Source: Paenibacillus hexagrammi
GTDB taxonomy: Bacteria; Bacillota; Bacilli; Paenibacillales; NBRC-103111
Assembly (NCBI RefSeq): GCF_021513275.1
Contig: NZ_CP090978.1
Location: forward strand, 2,542,001 to 2,606,000
DNA: 64,000 bases
Direction of reading: 5' to 3'
The notes beneath the pieces are model-generated. The model saw only the letters and a list, made by a program, of their open reading frames with translations, was not told the origin of the DNA and made no database searches. Of this stretch, positions 1 to 64,000 are shown one piece after another; position 1 is the first letter of the stretch; each line of letters begins with the position of its first letter. The position numbers and the translations under genes are program-made.

Positions 1-1064
1 GGATGAAACTCATTACGGTTCACACCCTTGAGTGTAACGGGCGTGCCGTTAATAAGGAGCCGTCCGTCCTTGATCGCAATGCTGCGAAAACCGACGGAAA
101 CGCTTACAGATTCCATTGCATCTCCTGACTCATCCTCCAGCTCCAACACCAAGTGATATAAATACGGGGCTTCAGCCGACCATTTGCATGGGGCCGTAAC
201 CGGGATGTCGATGTTGAGCTCTTTTTCTTCATTCAATAAGGAAACTTCTGCGGTTCCTTCGTATACAGATTGCCTTGCTTCATCCAATAGAAGCATCTTC
301 AAGAGATGCTTGTCGACCGGCCGATCGAAGTAAGATTGAACTGCAATATGAAGACCCAAAACAGCATCTTCCAAGTTTTCACTGAAACGTGTCTGCACCG
401 TAACATTACGAATATGCACTTGTGGAACGGCCTTAAGATACACGTCTCTGAAAATGCCGCTTAACCGCCATTTGTCCTGATCCTCCAAGTAACTGCCGTC
501 GCACCACTCATATACCTGAACGGCTATCGTGTTTTCACCTGCCTGAAGCAGCGAAGAAATCCGGAATTCAGTATGCATATGGCTGCCCTGACCATAACCT
601 GCCAGTTGTCCGTTGACCCATAAATGAAAAGCCGAATCTACGCCTTCAAATACCAGAAACACTTGCCGGTCGTCCCATGTTTCTGGCATCCGGAACGTTC
701 TGCGGTAGCAACCGACAGGATTATCGGTAGGCACATGCGGCGGATCAATCGGAAACGGATAATAACTGCTGGAATAATGCGGGCGGCCGTATCCGAGCAT
801 TTGCCAGTTACCGGGAACGGCGATTTCGGCCCAACTAGCGGGCTTAAAAGAAGGATCGTGAAACCGATCCGGCACTTGCAACGGATTGGAAGCGTACCAG
901 AAGCTCCAATTGCCGTTAAGCGATTGAAAATAAGGTGAAAGCGCACGTTCGCCGATCACAGCCGTTTCCGCATCTGCGTAAGGAATCAGACCGACATTCG
1001 GGGGTTCCGCATTACGCTCCAGCACATCCAAGTTCTCCCAATCCGTTATTTTTTTCTCTCTCAT
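1..1064 (-). CDS. GH2 beta-galactosidase (LacZ-type), N-terminal part, cut by window edge
   Basis: About 354 codons are visible; the frame stays open to base 1, so the C-terminal part lies outside. The protein begins MREKKITDWENLDV and shows the LacZ-type sugar-binding jelly-roll: an N-terminal NGNWSFWYASNP stretch, VPGNWQMLGYGRPHY, then FLVFEGVDSAFHLWVNGQ and GYGQGSHMHTEF, followed by an immunoglobulin-like domain ending in LLINGTPVTLKGVNRNEFH, which leads into the TIM barrel. The catalytic glutamates are not in the window. ATG at 1064 is preceded by GGGAGG at good spacing. It is the last visible gene of the minus-strand operon starting at 9881. Family assignment is secure; substrate (beta-galactoside or another beta-linked sugar) is not determined. 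Confidence 0.9.
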   Translation of the reverse strand, partial: MREKKITDWENLDVLERNAEPPNVGLIPYADAETAVIGERALSPYFQSLNGNWSFWYASNPLQVPDRFHDPSFKPASWAEIAVPGNWQMLGYGRPHYSSSYYPFPIDPPHVPTDNPVGCYRRTFRMPETWDDRQVFLVFEGVDSAFHLWVNGQLAGYGQGSHMHTEFRISSLLQAGENTIAVQVYEWCDGSYLEDQDKWRLSGIFRDVYLKAVPQVHIRNVTVQTRFSENLEDAVLGLHIAVQSYFDRPVDKHLLKMLLLDEARQSVYEGTAEVSLLNEEKELNIDIPVTAPCKWSAEAPYLYHLVLELEDESGDAMESVSVSVGFRSIAIKDGRLLINGTPVTLKGVNRNEFH

Positions 1065-1095
1065 ACGGTCGCCCTCCCATCGAGCTCCATCAAGC

Positions 1096-3093
1096 TTATG
1101 TATCTTGGAATCGCAAAGCATTTTGCAGAACAAGCGCGATGACCCAAGCTGGGTTCCACTTATTGCTGTGCCCCCTATGATTCCAATGCGTTTGAAAAAA
1201 ACCTTCCGCTTGTTCCCCTATTACGTTAAATCCCCAGTCTCCAGGCTCCGTGCAAATCCCTTGTCCCATAGCATCGAACACCGTGCGTCCCCATCGTACA
1301 TACTGATGCTGTCCTGTCATTTTTCCGAACCGCCACAACTCATAGGCTGGAAAAAAAACATCCAGGTGATGATTCTGCACACTAACCCCGGGCCAGCCGA
1401 CGGCGTTAAATTCTTTAGTAAAGAACACCGATCCCCGGTCATAGGCCGGATTCCACATATAAACGAAGGTAAGAAGCCAATCCGCGGAAATTTCCGCCCA
1501 TTCCTTGTAGCGTTCTTTCCCATTCGAAACAAACAACTCATAAGCGGCAAGAAAAAAATACATGCCTGCTTCTTTATCTTCACATTTCGCATCGAGTGTA
1601 GATCGGGCAAACGGCCGATCGAACGTCTCAGCATGAAGCTCATAATACCTCTGCATCATCGTTTCAGCATGATCCCGGTACCTTCGCTCCAAAGTAACGG
1701 CGAACGTTTTTATTAGAGCGATCACACACGGCAGACCGGCTGCGGTGATCATTTCATCGGCAGGCTGGCCGTCCATCAGCCACGCGGAAGGATAAATGCC
1801 TGAAGGCAGCGTGCCTTCCATGTAAAATTCGGCCGATTCGCGCAGTGCCTCGATCCAGGCAATAGGCACTTCCCTTTCGTGCTTCCTGTGCAGGAGCACG
1901 ATATCGGCTAAATCGGACATCGTTTCACCGTACGCACGGCTGGACACGACGGGCTGCTTGTTCATGCGGAAATCGTCCCACGTTCCTTCCTCCAGCTGAA
2001 ACGTACTGTGTCTGATACCAGGTACATCGGTACGGCTTTCCCGTAAATAAAAATCGACGGCTCTTTTGCATCGGGAAATGCGTTCTTCCATTCCGTTTTC
2101 GAAACCTAATTTGCCATCACACCAGGCCAGCTTCAGGCATTGTCCCGTCCAACCGTACATGTAATGCAGCGGATGCTTGGACACATTGCCGAACGTGTTC
2201 GAATCGGTAAATTTCACATAGCCGGCCGCACCCCTTCCCGCCGGTTCTCCAGCGGTCGTCCAGCGCGTACGTCTTCAGCCGGATCATCTCTTCCAGCAAA
2301 AGCGGCTTCTTCCCTTCAGGAGCGAACAGTTCCACTGCTTTACCTACCAATTCGCGGTACGCATGACCGGAATGGGATAACGTCCCCCAATCCAAAGCGT
2401 AAGATTTGCTTAACGTGAATCCTTCTGCAAAATCCAAGTACCCGCCTTGGTACGTTTCCGTTCTATTTTTGGCAATGTAATACGTATCCTTCTCGCCGTT
2501 GAACATCAGTACCCCGCTCATCGCCGCCGCAATGAGGACGCCTTCCTCCTGTATGGCTCCGAGCGAACCGTAATGTACCGTGCCATCCGACGCTTCCAAG
2601 TAGTCAGGAATGGAATACAACGAGAAGTAACGCGCTCCGGTTTCCGCGTGCAGCTCTTGTGCATCTTGCCCTGAGATCTCCTTCGTTTCCACCCACTCCA
2701 CATTCACACAAGGTATGGGCAAACGATGCTCCTCACAAATGAATCCTTGGCCGGGACCTACTCAAGCCGGGGCACGATCCGATTCGGATCGGAAGAAGGA
2801 TTATTGTTATAAATCATGTGGGGAATTGTCACCTTTTCCATGTTTCGCCTCGGCAACGGGAAAAGAAGTCCAACAGCTGCATCTGTCAATACCCGGTCTG
2901 TCCGATTTTCCCAACTCACATTCATGCGCAGGAGATGATGCTCGTCAAAAGCCAGATTCAGCGAGATATGCAGCCCCTGCATCATGCAGCTGAGCTGAAT
3001 CGATCCGGATATTACGCTGATTCGCAGCTCTTGTAAGGGGTCCGTCTCGATTCGCCAAGGTCTGCCCAAAGAATAACAAAACATGTCATTCAA
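1096..3093 (-). CDS. Unrecognised protein, probably alpha/alpha-barrel carbohydrate enzyme; two frameshifts
   Basis: Three collinear frames join into one protein of about 665 residues. The first (3093 to about 2763) is beta-rich (WRIETDPLQELRISVISGS). The second covers residues to about 2240 (YFSLYSIPDYLEASDGTVHYG). The third is helical (HYMYGWTGQCLKLAWCDG, SVQNHHLDVFFPAYEL), like six-hairpin glycosidases. The first break is at overlapping stops near 2763 and is repaired by one extra G; the second, near 2240, lies in a G-rich run and needs one G fewer. The start is TTG at 3093 or ATG at 3084. I do not recognise the family. Its place between two GH2 genes suggests a role in the same glycan pathway. 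A true pseudogene is possible, but the three frames retain clean coding sequence. Confidence 0.55.
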
Positions 3094-3163
3094 ATCCGCC
3101 TTGAAAAAGGGGAGCTAACCCCCTCGCTTCGCAATAGGAGCTGCGTCCCTTGCGAGGTGACCG

Positions 3164-6100
3164 CTACTTCGGCTCGTCGTTGCTGATCACGGCTAACAAT
3201 GGCGTACACGCGTCGCTCCCTCCTTTCTCACTAAGCATGGATAGTAAAAGACGGTCCAACGTTGGATTGAAGCCTACTCTTCCCGAAAGCGGCATACATA
3301 CGAAGAATATTTGACCGCGCCCCAGCTTTTTCTTCCCTACCAAGGGCAGTTTTCGCTTACCGTCCTTCTCTCCCTGCGCGTGATAGGCGAACACAATGGG
3401 TTCGATACCCTCGCCATCCAAATGACAGTTGGAAATTCCGTCAATTCTATCGGTAGTCAAATTATAAAAGTACGAGAAATCATCGGACTTTACTTCTGAC
3501 AGACAAGGTTCGCCTGCTTGAATGGACAGCGTATACACATTCCGTAACTTGACCGTCCGGATCTGTGAATCCTCGAGCTCCCACACTCCGTTGTCTGCAT
3601 GTTTCAATATACATATTACCGTTCCGCCATTTCGCACTTTATGGAGAATGTCCGTCCGGTGTCGGGCGAATACTTCTGGAGATGAGACGACGCAAGGCGG
3701 TTCCGCCTTTGCCGCATCATGATTCACCTCTCCGGGCATATTCAAAAGCTTGCCGATCAATTCGGATTCCTTATCGAGATAGGATATCAACTGCGGCTTC
3801 CGGTTAAACGCTCTCGCAAACGCCTCGAAGGTGAAGCGTTCTGCATTCAACATGTTCCCGTTTTCATCCAGCAGACAAGCGTCCACATACAGCATCTGCC
3901 TGTCTAGCACCGCAGGAACTGAGAAGCGAATGGAACCCGCATACCCAGAAGAGGCTGCCGGAAATGTACCGGATATCTCATAATGGCCGTAATCACAAGC
4001 ATCATCCCGAAGTGTTGCGACAATCCGGCATTGTTTTACTTCCTCCGCCGTATCGTTCAAGAGCCATGCTTCGATTTCCATCGATTCGCCTTCGTACACC
4101 TTCCAACGGTCGCACCGCAGGTTGACTCGCATCGGTTCCAAGCATTCCTTGTACGTGAAGTAAGCCGGTTTGGGTATGCGGTCTACACCGACAAGTGCTT
4201 TCATCCATCCGGCAGGCCATGCGTCGATTAGCAAATGAATGGCTGTAGACACTACTCGATCCGCTCTTCTGCGCCAGGCATCCGTCATTAACTTCGTTGC
4301 CAAGCTTTGATGTTTCTGACTTGCCTCGATCCATTCCGGCATCGTTTGCTGCTCAGCGAACCAGTCTCCGTGGATATTGTACGTTTGCGCGCCATGGATC
4401 GCGCTTGGCAGCCAGCGCTCCTGTTCGGATGCGGGCAGCCACTCTTTTGGATAGCGGCTTAGCATCAGCTCGGCACGGTCCAATCCTTCCGTCCCGTATT
4501 CACCGCATCCTGCCTTCCATCCCTCTCTGACGGGCGGAAGAAACCCTTTATACATTCTTCCAAGAGCAATGACATTATTCGTATACCACATGTTATAGCA
4601 ATGAAAATCGGGCAGCCCTTCCCGAGTAGGGGGATTGTAGTCCCCTTCCGCGTTTTTGACTACGCGATCTGGATTTTCAATAAAAATGGCCTGCCGGGAT
4701 GCTACAAAGAAAGCTTCCAGCTCGTTTCGGTGCAAATGGCGGTGCCCTTTTCGCCTCTTCTCGGTCCGGGAAGGCTCGTTAATGAGCGACACCATGACTG
4801 ATGACGGGTGACTGCGGATGAGCCGCTCCATCTCCGCCGCCTGCCTGACCCCTTCGGCAAATTGATTTCGCCGGATAAATCCGAACGTTGGCAAATCGCA
4901 CTGATGCATCATGCCGAGCATATCGAAATAATCGTAAATCTCTTCTTGAACCGGACGCTGCGTGATCCGATAGAAATTCATATTGGCAACCTTAGCGATC
5001 AAAATATCATCGATTAATTGGTCGAAATCGTTATTCATCACGCATTGCTGCAAATGCCCCATTTCATTGGCGCCTCTAAGGATGACCGGACGATTATTCA
5101 GATACAACGTACCTTTCGGCTGATCTTGCTCATCCATATGAAACTTTCTCATACCGAAAGTTCGATCCCGGCTATCCACGCATTCTTCCCCATTCATCAT
5201 TTCGATCCGCGCGACATACAGCAAAGGCGAGTCCGGCTCCCAAAGCTCGCATGCAGGAAAATCTACTTTGTAGCGAAAATAATTGAGGCCCGGACCGGCG
5301 TAAGCCACAGTAAATGTTATAGGGCCGACACCTTGGCCGGAAAAATTTTTAGGAATAAGTTCCAGCTTTAATTGGAAGTTTTCAATGATCCGGTTCGTCG
5401 TGTTCATCGCATCGATCCATACTTCGACCAAGCTGTCGTCTATATTCGGCCGAACGAATACATCTTGAATAAACAGCTGCGAACGTTGTTCCAAATAAAC
5501 CTTGTTATAAATTCCGGCACCCGGCGGACAATGATTCCAGCCGCTGTTCGGGTCGTCCCAACCAGGACCGGTCGCTGCATAGATTTTATCTCCATCCAGC
5601 TTCGAGCCGCCAACCCCCATCATCGGATAGTCGGTCTGCACCTCCACAACCAACGTATTGCGTTCCTGCAAAAATTCCGTTACGTCGAATTCAAAAGGGG
5701 CAAAAAAACCTTCATGACTGCCGATGCATTTGCGATTAAGATAAACCGTCGTTTTATAGTCGACACCTTTAAATACCAGAAATATCCGTTTGCCATGTGG
5801 AATCGAGGGATAGGTAAATTCGCTTCGATAAAACCCCGTCCACTTGCCTTGTTCCCCGGTAGGACCGCGAAAATCGGGAACCGTCACCGTTTCCCAATCC
5901 CCCGCCCCTTCCAAAACTTGCGCAAAATCAGCGTCATCAGCCGTTTGATACCGAAATTGAAAATGGCTGAACGGTTGGCAGTGCCGATTCATGGATGGAG
6001 CCGATACCCTATTTTTCAAATAGGGGCGGTACTTTTCGCGAAGCTGCTTCAGCTCCTCTTGGAACAGCGCCAGCTGCGCATCGAACGAAAGCGCTGGCAC

Positions 6101-6241
6101 GCGTTGGGCCATTTCCGTTCCCGGTGCAAAATATTGTTTTTCGTATGTTACAGGCGGAATATCCCGCAGTTCATCTTTATTGCCGGGATGTTCGCGAAAC
6201 GCTATTTCCGCAAACTGATCCAAACGTTTTGTTGGCTCCAA
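3164..6241 (-). CDS. Glycoside hydrolase family 2 enzyme
   Basis: This 1025-residue intact protein has GH2 order: a jelly-roll sugar-binding domain (about residues 95-250, including FYRSEF and FKGVDYKTTVYLNRKCIGSHEGFF), an Ig-like domain (to about 365, ending TFGMRKFHM), a TIM barrel, and C-terminal beta domains. The acid/base is seen in VSLINEPS (Glu489) and the nucleophile in GCGEYGTEGL (Glu581). There is no signal peptide, so it probably acts on imported oligosaccharides. The start is TTG at 6241 with GGTGGAG upstream. GH2 covers beta-galactosidase, beta-glucuronidase, beta-mannosidase and arabinopyranosidase; the substrate cannot be read from the sequence. It shares an operon with the LacZ-type GH2 at the window edge. 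Confidence 0.85.
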   Translation of the reverse strand: MEPTKRLDQFAEIAFREHPGNKDELRDIPPVTYEKQYFAPGTEMAQRVPALSFDAQLALFQEELKQLREKYRPYLKNRVSAPSMNRHCQPFSHFQFRYQTADDADFAQVLEGAGDWETVTVPDFRGPTGEQGKWTGFYRSEFTYPSIPHGKRIFLVFKGVDYKTTVYLNRKCIGSHEGFFAPFEFDVTEFLQERNTLVVEVQTDYPMMGVGGSKLDGDKIYAATGPGWDDPNSGWNHCPPGAGIYNKVYLEQRSQLFIQDVFVRPNIDDSLVEVWIDAMNTTNRIIENFQLKLELIPKNFSGQGVGPITFTVAYAGPGLNYFRYKVDFPACELWEPDSPLLYVARIEMMNGEECVDSRDRTFGMRKFHMDEQDQPKGTLYLNNRPVILRGANEMGHLQQCVMNNDFDQLIDDILIAKVANMNFYRITQRPVQEEIYDYFDMLGMMHQCDLPTFGFIRRNQFAEGVRQAAEMERLIRSHPSSVMVSLINEPSRTEKRRKGHRHLHRNELEAFFVASRQAIFIENPDRVVKNAEGDYNPPTREGLPDFHCYNMWYTNNVIALGRMYKGFLPPVREGWKAGCGEYGTEGLDRAELMLSRYPKEWLPASEQERWLPSAIHGAQTYNIHGDWFAEQQTMPEWIEASQKHQSLATKLMTDAWRRRADRVVSTAIHLLIDAWPAGWMKALVGVDRIPKPAYFTYKECLEPMRVNLRCDRWKVYEGESMEIEAWLLNDTAEEVKQCRIVATLRDDACDYGHYEISGTFPAASSGYAGSIRFSVPAVLDRQMLYVDACLLDENGNMLNAERFTFEAFARAFNRKPQLISYLDKESELIGKLLNMPGEVNHDAAKAEPPCVVSSPEVFARHRTDILHKVRNGGTVICILKHADNGVWELEDSQIRTVKLRNVYTLSIQAGEPCLSEVKSDDFSYFYNLTTDRIDGISNCHLDGEGIEPIVFAYHAQGEKDGKRKLPLVGKKKLGRGQIFFVCMPLSGRVGFNPTLDRLLLSMLSEKGGSDACTPLLAVISNDEPK

Positions 6242-6264
6242 TCACATCTCCACCTTACTCCTCG

Positions 6265-7926
6265 TCATACCGTCACGATTTCAAAATCTAACGTAAATCC
6301 TTCGTTGTCCTTCGGATGAATCCTCACTTCCGATGTACCGAAACGCTGCGTCCAACAGCGCTCCTTTCCCAAAAACGGTTCTATAACCTCTTTCACGGTG
6401 TTATCGAGAAAATCATGGATAACCATCCACCGACCTAGACCCATTTTCCCGTTACTTCTAAGCTTACCCGGACATTCAGTTGGAAGAAGCCACTCAGCGA
6501 TCACTACAATAGCTCCTTCTTCCGCTTTTCGGATGACAGCCAATAATGTCTCACTGGAGAGTGATGAGCCGCCGACCATGATCAACTTCGGTTTTCCGAT
6601 CATTTCTGCGCTGACCTTTTCGTCAAAGACCAGAACGTTATGGACCGGATAAAATAACGGATGCACCCGCTTGCCTTCATCGGTTGCAAATCCTTGTTCG
6701 AGCGGAAAACGGTCAAGTGGCACTTGCCGCTTTAATTGATGTCTCGGAAAGTCGAAGCCCGGAATATGCATACAGCTGCCGTGGGCAGGTATAGCCCCCT
6801 GCTAAGCAAATGCCAGATGTGAAACACACTTTGACTGAACGATATGTCTTGTTCATGCAGTGTCCGGTTTCCGAATAACCGTTCATTTAGACCATAATTG
6901 CTGTCATCGGAATGAATAACAACAATATCCGGGTCCGCTTGAGAATGATGCCAAGATAGCGGATTTGCAGGAATAAATGATTGAACGAAGTGCTGCCAAA
7001 CTTCACCGAACTCTGTTGTCTGAAAACCAGTCGGCGTATGTGTAAGCAGGACATCGATATTTTCCACGAACAAATGCGATGGACCCATGAAATAGCCGAG
7101 CTTTAAGGCAGATTCGAACTCCTCAGGGGAGTGACCGGGAAATCCGGGAAACCTCGTAAACCAGGTCCCTGTATCCGGTCCCCACAAATCGGCACAAATC
7201 CAAAGCGCTCTTCCGTATTGTTTGGCCGCTCCTAGAGCCGTGGACAGTTGCAGCGATTGGAACGATTCCTTCATGATTTTGGGGCAAATGTCCATACCCG
7301 CACTGGCGAATGTATGGAACATCGTAGGAAACACGTGCTCCGATATCAAGGGAATGGACACACCGGGTGATGCCAAGCGATCCACCAGGCTTTTGACATG
7401 ATTCGTACGCGCCAAAACCGATTGTTCCACCTTGCTTCGCGACTGCTCGATGTTCAAGCCATCCGTATCACCCCAATGGGGAAACCATCCGTCTTTACGG
7501 TACTGGCCGGCATTGATTTGCAAATGTTCCGGCTCGTCGTACAGCAGGCCTATGCACCGACCTAGTCTCGCAGTTTCAATGATTTCGTCATCCGGCACAT
7601 CATACCGGTTCGTACCTTCAACCCAAGGGCCGTTGATGTTGCCGTATTCGTTGCCAAGGCAAATATCTATGCCCGCTGCGGCTATATCCGCTGCAACGTC
7701 CTTATGATCCGTTCCCGGAAGGACATGATGCACATAAAAGTCCGTTTCTAGCTCACGCAGAATCTGCACAAAGGCTTCAGGCTCCGGTTTCGGATCCTGC
7801 GACGGACAAACGCTCCCTCGTTCCGGTCCGCATCATCAGATCTGAAGCTTTACCCGCCCACGGATCCTGCCAAGCAACCACCGGGCCCTGAATGCCCAGT
7901 TTAGGTCTATGCGAGTTAAGCCCCAC
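6265..7926 (-). CDS. Putative TIM-barrel glycosidase, frameshifted
   Basis: Three collinear frames form a protein of about 550 residues. The N-terminus (GTG at 7926, overlapping the upstream stop by 11 bases) reads HRPKLGIQGPVVAWQDP. The middle piece (about 7800-6785) has CIGLLYDEPEHLQINAGQY and ALWICADLWGPDTGTW. The end (about 6785-6265) has PKLIMVGGSSLSSETLL, a Rossmann-like segment similar to the trimerisation domain of GH42-type enzymes. Frame changes fall near 7800 and near 6786, the latter in a CCC run where one added C restores the frame. I do not recognise the family with confidence; the acidic DEPEH motif in a barrel and the operon suggest a glycoside hydrolase. Confidence 0.5.
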
Positions 7927-8791
7927 CTGCGTTCTTCACTCCTCTGCTTGCCTCCGTGTTATCAAAAGCATGTCGGATAATGGCCAGACAACCAGCCACG
8001 TCTTCCGGCTTCGCATGCTCGAGTATTAAGGGAACGTCCGGCAACCGCTGAGCGAGCAGCTCTGCATACACATTCCAGTCCGCTTGCCCCGCCCCGACTC
8101 TCGGTGTAGTCAATCCACCTTCTCCATATAGCGTATCTTTGGCATGTGCAATCGGAGAGATTTCGCCGATACAATCAAAGATTTTTGTCATCGCCTCCGG
8201 CTGCCGCTTTAAATCTTCTTGCGTCAAGTAGTTAAAGGGATCCATAATGAACGCCAGTCCATCGGTTCCAAGCCGCTTCAGCATCCCTGCCGCTTGCTCC
8301 GCACTGGCCATAACGTTGTTCACAAATCCTTCAACCAACAAAATAGATCCATTCTTCGCAGCCCGGTTTCGCAAACGGTCCACAATTTGCAAAAGCTGTT
8401 CCCATGCTTGTGCAGTCCGGTTACCTTCATAATCGCGCCACGCATTCGTCGGATGAAGGCTGCCTGTCTCTGTCGCCATATACCTAGTACCATATGCCGA
8501 ACATAGGTCGATCATCTTTTCCAACTGCTCCAGCTTGGATTCCCCTTTTTGCAAATTCGGATTCATGAGATTCGTATATCCCGATAACCCGACTACCGAA
8601 ATGCCATTCCTTTCGAAAATGGAGCGGATTTTCTCAGCTCTGACTAATGAAAAGAGCTCATCATCCATGACCTGCATCGACTGCTTGGGGTCAAGCTGCA
8701 CATACACCATGCCGTGATTGCGGGCATCTTCAGCCATTGCCTCCGCGCTCCAGCCCATGTAGATATAACTCATAAATCCGAGTTTGTTCAT
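7916..8791 (-). CDS. Sugar phosphate isomerase/epimerase (xylose-isomerase-like TIM barrel)
   Basis: About 291 residues, intact. Metal-binding acidic residues typical of the AP-endonuclease-2/xylose-isomerase-like superfamily are seen in ATETGSLHP, LLVEGFVNN, FIMDPFNYL, AHAKDTLYG and LILEHAKPED. ATG at 8791 (MNKLGFMSYIYMG) was chosen over an upstream start because GGGAG lies 8-10 bases before it and because it overlaps the upstream stop as ATGA, suggesting translational coupling to the Gfo/Idh/MocA gene. Such pairs commonly act in inositol, keto-sugar or unusual sugar catabolism. Characterised D-apiose isomerases also belong to this broad fold, so a role in apiose use is possible but unproven. 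Confidence 0.75.
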   Translation of the reverse strand: MNKLGFMSYIYMGWSAEAMAEDARNHGMVYVQLDPKQSMQVMDDELFSLVRAEKIRSIFERNGISVVGLSGYTNLMNPNLQKGESKLEQLEKMIDLCSAYGTRYMATETGSLHPTNAWRDYEGNRTAQAWEQLLQIVDRLRNRAAKNGSILLVEGFVNNVMASAEQAAGMLKRLGTDGLAFIMDPFNYLTQEDLKRQPEAMTKIFDCIGEISPIAHAKDTLYGEGGLTTPRVGAGQADWNVYAELLAQRLPDVPLILEHAKPEDVAGCLAIIRHAFDNTEASRGVKNAGGA

Positions 8792-9881
8792 GATACAGCG
8801 CTCCCTTTTAGAACATCCGTTCTTTCCATGACACAACCTTGCTGGCTGGAAGCGACCATGGCCGTTGTCATCGCTACTGTTTGCAAGTTATCGTCTGGAG
8901 TGACTGGCGGCAGCTTCCCTTCTTCCAATGCGGTCATGAAAGCAATCATGGACCCTGCAAAAGCGTCCGGGAACCAGGTTCCTTTCAGCTTGATCTCATG
9001 TACGACATTTTTATGTTTGTTCAGTGCCATGTAAAGGGTGTCTTGGGTACACCAGATGCTTCCTTCCGTGCCGTCAACCCACCATGTGTTGCTGTGAGAA
9101 TGGCTTGCTTTGACAATATTGTTAAAATGAAGCGTTGCCATCAGCGGATTTCGGCCACCCTTTGGACCGAACTCCACGTTGGCGGAATAGATCAGCGGAT
9201 CGATTGCATTTGCCCCTTTAACTGCGCTGTTGTGCAATGTACCCGTGACCATTCTTCCGGATAAGGATTAAAATAACGGCACAAATCCACATAATGTACG
9301 CCATGGTCGACGATATTGAAGTTTGCCATATTCGTCCACCACCAGCCCGCCTGATCCTGGAACGATCGCATGTAATGATGAATGCTGTAAATCTCGCCGA
9401 TGAGATCCTGCTCCAGCACCGTCTTCAGTGCTTTATGTGCCGGAGCCCAGCGAGCCTGCTGGTTGACGCCGAGGATGATGCCGAGCCGTGCTGCCTCTTG
9501 ACTCAGCCTTTCGGCGTGAGCCAGGTCCAGAGCCAACGGTTTTTGACATAGTACCGGCCGTGGTGCCTTTCCGATTAACTTCAGGACTTCCAGTCGCGGT
9601 TCGGGATGAATGGCCAAATCGATAACCCCTACATCCTCCCTTGCGAGCAGTTCATTTATATCAGTCGTCCAGAAAGGAATGTCGAACTTCTCCGCCGTCG
9701 CTCGTGCCGCTTCTGCGTTAACATCACAGCAAGCCGCGATATGCAGACCATACTTGCGATAGGCAGGCAAATGCGCCGAATTCGCTATACTGCCACACCC
9801 GATGAGGCCGATTCCGTATTGTTTCACATCCGCTATACCCTTCTTATTGGGCAAATAATGTTCAGGTCTAATGAATTCCAT
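8788..9881 (-). CDS. Gfo/Idh/MocA family NAD(P)-dependent oxidoreductase, one frameshift
   Basis: First piece (9881 to about 9257) has the Rossmann motif GLIGCGSIANSAHLPAY, then DLAIHPEPRLE and CQKPLALDLAHAERL, which contains the family's EKP-like motif as QKP. Second piece (about 9257-8788) is the alpha/beta C-terminal dimerisation domain (ATLHFNNIVKAS, WWVDGTEGSIW). Restoring one base at GGAAGAATGG joins PYPE to MVTGTLH and gives about 365 residues, the family norm. ATG at 9881 follows AGAGGTGG. It is probably the first gene of the leftmost operon. Likely oxidises or reduces a sugar or cyclitol released by the downstream glycosidases; the exact substrate is unknown. Confidence 0.75.
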
Positions 9882-10089
9882 AGTCCCACCTCTTTATTTC
9901 TTACATTACACGAGGATGAAAAAACATTTATAGGGTGTTTGTGCTTTTTTGTAGGGATGATTCAACCACGTTGACGATTAACGAAAAAGCCTGTCAAAAG
10001 TCAGCATGAGTCCCAGCAGATAACCTGTAGCCGCAATATCTTGCTAAACCCATGCATGTTGCCTGCGACTAAAGAAATGGCTTATCACT

Positions 10090-10870
10090 GTTAGAAGTGG
10101 ATTCGAGCGGGCAACTCATTGGCTCGCCAATGAAATTTGATGTAGCGATTGGGAGCATGGTTGCTTGGCTTGTGATATGATGTTGCTTATCAGAGTAAGG
10201 TTGATTTTCAATGCCATTTGATGTTGTGAATGAGAACATGGTTGCTTTTCATTGCAAATTGATGTTGTTAATGGGAGTATGGTTGGTTGGTTGGTTGGTT
10301 GGTTGGTTTGCGATATGATGTTGCGTAATAGAGCATGCTTGTTTTATGAAATGATGTTGCGGAATAGAGCAAGGTTGTTATTCAATGCAATTCGATGTTA
10401 GCATAAGGGCATGGTTGCTTGAGCATGTAACTAGATGAAGCGTATGAGTGTATGGCTGTTTGTCGATGCAATTTGAAGTTTCTTAACAGAGCATGGTTGC
10501 TTTTCAATCCATTTTGATGTTGCGAGTAAGAGCATGGTTGGTTGACTTGTGATATGATGTTGTGTAATAGGGCATCATTGTTATTCATTGCCATTTGATG
10601 ATTGCATGAGAGCATGGTTGTTTGACCATGTAACTAGATGAAGCGTATGAGTGTATGGCTGTTTGCCGATGCAGTTTAATGTTTCTTAACAGAACATGGT
10701 TGCTCTTCAATCCAATTTGATGTTTCGAGTGAGAAGATGGTTGATTGACTTGTGATATGATGTTGCGGTATAGGGCATGGTTGTTTTTCATTGCCATTTG
10801 ATGCTGCTAAAGCACGGTTGCTTTTCAATGCCATTTGATGCTGCGATAAGTAGCTGGGTAGTTTGTTAAA
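10090..10870. repeat. Degenerate tandem repeat, unit about 42 bp, with a 203-bp higher-order copy
   Basis: A loosely conserved unit built around GCATGGTTGCTTTTCAATGC followed by CATTTGATGTTGCG recurs through this noncoding stretch. Two higher-order copies can be matched exactly by the landmark GTAACTAGATGAAGCG at 10427 and 10630, an offset of 203 bp. Small minus-strand open frames here are by-products of the repeat and are not called as genes. The rest of the 9882-10961 gap shows no gene. Confidence 0.7.
10281..10308. repeat. Tetranucleotide microsatellite (GGTT)7
   Basis: Seven consecutive GGTT units lie inside the larger degenerate repeat. They are not in a gene. Such runs are prone to slippage. 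Confidence 0.9.
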
Positions 10871-10899
10871 AAATACTTTAGACGGTTGTGAAGCACACG

Positions 10900-10948
10900 C
10901 CGCTCCACAGTTTCAGGGTGATCCTGACTGGGGGCGGTTTTATTTTTT
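10900..10948 (+). terminator. Intrinsic terminator or attenuator directly before a ribosome site
   Basis: CCGCTCC (10900) pairs with GGGGCGG (10931), with an inner CAGG/CCTG stem, followed by TTTTATTTTTT ending at 10948. Only two bases later comes the AGGGGG ribosome site of the gene starting at 10962. It may end transcription from the repeat region or act as a leader attenuator. Confidence 0.75.
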
Positions 10949-10961
10949 AAGGGGGATTAAC

Positions 10962-11641
10962 ATGAATTTTGAAAATGTCTATGATGCTTATATCGATCAA
11001 CACACCAAATTGCGACGAGGGAGGCACGGAGGCGCTTAACGGAGGGACACGGTCATGCAGAAAAAATATTTTTATCGAGAGTATGGTGGCCCGCCTTTTC
11101 AAATTTTGAAAATCTAATTCCAGAATATGAAATCCAGGATTTTCGTGACGGCACACGCTTTATTGATTTTGCCTTTATCCATGGACATGTCCGTTTAGCC
11201 ATCGAAATCGACGGTTATGGTCCGCATTTGCAGAACATTACACGCTCGCAATTTTCGGATCAATGGCTTCGGCAAAATCATTTGCTCCTTGATGGTTGGA
11301 AATTACTGCGCTTCTCCTTCGATGATGTAAAGGACAAACCACGAATGTGCCAACAGATGATTCATCAATTCATGGGAAAATGGTTCGGAAACCGTCAGTG
11401 CCAATGGTTTGACAGCTGTACATTTGAAGAAAAAGAGATTATCCGTTTGGCGTTCCGCTGCAACAGATCTATTAAACCTGCTGACGTTTGCGAAGTGTTA
11501 CAGATAGAACAACAAAAGGCACGCCGTCTACTACATGGCTTGCTCTCAAAGGGCATCTTCGTACCTAGTGGACGAGGAACACGAAGAATATATGTTTATC
11601 AGTTATCTCCTTCGTTATCTAAGGAGCTAGTTGACATATAG
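10962..11641 (+). CDS. DUF559/Vsr-like endonuclease-fold protein, one frameshift
   Basis: ATG at 10962 follows AAGGGGG. The first 19 codons (MNFENVYDAYIDQHTKLRR) are in one frame; the rest (RRLTEGHGHAEKIFLSRVWW onward) is in another. Adding one G to the GGG run near 11020 joins them into about 226 residues. The core resembles the PD-(D/E)XK endonuclease-like fold of DUF559/Vsr proteins: FRDGTRFIDFAF, then LAIEIDGYGPH, then WKLLRFSFDDV. A winged-helix-like tail (IKPADVCEVLQIEQQKARRL) follows. Relatives are common single genes in Paenibacillus and Bacillus. The biological role is unknown. It sits alone between two repeat arrays, convergent with the GH95 gene. Confidence 0.65.
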
Positions 11642-11661
11642 TGCGACCACTTGATTGCCAT

Positions 11662-13093
11662 CTACAACGATGTTTTTCAACGTTGTAGAGCTCTCTCAGG
11701 CGCGGGCTCTCACGCAACGATGCTGATCATCGTTGCAGTGCCCACTACGCGCCGAGTCGCGGAAGTTCCACTCTACAACGATGTTTTTCAACGTTGTAGA
11801 GCTCTCTCGGGCGCGGGCCTCTCACGCAACGATGCTGATCATCGTTGCAGCTGCCCACTACGCGCCGAGTCGCGGAAGTTCCACTCTACAACGATGTTTT
11901 ACAGCGTTGTTGAGCTCTCTCAGGCGCGGGCTCTCACGCAACGATGCTGATCATCGTTGCAGCTGCCCACTACGCGCCGAGTCGCGGAAGCTCCACCCTA
12001 CAACGATGTTTTACAGCGTTGTAGATGAACATCTGGCGCGGGCTCTCACGCAACGATGCAGATCATCGTTGCAAGTGCCCACTTCTCGCTGAGAAGCGGA
12101 AGCTCCACTCAACAACGATGTTTTACGGCGTTGTAGAGGAACATCTGGCGCGGGGCTCTCACGCAACGATGCTCAGCATCGTTGCAGTTGCCCACTACGC
12201 GCCGAGTCGCGGAAGTTCCACTCTACAACGATGTTTTTCAACGTTGTAGAGCTCTCTCGGGCGCGGGGCCTCTCACGCAACGATGCAGATCATCGTTGCA
12301 AGTGCCCACTACGCGCCGAGTCGCGGAAGTTCCACTCTACAACGATGTTTTACAGCGTTGTTGAGCTCTCTCAGGCACGGGGCTCTCACGCAACGATGCT
12401 GATCATCGTTGCAGCTGCCCACTACGCGCTGAGAAGCGGAAGCTCCCATCTACAACGATGTTTTACAGCGTTGTTGAGCACTCCCCAGGAGCGGGCCTCT
12501 CACGTAACGATGCTGATCATCGTTGCAGCTGCCCACTACGCGCCGAGTCGCGGAAGCTCCACCCTACAACGATGTTTTACAGCGTTGTTGAGCTCTCACT
12601 GGCGCGGGGCTCTCACGCAACGATGCATATCATCGTTGCAGCTGCCCACTACGCGCCGAGTCGCGGAAGCTCCACCCTACAACGATGTTTTACAGCGTTG
12701 TTGAGCTCTCTCAGGCGCGGGTCTCTCACGCAACGATGCTGATCATCGTTGCAAGTGCCCACTACGCGCCGAGTCGCGGAAGTTCCACTCTACAACGATG
12801 TTTTTCAACGTTGTAGAGCTCTCTCGGGCGCTGGGCCTCTCACGCAACGATGCAGATCATCGTTGCAAGTGCCCACTACGCGCCGAGTCGCGGAAGTTCC
12901 ACTCTACAACGATGTTTTACAGCGTTGTTGAGCTCTCTCAGGCGCGGGGCTCTCACGCAACGATGCTGATCATCGTTGCAGCTGCCCACTACGCGCTAAG
13001 AAGCGGAAGTTCCCATCTACAACGATGTTTTACAGCGTTGTTGAGCTCTCTCAGGCGCGGGCCTCTCACGCAACGATGCTGATCATCGTTGCA
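11662..13093. repeat. Tandem array A: 13 units of about 113 bp, two hairpins per unit
   Basis: Unit starts (CTACAACG or a near match) are at 11662, 11773, 11886, 11998, 12110, 12223, 12337, 12450, 12564, 12677, 12790, 12903 and 13017, so the period is 111-114. Each unit holds hairpin 1 (CTACAACG, 11-base loop, CGTTGTAG or CGTTGTTG) and hairpin 2 (GCAACGATG, loop CTGAT, CATCGTTGC), then a CGCGCCGAGTCGCGGAAG segment. The period is not a multiple of three, no ribosome sites are visible, and all frames are short, so it is not coding. It fills the space between two convergent genes (stops at 11641 and 13495). Confidence 0.92.
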
Positions 13094-13198
13094 GCAAACT
13101 GCGCATGCAGCGGAATGCACTAGCCGCTGGAAAACTGCACAACGAAAAGGCCACACGAGGCAAACTTCCAACCGCCTTCGTGCAGCCTTTATGTCTAT

Positions 13199-13228
13199 CA
13201 TTCACACAATGGAAGGACTGTGTGAATG
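13199..13228. other. Nine-bp perfect hairpin between arrays A and C
   Basis: CATTCACAC (13199-13207) pairs with GTGTGAATG (13220-13228) across a 12-base loop. No T-run follows on either strand. The remaining bases from 13094 to 13278 show no gene or other recognisable signal. Confidence 0.55.
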
Positions 13229-13278
13229 TATCCCAGCTCGCGGCGCGCGTTTCTGCACGACACGTCTGTGCTTTGTCC

Positions 13279-13533
13279 CAAGCATACTCCTCAAATCTTC
13301 GTTGCCAGTTTCACCCGCTTGCTCTCGCTCAAGCACACTGCTCAAATGTTCGTTGCCAGTTTCACCTGCTTGCTCTCGCCCAAGCACACTGCTCAAATGT
13401 TCGCTGCCAGTTTCACCTGCTTGCTCTCGCCCAAGCAAACTCCTCAAATGTTCGCTGCCTGTTTCACCCGCTTGCTCTCGCCCAAGCATACTGCTCAAAT
13501 GTTCGTTGCCAGTTTCACCTGTTTGCTCTCCGG
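13279..13533. repeat. Tandem array C: five 51-bp units copied from the GH95 3' end
   Basis: CAAGCA landmarks are at 13279, 13330, 13381, 13432 and 13483, exactly 51 bp apart. The last unit overlaps the final codons and stop of the GH95 gene (stop at 13495). On the minus strand the gene's last segment (AGCAAACAGGTGAAACTGGC) recurs in each unit with small changes. The array therefore looks like a head-to-tail amplification of the gene's 3' end. Because 51 is a multiple of three, an open minus-strand frame with a 17-residue repeat (GREQAGETGSEHL) exists; I do not call it a gene. Confidence 0.85.
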
Positions 13534-15852
13534 CATCTTACTAGCCGTGAGCACGTAAGTTTTGCCTGCTTCTGCGTTGAATCGGATCGAGTCGGTCAGC
13601 GCTTCGACCTTCACGGGCACGCCGTCCGATTCAACAATCAGCGGCATCCCATCGCGCCGATAGACAACCGTACACGCTTGATTCTGTTTGGCTCGAATGA
13701 AGCATCGGGTCAGTTTGCCTTCGTCCCAGGCCAGATCAAGCTCGTAGCCGCCTCTAGCTCGTAACCCGCTGACTGATCCTTTCGCCCATACGCTCGGAAG
13801 CGCAGGTAGCAGGTTGATTTCCCCGCGCTGAGATTGCAGGAGCATTTCGGCAATCCCTGCGGTTCCGCCAAAATTGCCGTCAATCTGAAACGGCGGATGA
13901 TTGTCGAACATATTCGGTAATGTGGAATGAGACAGCAGCATCCGCAGATGTTCATACGAATTGTCTCCATCCTCTAAACGTGCAAAGAAATTAATGATCC
14001 ACGCCCGGCTCCAGCCCGTATGGCCGCTTCCGGCCTCGAGTCTGCGCTTCAACGTACGTTTGGCCGCTTGCGCCCATTCAGGTGTGTGACGCACATGAAT
14101 GATTTCACCAGGATGCAGGGCGAACAAGTGAGAAATATGACGATGGCCCGGATGCACTTCTTCCCAGTCTCGAACCCATTCTTGCAGCTGCCCATGCTTC
14201 CCGATTTGCGGCTGCGGCAGCTTGCGCAATACCCGTTCCCATTCGCTGCGCGTCGCTTCATCTGTTTGCAGGATGCCGGATGCCTCGATGCAAGCGCGGA
14301 ACAAGGTATAGATGATCTGTGTGTCCATGGATGGACCGATCGTTAAGCATCCTACGCTGCCATCAAATCCGATAAATTTGTTCTCAGGAGAGGTGGAAGG
14401 TCCGGTAATAAGGCGTCCATTTTCGTCTTCAAACAAATAATCCAGGAAAAACTCGGCCGCTTCCTTCATGATCGGATACGCTCTTTCGCGAAGAAAGCTT
14501 TCGTCTAACCCATACCGGTAATGCTCCCATAGATGCAAAGTTAACCAGGCTGCGCCCATCGGCCAAATCGAACCCGGCATAAAATTGCCTTCAATCTGGG
14601 TAGCCCCCCACATATCGGTATTATGATGAGCGACAAAGCCCCTGCAGCCATATACCGTTTGTGCCGTTTTTCTGCCATTCACGCGCATGCGGTCTATTAA
14701 ATCGAACAATGGCTCATGGCATTCGGACAAATTACATACTTCCGCGTGCCAATAGTTCATCTCCGTGTTGATATTAATCGTATATTTACACTCCCAGGGC
14801 GGAGTAAAGCTTTCATTCCAGATCCCTTGCAAATTTGCAGGGTTTGAACCTGGACGGGAAGAGGCCATCAGCAGGTATCTGCCATATTGGAAATACAATG
14901 CGATGAGGCCGGGGTCGGTTCCTCCTTCTTTGAATCGAAGTAAACGTGCATCGGTTGGAAGTGTATCAGCCTCCCTCGCATCATCAGGCTGCCCAAGCTC
15001 CAGCTTCACACGCCCCATTTTGGCCGTATGGTCCGCTATATGGTCTTGTTTCACCTTTTCATACCCTTTGCTCGCCGCTTGCTCCAGCTGCTTTATACAT
15101 GCAACTTTCGGGTCTGAGTGGCGGAAAGATGTAGCAGCTGCGATATAAATCGTCACCGCTTCTGCCTGCACAATGAGGAAGTCTCCGACTGCATCGACCG
15201 ATCCACCATCAGGAACCGCTTTCACTGCAGCACAATAGGTGACTCCGCCTCTTCCGTTTTCACCGCTCATTACCAATGTATCATCGGCAATTCTTTGAGT
15301 TCCCTCGTCAAACGGTCTGCGGCTCAAATGCATGCGAAGATTCAATTTTCCCGGACGATCGCATCGGATCCGGACCGCTATGACTTGATCGACCGCACTG
15401 CTGAACAGTTCCCTCGAATGCGGAATATCGTTGAGACAGTAGCCGACCTTTGCTATCCCTTGCTCAATGTCCAGCTCCCTGTAGTAATTCGAAATCATTT
15501 TCTTTTCGCCATCATGATAAATTTGAAAATCTCCGAGCGGTTGATAAGGATGGAGTGATTTAGGTACCGACATCATCCCCATTTGAGCAAGTTCTTCAGC
15601 TTCAATTTGTTTGCCCTTCATCAAAAGCTGCCGAACCATAGGGAAATATTGCTGTCCCTCCGGATTATCCCCTCGAACCGGTCCTCCGTACCAAACCGAG
15701 TCCTCATTCAATTGGAGCCTTTCATTATTCACCTTGCCGAATATCATAGCGCCTAGCCGCCCGTTGCCGATCGGCAGAGCCTCCGTCCAGGATCTTGCCG
15801 GTTTTTCATACCATAATTTATTAGTTTGGGCCGAGTTCCGTTGGTGTTTCAT
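13495..15852 (-). CDS. GH95 alpha-L-fucosidase / alpha-L-galactosidase
   Basis: 785 residues, intact and at the family's usual length. It has the GH95 order: N-terminal beta-sandwich beginning with [23 protein letters not shown] and [12 protein letters not shown], a linker, then the alpha/alpha barrel with [11 protein letters not shown] (about residue 407), [23 protein letters not shown] and [13 protein letters not shown]. The family hydrolyses terminal alpha-L-fucose or alpha-L-galactose by inversion. No signal peptide, so it is cytoplasmic. ATG at 15852 was preferred over an upstream GTG because GGAG lies 8 bases before it; the upstream gene's stop overlaps this ribosome site. Last gene of the ABC importer operon. 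A second GH95 is at 31371-33750. Confidence 0.9.
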
Positions 15853-15857
15853 CAGCA

Positions 15858-17306
15858 TCACTCCTTGATTTGTTGGATTCGTAATGCAAAATAAAGCTTA
15901 CCAGGCAAATCGATTCGAAAACGTCCTTCAAATGTTTGTTGAAGCGAGGTGATCTCCATATTCCAAGTATCGATGATATCCACGCTGTAGCGCCCTTCCG
16001 GGAGTACAAAATCTCGATATGCGAATCGGTGTGGACCGAAATACTGCAAATAATACCGGCCGCGCACAGACAAAGTCGCAGCATCGTAGCTGTCGCTCGT
16101 ATAGAGCAGATCATCGGGGGCATCTTCCAGAATCGCCTTCAGAAATTCGATTCTCTGAACACTTTTTCCATAAAGATCTCCGCCATGCGACCACCAAAGC
16201 GTCTGTTCAGGGTTCCAATACGTTTCCCCATGAGTAACATAACCGCCCCGGCATGTGCCCTCCCAGATACGACAAAGCAACTCTTCAGGGGTCAAGCTAC
16301 CCCATCTCGTATCCAAATTGCCCTCATAACCGCACTCGTCAATAATTGCCGGCTTTCCGTATTGTTTCGTGCACTCGGAAACCACTTTCACATCGGATTG
16401 CTGGATGCTTGCATGCGTGATCCAGGGCAAGCCGAAATCATACCATGCTTTGCAGTTATGGATAGAGCGCAGATGCCTGCCATAGTCACATTCCTGCACA
16501 ATCCGAAAAAGGCGGTTCCAATCGTCTTGTTGCTTATGTTTCATCAAATCGTATTCATTGGCGAGCGACCACCATACATTTCGGTAAGCGGCAAGCCGGG
16601 CAACGACATAACGGATATATCGTTCATCCTCTTCCGGAGACATTCGGTCAAAACCCCATCGGCCTTCGTCATACGGATGAAACAGGATGAGGTCTGCTTC
16701 CAGACCTAAATCAGCCAAATCCTTGACACATTTCTCCAAATGATCAAAATATCCAGTATGAAACCGCGTTAAATCAAATCCCGTTGACGGTGAGCCTTCA
16801 TAAGGATACCTCTCAGGTTCAGCCTCATTAAACAGGTAAGACTTAGGAAACACACACATGCGAATTTTATTGAATGGCGACTGGCTGAGTGTCCGCAGCG
16901 TCTGTTTTTGCAGCTCTTCGTTTTGCAAATGCCAGACGTAACAGGTTGTGCCGATCGGCGTGTAACGCGTTCCATCTGCATATTGAAAATGGGAGGCATC
17001 CTTAACCCTTACAGGACCGTGATTTCCGACAGAAGGCGAGGTGCACGCAAACTCCCTTGACAACCGATCCATTTCCGCACAGTTACTTGTCGTCTCGAAG
17101 GTCCATATCCCTTCTTCAAACGGCATGAATCGGATGCAATACTTGCCTTCTCCAGCATAAAAACCGTCGGCTTCAGCTTCGTTCAAACCATTTTTGAACC
17201 GTGCGCTGAGCTGAATGTCCATGTATGGATTTCCGCTAGAGGGACCATCCAGTGTTAATTCAAAAATGCCCCATCGTTCAACGACGTTTGCAAAGTTCAG
17301 CTTCAT
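15858..17306 (-). CDS. DUF5060/DUF4038/DUF5605 glycoside hydrolase (GH140 superfamily), copy 1
   Basis: 482 residues in three parts: an N-terminal beta-sandwich ([22 protein letters not shown]5060-like), a TIM barrel (DUF4038-like) and a C-terminal beta domain ([16 protein letters not shown]5605-like). Likely catalytic carboxylates are Glu251 in [10 protein letters not shown] and Glu324 in IIDECGYEG. The DUF4038 superfamily includes GH140 endo-apiosidases acting on rhamnogalacturonan II, but this architecture differs from the characterised one, so the substrate is inferred only. It lies ten bases after a paralogue with the same architecture, probably a tandem duplication, and just before the GH95 gene. 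Confidence 0.75.
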
Positions 17307-17315
17307 CTCCTCCTT

Positions 17316-18761
17316 TCAATTCACGTTGCCAATCATAGAGATGCGCAAAGCTATGTAGGGTTTTCCTGGAAGATCAACTTTGATTGTCCCGCTAAATGTA
17401 CCTTCGATTTGCTTAATCGTCATTTCCCATGTATCGATGATCTCTATACGGTAGAGTGCGTCCTTCCTCAGCTCCACATGCTTGTAGGCATGCTGATGTC
17501 GTCCAAAGTATAGCAGCATATAGGATCCTTCCTGCCGTGCCGCCATCCAGTCCTCAGGACCTTCTTCCATCACTTTTCGCAGGAAAGCGATTCTCTCCGT
17601 ACTTTCTCCGTACAATTTCCCTCCCGAAGAGATCCAGGCCCTCGTCTCCTTATTGATAAACGACTCCCCATGCCCTACGAAGCCGCCTCTCGACAGCCCT
17701 TCCCAAAACCGATGAGTCAATTCCTCTCCGGAAATATTCCCCCATCGCCTGGAGCTGTTACCTTCGTATGAAATCTCATCGATGACGATCGGTTTCGCAA
17801 CCGCTTCGCGCCACTCCGTCGTCAGCTCCGCTTCCCAGTGCTGAATGCTTTGGTGGGTAATCCACGGCTTACTAAAATCATACAAGTTGGACGATTTGTA
17901 CATTTTAGTGCCGTTGTGAATGGAGCGCAGATGCTGGTAGGGATCTTGACCTTGGGTCAATTGAAGCAGCCGGTCCCAATCCGCGACAGTCTTATACGAG
18001 TTAAAATCATATTCATTGCAAAGCGACCACCATACGTTTCGAAATGAGGCAAGACGTGCGATCACATAGCGTAAATAAAAAGCATCGCTTTCCGCATCCA
18101 TGTTATCAACGCCCCAATATCCCTTGTCATAGGGATGAAACAGTACAAGATCGGCTTCTATACCAAGCTGCATCAGATCTTTTATGCGTGATTCCAAATG
18201 AGTGAAAAAAGCTGGATTAAACTTTGTTTTGTCTATATCCTCCGGACAAGTCCCTGCGAAGACCAAATTTAGCGGAGGCCGCATATCCCTTGTGGGGAGC
18301 AGACACATTCTCACTTTATTAAACGGAGAGTCCTTAAGCGTTTGCAGCGTAAGCTCCTCTAGTTCTTCATTGCCGTGATGTGTCCAATGGTAGCAAGTCG
18401 TACCGAACGGCATATAGGGGGTTCCATCCTCGTAGGCGAATAAATAGGAATGCTTTACCCGAACGGGACCATGGTTCCCCTCTGCGGCCTGAATACAAAC
18501 GAATTCTCCATCATGCCCATCAAGTTCACTGATATTGCTGCGAGTCACATATCGCCAAACGCCAGGCCTGTCAGGCATGAACCTGATTCGATATATGCCG
18601 TTGCCGTCATAAAATCCATCCGGCTCGACGATCAAATTTTTGTATTGGAACTGTGCGGACAACCGAACCTCTTGAAACGGATTCCCCGCAGAGGGACCGT
18701 CGAGCGTCAGCTCGAACTGTCCCCATTGTTCTACTTCCTGCCCGTTAAATCGCTTCACCAT
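17316..18761 (-). CDS. DUF5060/DUF4038/DUF5605 glycoside hydrolase (GH140 superfamily), copy 2
   Basis: 481 residues, same three-domain plan as its neighbour at 15858-17306: [15 protein letters not shown] at the start, MPFGTTCYHWTHHGNEE before the barrel, VWWSLCNEYDFN and VIDEISYEGN holding the two likely catalytic glutamates, and a closing EIIDTWEMTIKQIEG domain. The two copies are clearly homologous but well diverged, so they may split two linkages of one glycan rather than duplicate one activity. It follows the permease gene after 40 bases and precedes copy 1 by ten. No signal peptide; cytoplasmic. Confidence 0.75.
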   Translation of the reverse strand: MVKRFNGQEVEQWGQFELTLDGPSAGNPFQEVRLSAQFQYKNLIVEPDGFYDGNGIYRIRFMPDRPGVWRYVTRSNISELDGHDGEFVCIQAAEGNHGPVRVKHSYLFAYEDGTPYMPFGTTCYHWTHHGNEELEELTLQTLKDSPFNKVRMCLLPTRDMRPPLNLVFAGTCPEDIDKTKFNPAFFTHLESRIKDLMQLGIEADLVLFHPYDKGYWGVDNMDAESDAFYLRYVIARLASFRNVWWSLCNEYDFNSYKTVADWDRLLQLTQGQDPYQHLRSIHNGTKMYKSSNLYDFSKPWITHQSIQHWEAELTTEWREAVAKPIVIDEISYEGNSSRRWGNISGEELTHRFWEGLSRGGFVGHGESFINKETRAWISSGGKLYGESTERIAFLRKVMEEGPEDWMAARQEGSYMLLYFGRHQHAYKHVELRKDALYRIEIIDTWEMTIKQIEGTFSGTIKVDLPGKPYIALRISMIGNVN

Positions 18762-18801
18762 CCCTACATGCCCCTTTCTTATGTATGAAAACAGATCGGC
18801 A

Positions 18802-19701
18802 TCATTTGATTCCAGAATGCGCCATTGTTGCGATCACTTTGCTCTGGAACACAAGAAACATAATCAGATTCGGCAAAAACAGCAGAAGCGCAGCCGCAGC
18901 CGCAGCGCCTTGCCTCGCCACACTGTTCGCCATTCCGCTCGTTAGTGTCTCCACATAAAATGGGAATGTTTTCATCGTTTCGTCCTGCATGTAAAACGTT
19001 GAGGTTGTAGCATCCTTCCAGGCTGAATCGAAGGCGATTATCCCTATCGTCGCTACCGCCGGCATGAGCATGGGGATCACGATTCGAAGGAAGAGCGTAA
19101 GCTCCCTGGCACCGTCCATTCGTGCGGAATCCAGAAGCTCATCCGGCAGCTGGTCGATGAACTGCTTCATCAGGAATACCCCTGTCGGCACAGCGACAAG
19201 CGGCAAAACGTGTCCCCAGTAGGTATCGAAAATATGCAGTTTGCTGACAATTAAATATTTAGGGATTTCTACGGTTTCCGGCACAAACACAAGCGTTAAT
19301 AAAATCGTGGAGAACACTAGCTTATGTCCGGGAAATTTATGCTTGGAAATTGCATAAGCGCACATAGCGCTCGTCATCGTGATTAGAAAAACGGCCAAGG
19401 CCGTGACGACCACACTGTTAAATAAATAACGGGAAACCGGGACGGCAGTGGTTTTCGTAGTAGCCAAAAGCTCTGCGAAGTTTTGCAAAGACGGCTCTCT
19501 CACAAAGATGTTAGGCGGGTAAATAAACAGCTCTTGATATGGCTTGAAAGCATGATTAATAATGTACACGATAGGAAGAAGCATAAAGATGCTTAATACG
19601 ACGAGCAGTACGGCTGCAAATATTTCAAACGGGCTCATCCGATGAAATCTTATTTGTGTTCGCCACGTAAACATTTTGCGTAACATTCCTGCAGCATTCA
19701 T
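18802..19701 (-). CDS. Carbohydrate ABC transporter permease, LplC/YtcP type
   Basis: 299 residues with about six membrane segments, starting FEIFAAVLLVVLSIFMLLPIVYII. The cytoplasmic coupling loop shows the permease EAA-like motif: ELLDSARMDGARELTLFLRI followed by IPMLMPAVATI. This is the MalG-like partner in type I sugar importers and matches the LplC/YtcP group that imports plant polysaccharide oligomers. It starts one codon after the upstream permease stop (TAAATG), with AAGGAGG inside the preceding coding end. It should pair with the permease at 19702-20676. Confidence 0.9.
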   Translation of the reverse strand: MNAAGMLRKMFTWRTQIRFHRMSPFEIFAAVLLVVLSIFMLLPIVYIINHAFKPYQELFIYPPNIFVREPSLQNFAELLATTKTTAVPVSRYLFNSVVVTALAVFLITMTSAMCAYAISKHKFPGHKLVFSTILLTLVFVPETVEIPKYLIVSKLHIFDTYWGHVLPLVAVPTGVFLMKQFIDQLPDELLDSARMDGARELTLFLRIVIPMLMPAVATIGIIAFDSAWKDATTSTFYMQDETMKTFPFYVETLTSGMANSVARQGAAAAAALLLFLPNLIMFLVFQSKVIATMAHSGIK

Positions 19702-20676
19702 TTATTCGTCCTCCTTCGTACCGAAGAGCTTCCAGCTCAGTTTTTGGGCAAGGTATACGATTGTCAGCAGACAAACGGTCAACGCAGTTGCATATCCCAG
19801 CTCAAACCGTTTGAAGGCATAATCGTCAATATGAGTCGTAATCATATGCCCTGCGTATTCAGGCGTCGGATTCATACCGGATAACGCTGTTCCGATCGTA
19901 GACATTTGGACCGCTCCGACGATAGCCATGACTGCGCCAAACAGCATTTGCGGTTTTGTGGATGGGATCGTGATGTACCATACTTCCTCCAACCGGCTTC
20001 GTATGCCATCCAATCTCCCCGCCTCATACAACTCTGGATTCACATTCAAGATTCCGGCCAACATGCCGAGGAAACCGATCCCCATGCTTTTCCACAGAGA
20101 GACTACGACCATGGAAGTCATCAAATGCTCTTCACTTGTTACCCATGCCACCGGTTCGCTGATCAAGTTCATCTTCAGCAAAAAACTGTTCAGATAACCG
20201 ATTCTGTCGCTGGAGAGCATCGGCGTCCAAATAATGCTCATTGCGACCAGACTCGCTAACGATGGTGTATACATCGCTAGCGTAAACCATTTGCGGTACA
20301 CGCCCGGCAAGATGGAGATGAGCCAAGCGAGCATAAAGGCGCACATATATCCGCCTGACCCGACAATCAGAGAAAACGAAAGTGTATTCGGCAGCGCATA
20401 TTTGATAAGGATTAAGTCCTGAGAAAGCATGTTACGGAAATTGTCCCAACCAATAAAATGGGGCGCTTCGATGGCATTATAATAGGTAAAGCTGAGCGCT
20501 AAAGCGGACAATACCGGAAGTAAAATGAATATGATGAAACAGATCAGGAACGGAGCTATGAATAAATACGAGACGCGGTATTCCCATAACGTTCGCAGAG
20601 CTGCCATGAGTTTGTTTTTACGAATTTTGGCATGAGCTACCATTCCGGGAAGTACCGATGTATTACTTTTCAACAT
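19702..20676 (-). CDS. Carbohydrate ABC transporter permease, LplB/YteP type
   Basis: 324 residues, six predicted membrane segments beginning YRVSYLFIAPFLICFIIFIL. The EAA-like loop reads NPELYEAGRLDGIRSRLEEV then WYITIPSTKPQMLFG. MalF-like half of the importer. Its ATG overlaps the last codons of the solute-binding protein gene and has GGAGGGG upstream, and its stop abuts the next permease start, so the transporter genes are translationally linked. In B. subtilis the related YtcQ-YtcP-YteP system with the MsmX ATPase imports rhamnogalacturonan oligomers. Confidence 0.9.
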   Translation of the reverse strand: MLKSNTSVLPGMVAHAKIRKNKLMAALRTLWEYRVSYLFIAPFLICFIIFILLPVLSALALSFTYYNAIEAPHFIGWDNFRNMLSQDLILIKYALPNTLSFSLIVGSGGYMCAFMLAWLISILPGVYRKWFTLAMYTPSLASLVAMSIIWTPMLSSDRIGYLNSFLLKMNLISEPVAWVTSEEHLMTSMVVVSLWKSMGIGFLGMLAGILNVNPELYEAGRLDGIRSRLEEVWYITIPSTKPQMLFGAVMAIVGAVQMSTIGTALSGMNPTPEYAGHMITTHIDDYAFKRFELGYATALTVCLLTIVYLAQKLSWKLFGTKEDE

Positions 20677-23636
20677 ATTTATCCACCCCTCCCCACGGTT
20701 TTGTAATGACAGGTAAATTCAATGATCGCACAAGCTTTCCATTCGCATCGATAAAATGAAACTCTTGCATTTTCCTTTGCACTTCCCGATCAACTTCTTT
20801 AATGGCAGTCTCAAGCGATGTCCGATAGTTTTCCCCGCCGATCACAGTTCGGGTCCATGCATTCTTGATCTCCCGTTCCATATAATAGCTGCCGGGTACT
20901 TTCGCAACTTCCCGGAACCATCTCCACTGTTCCAATATGGACTGTAAGTCCTCTTCCTTCCATGGCAGCTTCACAAACGCATCGACATTAGCTGTATACC
21001 AACGGAACGTCACACCGTTAAGGGTTTCCAAATCAGTCCCATACTTTTCTTGCACGTCTGCGGACATCCACCATTTAAGGAATTCCCAGCTTTCCTGAGG
21101 CTTCTTCGTATGCTTAAAAATCGCTGATGCGAACTGATCCCCGCCATTACCGCCGGTCCACCGTACGACAGTCCCATCTTCCTGCTTCACTCCGGGAATA
21201 GGCGCAACTCCCCACACACCGTTCAGCTCCGGCGCCGCAACGCTCAATTGAAGATAGGCATTCAAATCGGCTATACCAATCGGATACGATCCGTCCCGGA
21301 AATGCTGGACAAAATTATCGCTTCTTTGATCAATGCCGTATTTGTTTTGCAGTTCAGTCCATGCTTTGAACGCTTCAAAGCTTTTCTCCGAACTTAAGCC
21401 CGTTCTGGATCCATCCTGCTTATAATATTCGAGTCCGTGCATCTGCAAAAATATGCTGTGCTCAACCGGTGTAAAGTTCATTTCATTCTGTTGAAGAATA
21501 GGCAGCATCCGATATACGTCATCCCAGGTATCCGGAACGCTTAATCCAAGATTTTTTAGAATATCCTTACGGTAAAACATGACCGAGAACGCCTGAGTTT
21601 CGGGTACGGCGTAATATCCTCCATCATAGTAGTAAGGCATCCATGAACCCGGAGCAAACTGGTCGTACATTTCCTCAAAATCCGGAAATTGTTTGAGATT
21701 GTAAACCCCGTTGCGAATCGCATAATCGAACGGCGTATCATGAGGCAGCCCGATCCCGACGTCGGGAGCAATACCAGCAGCATTCATTAATAAGAGAAGT
21801 TTATCGTCCTTGAGAAGATTCACTTTCACTTTGATTCCCGTTTGCGGGGTAAATGATTCATCCGCCATATTTTGAAGCAAGTTCACGTAGTCCCGCCCGC
21901 GGTTCATCCACACATTAAGCACTTGTCCGTCTTCTTGATCGGATTTCTTGCTTGATACAAAAGAATTGAAAAAATTGATGATCGACCCTTCAATCTTTTC
22001 GCTAATCGTCGCTTCCATCTTAGGAAACGATTGGTTAGCCGGAACAATAAAGAACCGGTCCAACTGAAGAGGCTGGGAACTGAGTTGCTTGGCCAGATCC
22101 GCCAATTTGCCTTGCAACTTATTCAAACGGCCTGCATCATACGGAATTTCATCCGGATATTTTAAAAGCGTTTCGATATCTTTGCTTACAGTGACCAGCC
22201 CCTGGGATATCGCATCAGGTCTTCCATTGACCTTAATCAATAGCTCTCTTGTTGCTGTAAGCTTGTTATTCAATTCCTCCAATTGTTCAACAAAGCCGGG
22301 CAAATCTTTTTTAAGATCCCAGGTCCTGTTTATATCGTCGACACCGCCAGTTAATGTGCGTAAATCAGCCGACAGCTTAATCAATGTTTCCATCGCATTA
22401 TTCATTTCATCGACGATTGGAACGATCGGAGCCTGTGTAACACGCATCGAAATCGTGTTACTCCTTTTTGCAAATAAAACTCATAAGGTGTACCTTGCTC
22501 GTCGGCAAGCGCCGTTCCTTTCCATCCCGAATCATAAGGGAATCGGTAAGCAGTCAGCTCGGAAAAAGGCACTTTGCCATTAATCAAAATCGAACGAAAC
22601 GATGACCGGTTAGACACAAAAGACTGCTGCTCGCGCATTGCTATTTTGTAAAATCCGGTTTCCGGAACATCAAACCCCCAACTGATTTCCTGGTTATTCG
22701 TCGACCAGTGGTTGCCATCGATCGTGTTGTAGCTGATTTTCCCCCGTACATATGGGGAGTTGGCAATATCATTATCGAAAGCAAGCGTGATTGAAGAATC
22801 GTTCTTCCATTGCACTTGTTCCGCTTCAATCACAATCGGATCGCTTTGTGCGGACGCTGCATCCTTCGGCAGTCCTTCTCTTACGGTTTTGTAATCCGCT
22901 ATAGGGTCAGGCGCCTTGAAGGTGATCGATTCAAGCGCCATCGGATCACTGCCGGACAGCCGGATTTTGTGCTTCCTGGACTCAAATTCCATAACAGCGG
23001 ATCCGTGTACGCCCCGGACATATCGCGCAATTCCCACGTAAGCCAACCGGATATGTCGTCAGCTGCCGGGCGTATTTCGTCGCCGTTGTCGTCTTTTCGG
23101 ATCGGAAGCTTATCCTTCCAATGACGATAAAGTTCGATCGACTTGGACTCCATGAATGGAGTTGATCCATCCACAGTCAGGCTCAGTGCAATCGGCTTAC
23201 GGTCTCTCGAGTCCACGAATGGATGATAGGACATTTCTATGGCATAGAGCCCGCCGCTTGTTACATTCAAATCGTACTCGATCCATTCGTCGCCTTTGGC
23301 GCTCCAGACCAATACGCCGTCTTTGCCCTGATAGGAATCTATAGCCGTGTGGGCGTTGTCCGATTTAGCGGCAATGGTTGATCCGGATATCGTGAAGCTT
23401 TCGCTATGATTAGCATCAACGCCTTTCTTTTTCCACTCTTCAAGCACTTTAGCGTAGTTGGGTACTAGCTCTTTGGATAATTGTGATAAATCACCGGTAC
23501 CGGCGGCCTTGGATGTTTCTTTAGACAGGACGTTATGATTGTCAGCCAGTACGGATAAAGCCGGGCCCAACGCACATAATATGGCCAATATGAAGGACAT
23601 CCACGCCCGTGTTCGAAATAATGCTTTCAACTCCAT
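20663..23636 (-). CDS. Very large extracellular solute-binding protein for oligosaccharides, two frameshifts
   Basis: Three collinear frames give about 990 residues, roughly twice the usual binding-protein length. The N-terminus (RTRAWMSFILAILCALGPAL) is a signal peptide without a clear lipobox. Two beta-sandwich, CBM-like modules follow (GDEWIEYDLNVTSGGLYAIE and ISWGFDVPETGFYKIAMRE), then a helical, coiled-coil-like stretch (ETLIKLSADLRTLTGG), then the periplasmic-type binding fold (LNVWMNRGRDYVNLLQNMAD, VRWTGGNGGDQFASAIF). Breaks near 23010 and 22452 are each cured by one base (the second by AC to AAC). The frame can start at ATG 23636 or TTG 23630, the latter with better spacing from GGGAGGG. 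It would capture a large, branched glycan. Confidence 0.8.
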
Positions 23637-23653
23637 CCCTCCCGATGCACCGC

Positions 23654-24774
23654 TTAGTACGCCAGATTCTCTGTAGAATCTTTATCAAAAAACAGTGCTT
23701 TCTGCATATCTAATGTTACGACAAGCTTCTCATTGTCCTCAAAATGGTGGTCGGCTGGAGCTCTGGCAATGAGCAATTGCGACACACCGATATCCAAGTA
23801 TAGATACATGTCCGCCCCCATCAATTCGTTCAACTTTTGAACACCCACGATTTGCGAATGGGGATTCGCGTCTCGAATAATGGGTTCCAAATGAATATTT
23901 TCACAGCGAATACCGAGTATGACGTTTCTATCGATTTTCTTTTTTTCCTTAACATATCTGACTGCGAGGCTGGGATTTTCAAAAAATATCGGTTGGTATG
24001 AAACTCCAGTAATCCGCCTTCGCTTTCAAGTATCTTTCCTTCTATAAAATTAATCGGAGGCGTACCAATAAATCCGGCGACGAACATATTTCTAGGATTG
24101 TTGTAGATCAGCTTCGGTGTATCTACCTGTTGGATGACTCCGTCTTTCATAACTACGATCCGATGGCCCATCGTCATCGCTTCCACTTGGTCATGCGTCA
24201 CATACACCATCGTTACGCCAAGCTGCTTCTGAAGGCCGATGATTTCTGTTCGCATCTGAACTCTCAGCTTCGCATCCAGATTAGAAAGCGGCTCATCCAT
24301 CAAGAAGACCTGGGGATTACGGACGATCGCTCTGCCAAGCGCTACACGCTGGCGCTGCCCGCCGGAAAGCTGCCTCGGTTTCCGATCCAGAAAAGGCTCA
24401 ATTTCCAGGATTCTGGATGTGCTTTTGACGGCCTGATCGATTTCGTTTTTTGCCATTTTCCTTAGTCGCAGACCAAAGGCAATATTTTCATATACGCTCA
24501 TGTTCGGATACAAGGCATAATTTTGGAAAACCATGGCAATGTCCCTGTCTTTCGGCGGCAGATGGTTGACGAGCTTATCCCCGATATAAAGTTCTCCTGA
24601 TGTGATATCCTCCAATCCGGCGATCATCCTCAGCGTAGTAGATTTCCCGCAGCCGGAAGGACCGACCATGACGATAAACTCCCCGTCTTGTATCTCTAAG
24701 TGGAAATCCCTTACAGCATAAGCTCTTTCTTTACCAAAACGCTTTTCTACGTGGTTCAATAGAATTCGCCCCAT
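23654..24774 (-). CDS. ABC transporter ATP-binding protein, MsmX/UgpC type, one frameshift
   Basis: Walker [10 protein letters not shown] at residues 38-46, Q-loop in VFQNYALYP, signature LSGGQ at 136-140, Walker B FLMDE at 157-161 and H-loop YVTHDQ. After about residue 275 the frame changes in an A-rich run (AGGAAAAAAAGAAAATCG near 23940); one more A restores [20 protein letters not shown] and the C-terminal OB-type regulatory domain, giving about 374 residues. ATG at 24774 follows AGGAGG. It energises the adjacent permeases and possibly other sugar importers, as MsmX does. A CRE overlaps its leader, so catabolite repression is expected. Confidence 0.88.
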
Positions 24775-24809
24775 TGAAGTACCTCCTATAGGTCATATCA
24801 ATACTTGAT

Positions 24810-24823
24810 TGATAACGGTTTCA
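24810..24823. promoter_or_regulatory. CRE: CcpA binding site in the ABC operon leader
   Basis: Minus-strand reading TGAAACCGTTATCA matches the consensus TGWAANCGNTNWCA at every position. It lies about 36-49 bases before the ATPase start and just downstream of the candidate -10 at 24840-24845, a position where CcpA would act as a roadblock. Confidence 0.75.
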
Positions 24824-24839
24824 ATTCTCTGATTCTTTT

Positions 24840-24845
24840 ATTATA
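24840..24845 (-). promoter_or_regulatory. Candidate -10 box for the ABC importer operon
   Basis: The minus strand reads TATAAT here, 66 bases before the ATPase ATG. A second TATAAT is at 24864-24869. No convincing -35 box is visible at 17 bases for either, so the assignment is tentative. Confidence 0.4.
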
Positions 24846-24885
24846 CATCTCGCATTTGAACGCATTATAGGTGATGATTACTTAG

Positions 24886-25926
24886 TTATAGGGGGAATCC
24901 TGCTTTCAGTCCCTTTAATTGCTTCTCCAGCCAATCGAATGATTGACGTCCTGACACCTCGTGCTTCCCTGGAAACAAATCCACTTCGAGCCTCTCCTTA
25001 TGACCTGTACTTTCATAAATTTCCCGGAGAACAACAGCAGCTTCTCTTACCGATTCTGCCGGAAAAAGCGGGTCATCCAAGCCTGATTCGACGAACAGCG
25101 CTCTCGGCGCTATCAATCCGATGAGTTCAGGCAGATCTGCGTAAGGAAGAATCGCGGGTAAATAATTGTCTATACAGTGGTTGACTGACAACAAGCTTCC
25201 TCTAAACGTACTTGTAAACGCGCAGACAACAGCAGCCTTGATACGGTCATCCAACGCAGCTGAAAGCGAAGCAATCAAACCGCCCCCGGAAAATCCGATC
25301 GTGCCGATCCGCTCAGCATCTGCTTCTTCTCTGGTTCGTAAATAATCAAGCGAGCGCATGGCTTCATAAATTCGCAATCCGGTCAGCGTTTTGCCATACA
25401 TAAGAAGACGCGATGCTAGCGGTGCGCAGGAGCTGCTCTTCTTCGGATCTTTTTTCATATCGGACGATAATCTGCGATCACCGAAGCCGATAATTTCCGG
25501 AGCGATCACAACCATACCTTTTTTCACTAACTGTACCGCGTAATGCTGAGGCATACCCTGCTTTTCCTCGTCTACGCTTCCGTCCGGCCGCAATCCGACA
25601 ATCTCTCTGCTGCCATATCCATGGCCATGCCACGCGAGTACTGCGGGGGCTGCTTCCTCAAGCCTATGCGGAATAAGAACATACGCGGGTATCTGGAGAT
25701 AGGCGTCAGATTGGTAAACGACCCTTTCCATCGAATAATCGCCCATGTCTTGCTTCTCCAGTACAACTGCGTTCAATTCATCCGGCGGCGGGTCAAAACT
25801 CCCCAATACTTCAATCAGCTTGGCCCTCACCTTCTCCTTTCGCTCGTTCCATGTTGGTTCGATGCGTCTCATCTTATCGCTTGCGTTCATATATAAATGA
25901 TCCATATAGAGATCCGGACACCACAT
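24886..25926 (-). CDS. Alpha/beta hydrolase, acetyl-esterase/dienelactone-hydrolase-like
   Basis: 346 residues from ATG at 25926 (chosen because GGAGG lies nine bases upstream; an earlier ATG directly abuts it). The catalytic triad is visible: nucleophile Ser in IGFSGGG (about residue 213), Asp in ESGLDDPLF (about 284) and His in PGKHEVSG (about 322). The HGHGYG segment forms the oxyanion-hole loop. No signal peptide. Proteins of this kind often remove acetyl or other ester groups from plant polysaccharide fragments, and RG-II and pectin are acetylated and methyl-esterified. Substrate not established. It follows the AraC gene by about 84 bases. Confidence 0.7.
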   Translation of the reverse strand: MWCPDLYMDHLYMNASDKMRRIEPTWNERKEKVRAKLIEVLGSFDPPPDELNAVVLEKQDMGDYSMERVVYQSDAYLQIPAYVLIPHRLEEAAPAVLAWHGHGYGSREIVGLRPDGSVDEEKQGMPQHYAVQLVKKGMVVIAPEIIGFGDRRLSSDMKKDPKKSSSCAPLASRLLMYGKTLTGLRIYEAMRSLDYLRTREEADAERIGTIGFSGGGLIASLSAALDDRIKAAVVCAFTSTFRGSLLSVNHCIDNYLPAILPYADLPELIGLIAPRALFVESGLDDPLFPAESVREAAVVLREIYESTGHKERLEVDLFPGKHEVSGRQSFDWLEKQLKGLKAGFPL

Positions 25927-26010
25927 AGGCCTCATCCTCCGACATTAACTAGTTCATAAACTTGCGTATAACAAAAAAAGCTGCTCCATATCAATGGCCA
26001 GCTCTTATAG

Positions 26011-26899
26011 TTAGCATGAAATTTCTGTCTCATCCAATTCCTGGAAGTTTTGTCGATACTGTCGTGGCGTTACCCCTGTTTTTTTTCGGAAAAGAGCATG
26101 AAAGAACTTCATATCCTGATAACCGACCTGGTTCGCAATCTGATAAATGGGAATGTCTGTAGACTTCAATAGTTCGCAGCATTTCTGTATGCGTACGTTT
26201 TGTAAATATTGCGTAAAGGACAAGCCGGTCGATTTTTTAAACAGTCGTTGGAAATGGCTGGCGCTTAAAAAAAGTAATCCGCCACATCCTGAACCGTGAG
26301 GTTATTGGTATACCGGGTTTTAATAAAATGCACGACTTCGTCAAACATCCTGAATGAAACGGCTTCCGTTTCATTAATCAACTCGAAACGCTGCAACAGC
26401 ACCAGCATCTGAATAAGCAACGCCGTTATAACAGTCTCGAAGCCAGCGCTTTTTTCAAATATTCCCTGTACATATTATGCATAATCGATGAAAAAGTATC
26501 GTGCTTGTCCTGAAAGTGCAGCCAACGCTCGGAACAATTGGCCGGATCATGGATGGCGTGATACGTCACGGAGTCTTGCTGCATCAAGGGCTTCCACTTC
26601 TCAAGCAAATCTTCGCGGAAGATACAATTATAGATGACGAGCATTTTATCTTGCTTTGGAGAGGAGGGACGAAACACGTGTGACGTACCAATCGGTATGA
26701 CGAACAAATCTCCCTGCTTTACGGATATAACTTGATCCTCGATGTAATGATAACCGCAGCCTTCTCCTACAAAGCTGATTTCTACGAAATCGTGAGTGTG
26801 CTGCTGAGTTGTAAACGATTCCAACTCTCGATTCAAGAAAATATCCAATTTATTCTCAAAAAATAATTCGCCGCTTAAATGGCCGATTCTCCCATCCAT
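26011..26899 (-). CDS. AraC-family transcriptional regulator, two frameshifts
   Basis: An N-terminal cupin sensor (RELESFTTQQHTHDFVEISF, GDLFVIPIGTSHVF) and a C-terminal double helix-turn-helix (NLTVQDVADYFFLSASHFQR and YQIANQVGYQDMKFFHALFR). The two breaks are homopolymer sites: AAAAAA near 26447 needs a seventh A and TTTTTTT near 26268 needs an eighth T; with both restored the protein is about 297 residues, the family norm. ATG at 26899 is preferred to the longer frame because AAGGTG lies upstream of it. It probably senses a released sugar and activates the surrounding glycosidase or transporter genes. Confidence 0.8.
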
Positions 26900-27022
26900 A
26901 ACCGTCACCTTCTTTTGCAAGTTATTTGTGATCTGGCTTATCCATGTATGCGAGTCTCCAAGAAGTCGGGGATAGCGGGGAATACGCCGATGCGTATCCC
27001 CTGCTTGATCCTGAATAAGTGT

Positions 27023-28090
27023 CTATTGCCACTCTTTTATCCATTGTTCCGGCAAACGAACATATTTGATACCTTTACGAAGATAAGAAAAAGCAAGATG
27101 TATGCTTCCGTCTCGAGCTGCAATAATGGAAGGATAGGAATATCCAATTTCGCTGTCTTTATATTCCAGATCCGCCATCTGTACGTTTCTGAAGTGGGGC
27201 CAGGTCTTCCCTTGATCTTCCGATATAGAAACAGTGAGGGGCGTGCGCAGCGGTTTTTTGCGGAATTCCCCTTTTCTTTGAACCCATCGGAATTGATCGC
27301 GTTCCATTGTTGAATTGTTATAAATCAATGCCAAGTGGCCATTCTGCAATGTAATCAATTGCATAGATGAATTGTTATTCGGCAGATCGCTTTTGGCCGG
27401 GACCGACCAGCTCTTTCCGTTATCATGTGAAATGCTGGTGTAGATCCGGTCCGCCTGCCGGCTGCGAAACATCGCATAGAGTGTTCCGTCCTGGAGTTCC
27501 ACTACGTTCATCTGTACGCGGTGTGTGCTGCCGGGAACTTCGTATTCGTGCCAAGTTGCTCCTTGATTGGAGCTGATCAATACGACACTATAGTGTCCTT
27601 CGAGCTTGCAATAATAAGCCGGCAGCAGCCAGTCACCGTTCTGCAGCACAAGGGGAGGATGACGTAAAAAGATTCCAGGTCCGCCCGACAAAACCTCGGC
27701 AGCACCCCAAGTAATCCCTTGATCTTCCGATACCCGATAGACGATCTTGGAAGTTCTCTGGTTATGCGGTTCGTTCGATGTATGAAACAGCCAAAGACTT
27801 CCGTTATCGGCTTGGAACAAAACTGGATTTTGCTCGGATCGTTCCGGGTCGCCGGATAGCTGAATCGGTTCAGACCATTGACTGGACCCGGCCGGTAATC
27901 TGGACATTACGACATTCGTATCAGGATTGCCCTCCCCGCTGCCCGAAAACCAAACACAAAGCAGGTCCCCATTATCCAACTCGAGTAAATTAGCCGCATG
28001 GTTGTCGTTTGGATGAAAAGCGGGAAGATAGGCTTCCTGCAGCAGAGCATCCTTTTCGGACGGGGAAACGACGCCGTTAAATCGGTTCAT
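27023..28090 (-). CDS. BNR-repeat sialidase-family (GH33-like) exo-glycosidase, copy 1
   Basis: About 355 residues forming a six-bladed propeller. Asp-box motifs recur: SEDQGITWG, SSNQGATWH, SHDNGKSWS and SEDQGKTWP. The entry segment HAANLLELDNGDLLCVWFSG is typical of the BNR_2 group. Although annotated as sialidases, GH33 enzymes in RG-II loci release 2-keto-3-deoxy acids such as Dha, which structurally resemble sialic acid. No signal peptide. Start ATG at 28090 is chosen because GGAAGG precedes it, though the spacing is long; an upstream ATG has no ribosome site. Follows the MGH1-like gene by 37 bases. Confidence 0.75.
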   Translation of the reverse strand: MNRFNGVVSPSEKDALLQEAYLPAFHPNDNHAANLLELDNGDLLCVWFSGSGEGNPDTNVVMSRLPAGSSQWSEPIQLSGDPERSEQNPVLFQADNGSLWLFHTSNEPHNQRTSKIVYRVSEDQGITWGAAEVLSGGPGIFLRHPPLVLQNGDWLLPAYYCKLEGHYSVVLISSNQGATWHEYEVPGSTHRVQMNVVELQDGTLYAMFRSRQADRIYTSISHDNGKSWSVPAKSDLPNNNSSMQLITLQNGHLALIYNNSTMERDQFRWVQRKGEFRKKPLRTPLTVSISEDQGKTWPHFRNVQMADLEYKDSEIGYSYPSIIAARDGSIHLAFSYLRKGIKYVRLPEQWIKEWQ

Positions 28091-28127
28091 TATGGGATCG
28101 TACCTTCCTTTCATCATGCACGTATTT

Positions 28128-30311
28128 TCAAGTTCGAGACAGTTCTTGAATCGGAAGTTCTATGCGGCATAGCGTGTCGTTTGAGAAAACGAGCTTGTTG
28201 TTCACGTACAACCGGTAACCTTCTTCAAGTTCAGGGTGTTCACAGTGTACATTCGGGTTTCTGTATGTGATCCGAATGTCCAGACCGGCTGCTTTTACAC
28301 GGTCCAGATAAAAGTAATCCAATCCGTTATCGATAGGATCCAACACGATCCGATCCGGCTCAATGCTTAAGCCAGCCACATGTGAAATGATTAGATCAAT
28401 ATAGAACGAATGATTGTATTCCTGTTCATCGCTGAGCGGTTCGCCCGTGGCACTGTTGTAATGCTCGACAATACCAGGCTGGCTGAGATCTCGTTTCATA
28501 AAGTGAAGAAATGAATACTCACGTAAAAAGTAGGCAAATTGCTGATCATATTGGTGATTTGTGCGCTTGCTCTCCTTAGCGAGAGCATCTAACGTAATCG
28601 AATTCGTGTAAGGCCAAGCAGGACCGTTCCATACGCAGCCGTTGCGGCCTTTGACAAAATGCCCCATCCAGCCTCCTTCTTTGGAATAAGCAGGGCAATC
28701 GGCGGAAACGGTTGGGAACGGACATTTTGTATTGAACTCGCGTACATCCAGTAAATGCTCCATCAACCCGTTATAACGATCATCAATCATTTGCGCCCAT
28801 CCGGGATAAAAGCCAACAATATTTTTCACGAACGCTTTCTCATCGGTCTGATAGTGAAGGTCGTAAAAAAACTGAGTCTTCTCATCCCACATTTTTTCCA
28901 GAACGTCATGTTTGATGTTCTCGGCCATCTGATCATAAAGTTCCGCTTCCGGGTCCCCGGTAACTTTGCACACGTGTGCGATTGCGCAAGTGTTCAAATA
29001 ATGATAAACGCTTCGATCCACTCTTTTCAGATGTGTGTAGGTTGTTTTATCTTTCGGATTTTTGGGAAAGTCGTGAAAAAACCAATAACTAGGCTGGTAC
29101 TCTTTACCAGTTCGCGTATGCTTGTATTCGATCATCAAATAGTCGCTCTCGTTCCCATGAATGCGGTTACACTCCAATATTTGACGCTTCATGGAAGGCA
29201 GCAGCTCGGCGATTGTATCGAAATTGCGATGCACCAGGAAAAGTTGATACGCAGCCCAGCAAGAGAAGCTAGCGAATGCATGCATGACCGTATCGACCGT
29301 CATACAGCTGAATTGCCCGTCTTCTCCGGGAGATGCCGCCATATTGCGCAAAGGTCCCTCACTGTATACCGGATCCTGGTACCATCTCGCATCCATGATA
29401 TGCAGCGGTACCGATAAATTAATAAGTTTGCTAAACTCCCAGCCTCCCTTGCTGAACGGTTGCTTGCTTTTCTTATGCGACCTACCTTCGTAGAACAACG
29501 GATGGGTCAAATTCCCGTACTGAGGATCCGCCAAATTGTGCCGTAGCAGAAACCAGCGGTAGAGCCAGGTCTTATCGAGCAGCGGATCGCTGCTTCCAAA
29601 CACGGGGGTAAGGTCGAACCATTGCTGATATTCTTCCTTTTGCTTATGAATGAGCTGATCCGCCGTCAAACCGCCCTCTGCGTATGCGGAAGCTCGCGTT
29701 TTTAACAAGTCCAAATCGTCCAGACCGGAAATACCGAATGCCGCTGCTGCAATGAACGAAACCGATTCTCCAGATTTCACAAGCAGTCCCGTATAAAGTA
29801 ACGGCTCGCTCACTGCGATGGCTCCTGCTATATCAAAACTGTAATGATCGATCTTAAAATGGCCCTGCAAATGACGATCGCATCTATCGTGAAATGGAGC
29901 CTTCAATTGCAGCACGAGATCCTTACCGCTGTGGTTGGTCCAAGTTTGAACGGAAACGGCGCAGTCGTTCCAGCTAATAAATTTACGTTCCGAAAAAGTG
30001 AGCCGATGGTCCATAAACTCCATATGCAGGTGACTCGGAAACCAATCGGACCGACAAGGTTCCAAGCTTTCCGTCAAATTGTTATGTATCTGAAAGAGTA
30101 AAGGAATATTGACTTTATGAATAAAATCGAATCTGCCTGAAAACCCGGGTAAAGGATCCAAATAGTCTGCCCACAACCTTGCTCCCGTCGAACCGAGCAG
30201 CATGGAGCCGGGATGTGCGAAGCGTTTTCCTGCCCGCTTGCAGTTGATCGACCAATGGGTTGACAGCCCGCATAATCCCACCCTCTCCATTTCGTGTATA
30301 TCGTTGATCAA
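28128..30311 (-). CDS. MGH1/GH63-like (alpha/alpha)6-barrel glycoside hydrolase
   Basis: 727 residues. A beta-sandwich N-terminal half is followed from about residue 250 by an alpha/alpha barrel of the MGH1/GH63 kind: LYRWFLLRHNLADPQYG, YSEGPLRNMAASPGEDGQFS, GCVWNGPAWPYTNSITLDAL and EHYNSATGEPLSDEQEYNHS, the last containing the Glu and Asp/His signature of the clan. No signal peptide. The start is a TTG at 30311 or an ATG at 30290; neither has a strong ribosome site. A TATAAT on the minus strand lies just upstream, so it may have its own promoter. Substrate unknown; position between two GH33-like genes suggests joint action on one glycan. Confidence 0.7.
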   Translation of the reverse strand: MINDIHEMERVGLCGLSTHWSINCKRAGKRFAHPGSMLLGSTGARLWADYLDPLPGFSGRFDFIHKVNIPLLFQIHNNLTESLEPCRSDWFPSHLHMEFMDHRLTFSERKFISWNDCAVSVQTWTNHSGKDLVLQLKAPFHDRCDRHLQGHFKIDHYSFDIAGAIAVSEPLLYTGLLVKSGESVSFIAAAAFGISGLDDLDLLKTRASAYAEGGLTADQLIHKQKEEYQQWFDLTPVFGSSDPLLDKTWLYRWFLLRHNLADPQYGNLTHPLFYEGRSHKKSKQPFSKGGWEFSKLINLSVPLHIMDARWYQDPVYSEGPLRNMAASPGEDGQFSCMTVDTVMHAFASFSCWAAYQLFLVHRNFDTIAELLPSMKRQILECNRIHGNESDYLMIEYKHTRTGKEYQPSYWFFHDFPKNPKDKTTYTHLKRVDRSVYHYLNTCAIAHVCKVTGDPEAELYDQMAENIKHDVLEKMWDEKTQFFYDLHYQTDEKAFVKNIVGFYPGWAQMIDDRYNGLMEHLLDVREFNTKCPFPTVSADCPAYSKEGGWMGHFVKGRNGCVWNGPAWPYTNSITLDALAKESKRTNHQYDQQFAYFLREYSFLHFMKRDLSQPGIVEHYNSATGEPLSDEQEYNHSFYIDLIISHVAGLSIEPDRIVLDPIDNGLDYFYLDRVKAAGLDIRITYRNPNVHCEHPELEEGYRLYVNNKLVFSNDTLCRIELPIQELSRT

Positions 30312-30391
30312 ACTACCATCTTTACATCATTATATAATACTATCATGAGAGTTTCGTGGTATATTTTTCCTAAATTATAGGTCATTCCTGC

Positions 30392-31368
30392 TTAATCTTT
30401 TATAATAACTTTTTGAAATGCGATACGTTCCCTTTTCCATGTGTAGGTGATATAAAGTTCAAGTCCGTTGGCAATAATGGCCGGATAGGAATATTGCTTC
30501 TCTCCTTCATCCAACAGCAGCTCGCTCCCCCAAGTTAGGCCATTATCCTTGGAAATCCGTATCACGAGCGGTGTTCTCGGACCTTTCTTTTTGCCGGGCT
30601 CCGGACGCGTCGGATTAAAAACTAATGCCAACATCCCATTTTCAAGCTTCACCAGGTCGATTCCGCTGTTATTGTTGGGCAGATCTGTAGGATAGGCCTC
30701 ACACCACGTTCTCCCCCGTCCGACGAGTCACTACGGTAAATCGCACCTTCTGTGCTGCGGGTGAGCATATGAACAATCCCCGGTGCCGATTCCCATAGGG
30801 TGGGTTGAATGATACCTTTCCCTGTAAACTTGTCGCGATTCAGCGGAACGGTTTCGCTGCGGGTCCACGTCTCACCTCCGTCGAACGAAAGGTCCACGAA
30901 AGCGTCCCAAGCTGGTTCTATCGACGCAGGAGCAGCTATAGTGCCGTCTTGCAGTGTAATCGGCTTATTTTTTACCGGCCCTCTTCCTCCTTGATCGCCT
31001 TCAACCAATGGAATAGGCGTCGTCCATGTGATACCTTCGTCCGACGAACGCATGACCATCGTGCTCCACTCGGCGATGTCAGCGCCTACTTTATAATATA
31101 GACATAACACACCGTCCGCCTTGCGAAAAAGTACGGGATTCCAATGAGGAATGTGGTCCATATCGGCTGTTTTTACAGGAGGGCTCCATTTGCCGTCTAC
31201 TCTGCGCGAGGTCCAGATCGCGACATCTCCGGCTTTTTCCTTCGTTCCTCCGAACCAAGCAGCGATGATATTTCCCCCGGACAGCAGCTCCAAAGTAGAA
31301 GCATGACAGCTCAAAAAAGGTCTATCTTCCGCAAAAATAAATTCTTTGATTCGATCGGCATACCTCAT
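30392..31368 (-). CDS. BNR-repeat sialidase-family (GH33-like) exo-glycosidase, copy 2, one frameshift
   Basis: Two frames join into about 325 residues. Motifs: CHASTLELLSGGNIIAAWFGG at the start, Asp boxes SSDEGITWT, SFDGGETWT, SDGG(R)TW and SKDNGLTWG. The break near 30710 lies in a run of five G; a sixth G restores DGGRTWCEAYPTDLPNNN. ATG at 31368 follows AAGGAG, which sits inside the end of the upstream GH95 gene. It is a diverged paralogue of the gene at 27023-28090. Two such enzymes could separate Dha and Kdo side chains of RG-II, but this is inference from context. Confidence 0.75.
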
Positions 31369-31370
31369 GA

Positions 31371-33750
31371 TCAATCACTCCTTGGAACAATTTCGTAGCA
31401 GCAGCCCTTGTTCGTTCCAAATGCAACGAGATTCGGTCCGAGCTCCTTGGCCGTGATACGGCTGCCATCCTGCAGCACTTCCACAGGTTCCGATATTCGC
31501 AGACGGAGCTCCTTGCCGGCCAATGATCGGATACTGGCGCGCCGCAGCTTGCCGTGCTCCCACTGGATATCGATCTCAAAAAGCGCCCCGTGCCCGAAGC
31601 CCCTTTACGCCGCCTGATTCCCATGAAGCCGGCAAAGCAGGGAGAAGCTGAACGGACCCGCCATGGCTTTGCAGCAGCAATTCAATTATTCCTGAGGCAC
31701 CTCCCAAATTGCCGTCAATTTGGAAAATATTTAGCTTCACCTTCGGATGCCGGTGAGCGTTCATCAAGTTCGGATGCAAACCACCGAGCAATTCATTCAG
31801 GAAGCGGCTCGCTTCCTCAGGCTCTCCTAGTCGAGCCCAAAAGCTAATCATCCAGGCACAGCTCCAGCCCGTATGCGCGCCACCGTGTTCGATGCGGCGT
31901 TCAAGCGTTCTGCGGCAGGCGTCTGCGAGTTCCGGATGGTCATGCTGCGTAATTAGATCTAGCGGATGAAGCGCGACCAAATGCGCGATGTGGCGATGCC
32001 CCGGCTCGAACTCTTCGAAGTCATCCTTCCATTCCTGAAGCTGCCCGTATTTACCAATGCGAAACGGTGACATTCGTCGAAGCGCATTCTCTAATTCCTT
32101 GATAAAGCCGAGCTCGCCGTCCTCTTCGCGCAGGATGCGGAGCGCTTCCAAGCAATGAATGAACAGGCTCTTGAACAGTACCAGATCCATAGTCGCACCT
32201 TGCGTTACACTGCTTTTTTGCCCATCCGGCGCTAGAAAGTAATTTTCCGGCGATGTGGAAGGACATGTGACCAGAGTTCCATCCTTAGCCTCGACCAGCC
32301 AATCCATCGCAAACAAAGCGGCTTCCTTCATTGCAGGGAATGCATGTTTGAGAAATGACTCGCTTTGGCTGAAGGCATAATGCTCCCATAAATGCTCGCA
32401 TAACCATGCTCCTGCTATCGGCCAAAACGCCCAACTCGGCGATCCGCTTACCGGCGTTGCAGTTCGCCACAAATCAATATTGTGATGGGCCGTCCATCCT
32501 CGGCACCGATAGTGAGTGCTGGCTGTCTTACGTCCTGTAACCCGCAGATCTTCAATCAAATCAAACAACGGCGAATGGCATTCAGATAGATTACCGGGCT
32601 CCGCCATCCAATAATTCATTTGGACATTAATGTTTGACGTCCAGCTACTGCACCACGGTGGTCTCATGCTATCGCTCCAAATGCCTTGCAAATTGGCCGG
32701 CTGTGAACCGGGGCGCGAACTGGATAGCAGCAAATACCGGCCGTATTGGAAAAACAGGGCAGCAAGATCGGGGTCAACGGCACCGTTCTTCACCGCTTTT
32801 ATCCGAGCATCCGTTGGTGTTTCGCTGAAATCCGGACCGTCAAGATGGATGGAAGTGCGGCCGAACAATGCCGAATACTCGCGTATATGCCGTTCTTTCA
32901 ACTGTTCATATCCCATCGATTCAGCCTTCATTAGCATGGCTTCACTAAGCTCAGTCGGACTTTTCCCTGATGTGGCCGGATCCTGGTCGAAACCGTTATA
33001 ACTCGTTGCAGCCGTCAGCAGTAAAGTCACGCTTCCCGTCCCGATGATGCGAATCCTTCCGCCGTTGACTTCAACTCTCCCCTTATCTGTGAGAGCAAGC
33101 AGCTGCAGAGCATAACCGATCCCTCTACCCTCTGCATATTGAACGGGATCCGACGATTTGACGGTATTGGGCAAAACATGGACCGGACAGCGCCCGGACA
33201 GCGTCATCCGATTCCTTGACGATTTCTCGACTTGGAATTGCAGCGGGCTGTGAAGCAGGACGGTCATCCCGATTTTGCGTTCACTTTGCAGCCGTATAAC
33301 CATGACTTGATCGACAGCTGAAACGAACACTTCTCTCGTGAAGATAGCATCGTTTTGGAAGATACTTCACGCTTGCGATCCCTTTTTCCAGGTCCAGTTC
33401 CCTTCGGTAGTCCGAGATACCTCCTGTTCATCGAAAACAAGCTCCAAATCGCCAAGCGGCAAATACGATTCGATCTCCGGACCTTCCATGTGCCGTTCTA
33501 TCATGTTCTCAGCCTCAGCGTATTGGTTCGAAAAAATAAGATCGCGTACATGATCCAAATGATTTACGGCATCATAATTGACCGTATCTCTTGGTTCCCC
33601 GGACCAAATTGTATCCTCGTTCAGCTGAATACGCTCTCTGTCAGTGCCGCCGTACATCATTCCGCCGAACTGGCCATTGCCGACGGGAATCGCTTCAAAC
33701 CAGGATGCAGCCGGCTGGGTAAACCATAACGCCAATCCCCTATCTGACAT
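31371..33750 (-). CDS. GH95 alpha-L-fucosidase / alpha-L-galactosidase, second copy, three frameshifts
   Basis: Aligns along its length with the intact GH95 at 13495-15852: [81 protein letters not shown] and [14 protein letters not shown]. Breaks are near 33425 (one base missing before [13 protein letters not shown]), near 33345 (one C too many) and near 31604 (five T instead of four). Corrected length is about 793 residues. ATG at 33750 follows GGAGGG. The two GH95 copies are well diverged, which suggests different linkages, for example L-fucose and L-galactose. Confidence 0.85.
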
Positions 33751-33766
33751 CTTCTTCCCTCCAAGT

Positions 33767-36484
33767 CTACTCGTACAGCCAATCCAAGGTAGCGATGCCG
33801 TCGTTCTTGTGCTCGACATCGCGCGTACGGATGTCCAGTTCAGCCGGAATCACACCTAAGATCAGGTATGCTCCCTTACCGAAATCGAGCGTATGCCTTC
33901 CAGCTTCATATAGAAACGTATGGACGTTCACGGATGGGTAGGCATACAGACGAAGCCCTTTACGCAATACTGGTGCATACCCGCCGCGGTCGTCGGCATG
34001 CGTGTTTTCTTCCAAGCTTGGGACTTGCAGCCATTGCTCATCCTTTGAGTTGAAATAGCCGATCAGCACTTTCGACGGGCGCTCCAGCTCAATATCGACC
34101 GTCAAACCTGACAATCCCGCTTGCCTTTGACTGAACCGGATTCCGGTTAATCCTTGTAGCTCCTCCGCGCAGCCGACAATGTGAATGTCACCGTCGGTGA
34201 ACACTTCCGCCTCTTTTTCCACTCGGTATTTTTCAGCATAATCAGACAGTATTTTAAAAGGAGCCTCTTCCCATCGAACGATCGGAGCCTGACGATTTTT
34301 CAGAGCTTCGGGCAACAAGCCAGACTTAAGTTCCTGCAAATGAGTGCGGAAGGAGTGCAGCTCCGCAGTATACACCGGCAAGCATGCGGTCCAATGCCTG
34401 AAATCGAGTCCGCCCCGTATCGGTACTTTCCGCTGCGGCGTCTGCATACTGTTCGCGTATAAGTACCTCGTTTCTGTAAGAACCGTCAGCTCCCTGTAAG
34501 CGTTTAAACTTTGCTCCAACTGTTCAGCCGCTTCTTCCAGCAGATCGAGACGGTTAAAATACTCCCCTTTGACTGTATGCTTATACGTTAAAATGAAGAT
34601 CGCCGCCCGTATTTTATGAACATACGCGTCTACCATAAGGCTAATGGCTTTCATATCGTCAGCCAAACGCTCAAATTCTTCTTGATTGCGAGATACGTGA
34701 CTGCGTGCGCGTCCAATCGCTTGCACCGCTTGACGCGCATGCCTGAGGACATCGTCAATGATATCAGTCGGCGTCTCACCGACGTGCGGCTCTCCGCCCA
34801 TTTCTTTAAGAATATACGCCTCCAACCGTTCGCCTTGGGGTGATTGGGATTCCCACAGATCCGGCCATGGCATATGACGTTCGGGGTTGGTGAGCTGACT
34901 CATCGTCATACCGAGACTCATCGTTTGGCGGTTGCCTTCGGTGATGCCGAATCGGCGCAATAGCTTAGGAGCACACTCGCCTGATGCCTCGTATGCGTCC
35001 AATACGGCTTCACCGGCTTCCCGGCTGCCGTAACGCTTGGCAAGTGTCTCGATCCAGTAATGGCGTTCAGCTTCCGGATCCCGATCCGGGTTCCAGGCAT
35101 AGCGAAACCATGCCGCAAACCAAATCCAGTCGCGGTCCAGCTGCCGCAGACGCGGTACTGTTTTATCCGGCGCGTAGGGCCAATCCCAGAAAAACAAGGG
35201 ATACAGGTGCAGACCGCTTACTTTCAAACGGTATTTGGCCGCCTGCATGCATTTTTGAATAAATGAAGGAGCTCCGTAACGGAATGGCTCCAGATTAGCC
35301 AATATGTGCACGTTCACAATATGAACCGTTTCAAGGGAACCAAGACGGTTATGGGTCTCCTGCCACTTGCCGCGCGGTGTGTAAGTCGTCAATGATTCGC
35401 CGTTGTACTTGGCCTCCGTATACAAATTCGGATACAATGGCAGTGCCGCTTCGATGACTTTTTGCGGTTCGATGGCATGCGAACGAAGAATAATCGGCGG
35501 CTTTTCCTTCACTTTTGACTCCTGCAGTCCTTCCAATAGCCCGGCAAGTATCGTTTCATTAAACCATTCCACCCCGTAAATTTGTCCTTGTAAAACTTCG
35601 CCCAGGCAAATCATCATTCCGACATTAGGAAACGATTGGACAAATGCGGAGATCGATTTCTTGTAGTAATCCCTCGTGATTGGCAGCGGCTTCGGTTGAT
35701 GCAACTTCAAGCCGTGCTTTTCGGCAAACGGCAGCGGAATGTGAATGTTGTAAAATTTTACGACGACCCATATTCCCCGTTTGTCGGCTTCTTCCGTGAG
35801 GTATCTGAATGTCTTTACATTAAGTTCAAATTCTTCTTCCGAGACCTCAAGAGCTTCCGGATAGTCAGCCAGCTTGACCAGGGATGAGAACGGATGCCCG
35901 GACCATAGGTAAACCACGTTACACCGCTGCTCTACCATCATGTCGAGAAAATCCGTCCACAAAGCGCGATCGTAGAACCAAGGAAAGCGTTCCGGCGTGA
36001 TTGGATATTCATACGTCTGACGCGGCGGTTCAACCGTTGTTTTCTGGAGACCGATTGCCGGTCCTCGAAGAGCAAATTGCGGTGCATCGCCGTAAGCAAT
36101 ATCGTCAGGCAGCTCCCCGTTAGATCGAATTCTTCGTGCCAGCTCTAAGCAGCCGTACAAGACGCCAGAATCACTCCCTCCTGAAACTGTCGTTAACTTC
36201 CCCGGACAAGAAGCGATATAATACCCTTCTCCCTCAGGAGCCTCCGTGTGATACAACAATACATCACGCTCTTCCAAACGCTGCAGCAATTCCGATTCTA
36301 CGCGGTTTCCCGCAAAAATTTTTAGTCCCGGCGCCAATCTATAGTTATCCCAGGTCCAAGACGCTTCTGCTTGATGTACGGTATACCCGCAATCTTCTAG
36401 GGCTTGAGCGAGTTGGCTAAGTCCGAACTCCACCCGCGGTGCGCAATGGCGTTCGAAGCCTATCGTAACAGTTTTGGTTGTCAT
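33767..36484 (-). CDS. Putative large glycosidase with GH20/GH67-type N-terminal domain, 905 residues
   Basis: Intact. The N-terminal domain ends in SGGSDSGVLYGCLELARRIR, the hallmark of the small alpha/beta domain that precedes the TIM barrel in GH20, GH67 and GH84 enzymes. A barrel follows (FALRGPAIGLQKT, FLDMMVEQRCNVVYLWSGHP, IWVVVKFYNIHIPLPF, MMICLGEVLQGQIYG), then a long helical region and a C-terminal beta domain (GIRFSQRQAGLSGLTVDIEL). The ICLGEV Glu is a candidate catalytic residue. No signal peptide. Its ATG overlaps the GH29 stop as ATGA. I cannot assign a GH family; a uronidase acting on RG-II (GH138-like) is one idea, held loosely. Confidence 0.55.
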   Translation of the reverse strand: MTTKTVTIGFERHCAPRVEFGLSQLAQALEDCGYTVHQAEASWTWDNYRLAPGLKIFAGNRVESELLQRLEERDVLLYHTEAPEGEGYYIASCPGKLTTVSGGSDSGVLYGCLELARRIRSNGELPDDIAYGDAPQFALRGPAIGLQKTTVEPPRQTYEYPITPERFPWFYDRALWTDFLDMMVEQRCNVVYLWSGHPFSSLVKLADYPEALEVSEEEFELNVKTFRYLTEEADKRGIWVVVKFYNIHIPLPFAEKHGLKLHQPKPLPITRDYYKKSISAFVQSFPNVGMMICLGEVLQGQIYGVEWFNETILAGLLEGLQESKVKEKPPIILRSHAIEPQKVIEAALPLYPNLYTEAKYNGESLTTYTPRGKWQETHNRLGSLETVHIVNVHILANLEPFRYGAPSFIQKCMQAAKYRLKVSGLHLYPLFFWDWPYAPDKTVPRLRQLDRDWIWFAAWFRYAWNPDRDPEAERHYWIETLAKRYGSREAGEAVLDAYEASGECAPKLLRRFGITEGNRQTMSLGMTMSQLTNPERHMPWPDLWESQSPQGERLEAYILKEMGGEPHVGETPTDIIDDVLRHARQAVQAIGRARSHVSRNQEEFERLADDMKAISLMVDAYVHKIRAAIFILTYKHTVKGEYFNRLDLLEEAAEQLEQSLNAYRELTVLTETRYLYANSMQTPQRKVPIRGGLDFRHWTACLPVYTAELHSFRTHLQELKSGLLPEALKNRQAPIVRWEEAPFKILSDYAEKYRVEKEAEVFTDGDIHIVGCAEELQGLTGIRFSQRQAGLSGLTVDIELERPSKVLIGYFNSKDEQWLQVPSLEENTHADDRGGYAPVLRKGLRLYAYPSVNVHTFLYEAGRHTLDFGKGAYLILGVIPAELDIRTRDVEHKNDGIATLDWLYE

Positions 36485-37803
36485 CTCTGCGCGGGCCCTC
36501 CTTTCAAAAACAATTCAATGACCGGAACCGTAACATCCGGTTTTTTCACCGGGAGCGATAGGACCAGTGTGCTTTCATCCCTGCCTTCTTTGTACGCTCC
36601 ATTCTCGATGCCGCTCTCCACAAAACCTTGCTTAAATCGAATTTCAGAGGCATCGTTTAGCAGCTGCGCATATTCCACTTGTCCCGCCATACCTTGCAGA
36701 TGAATGCTTTTAAACGGCCAGCTGTACACGTGCACATACAATCGGTTTAGTGAAGGATTATAGGTTAGACGACAATCTTGCGGACATCGGATTGATTCCG
36801 GCGCTTGTGTACAACCATAGATTGACCGGCTGTGCCGCCTCATCCATTCGCCGATTCCCTTCAAACGATCCATGGTACGTTCGTCAAATTCGCCGCGACC
36901 GGTAGGCCCGACGTTCAAAAGCAGATTGCCCCCCTTGCTGACGACATCAATCAGCATTTTAACCAGCATATCCACACTTTTCCATGACTCCTCATCGCGG
37001 TAATATCCCCAGGACCCGCTGAACGTATGAGGCGTCTCCCAAACAACACGTTTACCGTCAACTTGAACCCATTTGGTCGGCAAATATTGCTCAGGCGTCG
37101 TAATATCTCCGCCGATTTGCAGACGATCATTCAGCAAAATATTCGGCTTCAGCTTACGGATCAGCTTAATCAACTCCTCACTGCCCCAGTCTTCCTTCCC
37201 TTTGCCGGATAAGCCGTTTTCCGCAGGAAATGAAAAATCGTAAAACAGCAAATCTACGTTGCCGTATTCGGTCATCAATTCCTTCGTTTGCCCAAATAAA
37301 TAATCGCGATAACGGGAAAAGTCCTTGTTAGCGTTATTGGAGACTGCTTCTGGATCAAAACGCAATGGATGCTTCGTATCTACGGTGTAATCCGGATGGT
37401 GCCAGTCAATCAGTGAGTGATAAAAACCGACTTTCATCCCCCGCTTACGAAACGCATCTGCCATCGGTCTGATCAAATCCCGACCGGCCGGTGTGTTCGG
37501 CGCTTTGTAATCGGTCAGCTTGGTGTCCCAAAGGCAAAATCCTTCATGGTGCTTAGTCGTCGCAACTACATATTTCATCCCGGCATCGAAAGCGAGTTGC
37601 GCCCACAACTCCGGATCGTACAAATCAGGGTCGAACTTATTAAAATATTTGTTTCGGTATGCTTCTCCGCTCAATCTCTCCCTTGACTGCAGCCATTCAT
37701 GTCTCGCCGCCAGCGAATACAGCCCCCAATGGATAAACAGTCCGAACCGGTCGTGTGTAAACCATCCGCTGTCACCAGTTGTTTGTTCTACTTCAAAGGT
37801 CAC
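36481..37803 (-). CDS. GH29 alpha-L-fucosidase
   Basis: 440 residues. GH29 signature segments: FTHDRFGLFIHWGLYSL, YVVATTKHHEGFCLW, MKVGFYHSLIDWHHPDY and the nucleophile Asp189 in GNVDLLFYDFSFP; GGNLLLNVGPTGRGE marks the end of the barrel, followed by a beta-sandwich. It retains L-fucose or related L-sugars by the double-displacement mechanism. No signal peptide. GTG start at 37803 with GAGGGGG upstream; stop overlaps the next gene. In an RG-II setting it would act on fucosyl or 2-O-methyl-fucosyl residues; fine specificity cannot be read. Confidence 0.9.
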   Translation of the reverse strand: MTFEVEQTTGDSGWFTHDRFGLFIHWGLYSLAARHEWLQSRERLSGEAYRNKYFNKFDPDLYDPELWAQLAFDAGMKYVVATTKHHEGFCLWDTKLTDYKAPNTPAGRDLIRPMADAFRKRGMKVGFYHSLIDWHHPDYTVDTKHPLRFDPEAVSNNANKDFSRYRDYLFGQTKELMTEYGNVDLLFYDFSFPAENGLSGKGKEDWGSEELIKLIRKLKPNILLNDRLQIGGDITTPEQYLPTKWVQVDGKRVVWETPHTFSGSWGYYRDEESWKSVDMLVKMLIDVVSKGGNLLLNVGPTGRGEFDERTMDRLKGIGEWMRRHSRSIYGCTQAPESIRCPQDCRLTYNPSLNRLYVHVYSWPFKSIHLQGMAGQVEYAQLLNDASEIRFKQGFVESGIENGAYKEGRDESTLVLSLPVKKPDVTVPVIELFLKGGPAQR

Positions 37804-37835
37804 AAGCTTTCCCCCTCTTTTTGAAGTTTTTTTCG

Positions 37836-38606
37836 TTAATCAAAAACCTGTAAAACCGACCTGCCTCCGTCTACGACGAGATTTGCGCCGGTAATAAATG
37901 CCGCTTCGTCGGAAGCAAGAAATAATGCAGCATTCGCTACGTCAGACGGCTTTCCCAGACGCCCGATCGGATGTACCGCGAGCATGGCGTTAAACTTTTT
38001 CTCCCGATCTGGAAAAGTCTGCATGTATGTTTCGGCTAGTGGTGTTTCAATATACCCCGGACTGATCGTATTTGCTCGTATACCCCTTCCGGCAAAATCG
38101 ACACATATACCTTGAGACATGGCCAGCATGCCCGCTTTTGAAGAGTGGTACGGAAAATGGTCCTTCTGTGTTCGGAAAACGTGGGTTGAACCAATGTTGA
38201 CGATACTGCCTTCACCTTCATCCAACATAAACGGAATCGCATGTTTGCAGCAGTACCAAGCGCTTTTCAAATTCAAATTCATGACTTGTTCCCACTGGGC
38301 ATCGTCAGCCGTCACAACGTTGGTCTGGCAGCTGACCCCGGCGTTATTGACGAGAACATGCAGACCTCCAAAATGCTGTTTGGCGGATTTCATCAATTTC
38401 AACACTTCAGCCTCAACGCGTATATCTGCGCGAATAAATATGGCTCTTCCACCTTGCTTGACGATCTCTTCGACAACCCTATTTCCTTCGTCGGAAATGT
38501 CATTGACAATGACTCCGGCACCCTCCTCGGCGAAGCGTTTGGCGATTGCCTCCCCGATTCCGGATGCCGCCCCGGTAACCACTGCTGTTTTTCGGTCCAG
38601 CCTCAT
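37836..38606 (-). CDS. Short-chain dehydrogenase/reductase (SDR)
   Basis: 256 residues of the classical SDR type. Cofactor motif TGAASGIG at 11-18, NNAG at 87-90, catalytic Ser140, Tyr153 and Lys157 (YHSSK), and the ISPGYIETP segment. Similar to glucose 1-dehydrogenase and 3-oxoacyl reductase-like proteins; fucose and other sugar dehydrogenases also belong here. It precedes GH29 by 32 bases, so oxidation of L-fucose or L-galactose released by the glycosidases is plausible. Substrate not determined. Confidence 0.85.
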   Translation of the reverse strand: MRLDRKTAVVTGAASGIGEAIAKRFAEEGAGVIVNDISDEGNRVVEEIVKQGGRAIFIRADIRVEAEVLKLMKSAKQHFGGLHVLVNNAGVSCQTNVVTADDAQWEQVMNLNLKSAWYCCKHAIPFMLDEGEGSIVNIGSTHVFRTQKDHFPYHSSKAGMLAMSQGICVDFAGRGIRANTISPGYIETPLAETYMQTFPDREKKFNAMLAVHPIGRLGKPSDVANAALFLASDEAAFITGANLVVDGGRSVLQVFD

Positions 38607-38774
38607 AGAGTGATCTCCTTTAAAGATGTATACTGCTGCGAGCTTGCGGCAGAATTCAGTTCATGATCAGTTTACAAGAAAGCCGGCGCCCCATTATAGG
38701 CTGAATTCATCATTTATATAGGTGACGCGCTTCACTTGCCAACGAGAGCGTTAGACGAGGGGGAGCTCGAGGAG

Positions 38775-39704
38775 TACGCCTCTTGCTCGCGTGAGCCCAC
38801 GCCTCTTCCTTGTCTGCAGCAATGCCAAACATCGTTAGATGCGGCCCGACTCCTCGGGCTCGCTTCTCTAACGATGTCTAGCAGCTTTGCAGACTCTTGC
38901 TCGCGTGAGCCCACGCCTTTTCCTCGGCTGCAGCAATGCCAAACATCGTTAGATGCGGCCCGACTCCTCGGGCTCGCTACTCTAACGATGTTTAGCAGCT
39001 TTGCAGACTCTTGCTCGCGTAAGCACACGCCTCTTCCTCGGCTGCAACAATGCCAAACATCGTTAGACTAGGGCCCGCTTCCGGGGCCCGCTTCTCTAAC
39101 GATGTTTAGCAGCTTTGCAGACTCTTGCTCGCGTGAGCCCACGCCTCTTCCTCGGCTGCAACAATGCCAAACATCGTTAGACTTGAGCCCGCTCCCCGGG
39201 CTCGCTTCTCTAACGATGTTTAGCAGCTTTGCAGACTCTTGCTCGCGTGTGCCCACGCTTTTTCCTTGTCTGCAACAATGCCAAACATCGTTAGATGCGG
39301 CCCGACTCCTCGGGCTCGCTACTCTAACGATGTTTAGCAGCTTTGCAGACTATTGCTCGCGTGAGCTCGCGCCTCTTCCTCGGCTGCAGCAATGCTAAAC
39401 ATCGTTAGACTAGGGCCCGCTCCCCGGGCTCGCTTCTCTAACGATGTTTAGCAGCCTTGCAGACTCTTCCTCGCGTGAGCACACGCCTTTTCCTTGTCTG
39501 CAACAATGCCAAACATCGTTAGATGCGGCCCGACTCCTCGGGCTCGCTACTCTAACGATGTTTAGCAGCTTTGCAGACTCTTCCTCGCGTGAGCACACGC
39601 CTTTTCCTCGGCTGCAACAATGCCAAACATCGTTAGACACGTGTCCGCTCCCCGGGCTCGCTTCTCTAACGATGTTTAGCAGCTCTGCAGACTCTTGCTC
39701 GCGT
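38775..39704. repeat. Tandem array B: about eight units of exactly 114 bp with inverted repeats
   Basis: CTAACGATG occurs at 38868, 38982, 39096, 39210, 39324, 39438, 39552 and 39666, each 114 bp apart, with a further partial unit on the left. Each unit has the 13-bp arms TCTAACGATGTTT and AAACATCGTTAGA, and a small GC hairpin whose arms vary together (GAGCCCG/CGGGCTC, GGGCCC/GGGCCC, GCCCGA/TCGGGC). The array starts about 170 bases upstream of the SDR start and ends 15 bases from the SGNH hydrolase stop. It shares the core AACGATGTTT with array A. No coding capacity is inferred. Confidence 0.92.
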
Positions 39705-39718
39705 CTTGTAAAGCAGCA

Positions 39719-40362
39719 TCAAATTTTGACGCCAATATCCGATCCTACCACTGCCTTCAACCATGTCACAGCCATCAGCATATCTCCTAACGGATTCATA
39801 TGTACGCCATCTGTCGTTACATCTTTGCCGCTTTCATGCTGAATGAATTCAAGAAACGCTAAATGCGTGGGCACAAGAATCGCATCGTATTCTTTTGCCA
39901 GTCTGTTGACGATGTCTACGTAAGGTAGCAGCAACTGATTTCCCGTAGCATTTGGGTACTCCTTAATGATTGTCGGCTGCATAAGGATTGCTCGACAACC
40001 GGGTACTTGCTTCAACTTTTCGAGCAAGTTACGGTATATCGATTCATATCTGTCGGGATATACTTGTTCCGCATCTGCAGAATCTAATTGACGCCAAACG
40101 TCATTAATCCCAATGGAGATCGAAACCCATTGCGGCTGATGATCCAACACGTCGAGCGTCCATCTCTTTTCTAAATCGGTTACACGGTTACCGGACACGC
40201 CTTCATTGATGATTTTCAATCCCAGCTGCGGGTACATCGCCGTCAGATAATCATGAATCAGACGAACGTATCCTGATCCCAGCTTCAGCGGATCTTTTTT
40301 CTACCTTTATCGGTAATGCTGTCGCCGATAAAAACAATTTTCTCCTTCGCTCTAAACGTCAC
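39719..40362 (-). CDS. SGNH/GDSL-family esterase, one frameshift
   Basis: About 215 residues once AAAAAA near 40295 is read as seven A. Block I is VFIGDSITDKGR with the nucleophile Ser, block II Gly/Asn in INEGVSGNRVTDL, block III in SISIGINDVWRQL, and block V TTDGVHMNPLGDML with the Asp-x-x-His pair. GTG at 40362 follows AAGGAGGGG. No signal peptide. Rhamnogalacturonan acetyl-esterases belong to this superfamily, so deacetylation of pectic fragments is a reasonable guess. Array B begins directly after its stop. Confidence 0.8.
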
Positions 40363-40391
40363 GATAACCCCTCCTTATTGAATCACATTGC

Positions 40392-41315
40392 TTATACAGC
40401 CAGATGCTGCTTAACCAACCGGTACATCGCATCAAGCTGCTCCACCTCATGCTTATGATTATTTTTAAAACCACCGGCATCCCTCGAACGGCAGTACAGC
40501 AAAATCGGAAGTCCTCTGGTGCGCAGATGGTATTTCGCGTTGACGGGATACATTTGAAGCTCCACCAAAGACGCAGCTCCAAGGAAAGACTGTATCGTTT
40601 CCGCATGAATCTGTTCAGTGCTCCAAAGCTCAGTCAAACGAACATACAGATCGGGATGGAAATTTGCCATCACACCGCTGAATCCAGCCGCTCCCAAGCG
40701 CAGCGAGGCTAGCAGGGTAGCTGAATTGGCATTGAATATTTGGAGTGGACTTCCTTTTACTGCCTCTATTTTTGCTGCGATTTGCTGCAAATCGCAGCTT
40801 GTATCCTTTAAAAAAGAAAACCTGCCCGTATCCGCGCACTTTTTCAACAATTGCGGGGTTAAGAGCCTTTTGTACGGATAAGGACACTTCGTAAATACCG
40901 AACGGCACACCTGGAACACGGTCAATCAACTGCGTGACCCGGTCGAACCAAATTTCATCCGACTCTACTTCACCGGCCAATCGATTGCTGACTAACACAA
41001 CCGCTTTAACCCCCGTCTCTGCCATTCGCTGCACTTCTTCCACCTGTTCATCAAAAGAAACCGATATATGTCCTGAAGCAATCACCGGAACCCGCCCGGC
41101 GGCTTTTTCCGTGACAAACTGAGCGATACGCACTCTTTCCTCCAAGCTCAAATAAAACATTTCACTTGATTGACAAACGGCAAACAGCCCATGTACACCT
41201 TGGTCGATGTACCAATCAACCAACTGCTCCAACGCCCCGTAATCCACTTCGCCAGCATCGGTGAAAGGGGTCACCATGGCGTGGGCCAAACCCCATTCGG
41301 AATGTTCGCATCCAT
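40392..41315 (-). CDS. DapA-family (class I) aldolase/lyase, copy 1, two frameshifts
   Basis: The TIM-barrel lyase reads GVWPT(A)MVTPFTDAGEVDY, GVHGLFAVCQSSEMFYLSLEER, PVIASGHIS, PFGIYECPYPYKRLL and FSFLKDTSCD, the last with the Schiff-base Lys; the Tyr is in GIYE. Breaks: near 41277 (one base missing between CCCACG and CCATGG) and near 40895 (one G too many before TGTCCTTATCCG). ATG at 41315 lies inside array D. The corrected length is about 307. This family cleaves 2-keto-3-deoxy sugar acids to pyruvate and an aldehyde, or dehydrates them. With PdxA2 and the DUF1537 kinase nearby, cleavage of Dha or Kdo is proposed. Confidence 0.8.
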
Positions 41316-41690
41316 GGCTCCACTTCCTCTCGAATTATTCATCTATTGCACCATATCTTCTCGTATTATTCACATCGATTGCCTCATCCTCGCGCGAAAT
41401 GTTCGCATCCATGGCTCCACTTCCTCTCGAATTATTCATTTATTGCACCATATCTTCTCGTATTATTCACATCGATTGCCTCATCCTCGCGCGAAATGTT
41501 CGCACCCATGGCTCCACTTCCTCTCGGATTATTCATCTATTGCTCCATATCTTCTCGTATTAATCACATCAATTGCTCCATCACTCTCGGACTGTTCGCA
41601 ACCACGGCTCCATCTCCTCTCGGGTTGCTCACTACTATTATTCTTCATCCCCATTCGAAATGTTCACATCGATTGCTTCATCCCCGTTCG
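41303..41690. repeat. Tandem array D: four 97-bp units copied from the 5' end of the DapA-like gene
   Basis: TGTTCGCA landmarks at 41303, 41400, 41497 and 41593 give a period of 97 (last 96). Each unit is itself three variants of a 32-bp element. On the minus strand each unit repeats the ribosome-site and start-codon region of copy 1 (GAGGAAGTGGAGCCATGG). The array overlaps the first codons of copy 1 and the last codons of copy 2. Confidence 0.85.
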
Positions 41691-42584
41691 GCTCACCCCC
41701 GTTACGCCCTCTTCCAAATATTGATCCAATACCTTTTTCAATTCTTCTTTAGCAGCCGGATGCAGCTGTTGCACTGGAAGACGAGGCTGTCCCGCAGGCA
41801 GCCCAATCATGCACATAGCTTCCTTTAATACGGACGGCAGTGTTCCGTGAAAACGCGCTGCGCAAAGCTCGGAGTTTCTGTTGCGATTGCTCCGCTTCCA
41901 TTGGCTTCCCTTGCATCCACAAATCATAAATGGACTTAACCGTCTCTGGAAAAACGTTTGCCATTGCCGCAATCGCACCACAGCCGCCGGCCATTAAAGT
42001 CGGCAATATTAATGAATCCGTACCCGCCAGCACGGAAAAATCCGGTCCTGACACTTCTAAATATTGCAAAATTGTATCGAAGCTGCCGCTGCTGTCTTTG
42101 ATGCCTACTATGCCCGAAACCTCGCTCAGTTCCTTCACGGTTTTGGGATGCAGGGAGTTACCTGTCCTTGCAGGAATGTTATACAAAAGGATGGGAAGCC
42201 CTGTCGCATCAGCCACCGCTCGAAAATGTCCCAGCAGCTCCTGCTGTGTAAACGTTAAAAAATATGGCGTAATGACCGATAAAGCATCGGCCCCTAGCCG
42301 TTCCAATTCCACAGCCAATCGAACAGTTTCCCATGTTCCTTCGCAACCGGCTCCAACATAAACTGGAACTCGTCCCTGCGCTTCCTCTATGACTATCCGT
42401 GCTGCCTGCAGCTTTTCCTCAAAGGTTAGCGAAAAAACTCCCCGTTTGTGCCCAAACAAAATAAACCGTGCACGCCCGCGTTGATTAGTCTGCGGGTCAA
42501 CATACGCAATGCCATTTCATCAAGCTGTTGGTTCATGTCGAAAGGCGTAACCATAGCAGGAATAATACCTGATGGCTTGAGCAT
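41664..42584 (-). CDS. DapA-family (class I) aldolase/lyase, copy 2, two frameshifts
   Basis: MLKPSGIIPAMVTPFD, GVHGLFCLGTNGEFF, YVGAGCEGTWETV, LPILLYNIPARTGNS and VGIKDSSGSFD cover the family's core, including the catalytic Tyr and Schiff-base Lys; IAAMANVFPE follows. Breaks: near 42436 (six T, seven needed, giving GEFFSLTFEEK) and near 41858 (four T, three needed, giving SAFHGTLPSVLKEAM). Corrected length is about 306. ATG at 42584 follows AAGGAGTG. It is only distantly similar to copy 1, so the two may act on different 2-keto-3-deoxy acids. Located after PdxA2 in the same direction. Confidence 0.82.
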
Positions 42585-42672
42585 GTGATCACTCCTTCTC
42601 TCCTTCTTACGAAGTACATTTGATTGACAACTATAACCGTACAACGAAGGGCTCTCCATAAGAGTCAAAAAC

Positions 42673-43685
42673 TTACCTCAGCTCTCCGAACCGTCTAGGC
42701 GCAAGCTCAACGGCAGAGCGAATGGCTTCCAGCATACTTCGTTCATCCGCCAAACCAGTACCGGCGATGTCGAATGCTGTCCCATGATCAACTGAGGTGC
42801 GAACGATCCCTCCATTCAATCCGACCGTGATATTGACGCCGGATTCCCAATTCCCATCACTTTGACTGGCACGTGTCCTTGATCATGGTAGCACGCCACG
42901 ACGATATCAAAATCCCCGCGCACCGCGCGATAAAACAGCGTATCCGCCGGATAAGGTCCGGTGACGTCAACGCCTTCCTCCGCAGCACGCATGATACTGG
43001 GAATCAACTTCTCTTCTTCCTCGCCGTTGCCGAATAGTCCGTTCTCGCCCGCGTGCGGATTGATGCCGCAAACCGCGATTCGCGGTCGTTTATTCCCAGC
43101 TCTCCGCAGTGTTTCATGCGCCAGTTTTATCACCTTGTATGTCCGTTCGGGATTAATTGCTGCGATCGCCTGAACAAGTCCTAGATGCGTAGTCAAATGA
43201 ATCACCTTCAGCTTCGGAGCTGAAAGCATCATAGAATAATCCTCAGTGCCGGTTAAACTAGCCAATATTTCGGTATGGCCCGGGTACAGATGTCCGCCTT
43301 TGTGCAAAGCTTCTTTATTTAGCGGTGCGGTGCAGATCGCATCGATTTCTCTACGAAGCGCTAAATCCACCGCCTTCTCAACGAATTTATAGGCGGCGTG
43401 TCCAGCTTTACCGCTAACCTGTCCATGTGAAAGGTCCGCCGGTAGCAAATGCATGTTCAAGCAATCGATACGGCCATACTTGTATAGCCCGTCTGAGGGC
43501 TCCGTCACGCCGCATACAGATGCCGAACCGCCGACGATGCGGAGCGCGCGTTCTAACTGAACCGGATCGCCAATGACCAATGGACGGCATATTTCATAAA
43601 CTTGTTCGTTTTGCAGCGCTTTCACTATGACTTCCGGTCCGATGCCGCAGGCATCTCCCATCGTGATTCCAATGATAGGCTTCAT
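42673..43685 (-). CDS. pdxA2: PdxA2-type 4-phospho-sugar-acid dehydrogenase, one frameshift
   Basis: About 337 residues after restoring one G to the GGG run near 42850 (VMGIG joined to [21 protein letters not shown]). PdxA family marks: [27 protein letters not shown], the metal-binding His in [14 protein letters not shown] and [11 protein letters not shown]. In the biosynthetic role PdxA makes vitamin B6, but beside a DUF1537 kinase the PdxA2 form oxidises 4-phospho-D-threonate or 4-phospho-D-erythronate, which then decarboxylates to dihydroxyacetone phosphate. ATGA overlap with the kinase stop shows tight coupling. Confidence 0.85.
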
Positions 43686-45010
43686 CTCATACCCATCCCT
43701 CTATGTAATAATTCCAGAGCTTTCACCAGTGCATGATCGGAACCAAAGCCTCCCGCCTTCGTAACCGCGGGCAGCGGCTGATCCATCACGATCAGACCGG
43801 CCGGAATGCCTCTTTCCACCTCGTCGTACAATCGGAATTCATGGATTCGCAGAGAGTTTCCTATATGCCTGGCGGTATCGCCTCCGGTCAAAACAATCCC
43901 TCCAATTCGGACTCGTTTGATCAATCGAGAGACGACTTCTCCCAATGCGCACGCAATCTCGTCACTGACTTGCTGATCATTCAACTCATATTCGCTGCCG
44001 ACCTCTTGAGCAATCCGAATATCTTCATCTTCTCCAGATGAATAGAGCACCGTATGAACATTTTGGCGTAAAGCCAGATCTGCTTGCTCTACCGCATTCA
44101 TGATTTCTCTTTCCCGATCGGGGTGTCCGGTTAGGAGCCGGTAAGATTCTGCTTTTACACCCTGAATATGCGGAAGCTGCAACAGAATGTCCAATTGACA
44201 GCGTGAACGAGAGCTAACGCTGCCGACGACGGTAAGAATCGGTTCAGCGATTTTTTCAGGTACAAGCGTTTCACTTGGCCGTGAGATAGGAAGATCCACG
44301 GAGAAATGGCCGCACAAATGACTAGACAAATGATCGGCTAAACCGGCTGAACCCGCCCATACGACTGTATAATCCGTCTCTACCATGAAAGCGACTAGAC
44401 GCTTCAGATCGCTATCTTCAGCCGAATCTGCAACCAAGTAGCGGACCCCTCGTGATTCGCCGTTTTGCAAGAACGAAACCAATGCACCTTTCCCTTCCTC
44501 CATAATGGCAGAAGGAATGATTTCGACTGAGCGCTTCGTCTGCTTGCGCAGCAAATCGGGAATGTACGGTTCGATTACCGGTGTTTTCGGGTCGCGGGCG
44601 AACTCCGTATCTTGCAGCGGTATACCATTCACGTAGAGCATTCCTTGACGAACAAGCCTGCCCATTTCAGGGTAGGCAGGTGCAATGATAATAAAATCGG
44701 GACGAATTGTATCATATAGAGCGTCGAGCTCCGCCCCTATATTTCCGCGCAGAGTGGAGTCTATTTTTTTTAGCACAACATCTGCTCCAAAAGCTTGAGC
44801 TTTCAGTGACGCCATTGCAGTTCGGATGTAAGCGGATTTGGCGTCTAGCGAACGGCTGTCGGTATCAAGGACAAGCACATCTCTACCGGTTAGCTTATCC
44901 AAGCCTGCTGTAAGTTGAAAAAGCACGGATACATGCATCCCATGTTTGGCAAACTGCACCCCAGCATCTCCCGCTCCCGTAAAATCATCGGCAATGACAG
45001 CAACTTTCAT
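43682..45010 (-). CDS. Four-carbon acid sugar kinase, DUF1537 family
   Basis: 442 residues, intact. The N-terminal sugar-binding domain has VIADDFTGAGDAGVQFAKHG and LVLDTDSRSLDAKSAY, then KKIDSTLRGNIGAELDALYD; the C-terminal nucleotide-binding domain has GGIVLTGGDTARHIGNSL. Family members phosphorylate D-threonate, L-threonate or D-erythronate at O4, or 3-oxo-tetronates. ATG at 45010 (MKVAVIADDF) follows GGAGG; a longer frame is less likely. Pairing with PdxA2 by ATGA overlap argues for a tetronate 4-kinase such as D-threonate kinase. Confidence 0.88.
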   Translation of the reverse strand: MKVAVIADDFTGAGDAGVQFAKHGMHVSVLFQLTAGLDKLTGRDVLVLDTDSRSLDAKSAYIRTAMASLKAQAFGADVVLKKIDSTLRGNIGAELDALYDTIRPDFIIIAPAYPEMGRLVRQGMLYVNGIPLQDTEFARDPKTPVIEPYIPDLLRKQTKRSVEIIPSAIMEEGKGALVSFLQNGESRGVRYLVADSAEDSDLKRLVAFMVETDYTVVWAGSAGLADHLSSHLCGHFSVDLPISRPSETLVPEKIAEPILTVVGSVSSRSRCQLDILLQLPHIQGVKAESYRLLTGHPDREREIMNAVEQADLALRQNVHTVLYSSGEDEDIRIAQEVGSEYELNDQQVSDEIACALGEVVSRLIKRVRIGGIVLTGGDTARHIGNSLRIHEFRLYDEVERGIPAGLIVMDQPLPAVTKAGGFGSDHALVKALELLHRGMGMR

Positions 45011-45035
45011 CAAGACGCCCTCCTTTTCCACTCAT

Positions 45036-46214
45036 TCAGGGAAGCAGTTTACGGTATATCGACTTCATCGCATTCAAATCCATTGGCTTCGGATTGTTAT
45101 GTAAAAGCCTCGTCACCTTAGAGGCCGCAACCGCTATATCGTCAACATCCGCTTCATGAACACCGAACACACGCAAATCCTGCGGGATGCGCATCTCATC
45201 CGTCCACTCATAAATCCGGCGAATAACCGATTCGGATGCAGCTGTACTCTCCCCGCTCCCTTCATGCACCCCCATCACTCGGGCAACATGACCGAGGCGC
45301 CCGTGAATAGCATCCATATTATAAGCCATCACGTGCGGCAGCAGCATCGAATTGGCAACGCCGTGGGATATGTTGAATTTTCCTCCTAGTGGATAGGCCA
45401 GCGCATGCACGGCTGCTGTACCGGCTGAGCTCAGGGCCATGCCGCCATACATGGAACCGAGCAGCATATTCTCTCTCGCCTCCAAATGTGATCCTTCATG
45501 ATACGCATCAAGCAAGTTGCCTGCAATTAATCGGATCGATTCGAGAGCGAACATGTCGCTGATTGGATTGGCCTTATTGGATATATACGATTCCAGCGCA
45601 TGGGTAAACGCATCCATGCCCGTTGCGGCTGTTATGCTTTGCGGCAAGCTTACTGTAAGCACAGGATCAATGATGACCAACATGGGCAGCAGATGCCTGC
45701 TAATGATCCCGACTTTCAGTTCCTGCTCGGGAATGGTAACTATGGAGTTGGGCGTCACTTCGGAACCGGTGCCTGAGGTCGTTGGAATCAATACAGTCGG
45801 AATCCCGGGCCTGGACACGAGATCGGCACCAACAAGACTCCTTACATCCACTGGGTTGGTCAACAAGACGGAAAATAGTTTCGTAGCGTCAAGAACACTG
45901 CCCCCTCCGATTCCGATCAACAAATCAACAGGATCAGCTGCGATTAAACCGAACACTTCGCGAATATTAGTAATGGTCGGTTCCGGCTTCACATCTGTGA
46001 AACATCTGCTGGCAATTCCCGCTTGCTTCAATTCATCCGCAATACGATCAATGACCCCCATCGCCTTCAACGATGGTTGCGTAACAATCACAGCATGCCG
46101 GAAGTTTCCTTGCAAGTTAATCTGGGGGATCAGCTCTGTAATCGCGTTAGGTCCGGCAATTATGTTGCCGGCTGTCTGAAACTTATAGGGCACAAATCCA
46201 TGATTAGCCTTCAC
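45036..46214 (-). CDS. Iron-containing alcohol dehydrogenase
   Basis: About 392 residues. NAD-binding GIGGGSVLDATK, the PTTSGTGSEVTPNSIVT loop, and metal ligands in TGMDAFTHALESYIS, AVHALAYPLGG and NISHGVANSMLLPH. GTG at 46214 has GGGGGAGCTGAA upstream and was preferred to the longer frame. It is the first gene of the block with the DUF1537 kinase, PdxA2 and two DapA-like aldolases, with 25 bases to the kinase. I infer reduction of the four-carbon aldehyde acid made by aldolase cleavage of Dha to a tetronate; it could instead reduce lactaldehyde or oxidise a polyol. Confidence 0.85.
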   Translation of the reverse strand: MKANHGFVPYKFQTAGNIIAGPNAITELIPQINLQGNFRHAVIVTQPSLKAMGVIDRIADELKQAGIASRCFTDVKPEPTITNIREVFGLIAADPVDLLIGIGGGSVLDATKLFSVLLTNPVDVRSLVGADLVSRPGIPTVLIPTTSGTGSEVTPNSIVTIPEQELKVGIISRHLLPMLVIIDPVLTVSLPQSITAATGMDAFTHALESYISNKANPISDMFALESIRLIAGNLLDAYHEGSHLEARENMLLGSMYGGMALSSAGTAAVHALAYPLGGKFNISHGVANSMLLPHVMAYNMDAIHGRLGHVARVMGVHEGSGESTAASESVIRRIYEWTDEMRIPQDLRVFGVHEADVDDIAVAASKVTRLLHNNPKPMDLNAMKSIYRKLLP

Positions 46215-46417
46215 TTCAGCTCCCCCTTCCGTGCAATTTGGCCTCAATTCCCCCTCATCCTACGCCCGCCTATCCTTGATGTCAATGCAACCGGGTTGCG
46301 AAGATCGTATCGACCTATATTTCGGATACAATCCCCCACACAGCCATGAATCGGTTAATTGTACCCTGAATAATGTATCCGGTATAAAAAGCTCAAAAAG
46401 ACAAGGAGCGTGCCCTT

Positions 46418-47434
46418 TTGAATATTCAGCCTTATCTCACTCCATATAAACTAGGAAGTCCGGTACTCACAGGCTCCGGGGTCCCCGGTCATTTTGATGA
46501 ACGCGCCGTAGATTGTCCATATGTTTTTCAGCATAACGATCAGTTTTACATGATGTATGTGGGATTTGACGGTATCGGTTATCAAACGGCTTTGGCGGTA
46601 AGCCATGACTTAATAAACTGGGTGCATAAAGGAGTCATTCTAAAACGAAATGAAACCACAGGCTGGGATTCCGTCAATATCGCCGGCACATGGATTTTGA
46701 AAGAAAATCAATTGGACGCCCCGCCGGTCCTGAAAAAATGGGACGATAAATATTGGCTGGTGTATCACGCCTATCCCGAAACCGGTTATGAAGAAGGCTC
46801 CGCAAAAATCGGAATTGCTTGGACGAAAGACGAACAACTGCTGGAATGGCACCGCTGCCCCGATCCGATTCTAGTCCCCGAAGAAGGCGCAGATTGGGAA
46901 AAAGGCGGCCTGTACAAGGAATGTCTTGTTGAGCATGAAGGCAAGTTTTATTTGTTCTACAATGCTAAAAACAAAAATAAAGGAAGATGGGTCGAACAAA
47001 CAGGTGTCGCTTTCTCTACAGATTTGAAGCAGTGGAACAGATATGAGCATAACCCTGTGCTTTTCGTTACACCGGAAGGATGGGACTCCGGCTTTGTCAG
47101 CGATCCCTGCGTGCTGCATGACCGAGACCGCAACCAGTGGGTCATGTATTACTTCGGCTACGATTACAAAAAAGCGCAAGAAGGCATCGCGCTCTCCAGT
47201 GATCTTTTGAATTGGGAAAAGTATCCGAACCCGATCATCAATGTTGGCGAGGAAGGCAGTATTGACTCCATTTTTGCCCACAAGCCCTCTGTTATTATGC
47301 ATCAGGGCGTGCTTTACCACTTCTACTGCTCTTGCAGACCGTACCGGGAAGGCGATCCGACCAAAAACTACGGCAAAGAGTTCAGAACGATCAGCGTGGC
47401 CGCCTCGCAGCCTATTTTTGCTTCAACCTGTTGA
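46418..47434 (+). CDS. Five-bladed beta-propeller glycoside hydrolase (GH43/GH137-like)
   Basis: 338 residues with repeated blade motifs: DCPYVFQHNDQFYMMYVGFDG, ALAVSHDLINWVHKG, KKWDDKYWLVYHAYPETG, CLVEHEGKFYLFYNAKN, DPCVLHDRDRNQWVMYYFGYD and IALSSDLLNWEKYPNP, ending with KPSVIMHQGVLYHFYC. This is the GH32/GH43/GH62/GH130/GH137 fold. TTG at 46418 is used, with AAGGAG upstream. First gene of the plus-strand operon; the GH78 rhamnosidase follows after 18 bases. RG-II chain B has terminal L-arabinofuranose on rhamnose, removed by the propeller family GH137 before a GH78 acts, so that order is suggestive. Exact family not certain. Confidence 0.65.
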   Translation: MNIQPYLTPYKLGSPVLTGSGVPGHFDERAVDCPYVFQHNDQFYMMYVGFDGIGYQTALAVSHDLINWVHKGVILKRNETTGWDSVNIAGTWILKENQLDAPPVLKKWDDKYWLVYHAYPETGYEEGSAKIGIAWTKDEQLLEWHRCPDPILVPEEGADWEKGGLYKECLVEHEGKFYLFYNAKNKNKGRWVEQTGVAFSTDLKQWNRYEHNPVLFVTPEGWDSGFVSDPCVLHDRDRNQWVMYYFGYDYKKAQEGIALSSDLLNWEKYPNPIINVGEEGSIDSIFAHKPSVIMHQGVLYHFYCSCRPYREGDPTKNYGKEFRTISVAASQPIFASTC

Positions 47435-47452
47435 TAAAGGAGACCGAAACCG

Positions 47453-50131
47453 ATGCAAGTGGATGAAATGTTTGTGGAAAGCAAAATTTGCCCGCTCGGG
47501 GTCGATGCCCTTTGGCCGGCATTTGCTTGGAGTTTTACAGACTCATCGGAGCGCATGCAGATGCAGACGGCCTATCGGATCATCGTATCCCGTGACGAGT
47601 CGAACTTAAAACGCAACTTCGGCGAAATATGGGACAGCGGAAAGATCTTCAGTAAGAAAAACGTACATATTTTATATAAAGGCTCCTCACTTCAATCACG
47701 TGCTCGGTATTATTGGAAGGTTCAGATTTGGGATCAAAAGAAACGCATGACCGAAAGCCCGGTTTCCTGGTGGGAAATGGGCCTTGTTCATGAAAGCGAT
47801 TGGTCTGCTATGTGGATCGGGGAATCCGAAAGCATCTCCGGTGAGCGAACGGCTATGCCTCTTTTCAGGCATGCATTCAATCTTAACAAGCCAATTGCCA
47901 GTGCAAGAGCATATGTAAGCGGACTCGGACATTACGAGCTCCGTATAAACGGCAAGAAAGTCGGTGACAGCGTTCTTGAGCCCGGTTGGACACACTATGA
48001 CAAAACGTGCCTCTACTGCGTTCACGATGTGACAGAAGTTCTGAACGAAGGTCCCAACGCCATCGGCGTCATGCTGGGGAACGGTTTTTTCCATGTTGCA
48101 GGCGGCCGTTATACGAAATTCAAGCATTCCTTCGGAACACCCCGATGTTTGATTCAATTGGAAGTCACATTTACCGACGGAGATTACATTCAAATCGGAA
48201 GCGGTAGAAACTGGCATACCGCACCTGGACCTATTACCTTTTCAAGTATATACGGCGGGGAAGATTACGACTCACGCCGACTGCAAGCGGATTGGGACCA
48301 GCCGAGATTTGCTCCTAATGAACAATGGAAGCAAGCTGTCGAAGTAAAGCGCCCTGCTGGAAAACTGAAGGCACAGGCGATTACTCCTTTAAAAGTAATG
48401 GAAACATTCCAGCCTGCTCACATTACTCAGCCTGTTCCCGGAGTGTATGTCGTTGATTTCGGGCAAAACTTTTCAGGCTGGGTTGAGATTTGCGCAAAAG
48501 GTCGAAGCGGCTCGCAAATTACTCTATCCCCTGCTGAAGTAGTAAAAGATACAGGAACGGTCAATCAAAAGTGGACCGGCTCCCCTTACAAGTTTACCTT
48601 TATCTTGAACGGAGACGACGAAGAAGAAACATGGGCACCACGCTTCAGCTATTACGGGTTTCGTTACTTACAGATCGAAGGAGCCATTTTCCCTGACTCT
48701 GCAAGCAGCGATACGGATATTCCCGTTCTTCTCCGCGTCGAAGGCCAAATGATTTACCCGGACACGAAAGTTCGCGGAAATTTCCTCAGTTCAGATCTGA
48801 TGCTGAATCGTACGCACGACCTCATTAACCGGGCCATCCTCAGCAACATGAAAAGCATATTCACGGATTGCCCGCATCGGGAAAAACTGGGATGGCTGGA
48901 ACAGGTCCATTTGATGGGTCCTTCCGTTGCCTTTAATTATGATGCCGAGTCCCTGTTCATCAAAACGATGGAAGATATTAGGGACGCACAACTTCCTGAC
49001 GGGATGGTTCCGACGACGGCTCCGGAATATGTCGTGTTTTCCGATCAATGGCGCTGTTTTCGCGACTCCGTATCTTGGGGCGCTGCATACGTGCTTGTCG
49101 GCTGGAATCTATTGCACACGTACGGCAACAGCCGAATTTTGACCGAGCATTATGAGGGGATGAAAGCTTATATTGACTATTTGACCAACAGTTCCGATCG
49201 TTTGATTATTCAAACCGGTCTTGGAGATTGGTACGATGTTGGCGACAGCACTCCGGGCTTTGTACAAAATACGCCGGTTTCTCATACAGAAACCGCTATG
49301 TTTTATCATATCGTCGACGTGTTTGCGCAGATCGCGAGTCTCTTGAATTACAGTGAGGACGCTGTCAAATATGGGCTGCTGCGTGAAGATATCAAGTCAT
49401 CATTTAATGAAACGTTCTTCGACCTTGAGACACATCAATATGCCACCGGCAGTCAGACATCTAACGCTATGCCGCTTGTATTGGGGCTTGTTCAAGAACC
49501 CTTTCGAGAAAAAGTTCTCTCTCATCTTATAAAAGACATTCATCTTCGCGGGTATCATACAACCGCCGGCGATATCGGCCATCGCTATGTTCTGCTAGCA
49601 CTTGCGCAAAATGGCCGTTCTGACATCATTTTTGAAATGACCCGTCAAACCGGTCATCCCAGCTATGGATATCAACTCGCACATGGGGCAACCACATTGA
49701 CTGAAGCATGGGACGGTCCGACTGTCGGCAAATCACAGAACCATTTCATGCTCGGACATTTGGAAGAATGGCTCTATAGCGGGCTAGCCGGAATCCAGTT
49801 CCGATATGACACCGATTTCGAAAGTTATCAAATCTCCATTCAACCTGCGCTGCCTGCAGGCTTGGACGAAGTGACAGCCGAATATCTGCTTCTCGCCGGG
49901 CGTATTCATGTGTCGTGGAAACGAAGTGGGCCTAATCGATTGAATCTTCGTGTGACCATCCCGGCTAACTGTGTTGCGGATATTTATGTTCCCACTGCAT
50001 CTGTGAATTCGGTATTGGAAAGCGGAGAGCCAATTGAGACCGCCCGGAACCTTGAAGTCTTGCGTACTCAATCCGGTTATGTGGCTGTGCATGCGGGTTC
50101 GGGCACCTATCATTTTGAAAGCATCGTATGA
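47453..50131 (+). CDS. GH78 alpha-L-rhamnosidase
   Basis: 892 residues, intact, with the full GH78 architecture: N-terminal fibronectin-like domain (TAYRIIVSRDESNLKRN), jelly-roll domain (ASARAYVSGLGHYELRINGKK, LEPGWTHYDKTCLY), a beta domain, the alpha/alpha barrel with FTDCPHREKLGWLEQVHLM (from about residue 471) and GYQLAHGATTLTEAWDG, and a C-terminal beta domain (VTAEYLLLAGRIHVSWKR). The acidic residues of the DCPHREK and TLTEAW motifs are the expected catalytic groups. No signal peptide. Removes alpha-L-rhamnose from pectic oligosaccharides. Ribosome site AAAGGAG upstream. Confidence 0.93.
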   Translation: MQVDEMFVESKICPLGVDALWPAFAWSFTDSSERMQMQTAYRIIVSRDESNLKRNFGEIWDSGKIFSKKNVHILYKGSSLQSRARYYWKVQIWDQKKRMTESPVSWWEMGLVHESDWSAMWIGESESISGERTAMPLFRHAFNLNKPIASARAYVSGLGHYELRINGKKVGDSVLEPGWTHYDKTCLYCVHDVTEVLNEGPNAIGVMLGNGFFHVAGGRYTKFKHSFGTPRCLIQLEVTFTDGDYIQIGSGRNWHTAPGPITFSSIYGGEDYDSRRLQADWDQPRFAPNEQWKQAVEVKRPAGKLKAQAITPLKVMETFQPAHITQPVPGVYVVDFGQNFSGWVEICAKGRSGSQITLSPAEVVKDTGTVNQKWTGSPYKFTFILNGDDEEETWAPRFSYYGFRYLQIEGAIFPDSASSDTDIPVLLRVEGQMIYPDTKVRGNFLSSDLMLNRTHDLINRAILSNMKSIFTDCPHREKLGWLEQVHLMGPSVAFNYDAESLFIKTMEDIRDAQLPDGMVPTTAPEYVVFSDQWRCFRDSVSWGAAYVLVGWNLLHTYGNSRILTEHYEGMKAYIDYLTNSSDRLIIQTGLGDWYDVGDSTPGFVQNTPVSHTETAMFYHIVDVFAQIASLLNYSEDAVKYGLLREDIKSSFNETFFDLETHQYATGSQTSNAMPLVLGLVQEPFREKVLSHLIKDIHLRGYHTTAGDIGHRYVLLALAQNGRSDIIFEMTRQTGHPSYGYQLAHGATTLTEAWDGPTVGKSQNHFMLGHLEEWLYSGLAGIQFRYDTDFESYQISIQPALPAGLDEVTAEYLLLAGRIHVSWKRSGPNRLNLRVTIPANCVADIYVPTASVNSVLESGEPIETARNLEVLRTQSGYVAVHAGSGTYHFESIV

Positions 50132-50152
50132 ATATGGAAACGAGGGGTTCAC

Positions 50153-52222
50153 ATGATTGATCGAAAAGCGTTAGTCAAACGCCACAATCCGCTCATCACC
50201 TGCTTTGACAAGTTTTCTTCCCTGACAGTCGGCAACGGAAACTATGCCTTTACCGTGGATGCAACCGGTCTGCAAACTTTTCCGAATCTGTATGCTGACG
50301 GAGGAGTACCACTGGGAAACCTGTCCAATTGGGCTTGGCATACTTCTCCAAATCCAAATGAATATCAACCCGAAAAGTTTCCGCTTACGTACTACCCGAC
50401 CTTCAACGGAAGACAAGTAGGCTTCCCTTACATGCCCCCGGGTCAGACCACTGACGAGTATAAATGGTTGAAATTTAATCCGCATAAACTGCATTTGGGG
50501 GTGGTAGGTTTTCGGCTGTCTCTGCCTTCTGGGGATGAGGCTACCCATGACGACTTGAATAAGATCGAACAAGTTCTCGATATGTGGTCAGGAGTGATCG
50601 AGAGCGAGTTTTCCTTGCTCACTGCCAAAACGAAAGTAAGCACATGCTGCCATCCCAGTGAGGACCTGATCGCGGTTCGGGTAAAGTCCGAATTAATCCG
50701 CCTAGGGCGCTTACAGGTTGCCTTTCATTTCCCCTATGGCACTTGGAAATTCGCAGCTGTCGATTGGAGTAAGCCAGACCGGCATACCACAGAAGTTGTT
50801 CACCTCGATAGCGACTCTGTCTACATCAGCCGAAAGCTAGATCAAGACTCGTATGCGATGCATGCCGCTTGGACCAACGGTACATTTGAACGCGATGAGC
50901 GCGACCAGCATGTATGCCTATATTCGCCTTCCCCGGACAGCGACGAATTCGAGCTTCGTTTCCGTTTTACGAAACATGATATACCGACCGATTTACCAAC
51001 GTTCGAAGAGACGCGTGCCGCAGCCGAGAGCCACTGGGAAAGCTTTTGGACTTCGGGCGGCGCCATCGAGCTTAACGGCAGTAAAGATATTAGAGCACAC
51101 GAACTGGAGCGAAGAATCGTACTCTCCCAGTATGTGACTGCTATCCAATCATCCGGTACACTGCCTCCCGCTGAATCCGGTTTGACCCACAACAGCTGGG
51201 GCGGTAAATTCCACTTGGAAATGCACTGGTGGCACGCTGTTCATTTTGCGCTTTGGAAGCGGGTAGATTTGCTGGAAAACAGTCTAACATGGTACGGCAC
51301 CATCGTGGATAAAGCCCGGAAGTTAGCTGATTCACAAGGCTATGAAGGCGCTCGATGGCCGAAATGCACTGCGCCGGACGGTGTTAACGGACCTTGTTAT
51401 ATTGAACCGTTTCTCATCTGGCAGCAGCCGCATCCGATTTATTATGCCGAGTTGATTTATAACATCAAGGGTGACCGCGATACCTTGGCGAAGTATGCCG
51501 AAATCGTGTTTGAAAGCGCGTCTTTCATGGCATCTTTTGCCGAATGGGATCCTGGACAAGAAAGATATGTACTAGGACCGCCGGTCGCGCCTGCTCAGGA
51601 AATATTCGATCACGCAACGACTATGAACCCTACTTTCGAATTGTCCTATTGGGCGTTCGGATTAAGGATCGCCATCTTGTGGAGAGAAAGACTCGGTCTC
51701 CCGAAAATGGAGAAATGGGAGCATGTTCTGAAACATCTGTCCAAGCTTCCTGCTGTTGATGGACTATATGTCGCAGCCGAAACAGCACCCGGTACATTCT
51801 CCGAAGAAACCGGCACCAGGGATCATCCGACGATGCTCGCCCCGCTCGGAATCCTGCCAGGTGACAATGTCGATCGCGAAACGATGTTACGCACGCTGCA
51901 CGAAGTCATGAAGGTTTGGAACTGGGATGCTACTTGGGGATGGGACTATCCCATGGCCGCGATGACGGCGGCAAGACTTGGTGAGAGTCGTTTGGCATTA
52001 GACATCCTCTTAATCGATAAAGTCACCAATACCTATCTTCCTAACGGACACAACTATCAACGCAAGCCACTAACGGTATACCTCCCAGGCAACGGTGGTC
52101 TGCTAAGCGCTGCTGCCATGATGGCAGCCGGTTGGGAGGGCGGTCCGGACATACACGCCCCTGGATTTCCGCAGGATGGTTCATGGAGCGTTACCTACGA
52201 GGGATTAGCGAAAATGCTTTGA
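50153..52222 (+). CDS. Six-hairpin glycosidase-like protein, GH65-like architecture
   Basis: 689 residues, intact. A beta-sandwich N-terminal domain (SSLTVGNGNYAFTVDATGLQ, LHLGVVGFRLSLPSG) is followed by a helical barrel (ERRIVLSQYVTAIQSSGTLPP, SWGGKFHLEMHWWHAVHFAL, YIEPFLIWQQPHPIYYAELI, WNWDATWGWDYPMAAMTAAR). The order resembles GH65/GH95-type clan members. The substrate is unknown. It starts 21 bases after the rhamnosidase stop with ACGAGG upstream and is followed by a strong terminator, so it is the last gene of this operon. No signal peptide. Confidence 0.6.
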   Translation: MIDRKALVKRHNPLITCFDKFSSLTVGNGNYAFTVDATGLQTFPNLYADGGVPLGNLSNWAWHTSPNPNEYQPEKFPLTYYPTFNGRQVGFPYMPPGQTTDEYKWLKFNPHKLHLGVVGFRLSLPSGDEATHDDLNKIEQVLDMWSGVIESEFSLLTAKTKVSTCCHPSEDLIAVRVKSELIRLGRLQVAFHFPYGTWKFAAVDWSKPDRHTTEVVHLDSDSVYISRKLDQDSYAMHAAWTNGTFERDERDQHVCLYSPSPDSDEFELRFRFTKHDIPTDLPTFEETRAAAESHWESFWTSGGAIELNGSKDIRAHELERRIVLSQYVTAIQSSGTLPPAESGLTHNSWGGKFHLEMHWWHAVHFALWKRVDLLENSLTWYGTIVDKARKLADSQGYEGARWPKCTAPDGVNGPCYIEPFLIWQQPHPIYYAELIYNIKGDRDTLAKYAEIVFESASFMASFAEWDPGQERYVLGPPVAPAQEIFDHATTMNPTFELSYWAFGLRIAILWRERLGLPKMEKWEHVLKHLSKLPAVDGLYVAAETAPGTFSEETGTRDHPTMLAPLGILPGDNVDRETMLRTLHEVMKVWNWDATWGWDYPMAAMTAARLGESRLALDILLIDKVTNTYLPNGHNYQRKPLTVYLPGNGGLLSAAAMMAAGWEGGPDIHAPGFPQDGSWSVTYEGLAKML

Positions 52223-52224
52223 TC

Positions 52225-52291
52225 ATAAGAGTGTTGAAGAGACTGCTTCATTGATGAATGAATTCGCAGCCACTTCAACACTCTTATTTTT
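52225..52291 (+). terminator. Intrinsic terminator ending the GH78 operon
   Basis: A perfect 15-bp stem: ATAAGAGTGTTGAAG (52225-52239) with CTTCAACACTCTTAT (52273-52287), then further T residues. The loop contains a smaller TTCATT/AATGAA stem. Confidence 0.88.
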
Positions 52292-52320
52292 CTGAGGTTT
52301 GCAACCTGCTCTGCAGAAAG

Positions 52321-52359
52321 CAAAGAAACACCGGAGCTGCCTTAATCGCAGTCCCGGTG
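52321..52359 (-). terminator. Intrinsic terminator ending the kinase/transketolase operon
   Basis: On the minus strand CACCGGGACTGC pairs with GCAGCTCCGGTG, followed by TTTCTTTG. It faces the terminator of the plus-strand operon. Confidence 0.75.
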
Positions 52360-52435
52360 CCCTTTCATTTTTCCTTTATCGACAGTATCGATGATTACTA
52401 ACAGCTGTATTCTTCTCTCCTGTCTGTGGCTGGTA

Positions 52436-53976
52436 TTAGCGGGTCCGCCGAATGCTGCTCGGCAGCCCGGCTCCATGATCACTGCTGTTTAGTACGGATG
52501 CAACTGCACGATCCCAACCAGCACAATAAGAATCTCGCGCCTGTTTCTGCATCCTCGGCTTATAGGTGACCGTTCTTTGATTGGCCGAAGCTATTTCGTC
52601 GATATATGGCCAGAAACCAATTCCAAGTCCCCCCATATAAGCGGACCCCATGGCGGAAAGCTCGGCAATTTCAGATCTTATCACGGTGGAATCCAATAGA
52701 TCAGCCTGAAACTGCATGAGCGTTGCATTGCCCGAGGCACCGCCGTCCGCGCGAAGCTCATCCAGGCGAATACCTGTGCTGTGTTCCATTAGGGCAACCG
52801 CATCGCGCACCTGATAAGCAATGCTGTCCAATGCAGCGCGTATGATATGGGCCTTTTGGGTCCCTCTGTTCATCCCCGTAATCGAGGCTCTCGCATAAGG
52901 ATCCCAATACGGCGCTCCAAGGCCGACAAAAGCGGGCACGAGATAGACGCCCTGGCTATCGGTTATCCCTTTAAGCAAACGCTCCATCTCCTCATACGTG
53001 CAAAACAATCCTAAATTATCGCGCGCCCATTTTAAACTGTCACCCGATGTTCGGATGACAGCCTCAACCGCATAAGTAATCTTACCGTCGATTCCCCATG
53101 CAATAGCGCTGACCAATCCATCTTTGGACGGCGCAGCCGTTTCTCCGATATTCATCAACACGGATGTTCCTGTCCCATAGGTCGCTTTGGCCATCCCCTT
53201 ACGGAAGCAGTGGTTGCCGTATAGAGCTGCTTGCGAATCACCGATTACTCCCGTAATGGGGACACGTATCGTACCAAAGAGTTCAGGATCTTCTGTGCAG
53301 CCGAACAGTTCATTGGATGAACGCACCTCCGGCAGCAGATTCGCCGGAACTCCGAATAAACCGCATAGCTGATCATCCCATTCCAAGGTATGAATATCAA
53401 AAAGTGATGTACGACTGGCATTCGTGTAGTCCGTCGCATGAACGCTGCCGCAAGTCATCCTCCAGATCAGCCAACTATCGATGGTTCCCGCCATCACCTT
53501 ACCTTGAGCCGCCTTTTCCGCTGCGCCTTCCACATGTTCGAGAATCCACGCCCACTTTGCTGCGGAGAAATACGGATCAAGCATTAGGCCCGTTTTGGAC
53601 ATGACGGTATCCTCGTGACCGGATGCCCGAAGGGCTGTGCATCGCTCTGCGGTCCGTTGGCACTGCCAGACAATAGCGGAATAAATCGGGAGACCGGTTG
53701 TCCGGTCCCAAAGAATCGCAGTCTCCCTTTGGTTCGTAATCGTAATAGCCGCAAGAGATTCCGGTCCGATTCCGGCTGATTTCAATACGTGACGTGCAGT
53801 TAGCTTCACGTTCTCGTATATTTCAAGCGGGTCATGCTCCACCCAACCGGGACGCGGATAAAGTTGTACGTGTTCCTTGAGCTGCGCTCCAGGATCTTCC
53901 CAGACCGTTCAATCAGAAGCGCCTTCGTCCCGGATGTGCTTTGATCGATAGCCAGCAAATAGTCTTGAGGAGCCAT
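52436..53976 (-). CDS. FGGY-family carbohydrate kinase, one frameshift
   Basis: N-terminal piece MAPQDYLLAIDQSTSGTKAL carries the phosphate-binding DQSTSGTKA motif; the rest runs from QLKEHVQLYPRPGWVEHDP to the stop and contains ITITNQRETAILWDR, GVIGDSQAALYGNHCF, YGTGTSVLMNIG and LRADGGASGNATLMQFQADLL. One base missing near 53890 (after ATCCTGGA) restores a 514-residue protein. It resembles glycerol kinase most, but FGGY kinases for ketopentoses and apulose look alike. Its ATG shares one base with the stop of the transketolase subunit gene (TGATG), so it is co-translated with it. Likely phosphorylates the ketose made by the isomerase at 55783. Confidence 0.83.
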
Positions 53977-54923
53977 CAGTTCTTCTCCTGCTTGCCCAGC
54001 ATGTGGAGTGCAACCATTTTGAGATTATCGCTGCTGATGCCGTAATGCTTGAATACTTCCGCTGTTTTACCGGCGATTGCCGGCTCATCCGGGATGCCGA
54101 TAATACGCATCGGCACAGGAGCATACTGAACCACGACTTCGGCCACGGCGGCGCCAAGTCCGCCAAGTACGCTGTGCTCTTCAACCGTGATGATATGACC
54201 GGTTTCCTTCGCCGCATGAATGACAGCATCTTCATCCAGCGGCTTGATGGTATGCATATTGATAATGCGGCAGGAAACGCCCGCCTCCTTGAGTTCTTCA
54301 TACGCGTCCAGTGCGACACGTACCGTTTCCCCGGCAGCGATGATCGTCACATCCGTTCCTTCTCGCATCGTGACCGCTTTGCCGATCGTAAATTCGTAGG
54401 CGTCAGATTCGTACACATCCTCCACTGCATTTCGGCCGATACGAACATATACTCCGCCTTCGTACTGCACGAGCGCTTCAATCATTTGTTTTGTTTCGTG
54501 ACGGTCGGCAGGCAGCATGACCGATAGTCCCGGAATGGCGCGGGCCACTGCGAGATCCTGCACGGAATGGTGGGACATCCCTAGGGCGCCATAGCTGATC
54601 CCTCCGCTGATGCCTACCAGCTTCACGTTGGTTCCCGAGTAAGCGACATCTACCTTGATCTGCTCAATGCTCCGCATACTAAGAAAACAAGCAGGAGAAG
54701 TGACGAATGGCTTTTTACCGCTGTGAGCCAGGCCTGCCGAGATCCCGACGATATTCTGCTCAGCGATGCCGACTTCAACAAATTGATCAGGGTATGCTTT
54801 GGCAAAAGGAGCCATCGCCGCCGATCCCCGCGAGTCACTCGCCAGCACCATAATATCTCGGTCATGTTGGGCTAACTCGAGCAGTGTGTCGCAAATCACT
54901 TGACGATTCGGAATCGTGTTCAT
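53976..54923 (-). CDS. Transketolase C-terminal subunit (split transketolase)
   Basis: 315 residues with the pyrimidine-binding and C-terminal domains: FVEVGIAEQNIVGISAGLAHSG carries the conserved Glu that activates thiamine diphosphate; GGISYGALGMSHHSVQDLA and VTIIAAGETVRVALDAYEEL follow. It must pair with the N-terminal subunit encoded immediately upstream. Split transketolases in sugar operons include the AptA/AptB enzyme that acts on apulose 4-phosphate. Stop codon overlaps the kinase start. Confidence 0.9.
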   Translation of the reverse strand: MNTIPNRQVICDTLLELAQHDRDIMVLASDSRGSAAMAPFAKAYPDQFVEVGIAEQNIVGISAGLAHSGKKPFVTSPACFLSMRSIEQIKVDVAYSGTNVKLVGISGGISYGALGMSHHSVQDLAVARAIPGLSVMLPADRHETKQMIEALVQYEGGVYVRIGRNAVEDVYESDAYEFTIGKAVTMREGTDVTIIAAGETVRVALDAYEELKEAGVSCRIINMHTIKPLDEDAVIHAAKETGHIITVEEHSVLGGLGAAVAEVVVQYAPVPMRIIGIPDEPAIAGKTAEVFKHYGISSDNLKMVALHMLGKQEKN

Positions 54924-54924
54924 T

Positions 54925-55770
54925 TTATCGTCCCTGCCCTTCCGTTTGATAAAATTCGAAAACAGCGGATAATTCGGTCAGAGCCTGCTCAAGCTCCGTT
55001 TCGTTTGGCACATGATGGTGCCAATGCGGAACATTCTCGGCAAATGAAACCCCCTTGCCCTTAACCGTATTCGCCATCACAAGCGTGGGCTTGCCCGGCA
55101 CGGACGGAACCGCCTCGAGAGACTCAATTAATGCTTGCATATCATTGCCGTCAATGACCATGACGTTCCAGCCAAAAGCTCGCCACTTGTCCTCCAGCGG
55201 ATCCAAGCCCATGACTTCTTCAGTCGAACCGCTGATCTGAAGACGGTTGCGATCAATAATAGCAATCAAATTATCCAGTTTATAATGCGCTCCTGCCATC
55301 GCAGCTTCCCATACCGAACCTTCCGCCTGCTCCCCGTCGCCCATCAGACAGAAAGTGCGGTATCTGACTCCATCGCGCTTTGCTGCTAAAGCCATGCCGA
55401 CAGCCACTGCTAGACCGTGGCCGAGGGCGCCTGTATTCATTTCAATACCCGGTACCTTATTATTCGGATGCCCGATCAGCTTCGTACCGAATTGGCTGAA
55501 TGTAGCCAGTTGTTCTTTTTCGAAAAAACCTTTATCTGCCAGAACAGCCCATAAGGACTCTACGGAATGACCTTTACTTAAAATGAATCGGTCCCGGTCA
55601 GCCGCCTTCGGTTGGGCAGGATCGATATTCATGATTCGGTAATACAGTGCCGTTATAATATCGGTGTTGCTGAGAGAACCTCCCGTGTGCCCGGTTTTTG
55701 CCCGAAAAATCATTTGGAGCAGGTCCATCCGAATTTGCGCCGCCTTCGCTTGCAGTTCTCTGATCTCCAT
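54925..55770 (-). CDS. Transketolase N-terminal subunit (split transketolase)
   Basis: 281 residues, the thiamine-diphosphate pyrophosphate-binding domain: AKTGHTGGSLSNTDIITALY, SKGHSVESLWAVLADKG, GALGHGLAVAVGMAL and LMGDGEQAEGSVWEAAMAG, where GDG leads the cofactor and metal motif ending at IDRNRLQ. One base separates its stop from the partner's start. It follows the L-fucose-isomerase-like gene by 12 bases. Such a separate pair, rather than the housekeeping full-length enzyme, indicates a pathway-specific ketose. Confidence 0.9.
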   Translation of the reverse strand: MEIRELQAKAAQIRMDLLQMIFRAKTGHTGGSLSNTDIITALYYRIMNIDPAQPKAADRDRFILSKGHSVESLWAVLADKGFFEKEQLATFSQFGTKLIGHPNNKVPGIEMNTGALGHGLAVAVGMALAAKRDGVRYRTFCLMGDGEQAEGSVWEAAMAGAHYKLDNLIAIIDRNRLQISGSTEEVMGLDPLEDKWRAFGWNVMVIDGNDMQALIESLEAVPSVPGKPTLVMANTVKGKGVSFAENVPHWHHHVPNETELEQALTELSAVFEFYQTEGQGR

Positions 55771-55782
55771 AAATCCTCCTTC

Positions 55783-57216
55783 TTACAGGCCGTTACCTCT
55801 AAGCCATGCCTGAATTTCACTTTCCGTCGGATCAACAGGATCCGGAGTTAGACCTGGAATATAACTGCAAGCTTCATATAGCGCAGGAATGACATTGGCG
55901 TGAATGCCGACGGAGTGATGCACGTATGGTCCTTTTACCAACTTTTCTTCCCAAAGCGGCCAATCGTTCACTTCCACCCATACATAGGAACCGCGTGTAT
56001 AAGGACCAGGAATACCTTTCGCTCGTCCCAGGAACAATTGGTACTCTCCATGATCACCGTCGAATCGCGCTAAGGTCATCGAGCCTCCTTTAATTTCACC
56101 CTCATGCGTGCCCGGCGAGTGGTCATCGAACAGGAAGTGCTTGCGCAGCTTCGGTCGTTCTTCCACTGAAAGAGATACTGGAAAATTGCCGCAATGGAAC
56201 AATAATTCACCGTTTGCGTTATCGGGATGGCGTACTGTAAGATCTGCGAAAAACGTGGGTGCTTGATTCATCGCCGCAGCCTGAACCATAACGGACGTAA
56301 TCGCGCCATGTATATCTGTTTCACACGTCACCGGAATTTGCTCATCTGTCAAAATCGCATTAGCAAGACACGGCATAATGCCCATCGCTTCCTGCAGAGA
56401 TGACCAGCATTGAATAGCGATTGCTGTGCTGCCCGTTTGCCGGGCGTATTGTTTCATAGCCACTTTGAGCGCTGCGATCCGTATGACATCATTTTCTGTC
56501 ACTTCCGACCAGTCCAGCTTTTCTTTTATGTAATCTACTGCTTCCGCTAACTCGGAGGAATTCCCGTTTTCGATTCTTTTGGATGCCCGCTGAATGTCTA
56601 CAAGTGTAATCGGAAATAGTTCTATGCCAAAGCGCTCCAACAATTCACCCTCGTTGCACATCATCGTCCAGAATGAAGAAGGCCTGGGTCCGATTTGTAA
56701 AATGCGCAGCGAGCGGAATTGGCGCACCACGTTAGCCGTCGAAATAAAATTAGTGAATCCCCTTTCAAACACAGGGTCATTCACTCTTGTGTTCGTTACG
56801 TAGGTGAAGGGAACATTAAAACGGCGCAGCACCTTACCCGTGGCGAACAATCCGCACTGTGTATCACGCAGCCGCATGCCGTCTTCAAGAGGAGCTTCGT
56901 CCCGAGGTCCCCACAGCAGCACCGGTTTACCTAGCGCCTTGCCCACGCGAGCTACCGTATCCTCCGTACCGAAGTTACAGTGCGGGAAAAAGACCGCATC
57001 TACTTGTTCCTGCTTGAACCGTTCTATAATCAAGTCGGCGTTCACGTTATCGTCATACAATAGGCCTTCCGAATTGATTCCTTCCAGATCGACAATGTCC
57101 ATATCGAGTCCGAAACTTTGAATTTTTTCTTTGATCGTCACTTTGTACTTGAATGCGTCCTCTGCGCTAAAAACGAAACGGCGAGTGGGGGCGTAGCCTA
57201 ACTTCAATTTTTTCAA
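55783..57216 (-). CDS. L-fucose/D-arabinose isomerase-like protein
   Basis: 477 residues of the L-fucose/L-arabinose isomerase superfamily: ADLIIERFKQEQVDAVFFPH, CNFGTEDTVARVGKALGKPV, LLWGPRDEAP, IAIQCWSSLQEAMGIMPCLA, CETDIHGAITSVM and GEIKGGSMTLARFDGD. Metal ligands (Glu, Asp, His) are expected in CETDIHG and HHSVGIHAN. The related FucI acts on both L-fucose and D-arabinose. First gene of the split-transketolase operon and downstream of a good promoter. Candidates are L-fucose from GH29/GH95, D-arabinose from Kdo cleavage, or a non-orthologous isomerase for apiose. Confidence 0.78.
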   Translation of the reverse strand: MKKLKLGYAPTRRFVFSAEDAFKYKVTIKEKIQSFGLDMDIVDLEGINSEGLLYDDNVNADLIIERFKQEQVDAVFFPHCNFGTEDTVARVGKALGKPVLLWGPRDEAPLEDGMRLRDTQCGLFATGKVLRRFNVPFTYVTNTRVNDPVFERGFTNFISTANVVRQFRSLRILQIGPRPSSFWTMMCNEGELLERFGIELFPITLVDIQRASKRIENGNSSELAEAVDYIKEKLDWSEVTENDVIRIAALKVAMKQYARQTGSTAIAIQCWSSLQEAMGIMPCLANAILTDEQIPVTCETDIHGAITSVMVQAAAMNQAPTFFADLTVRHPDNANGELLFHCGNFPVSLSVEERPKLRKHFLFDDHSPGTHEGEIKGGSMTLARFDGDHGEYQLFLGRAKGIPGPYTRGSYVWVEVNDWPLWEEKLVKGPYVHHSVGIHANVIPALYEACSYIPGLTPDPVDPTESEIQAWLRGNGL

Positions 57217-57232
57217 AAGAATACCTCCTAAT

Positions 57233-57475
57233 TGTTTAGTTGATAGTTTAGTAAATATGTTCGTGTATAATGTAAATTAACTTAATGTTTATAAAAACAT
57301 TTTAGTTATGTATAGGTGTATTTTTATGATATATCGGAAATATTAGTACGTCAATCAATATTTAGTTCATATTTAGTTGATATTTATATAAACTAATTCA
57401 ATAAATCAACCTTTTCCTTGCTTTTATCTCCGCAGAAATTTAAACTAAACTTACTCAACAACTTTAGTAAATGGG
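57233..57475. promoter_or_regulatory. Recurrent TTTAGT/ACTAAA half-sites between the divergent operons
   Basis: This very AT-rich region holds repeated elements: TTTAGTTGATAGTTTAGTAAA near 57236, TTTTAGTTATG near 57300, ATTTAGTTCAT near 57361, TTTAGTTGAT with AAACTAA downstream near 57372-57396, and TTTAAACTAAAC plus TTTAGTAAA at 57438-57470. They may be the operators of the LacI regulator encoded at 57487; the exact binding site is not clear. Confidence 0.4.
57326..57354 (-). promoter_or_regulatory. SigA-type promoter for the isomerase/transketolase/kinase operon
   Basis: TTGACG (57354-57349) and TATCAT (57331-57326) on the minus strand are separated by exactly 17 bases. The leader to the isomerase start is about 100 bases and includes TTTAGT half-sites. 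Confidence 0.6.
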
Positions 57476-57486
57476 GATTGTACAAG

Positions 57487-58520
57487 ATGAAGATGGAAGA
57501 TATCGCAAAGCTTGCAGGTGTATCCAAATCGGCTGTATCTCTTGCACTCAGCGGAAAGCCGGGAATTAGCGCCGATACGCGTGAACGGGTACTGGAAATT
57601 GCGAGAGAAAACGGGTATGCGCTTAAGCCGCGGACAACGGCATCGGAGCATTCGGCGCGTTCATTATCCTTTTTAGTGTTTACCAACTCGGGAATTGTGC
57701 TGGAACAATATTACGAACAGCCATTCTTTCGAGAATTAATCCATTTCATTGAGGACAGATGTCGAAGCAAAGGCTACTCCTTGCTATTTGCTACTGTAAA
57801 CATGGAACATTTCGAACGTGACATACGTTCGGTCGCAGATGACCAGCAAAGCGACGGGGTTATCCTCCTCGGCACCAATCTAAATCCACAGGAGATCACC
57901 GAGATCGCCAACCTACTGGGTCCGCGTCTAGTGGTATTGGATAATTGCTTCGACAAACTGCCCTTACATTTTGTGGGGATTAATAATTATATCGGAGCTT
58001 ATCAGGCGGGGTCCCATCTCTGCCAGATCGGCCACCGGGAAATCGGCTATATCGCCTCCAATGTGCGTATTCACAATTTTGAAGAAAGAAGGGAAGGATT
58101 TGAGGAGGCGCTCCGGGAGCACAGTTTATCCATCTCACCTGACTATATCTTTTCTGTCGCTCCTACCATGCTTTCTTCGCAGGAGGAGTTGAAGACACAG
58201 CTAAAGCCATTATTAGAACAAGGACGCCGCCTGCCGACCGCGCTTTTTTGCGAATGTGATTATATTGCGATAAGCGCTCTAAAAACTCTGACGGAGTTGG
58301 GCGTGCGCGTCCCTGAACAGGTTTCTGTCGTAGGGTTTGATAATATCACCGAATCACAAATCGTTTCACCGGAGCTGACTACCGTCCATGTCGAGAAAAA
58401 AGAATGGCTCAATTAGCCGTTGACCTAGTCATCGAATCAATTGAGCTGGGCACAGTAATTAATTCTAAGATCCGGGTCGACACCAGATTTATCGAGCGAT
58501 ATTCATCGGCAGCGCCTTAA
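57487..58520 (+). CDS. LacI-family transcriptional regulator, one frameshift
   Basis: N-terminal helix-turn-helix MKMEDIAKLAGVSKSAVSLA and hinge, then the periplasmic-binding-like sensor (QQSDGVILLGTNLNPQE, HREIGYIASNVRIHN, PEQVSVVGFDNITESQI). The frame ends early at AAAAAAGAATGG near 58400; a seventh A restores RMAQLAVDLVIESIELGT and VDTRFIERYSS, the usual LacI tail, for about 344 residues. Start at ATG 57487, with GGGG about ten bases upstream. It is divergent from the isomerase operon and very probably represses it, with the released sugar or sugar phosphate as inducer. Followed by a strong terminator. Confidence 0.85.
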
Positions 58521-58541
58521 CGGTGTTACTGCAACGCAAAT

Positions 58542-58592
58542 CAGAGGGAATCCGTTATACAGTAAGTTGTATAACAGATTCCCTCTGTTTGT
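58542..58592 (+). terminator. Intrinsic terminator after the LacI gene
   Basis: CAGAGGGAATCCGTTATAC (58542-58560) pairs with GTATAACAGATTCCCTCTG (58569-58587) with one mismatch, followed by TTTGTT. Nothing else is seen in 58521-58742. Confidence 0.85.
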
Positions 58593-58742
58593 TGATCAAG
58601 TAGGATCCATTACAAGCTTCAGCAGCTTTTCTCCGATCGCTGTCGACATTTTGTTATTTCGCTACGCTTCTCCGAAAACTACTGAGCTCTCCATTCCAGT
58701 CTATCAACAGTCTTTCTTTGCAGACTAGCCACATACACATCC

Positions 58743-59159
58743 TTAGATGTTTGTCTCCAAGAATTCAAGATATTTGGGGTCGTCTTCCATAAAAATTTCA
58801 ATACCGGCGCCCATGTAAGCCCGGGTTAACTCGTCAGCTGCCTTTTCAAAGTTTTCCTGTTCGTAATATAACTGTCCCAGCCGAAGATGAATATACGGAT
58901 TACCCAACCCCTTCGGACACTGTACGGCATTAAAAAAGCACTTGAAAGCCTTATCGTATTTCTCCATACGAAAGTGGACATCCCCAACAGCTACATATAT
59001 CCAGGTTGCGGCCTCCCATTTTTGATGATTTTCAGGCAATAAACGGAGTGCGGCCATATAATTTTGCTTGGCGGCATCAAGATCACCTGTCTTCACTAAA
59101 TCATCGCCTTGTTTACATAAATCCCTAATTGCGGAATAAGTGGAATCTGAGAGCTGCAA
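58743..59159 (-). CDS. Tetratricopeptide (TPR) repeat protein
   Basis: 138 residues with about three TPR units: AIRDLCKQGDDLVKTGDLDA then AKQNYMAALRLLPEN; ATWIYVAVGDVHFRMEKYDKA then FKCFFNAVQCPKG; YIHLRLGQLYYEQENFEKA then ADELTRAYMGA. TPR proteins mediate protein binding. It is the last of three minus-strand genes with two uncharacterised proteins, a kind of small cluster sometimes seen with immunity or accessory genes of polymorphic toxins; no toxin is visible here. Function unknown. Confidence 0.75.
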   Translation of the reverse strand: MQLSDSTYSAIRDLCKQGDDLVKTGDLDAAKQNYMAALRLLPENHQKWEAATWIYVAVGDVHFRMEKYDKAFKCFFNAVQCPKGLGNPYIHLRLGQLYYEQENFEKAADELTRAYMGAGIEIFMEDDPKYLEFLETNI

Positions 59160-59207
59160 TGCGATCCTCCCCCTGTTCTATTCGATTTTATTTAGAAAGT
59201 AGCTTGT

Positions 59208-59915
59208 CTACGACCACTCCTCTAAAAAATAACTATTATGCATGTCAATAGTGTTCTCCAGTCTACCCCAGAACCGAATAGCTGTTTGAATGTGATGGAT
59301 TTCAACGGCTTCAACCTGAAGGGTATTCCCCTCGTAATGCGGCTGAAACTTTAAAACGACCTTTTCTAAACCGTCATCACTGGTTTCGATATCGAAGTGA
59401 TAGCAGAATATATCTGAATCGCCTTCAATCGTAGAAATGAACGGCAAGTCATGTCTTTCTTTACCTATGCTGATGCGAGGTTTGTCTCGTCCCTTTGGCA
59501 TTCGGAAGAAATAACACAGGCTTCCGCTCCAGTAGCCGCTTTTATCTTCAGCATAGTAATCATTGAACTTTTCCGTTACGATCGGCAATTCGAGTATTCG
59601 ATTGATCTTTTCCACCGTTACTGTTTCACTGAGCCGCTCTTGCCAATAGGCAATTGTCTCCGCGTCGAGGCTTTCCCTGTAGGTGATTTCCTTCAGCATT
59701 CGAGGCCAGTAATGATTCAGGATCTGCATATACGGCGCAGGAGAATGGCCTTCCAACTGATGCCAATCCTCCTCCGCATTGTTTTGATAAATCACATCAA
59801 GTGAAATTTTCTTAGTAAGAAGAAGCTTTTTGCTCTCTTTTAAGTAAATGAATACAGCGTAAGTTTCATCCTGCAGCAGATATATATTGCCTCCGATTTT
59901 TTTTGCCGTCTTCAT
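59208..59915 (-). CDS. Uncharacterised protein
   Basis: 235 residues, intact, beta-rich with mixed charge; I do not recognise it. Notable segments are YLLQDETYAVFIYLKESKKL, KSGYWSGSLCYFFRMPKGRD and VLKFQPHYEGNTLQVEAVEI. No signal peptide or membrane segment. Its start overlaps the upstream gene by 50 bases, near a run of eight A. If that run were seven, the two frames would fuse into one protein, so the boundary between these genes is uncertain. Confidence 0.6.
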   Translation of the reverse strand: MKTAKKIGGNIYLLQDETYAVFIYLKESKKLLLTKKISLDVIYQNNAEEDWHQLEGHSPAPYMQILNHYWPRMLKEITYRESLDAETIAYWQERLSETVTVEKINRILELPIVTEKFNDYYAEDKSGYWSGSLCYFFRMPKGRDKPRISIGKERHDLPFISTIEGDSDIFCYHFDIETSDDGLEKVVLKFQPHYEGNTLQVEAVEIHHIQTAIRFWGRLENTIDMHNSYFLEEWS

Positions 59916-61383
59916 TAAGATAAGGCCGACTCACCCTTATGCTGACATCATCTAAATAAAAACTGTACATAACGTCCTCCCCGAATAAGGAAGAGGCTAG
60001 GATTCGTTGTACATTGTTCACGCTCAATTCTTCATTCTCAAAAATCTGAGGCGGTACTTTCGGCCATCCTTCCATGAGCAGGGGCTGGTTTGCCTTTAGT
60101 CTTTCAAACATGCCTTCTTTACATAGCGGTATTTGACCCACGTCATAATTGTCATGATCTTCCAACCAGTAGCATCCTTCCGCCAGCATTGTTTGAACGT
60201 CATTTACATTACATTCATCAGCATCAACCCAATGCTTCTTAAAATGGCGTTCACCCTTTATTCGGACATCGTATTCGTCTGTTTCTACAAAAAAAGAAGT
60301 CTCGACGTTTCCGCATACGCTAAGCATTCCATGGTTATAGTCGCCCCAAAATAATTCCTTGACTGCCAGATTGCCCCCGATATAAATTTCTTGACCGCCT
60401 ACAATCATATTGGAGGCTTGTACATTGCCTAGTACAATCAAGCCTGTTGAACCATCCGTATATTCATTATATATGTAGTTGTTGACAATCAAATCTCCTG
60501 TTACCAGGATTAAAAACACCGATTGCTGCTCGTGTTCTTCTCTTACCGCATCAATACCCAATGGATAATCAAGATGAATTTGTTCAACGGTCAGGTTTCC
60601 TTCATAGACTAGCACCGTTTCATTTTCAAATTCGCCGTTATTCTTCTCATCACGGGAATAAGCCCAGCAGTCTGCGGGGAGCAAGTGCTTGATTTCAGAG
60701 AACGTATGTCTGGTATAAGCAGGTATGTCTGTAGCCGTAATATGGTCATCAATCTCGACAGGTCGCGGAGCATTGAAGGCAAGGTCATAATTGGATTCCT
60801 CAATAATTTCTACAGCACGTTTCAACCCATAAGAATCATGCTCGGTGTACATCTTTCTCCATTCAAAGTCCCGCAATTCAATACGGCTATCGATGTCGCC
60901 ATTCCAGTGCACATGAAATCCAAAGCTTTCAAGAAACGATATGATGACCTCCGCAACTTTTAAAGCGTGTTCCGGATTTTCTCTGAACGTGCCAAAAGCA
61001 ATAGGCAGCACATTACTTTCAATAGCTCTCCTCAGATCCTGCTCGTGATAAAAACAGTAGCCTGCAGGCAATTTTCCTCGTTCAATCAATTCTTCATAAC
61101 ATTCATACGCATCGTCAATCCCGTCGCTTATTGTAATGCCGGCGTTATGCAGAGCAATGATACCTCCATCGCAAAGCATATCAAAGACCGCCACAAGTTG
61201 TTCAAAATGAGTTGGGCGAGCCCATTGATTAGAAGCTTCCATATGACTATGGAACAAGCTGTTAATTTCTATCTGAAGCTGTTTGTTATCAATTGGAATG
61301 TCATATTCTTCCGTTACTATTTCGAAGATTTCCTCTATGCTATAGAAACCTGATCTGACGAGCAGTTCAATTTGTTCGATCAT
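59866..61383 (-). CDS. Uncharacterised two-domain protein, DUF6891-like plus beta-helix-like
   Basis: 505 residues from ATG at 61383, which has AGGA seven bases upstream; a longer frame starts at 61455. The N-terminal half (ALHNAGITISDGIDDAYECY, AGYCFYHEQDLRRAIESN, SFLESFGFHVHWNGDIDSRI) looks like the DUF6891 family. The second half has a run of short strands (VLVYEGNLTVEQIHLDYPLG, FLILVTGDLIVNNYIYNE, LIVLGNVQASNMIVGGQEIY, GGNLAVKELFWGDYNHG, LSVCGNVETSFFV) like polymer-forming, bactofilin-like beta-helices. I can name no function. The fusion is unusual. Confidence 0.6.
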   Translation of the reverse strand: MIEQIELLVRSGFYSIEEIFEIVTEEYDIPIDNKQLQIEINSLFHSHMEASNQWARPTHFEQLVAVFDMLCDGGIIALHNAGITISDGIDDAYECYEELIERGKLPAGYCFYHEQDLRRAIESNVLPIAFGTFRENPEHALKVAEVIISFLESFGFHVHWNGDIDSRIELRDFEWRKMYTEHDSYGLKRAVEIIEESNYDLAFNAPRPVEIDDHITATDIPAYTRHTFSEIKHLLPADCWAYSRDEKNNGEFENETVLVYEGNLTVEQIHLDYPLGIDAVREEHEQQSVFLILVTGDLIVNNYIYNEYTDGSTGLIVLGNVQASNMIVGGQEIYIGGNLAVKELFWGDYNHGMLSVCGNVETSFFVETDEYDVRIKGERHFKKHWVDADECNVNDVQTMLAEGCYWLEDHDNYDVGQIPLCKEGMFERLKANQPLLMEGWPKVPPQIFENEELSVNNVQRILASSLFGEDVMYSFYLDDVSIRVSRPYLNEDGKKNRRQYISAAG

Positions 61384-61525
61384 GTATTTCCTACACCTAC
61401 CTCGATATATTTGAATCAGGATTCCTCTTTCAACAAAGAAATCTAATATATTCATAGTAGCACATTTTGGAAATACCCTCCCCTATTGCTTAACAAGAGG
61501 TCCTGAACGTGGATAATCTTTTTGA

Positions 61526-61554
61526 TTGACCAAACGTTCATTCAATAATAAAAT
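61526..61554 (+). promoter_or_regulatory. SigA-type promoter for the alpha/beta hydrolase and TetR genes
   Basis: TTGACC (61526-61531) and TAAAAT (61549-61554) are 17 bases apart. The imperfect palindrome TGACCAAACGTTCA overlaps the -35 region and could be bound by the TetR regulator encoded at 62366. Confidence 0.5.
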
Positions 61555-61652
61555 GGAAATGTATTCCATAGGATTTTGAATTGAAAAATGCAGACGATCT
61601 AAGCCTGCTAGTGGGCTTCGCTTTATTCTGCGTAAATCAACAAAGGAGTTGA

Positions 61653-62342
61653 ATGTTGATGGAAACACATATGAAGAAGATTGAATTGAATGGACTCCTG
61701 TTTCAGTATCGGGAAACTGGTCGACCATCTGCGCCGCCTCTGGTTGCACTTCATGCTTTAGGCTTAAACGCTGAGTCTTGGGATGAAGTTGCCTCTATTT
61801 TAGGGGGAAAATACCGCGTCTTGGCTCTAGATCAGCGCGGACACGGAGGCAGCGTTAGGACGGATGAGTATTCTTTTGAGCTTATGCGTGATGATCTGTT
61901 TCATTTTGCGAACGCCATGGATCTGGAAAAATTTACATTGATGGGTCATTCTATGGGGGGGACTGTTTCGTACCTTTTCTCGGAAGCCTATCCACGTAGA
62001 GTTGAGCGCCTTGTTGTGGAAGATACGCCTCCCCCATTTACCGGCAAATTTTTTGAATTCCCGCCAGAACCATCCGAGCCGCTTCCCTTCGATTGGAAAG
62101 TGGTGCCTTCGATTATCCAGCAACTTAACGAACCCAATCCCGAATGGTGGGACCGTCTATCTGAAATTCTTACACCAACTCTTCTCATTGGAGGCGGGGA
62201 TGCCAGCCATGTTCCGCAAGAAAAGCTATTGGAGGTTTCTAAGCTTATTCCTAATTGTCAATTAATTACGGTTGACGGTGCGGGACATTTCGTTCATCTT
62301 GCTAAATTGGATGCCTTTTTGAATGCTGTAAAACCTTTTTAA
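61653..62342 (+). CDS. Alpha/beta hydrolase fold protein
   Basis: 229 residues with the alpha/beta-hydrolase core. The nucleophile elbow is LMGHSMGG (Ser100), the acid is probably Asp183 in IGGGDAS and the base His212 in AGHFVH; ALDQRGHGGS is typical of esterase/lactonase-like members. No signal peptide. ATG at 61653 or 61659 follows AAAGGAG. The TetR regulator gene follows after 23 bases in the same direction. Substrate unknown. Confidence 0.82.
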   Translation: MLMETHMKKIELNGLLFQYRETGRPSAPPLVALHALGLNAESWDEVASILGGKYRVLALDQRGHGGSVRTDEYSFELMRDDLFHFANAMDLEKFTLMGHSMGGTVSYLFSEAYPRRVERLVVEDTPPPFTGKFFEFPPEPSEPLPFDWKVVPSIIQQLNEPNPEWWDRLSEILTPTLLIGGGDASHVPQEKLLEVSKLIPNCQLITVDGAGHFVHLAKLDAFLNAVKPF

Positions 62343-62365
62343 ATGTTATGGAGGATTGACACAAA

Positions 62366-62953
62366 TTGCCCCGTAATCCCGAAGAGTTTGAACGAATTCG
62401 ACAAGCTGCAAAAGAAAAAATTCATGCAGCGGCGATGCTGCTTTTTATAAAGAAAGGGTATCATGCCACGTCAATAGAAGATGTCTCTAGACAAGCGCAG
62501 ATATCCAAGGGTCTTCTTTACAATTACTACAAAGGAAAAGAAGACTTATTGGCCGCAATGGTTCAAGTTCGAATTGGAGAAGTAGCTGAGGTCATGGAAA
62601 ATGCCGCAGCACTTCCAAAGCCGGCTGATCAGCTCCGACATATCGTTGTGGGAGCATTAGAGAATGTTTACCAGCGTCCCGACATATACAGATTTTACTT
62701 GAATTTACAGACTCAGCCACAAGATGACCAAATTCTTGGAGCATATGGGCGTAAGCTAAGCGAAGCGTCCCGTACGCAGTTCGAAGTCCAATGTCGTATG
62801 TTTCAACAGATGGGGGTTAAGGAGCCTAAGCTTCGTGCGCTCTATTTTTCTTCCGCCTTAAACGGAGCGATGCTGATGATTTCAAGTTATCCTGATTTAC
62901 CGGTAGACCTGATGAAAGAACAGATGATTAGAGAATATTGCACGGGCGAATAG
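62366..62953 (+). CDS. TetR-family transcriptional regulator
   Basis: 195 residues. N-terminal helix-turn-helix IHAAAMLLFIKKGYHATSIE, DVSRQAQISKGLLYNYYKGK, then a helical ligand-binding domain (LRHIVVGALENVYQRPDIYR). TTG start at 62366 with GGAGG eleven bases upstream. Probably autoregulates with the adjacent hydrolase gene; the inducer is unknown. Confidence 0.85.
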   Translation: MPRNPEEFERIRQAAKEKIHAAAMLLFIKKGYHATSIEDVSRQAQISKGLLYNYYKGKEDLLAAMVQVRIGEVAEVMENAAALPKPADQLRHIVVGALENVYQRPDIYRFYLNLQTQPQDDQILGAYGRKLSEASRTQFEVQCRMFQQMGVKEPKLRALYFSSALNGAMLMISSYPDLPVDLMKEQMIREYCTGE

Positions 62954-63158
62954 ATATGCTATCGTAGTTGCTCCTGATATTGGAGAGCCTTGTCCTATGG
63001 TTATCTGAAACTATGACTGGTTAGTGACAATGATGATCTCGCCACTGAATCTGATAATGGCAGGCAGGTTTATGATGGCATTCGCCTTTTAGTCCTTATA
63101 TGGTCAATCATACAAGCTTCCTCGATTCAAGAACGTATATTATCGGGGAGGTGAGAAC

Positions 63159-63602
63159 ATGCAGAATAAGACTATTTCAAAAAAACCAGGAGTTAGAAAA
63201 GCAGTTATTACGCAAACCCTGCCTACACTAGTTCTCTGGGAAAATAACAATCAAACTGGTCGCCGTCTGCGTTTTCGCGGTAACCTAGGAGTGCGCACCC
63301 TAGTGATCTTTAATTTTAATGATCTCTTGTCGAGTTTTGTGTTCACAGGCAATCGCAACAGCACCCTTGTGCTTTTCCGGGATATCAATTACCAAGGCCC
63401 CCGCAGGGTGTTTCGCGGCTCCATCGAAGTAGACAGCTTGCCTGACTTCAATGATCAGACATCATCCTTCATCATGTCGCGCAGACGATTGACCAATGCT
63501 GAGATCGACGACATTCAAGCGCGTCGAGTTGCACCTGAAAACTTCGCCGAGGTTCTCGGAAACGGGACCGTTGCCATGAACAGAAAGAATGTAAAGCGAT
63601 AA
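63159..63602 (+). CDS. Beta/gamma-crystallin-like calcium-binding protein
   Basis: 147 residues with a single beta/gamma-crystallin domain pair: LVLWENNNQTGRRLRFRGN and LVLFRDINYQGPRRVFRGS, each ending in the N/D-N/D-X-X-S/T-S calcium motif, NDLLSS (54-59) and NDQTSS (98-103). No signal peptide by eye. GGGAGGTG precedes the ATG. Such proteins in Bacillus relatives are small calcium-binding or spore-associated proteins. The basic tail (RKNVKR) is notable. Followed by a terminator; function unknown. Confidence 0.7.
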   Translation: MQNKTISKKPGVRKAVITQTLPTLVLWENNNQTGRRLRFRGNLGVRTLVIFNFNDLLSSFVFTGNRNSTLVLFRDINYQGPRRVFRGSIEVDSLPDFNDQTSSFIMSRRRLTNAEIDDIQARRVAPENFAEVLGNGTVAMNRKNVKR

Positions 63603-63607
63603 TTTGT

Positions 63608-63650
63608 AAGAAGAGCGATCTTGGGAGCAGCCCCGATCGTTCTTCTTTTA
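63608..63650 (+). terminator. Intrinsic terminator after the beta/gamma-crystallin-like gene
   Basis: AAGAAGAGCGATC (63608-63620) pairs with GATCGTTCTTCTT (63635-63647) with one mismatch, then TTT. Confidence 0.8.
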
Positions 63651-63757
63651 ACATGAAAGAAATTTAATTTTCAAAATAAACTCTACTCCAAGTTCCTCGC
63701 CTTCATTTGAATATGATAACTCGAACAATAAGAAGACTCGAGGTGACTCTCTTCCAT

Positions 63758-64000
63758 ATGCGTATTCTGATTATTGCCCCTGAACAAATACCCGTACCTC
63801 CCCCTGTCGGAGGCTCGGTGGAACACAACATCTATCAAATTGCCAAAAAGATTTCTTCCAAGCACCAAGTAACCATTATTAGTCGATTACGTCCCAACTA
63901 CCCGAGGAAAACGATCCTAGGCCATATTACTATTATTCGAGTAGCTGGCAGTAATAAACAAGCTTACCTATCTAATGTAGTTCATACGATCAAACGTCAG
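63758..64000 (+). CDS. Glycosyltransferase, GT4-like, N-terminal part cut by window edge
   Basis: 81 codons reach the window end. MRILIIAPEQIPVPPPVGGSVEHNIYQI is the start of a GT-B-fold glycosyltransferase, where the GGS loop binds the donor sugar; KHQVTIISRLRPNYP follows. This resembles GT4 enzymes of spore-coat or cell-wall glycan synthesis (CotSA-like). GAGGTG lies about twelve bases upstream. Acceptor and donor unknown. Confidence 0.7.
   Translation, partial: MRILIIAPEQIPVPPPVGGSVEHNIYQIAKKISSKHQVTIISRLRPNYPRKTILGHITIIRVAGSNKQAYLSNVVHTIKRQ

What the first reader, a model, noticed from the sequence alone, without database searches (positions are those of the whole stretch)
39719..46214. 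Possible complete route from Dha to pyruvate and DHAP
DapA-type aldolases, Fe-ADH, DUF1537 kinase and PdxA2 are clustered. Dha is 3-deoxy-D-lyxo-2-heptulosaric acid. Cleavage between C3 and C4 yields pyruvate plus 2,3-dihydroxy-4-oxobutanoate; following the lyxo configuration, the C4 acid formed after reduction of the aldehyde is D-threonate. D-threonate kinase (DUF1537) and PdxA2 are known to turn D-threonate into DHAP and CO2. Stereochemistry and gene content agree. GH33-like enzymes at 27-31 kb could release Dha. I know of no described pathway with this exact logic.
Basis: inference. Interest (0 to 1): 0.93.

Follow-up and report, generated by a model that had tools for sequence, protein, structure and literature searches.

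The report
Bacterial recycling route for Dha sugar
A block of genes beside pectin-cutting enzymes in a Paenibacillus-type bacterium, found also in three bacterial phyla and often next to a sialidase-like gene, likely breaks down Dha, a rare sugar acid of plant cell walls, into pyruvate and a glycolysis intermediate, a route we did not find described.

Summary
On the minus strand lie Fe-ADH, DUF1537 kinase, a PdxA-type dehydrogenase and two unlike DapA-type aldolases. PdxA and both aldolase genes are split by frame breaks in this assembly; a close relative has them intact. Around them is an apparent rhamnogalacturonan-II (RG-II) locus: a close homologue of BPa0997 (GH138; E 4e-214), a GH142-like protein, two apiosidase-like, two GH95, GH29, GH78, and two sialidase-fold proteins.

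DapA1 is the conserved core. Of the best 80 DapA1 loci from named genomes, 54 carry DUF1537 and PdxA within 10 kb; of these, 47 carry Fe-ADH and 34 a sialidase-fold gene (7 named families, 3 phyla). Of 29 DUF1537-PdxA loci without DapA1, none has the sialidase-fold gene. In a Pectobacterium cluster, kinase and dehydrogenase pass NCBI's D-threonate kinase and D-threonate 4-phosphate dehydrogenase cut-offs (the window's own do not). Of 99 related genomes, 15 of 18 with the GH138 homologue have DapA1, against 5 of 81 without.

So the route Dha to pyruvate + D-threuronate, D-threonate, DHAP + CO2 is well supported as a prediction. No enzyme was assayed, and 13 of 18 module loci lacking both sialidase-fold and RG-II genes carry another, unexplained front end.

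The parts
45036..46247 (-). Fe-ADH; predicted reductase of D-threuronate to D-threonate
   Evidence: Pfam Fe-ADH; 84% identical to L034; below every NCBIfam equivalog cut-off (best lactaldehyde reductase 303 of 523; 4-hydroxybutyrate dehydrogenase 228 of 500)
43682..45031 (-). DUF1537 four-carbon acid sugar kinase; predicted D-threonate kinase
42691..43685 (-). PdxA-type dehydrogenase; predicted 4-phospho-D-threonate dehydrogenase (PdxA2); frame break near its C-terminal end
   Evidence: Pfam PdxA; two pieces 85% and 96% identical to L034; only PdxA of the genome
41703..42590 (-). DapA1, class I aldolase of the DHDPS family; predicted Dha aldolase; in three pieces in this assembly
   Evidence: intact relatives aligned; Schiff-base Lys present in 64 of 64 module loci
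40398..41292 (-). DapA2, divergent DHDPS-family protein; role open (Kdo or another RG-II acid is possible); in two pieces
39722..40362 (-). GDSL esterase/lipase, two pieces
37836..38606 (-). SDR oxidoreductase
36481..37803 (-). GH29 alpha-L-fucosidase
   Evidence: Pfam Alpha_L_fucos 288 bits
33767..36484 (-). homologue of BPa0997 (GH138 by recall), RG-II-specific enzyme
   Evidence: 6hzf E 3.8e-214 over residues 89-904
31576..33819 (-). GH95, in two frames
30649..31374 (-). second sialidase-fold protein, incomplete; candidate Kdo hydrolase
   Evidence: Pfam BNR_2 159 bits
28128..30311 (-). GH142-like; would remove the terminal beta-L-arabinofuranose that caps Dha in RG-II chain D
   Evidence: 5mqr residues 651-1101, E 7.9e-17; GH142 and BT_1020 are recalled labels
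27023..28117 (-). sialidase-fold (GH33-like) hydrolase of the kind linked to the module in other genomes; predicted Dha hydrolase
18802..22447 (-). ABC sugar importer: two permeases and a binding protein
15858..18761 (-). two apiosidase-like (GH140-type) proteins
   Evidence: Pfam Apiosidase
13495..15861 (-). GH95
46418..47434 (+). GH43/GH32-like protein
47453..50131 (+). GH78 alpha-L-rhamnosidase
52436..57216 (-). FGGY kinase, transketolase in two subunits, FucI_C-type isomerase: candidate apiose route
   Evidence: the link to apiose is recalled, not tested

Best explanation
[quoted passage not shown] Shown here by sequence: the enzyme families, their conserved clustering, and the linkage to a sialidase-fold gene and to RG-II enzymes. 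Known from others: D-threonate kinase plus 4-phospho-D-threonate dehydrogenase make DHAP from D-threonate. Inferred and untested: that the sialidase-fold enzyme takes Dha, that DapA1 cleaves Dha, that Fe-ADH reduces D-threuronate, and that the window's own kinase prefers D-threonate. In other bacteria the same module comes with a sodium:solute symporter and, in some, a YhcH-type anomerase, so it looks like a counterpart of the nan (sialic acid) operon for a plant sugar. The order in RG-II chain D (a terminal Araf caps Dha) means that a beta-L-arabinofuranosidase, here probably the GH142-like protein, would act first.
For: Clustering of Fe-ADH, DUF1537, PdxA and DapA, kept in same-genus relatives L034-L037 with the RG-II genes. 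All 39 DUF1537 places that one search found outside the window genome were fetched: 10 of 39 have DapA1 beside DUF1537 and PdxA, and 10 of these 10 have Fe-ADH, against 5 of the 29 without DapA1. The best 80 DapA1 loci of named genomes: 54 have DUF1537 + PdxA, 47 of 54 Fe-ADH, 34 of 54 a sialidase-fold gene; the same 34 are found with the window protein alone as query. The sialidase-fold gene is in 0 of the 29 DUF1537-PdxA loci without DapA1, and, leaving out loci with RG-II enzymes, in 34 of 52 module loci against 1 of 20 DapA1-type loci without kinase and PdxA. The label is scattered on the DapA1 tree: at least 10 changes on well-supported branches, quick method. L127 (Pectobacterium polonicum): PdxA-DUF1537 divergent from Fe-ADH-DapA-symporter-sialidase fold-YhcH-SDR; its kinase scores 612 against a cut-off of 450 for D-threonate kinase, its PdxA 683 against 583 for D-threonate 4-phosphate dehydrogenase; its kinase gives 856 bits to 4xfm/4xgj, a P. 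atrosepticum DUF1537 protein (title). 15 of 18 genomes with the GH138 homologue have DapA1 against 5 of 81 without; 13 of the 15 within 10 kb. DapA1 keeps the Lys and Tyr of class I aldolases of this family in 64 of 64 module loci and a basic residue (45 R, 19 K) where DHDPS has the Arg of its YNVPSRT motif. Published: DHDPS-family NanA and human NPL cleave Kdo (PMC13220900, passages); YhcH opens Neu5Ac for its aldolase (PMC8141875, passages); D-threonate kinase + 4-phospho-D-threonate dehydrogenase let E. coli with a permease grow on D-threonate via DHAP (PMC10079672, passages); in plants Dha is found only in RG-II (PMC12168206, passages).
Against: No enzyme assay exists. The window's kinase and PdxA pieces stay below the D-threonate cut-offs, as do those of the Bacillus cluster L095. 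The intact DapA1 of L034 passes the lysine-pathway dapA model (246 against 206). The RG-II Dha hydrolase that I recall from Bacteroides (first half of BT_1020, entry 5mqr) is not among the 57 PDB sequences matched by the profile of the window's sialidase-fold family. 20 of 54 module loci lack the sialidase-fold gene within 10 kb; 18 of these 20 lack RG-II enzymes too, and 13 of the 18 carry a D-2-hydroxyacid dehydrogenase and/or MFS transporter instead. In the 10 family loci only 1 has the sialidase-fold gene in the stretch fetched; 5 of the 10 are RG-II loci cut at 20 kb, and 4 have neither. Of 8 loci with DapA1 but no kinase or PdxA nearby, 8 genomes hold a DUF1537 gene, so the kinase must act from elsewhere or not at all there. 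Position F112, unlike DHDPS, is shared with 17 of 20 non-module relatives and does not mark the module.
Confidence: 0.77

Rival explanations
1. The module serves another 2-keto-3-deoxy heptarate or a related free sugar acid imported by MFS or symporter; Dha is at most one of several inputs and D-threonate (or D-erythronate) remains the common product.
For: 13 of 18 module loci without sialidase-fold and RG-II genes carry a D-2-hydroxyacid dehydrogenase and/or a D-galactonate-type MFS transporter; they lie among sialidase-linked members on the DapA1 tree.
Against: 34 of 54 module loci carry the sialidase-fold gene, four loci carry both front ends (L056, L083, L115, L129), and no other natural 2-keto-3-deoxy heptarate in a glycan is known to me (recall).
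Confidence: 0.13
2. The aldolase and sialidase-fold enzyme serve Kdo, the other keto-deoxy sugar of RG-II, giving pyruvate and D-arabinose; kinase and PdxA2 handle unrelated D-threonate or D-erythronate.
For: DHDPS-family lyases NanA and human NPL cleave Kdo; RG-II holds Kdo; the window has two aldolases and two sialidase-fold proteins, so one pair could be for Kdo.
Against: It does not explain why Fe-ADH, kinase and PdxA stay with DapA1: 47 of 54 loci have all. D-arabinose is no substrate class of DUF1537 kinases. DapA2, absent from L038 and the wider module set, is the better Kdo candidate.
Confidence: 0.06
3. Unrelated genes side by side: DapA1 is a lysine-pathway enzyme or sugar-acid aldolase, Fe-ADH a lactaldehyde reductase for fucose and rhamnose, and kinase plus PdxA2 an ordinary D-threonate or D-erythronate pair.
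For: DapA1 of L034 passes the dapA model and the Fe-ADH scores best against lactaldehyde reductase, below cut-off; fucosidase and rhamnosidase genes lie nearby.
Against: The genome has two further intact DHDPS-family genes, 31-35% identical to DapA1; the four-gene association recurs in 12 named or unnamed family groups and is not what chance neighbours do.
Confidence: 0.04

Closest known systems
D-threonate catabolism by DUF1537 kinase DtnK and PdxA2 (Zhang et al. 2016, cited in PMC10971088 and PMC7954711; original not held)
   Same: Kinase and dehydrogenase families; predicted last two steps to DHAP + CO2
   Different: Here an aldolase and an Fe-ADH stand in front and would make D-threonate inside the cell from Dha, rather than import it
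nan operons for sialic acid (sialidase, transporter, YhcH/NanM anomerase, NanA lyase)
   Same: Sialidase-fold hydrolase, DHDPS-family lyase, and in other genomes symporter and YhcH-type protein
   Different: Reduction, C4-acid kinase and PdxA2 replace ManNAc kinase and epimerase; substrate predicted to be Dha
RG-II degradation loci of Bacteroides thetaiotaomicron (Ndeh et al. 2017, recalled; not held)
   Same: GH138 homologue, GH142-like, GH140-type, GH95, GH78, GH29 and GH33-like enzymes
   Different: Single-protein Gram-positive layout with ABC importer; the recalled Bacteroides Dha hydrolase domain was not matched by sequence; no downstream Dha route found in the papers searched
Galactarate/glucarate route (5-keto-4-deoxyglucarate aldol cleavage to pyruvate and tartronate semialdehyde; recalled)
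   Same: Same logic: keto-deoxy diacid cleaved to pyruvate and a semialdehyde acid that is then reduced and phosphorylated
   Different: C7 rather than C6 diacid; C4 rather than C3 product; DHDPS-type aldolase and DUF1537/PdxA2

Membership tests
DUF1537 four-carbon acid sugar kinase | SBD_N plus NBD_C domains over Pfam cut-off | tested here: met
NCBIfam D-threonate kinase (NF047819) | Score of 450 bits or more | tested here: not met
   Window protein 325 bits, though its best model. The L127 kinase of the same module passes with 612
NCBIfam D-threonate 4-phosphate dehydrogenase (NF002891) | Score of 583 bits or more | tested here: not met
   Window piece (289 of about 339 aa) 284 bits; L127 protein passes with 683; L095 protein 349
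PdxA of vitamin B6 synthesis | DXP-dependent pathway with PdxJ in the genome | tested here: not met
   No PdxJ match, PdxS present
DHDPS-family class I aldolase | Schiff-base Lys and catalytic Tyr | tested here: met
   K166 and Y138 in 64 of 64 module loci; read in the intact relatives
Lysine-pathway DHDPS (DapA) | Arg of YNVPSRT and second Tyr of TPYY (recalled as DHDPS-specific) | tested here: inconclusive
   Arg or Lys kept in 64 of 64; second Tyr is Phe in 64 of 64; L034 DapA1 passes the dapA model
GH33 sialidase-type hydrolase | Six-bladed sialidase propeller | tested here: met
GH33 sialidase-type hydrolase | Arg triad, Tyr/Glu pair and Asp of the active site | tested here: inconclusive
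   Invariant Arg, Tyr, Glu and Asp exist in A3, but no residue-level structural mapping was made; sequence alignments cover only the middle part
Dha hydrolase / Dha aldolase | Activity on Dha | not testable with these tools
   Needs enzyme assays
RG-II degradation locus | RG-II-specific enzymes together (GH138, GH140-type, GH142-like) | tested here: met
   GH family labels recalled

The most novel reading that the evidence does not exclude
Bacteria of at least three phyla carry a dedicated Dha operon, a plant-sugar counterpart of the sialic-acid operon with its own sialidase-fold hydrolase, symporter, anomerase, lyase and reductase; D-threonate kinase and PdxA2 owe much of their spread to being its last two steps, so intracellular Dha cleavage is a main natural source of D-threonate.
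Probability: 0.55. Interest if true: 0.86.

Novelty: new variant of a known kind. Interest (0 to 1): 0.8.

Why it matters
Dha is one of the strangest sugars of land-plant cell walls, and in the papers searched no route from free Dha into central metabolism appeared. If right, this gives every step a gene, explains where D-threonate, the substrate of the DUF1537 kinases, comes from inside cells, corrects aldolases now annotated as lysine-pathway DapA, and gives a gene marker for Dha use in plant-associated Pseudomonas, Erwinia, Pectobacterium, Bacillus and Paenibacillus. It also predicts a non-Bacteroides family of Dha hydrolases.

Tried and rejected
Papers Ndeh 2017, Zhang 2016 and Carter 2018: not held, so statements resting on them are marked recalled. 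Literature: (DUF1537 + threonate + PdxA2) found 0 papers; (RG-II + Dha + aldolase) found 4, none on this by title; two searches listed 25 of 52 and 15 of 25 papers, and none of those listed joins threonate with a Dha name (PMC4973674 holds threonate once and RG-II; not read). NCBI's D-threonate models do not call the window's own kinase or PdxA. I expected the Arg of the DHDPS motif to be strictly kept in the module; it is Lys in 19 of 64, so only 'basic' is claimed. F112 was tried as a marker and dropped (17 of 20 non-module relatives share it). Search for the recalled Bacteroides Dha hydrolase among profile matches of the sialidase-fold family: 5mqr is not among the 57 listed and not among the 50 rows of the structure comparison, which does not exclude a shared fold. 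The idea that lack of the kinase breaks the scheme in P. aceris and seven other loci was tested: 8 of 8 genomes hold a DUF1537 gene; where it lies was checked for P. aceris only (a different contig). The sialidase-fold profile was seeded with module loci; the unseeded single-sequence search gave the same 34 of 54, and tblastn gave the same single family hit L043. In one search a strict E of 1e-90 was used; looser thresholds were not tried.
Full report
What is there. The window is part of a 6.64 Mb genome in two contigs. On the minus strand, in the direction of reading, lie Fe-ADH, DUF1537 kinase, PdxA, a DHDPS-family protein (DapA1), a second one (DapA2) and a GDSL protein. DapA1, DapA2, PdxA and the GDSL gene are in pieces; tblastn with the proteins of the relative L034 shows where the frame changes. 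In L034 all are single open frames. Whether the breaks are sequencing indels or decay is open: of 6 stretches, 5 hold a homopolymer run of 4 or more, 4 one of 5 or more.

The neighbourhood. The 905-residue protein at 33770-36484, without a Pfam match, is a close homologue of BPa0997 (E 3.8e-214), which I recall as GH138, an RG-II galacturonidase. 28131-30311 matches the second half of 5mqr (E 7.9e-17), which I recall as BT_1020, GH142. There are two apiosidase-like proteins and GH95, a second GH95, GH29 and two BNR_2 proteins, GH78, an ABC sugar importer, and an FGGY kinase, a two-part transketolase and an isomerase-like protein that fit the non-oxidative apiose route as I recall it. So the locus looks made for RG-II.

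Conservation. DUF1537 was sought in 104 genomes of the family: 39 have it at E 1e-60 or better, 40 places in all. The 39 places outside this genome were all fetched (one twice, the longer stretch counted). 10 of 39 have DapA1 with DUF1537 and PdxA; 10 of 10 also Fe-ADH. Of the 29 others, 5 have Fe-ADH and 0 the sialidase-fold gene. Four same-genus relatives (L034-L037) keep both aldolases and the RG-II genes; L038 keeps DapA1 but lacks DapA2.

Named genomes. 54 of 80 hold DUF1537 and PdxA within 10 kb, 47 of the 54 Fe-ADH, 34 of the 54 a protein of the family of the window's 27026-28117. These 34 are in Bacillaceae 10, Pseudomonadaceae 8, Paenibacillaceae 6, Erwiniaceae 4, Microbacteriaceae 2, Pectobacteriaceae 2, Azospirillaceae 1 and one unplaced Bacillota. 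Leaving out loci with RG-II enzymes: 34 of 52 module loci against 1 of 20 DapA1-type loci without kinase and PdxA. On a quick DapA1 tree the label needs 16 changes at least, 10 on well-supported branches; the tree has long branches and is a guide only. These counts treat related genomes as separate, so the Fisher values overstate significance.

The D-threonate link. The Pectobacterium polonicum locus L127 reads PdxA-DUF1537, then divergently Fe-ADH-DapA-symporter-BNR-YhcH/DUF386-SDR. Its kinase passes the NCBIfam D-threonate kinase model (612 of 450) and its PdxA the D-threonate 4-phosphate dehydrogenase model (683 of 583). The kinase gives 856 bits to PDB sequence 4xfm/4xgj, and titles 4xgj as a DUF1537 protein of P. 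atrosepticum (ECA3761); that D-threonate is bound in 4xfm is recalled. The window's own kinase has D-threonate kinase as best model but below cut-off (325 of 450), and so has the Bacillus one (323). [quoted passage not shown] coli grow on D-threonate via DHAP.

The chemistry. Dha is a C7 keto-diacid with D-lyxo centres C4-C6. Aldol cleavage gives pyruvate and a C4 aldehyde acid of D-threo form; reduction gives D-threonate. DHDPS itself takes a C4 aldehyde acid (aspartate semialdehyde, recalled). DapA1 keeps Lys and Tyr of the active site in 64 of 64 module loci and a basic residue at the DHDPS Arg (45 R, 19 K), while YagE has Leu there. Among 20 non-module, non-RG-II relatives 12 have a basic residue, 8 N or T. 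Family lyases NanA and human NPL cleave Kdo (PMC13220900, passages). In RG-II chain D, Araf caps the acid (PMC12282258, passage), so a beta-L-arabinofuranosidase must act first; the GH142-like protein is the candidate.

RG-II link at genome level. In 99 related genomes (own included), 18 have the GH138 homologue at E 1e-100 and 20 DapA1 at E 1e-90; 15 have both, 3 only the former, 5 only the latter. In 13 of the 15 the two lie within 10 kb (G015 and G024 are the exceptions).

What does not fit. Six RG-II loci (L054, L062, L070, L081, L085, L089) have DapA1 without kinase and PdxA nearby; with L078 and L103, 8 of 8 such genomes hold DUF1537 somewhere. 20 of 54 module loci have no sialidase-fold gene within 10 kb; two of these are RG-II loci, and 13 of the other 18 have a D-2-hydroxyacid dehydrogenase and/or an MFS transporter, Pfam-confirmed in examples. 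Four loci have both kinds. I cannot say what that dehydrogenase does. DapA2 is unexplained; Kdo or aceric acid are guesses. Position F112 does not mark the module.

Not a B6 gene. The genome has one PdxA, in two pieces, PdxS and no PdxJ match. The lysine DapA role is open to two other intact DHDPS-family genes, 31-35% identical to DapA1.

Prior art. Searches searched open papers; among those listed none describes Dha catabolism to D-threonate. Most subscription papers are not held, so this is not proof of absence.

Verdict. All substrate claims need assays.

Noticed in passing
window 38780-39704: A tandem array of 8.1 copies of a 114-bp unit with inverted halves lies between the GDSL and SDR genes; related copies (68-74% identical) lie at C1:2508102-2509022 of the same genome.
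   Followed up: partly
window 41301-41622: A second array, 3.3 copies of a 97-bp unit, lies between the two aldolase genes.
   Followed up: partly
window 52436-58416: FGGY kinase, two-part transketolase, FucI_C-type isomerase and LacI regulator: a candidate D-apiose route beside the apiosidase-like genes (apiose link recalled).
   Followed up: partly
L063:14436-16766, L073, L069, L125 and others: A D-2-hydroxyacid dehydrogenase plus galactonate-type MFS transporter replaces the sialidase-fold gene in many module loci; its substrate is unknown.
   Followed up: partly
G000:C1:2501795-2502519: A second DUF1537 gene of the genome is also in two frames, which fits frequent indels in this assembly.
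   Followed up: no
L127:13494-14767: YhcH/DUF386 protein and an SDR next to the sialidase-fold gene: possible Dha anomerase and accessory reductase.
   Followed up: partly
window 50153-52219: 689-residue protein with no Pfam match, weak GH65-type similarity (E 7e-5), 82% identical in L034: a possible undescribed RG-II enzyme.
   Followed up: no
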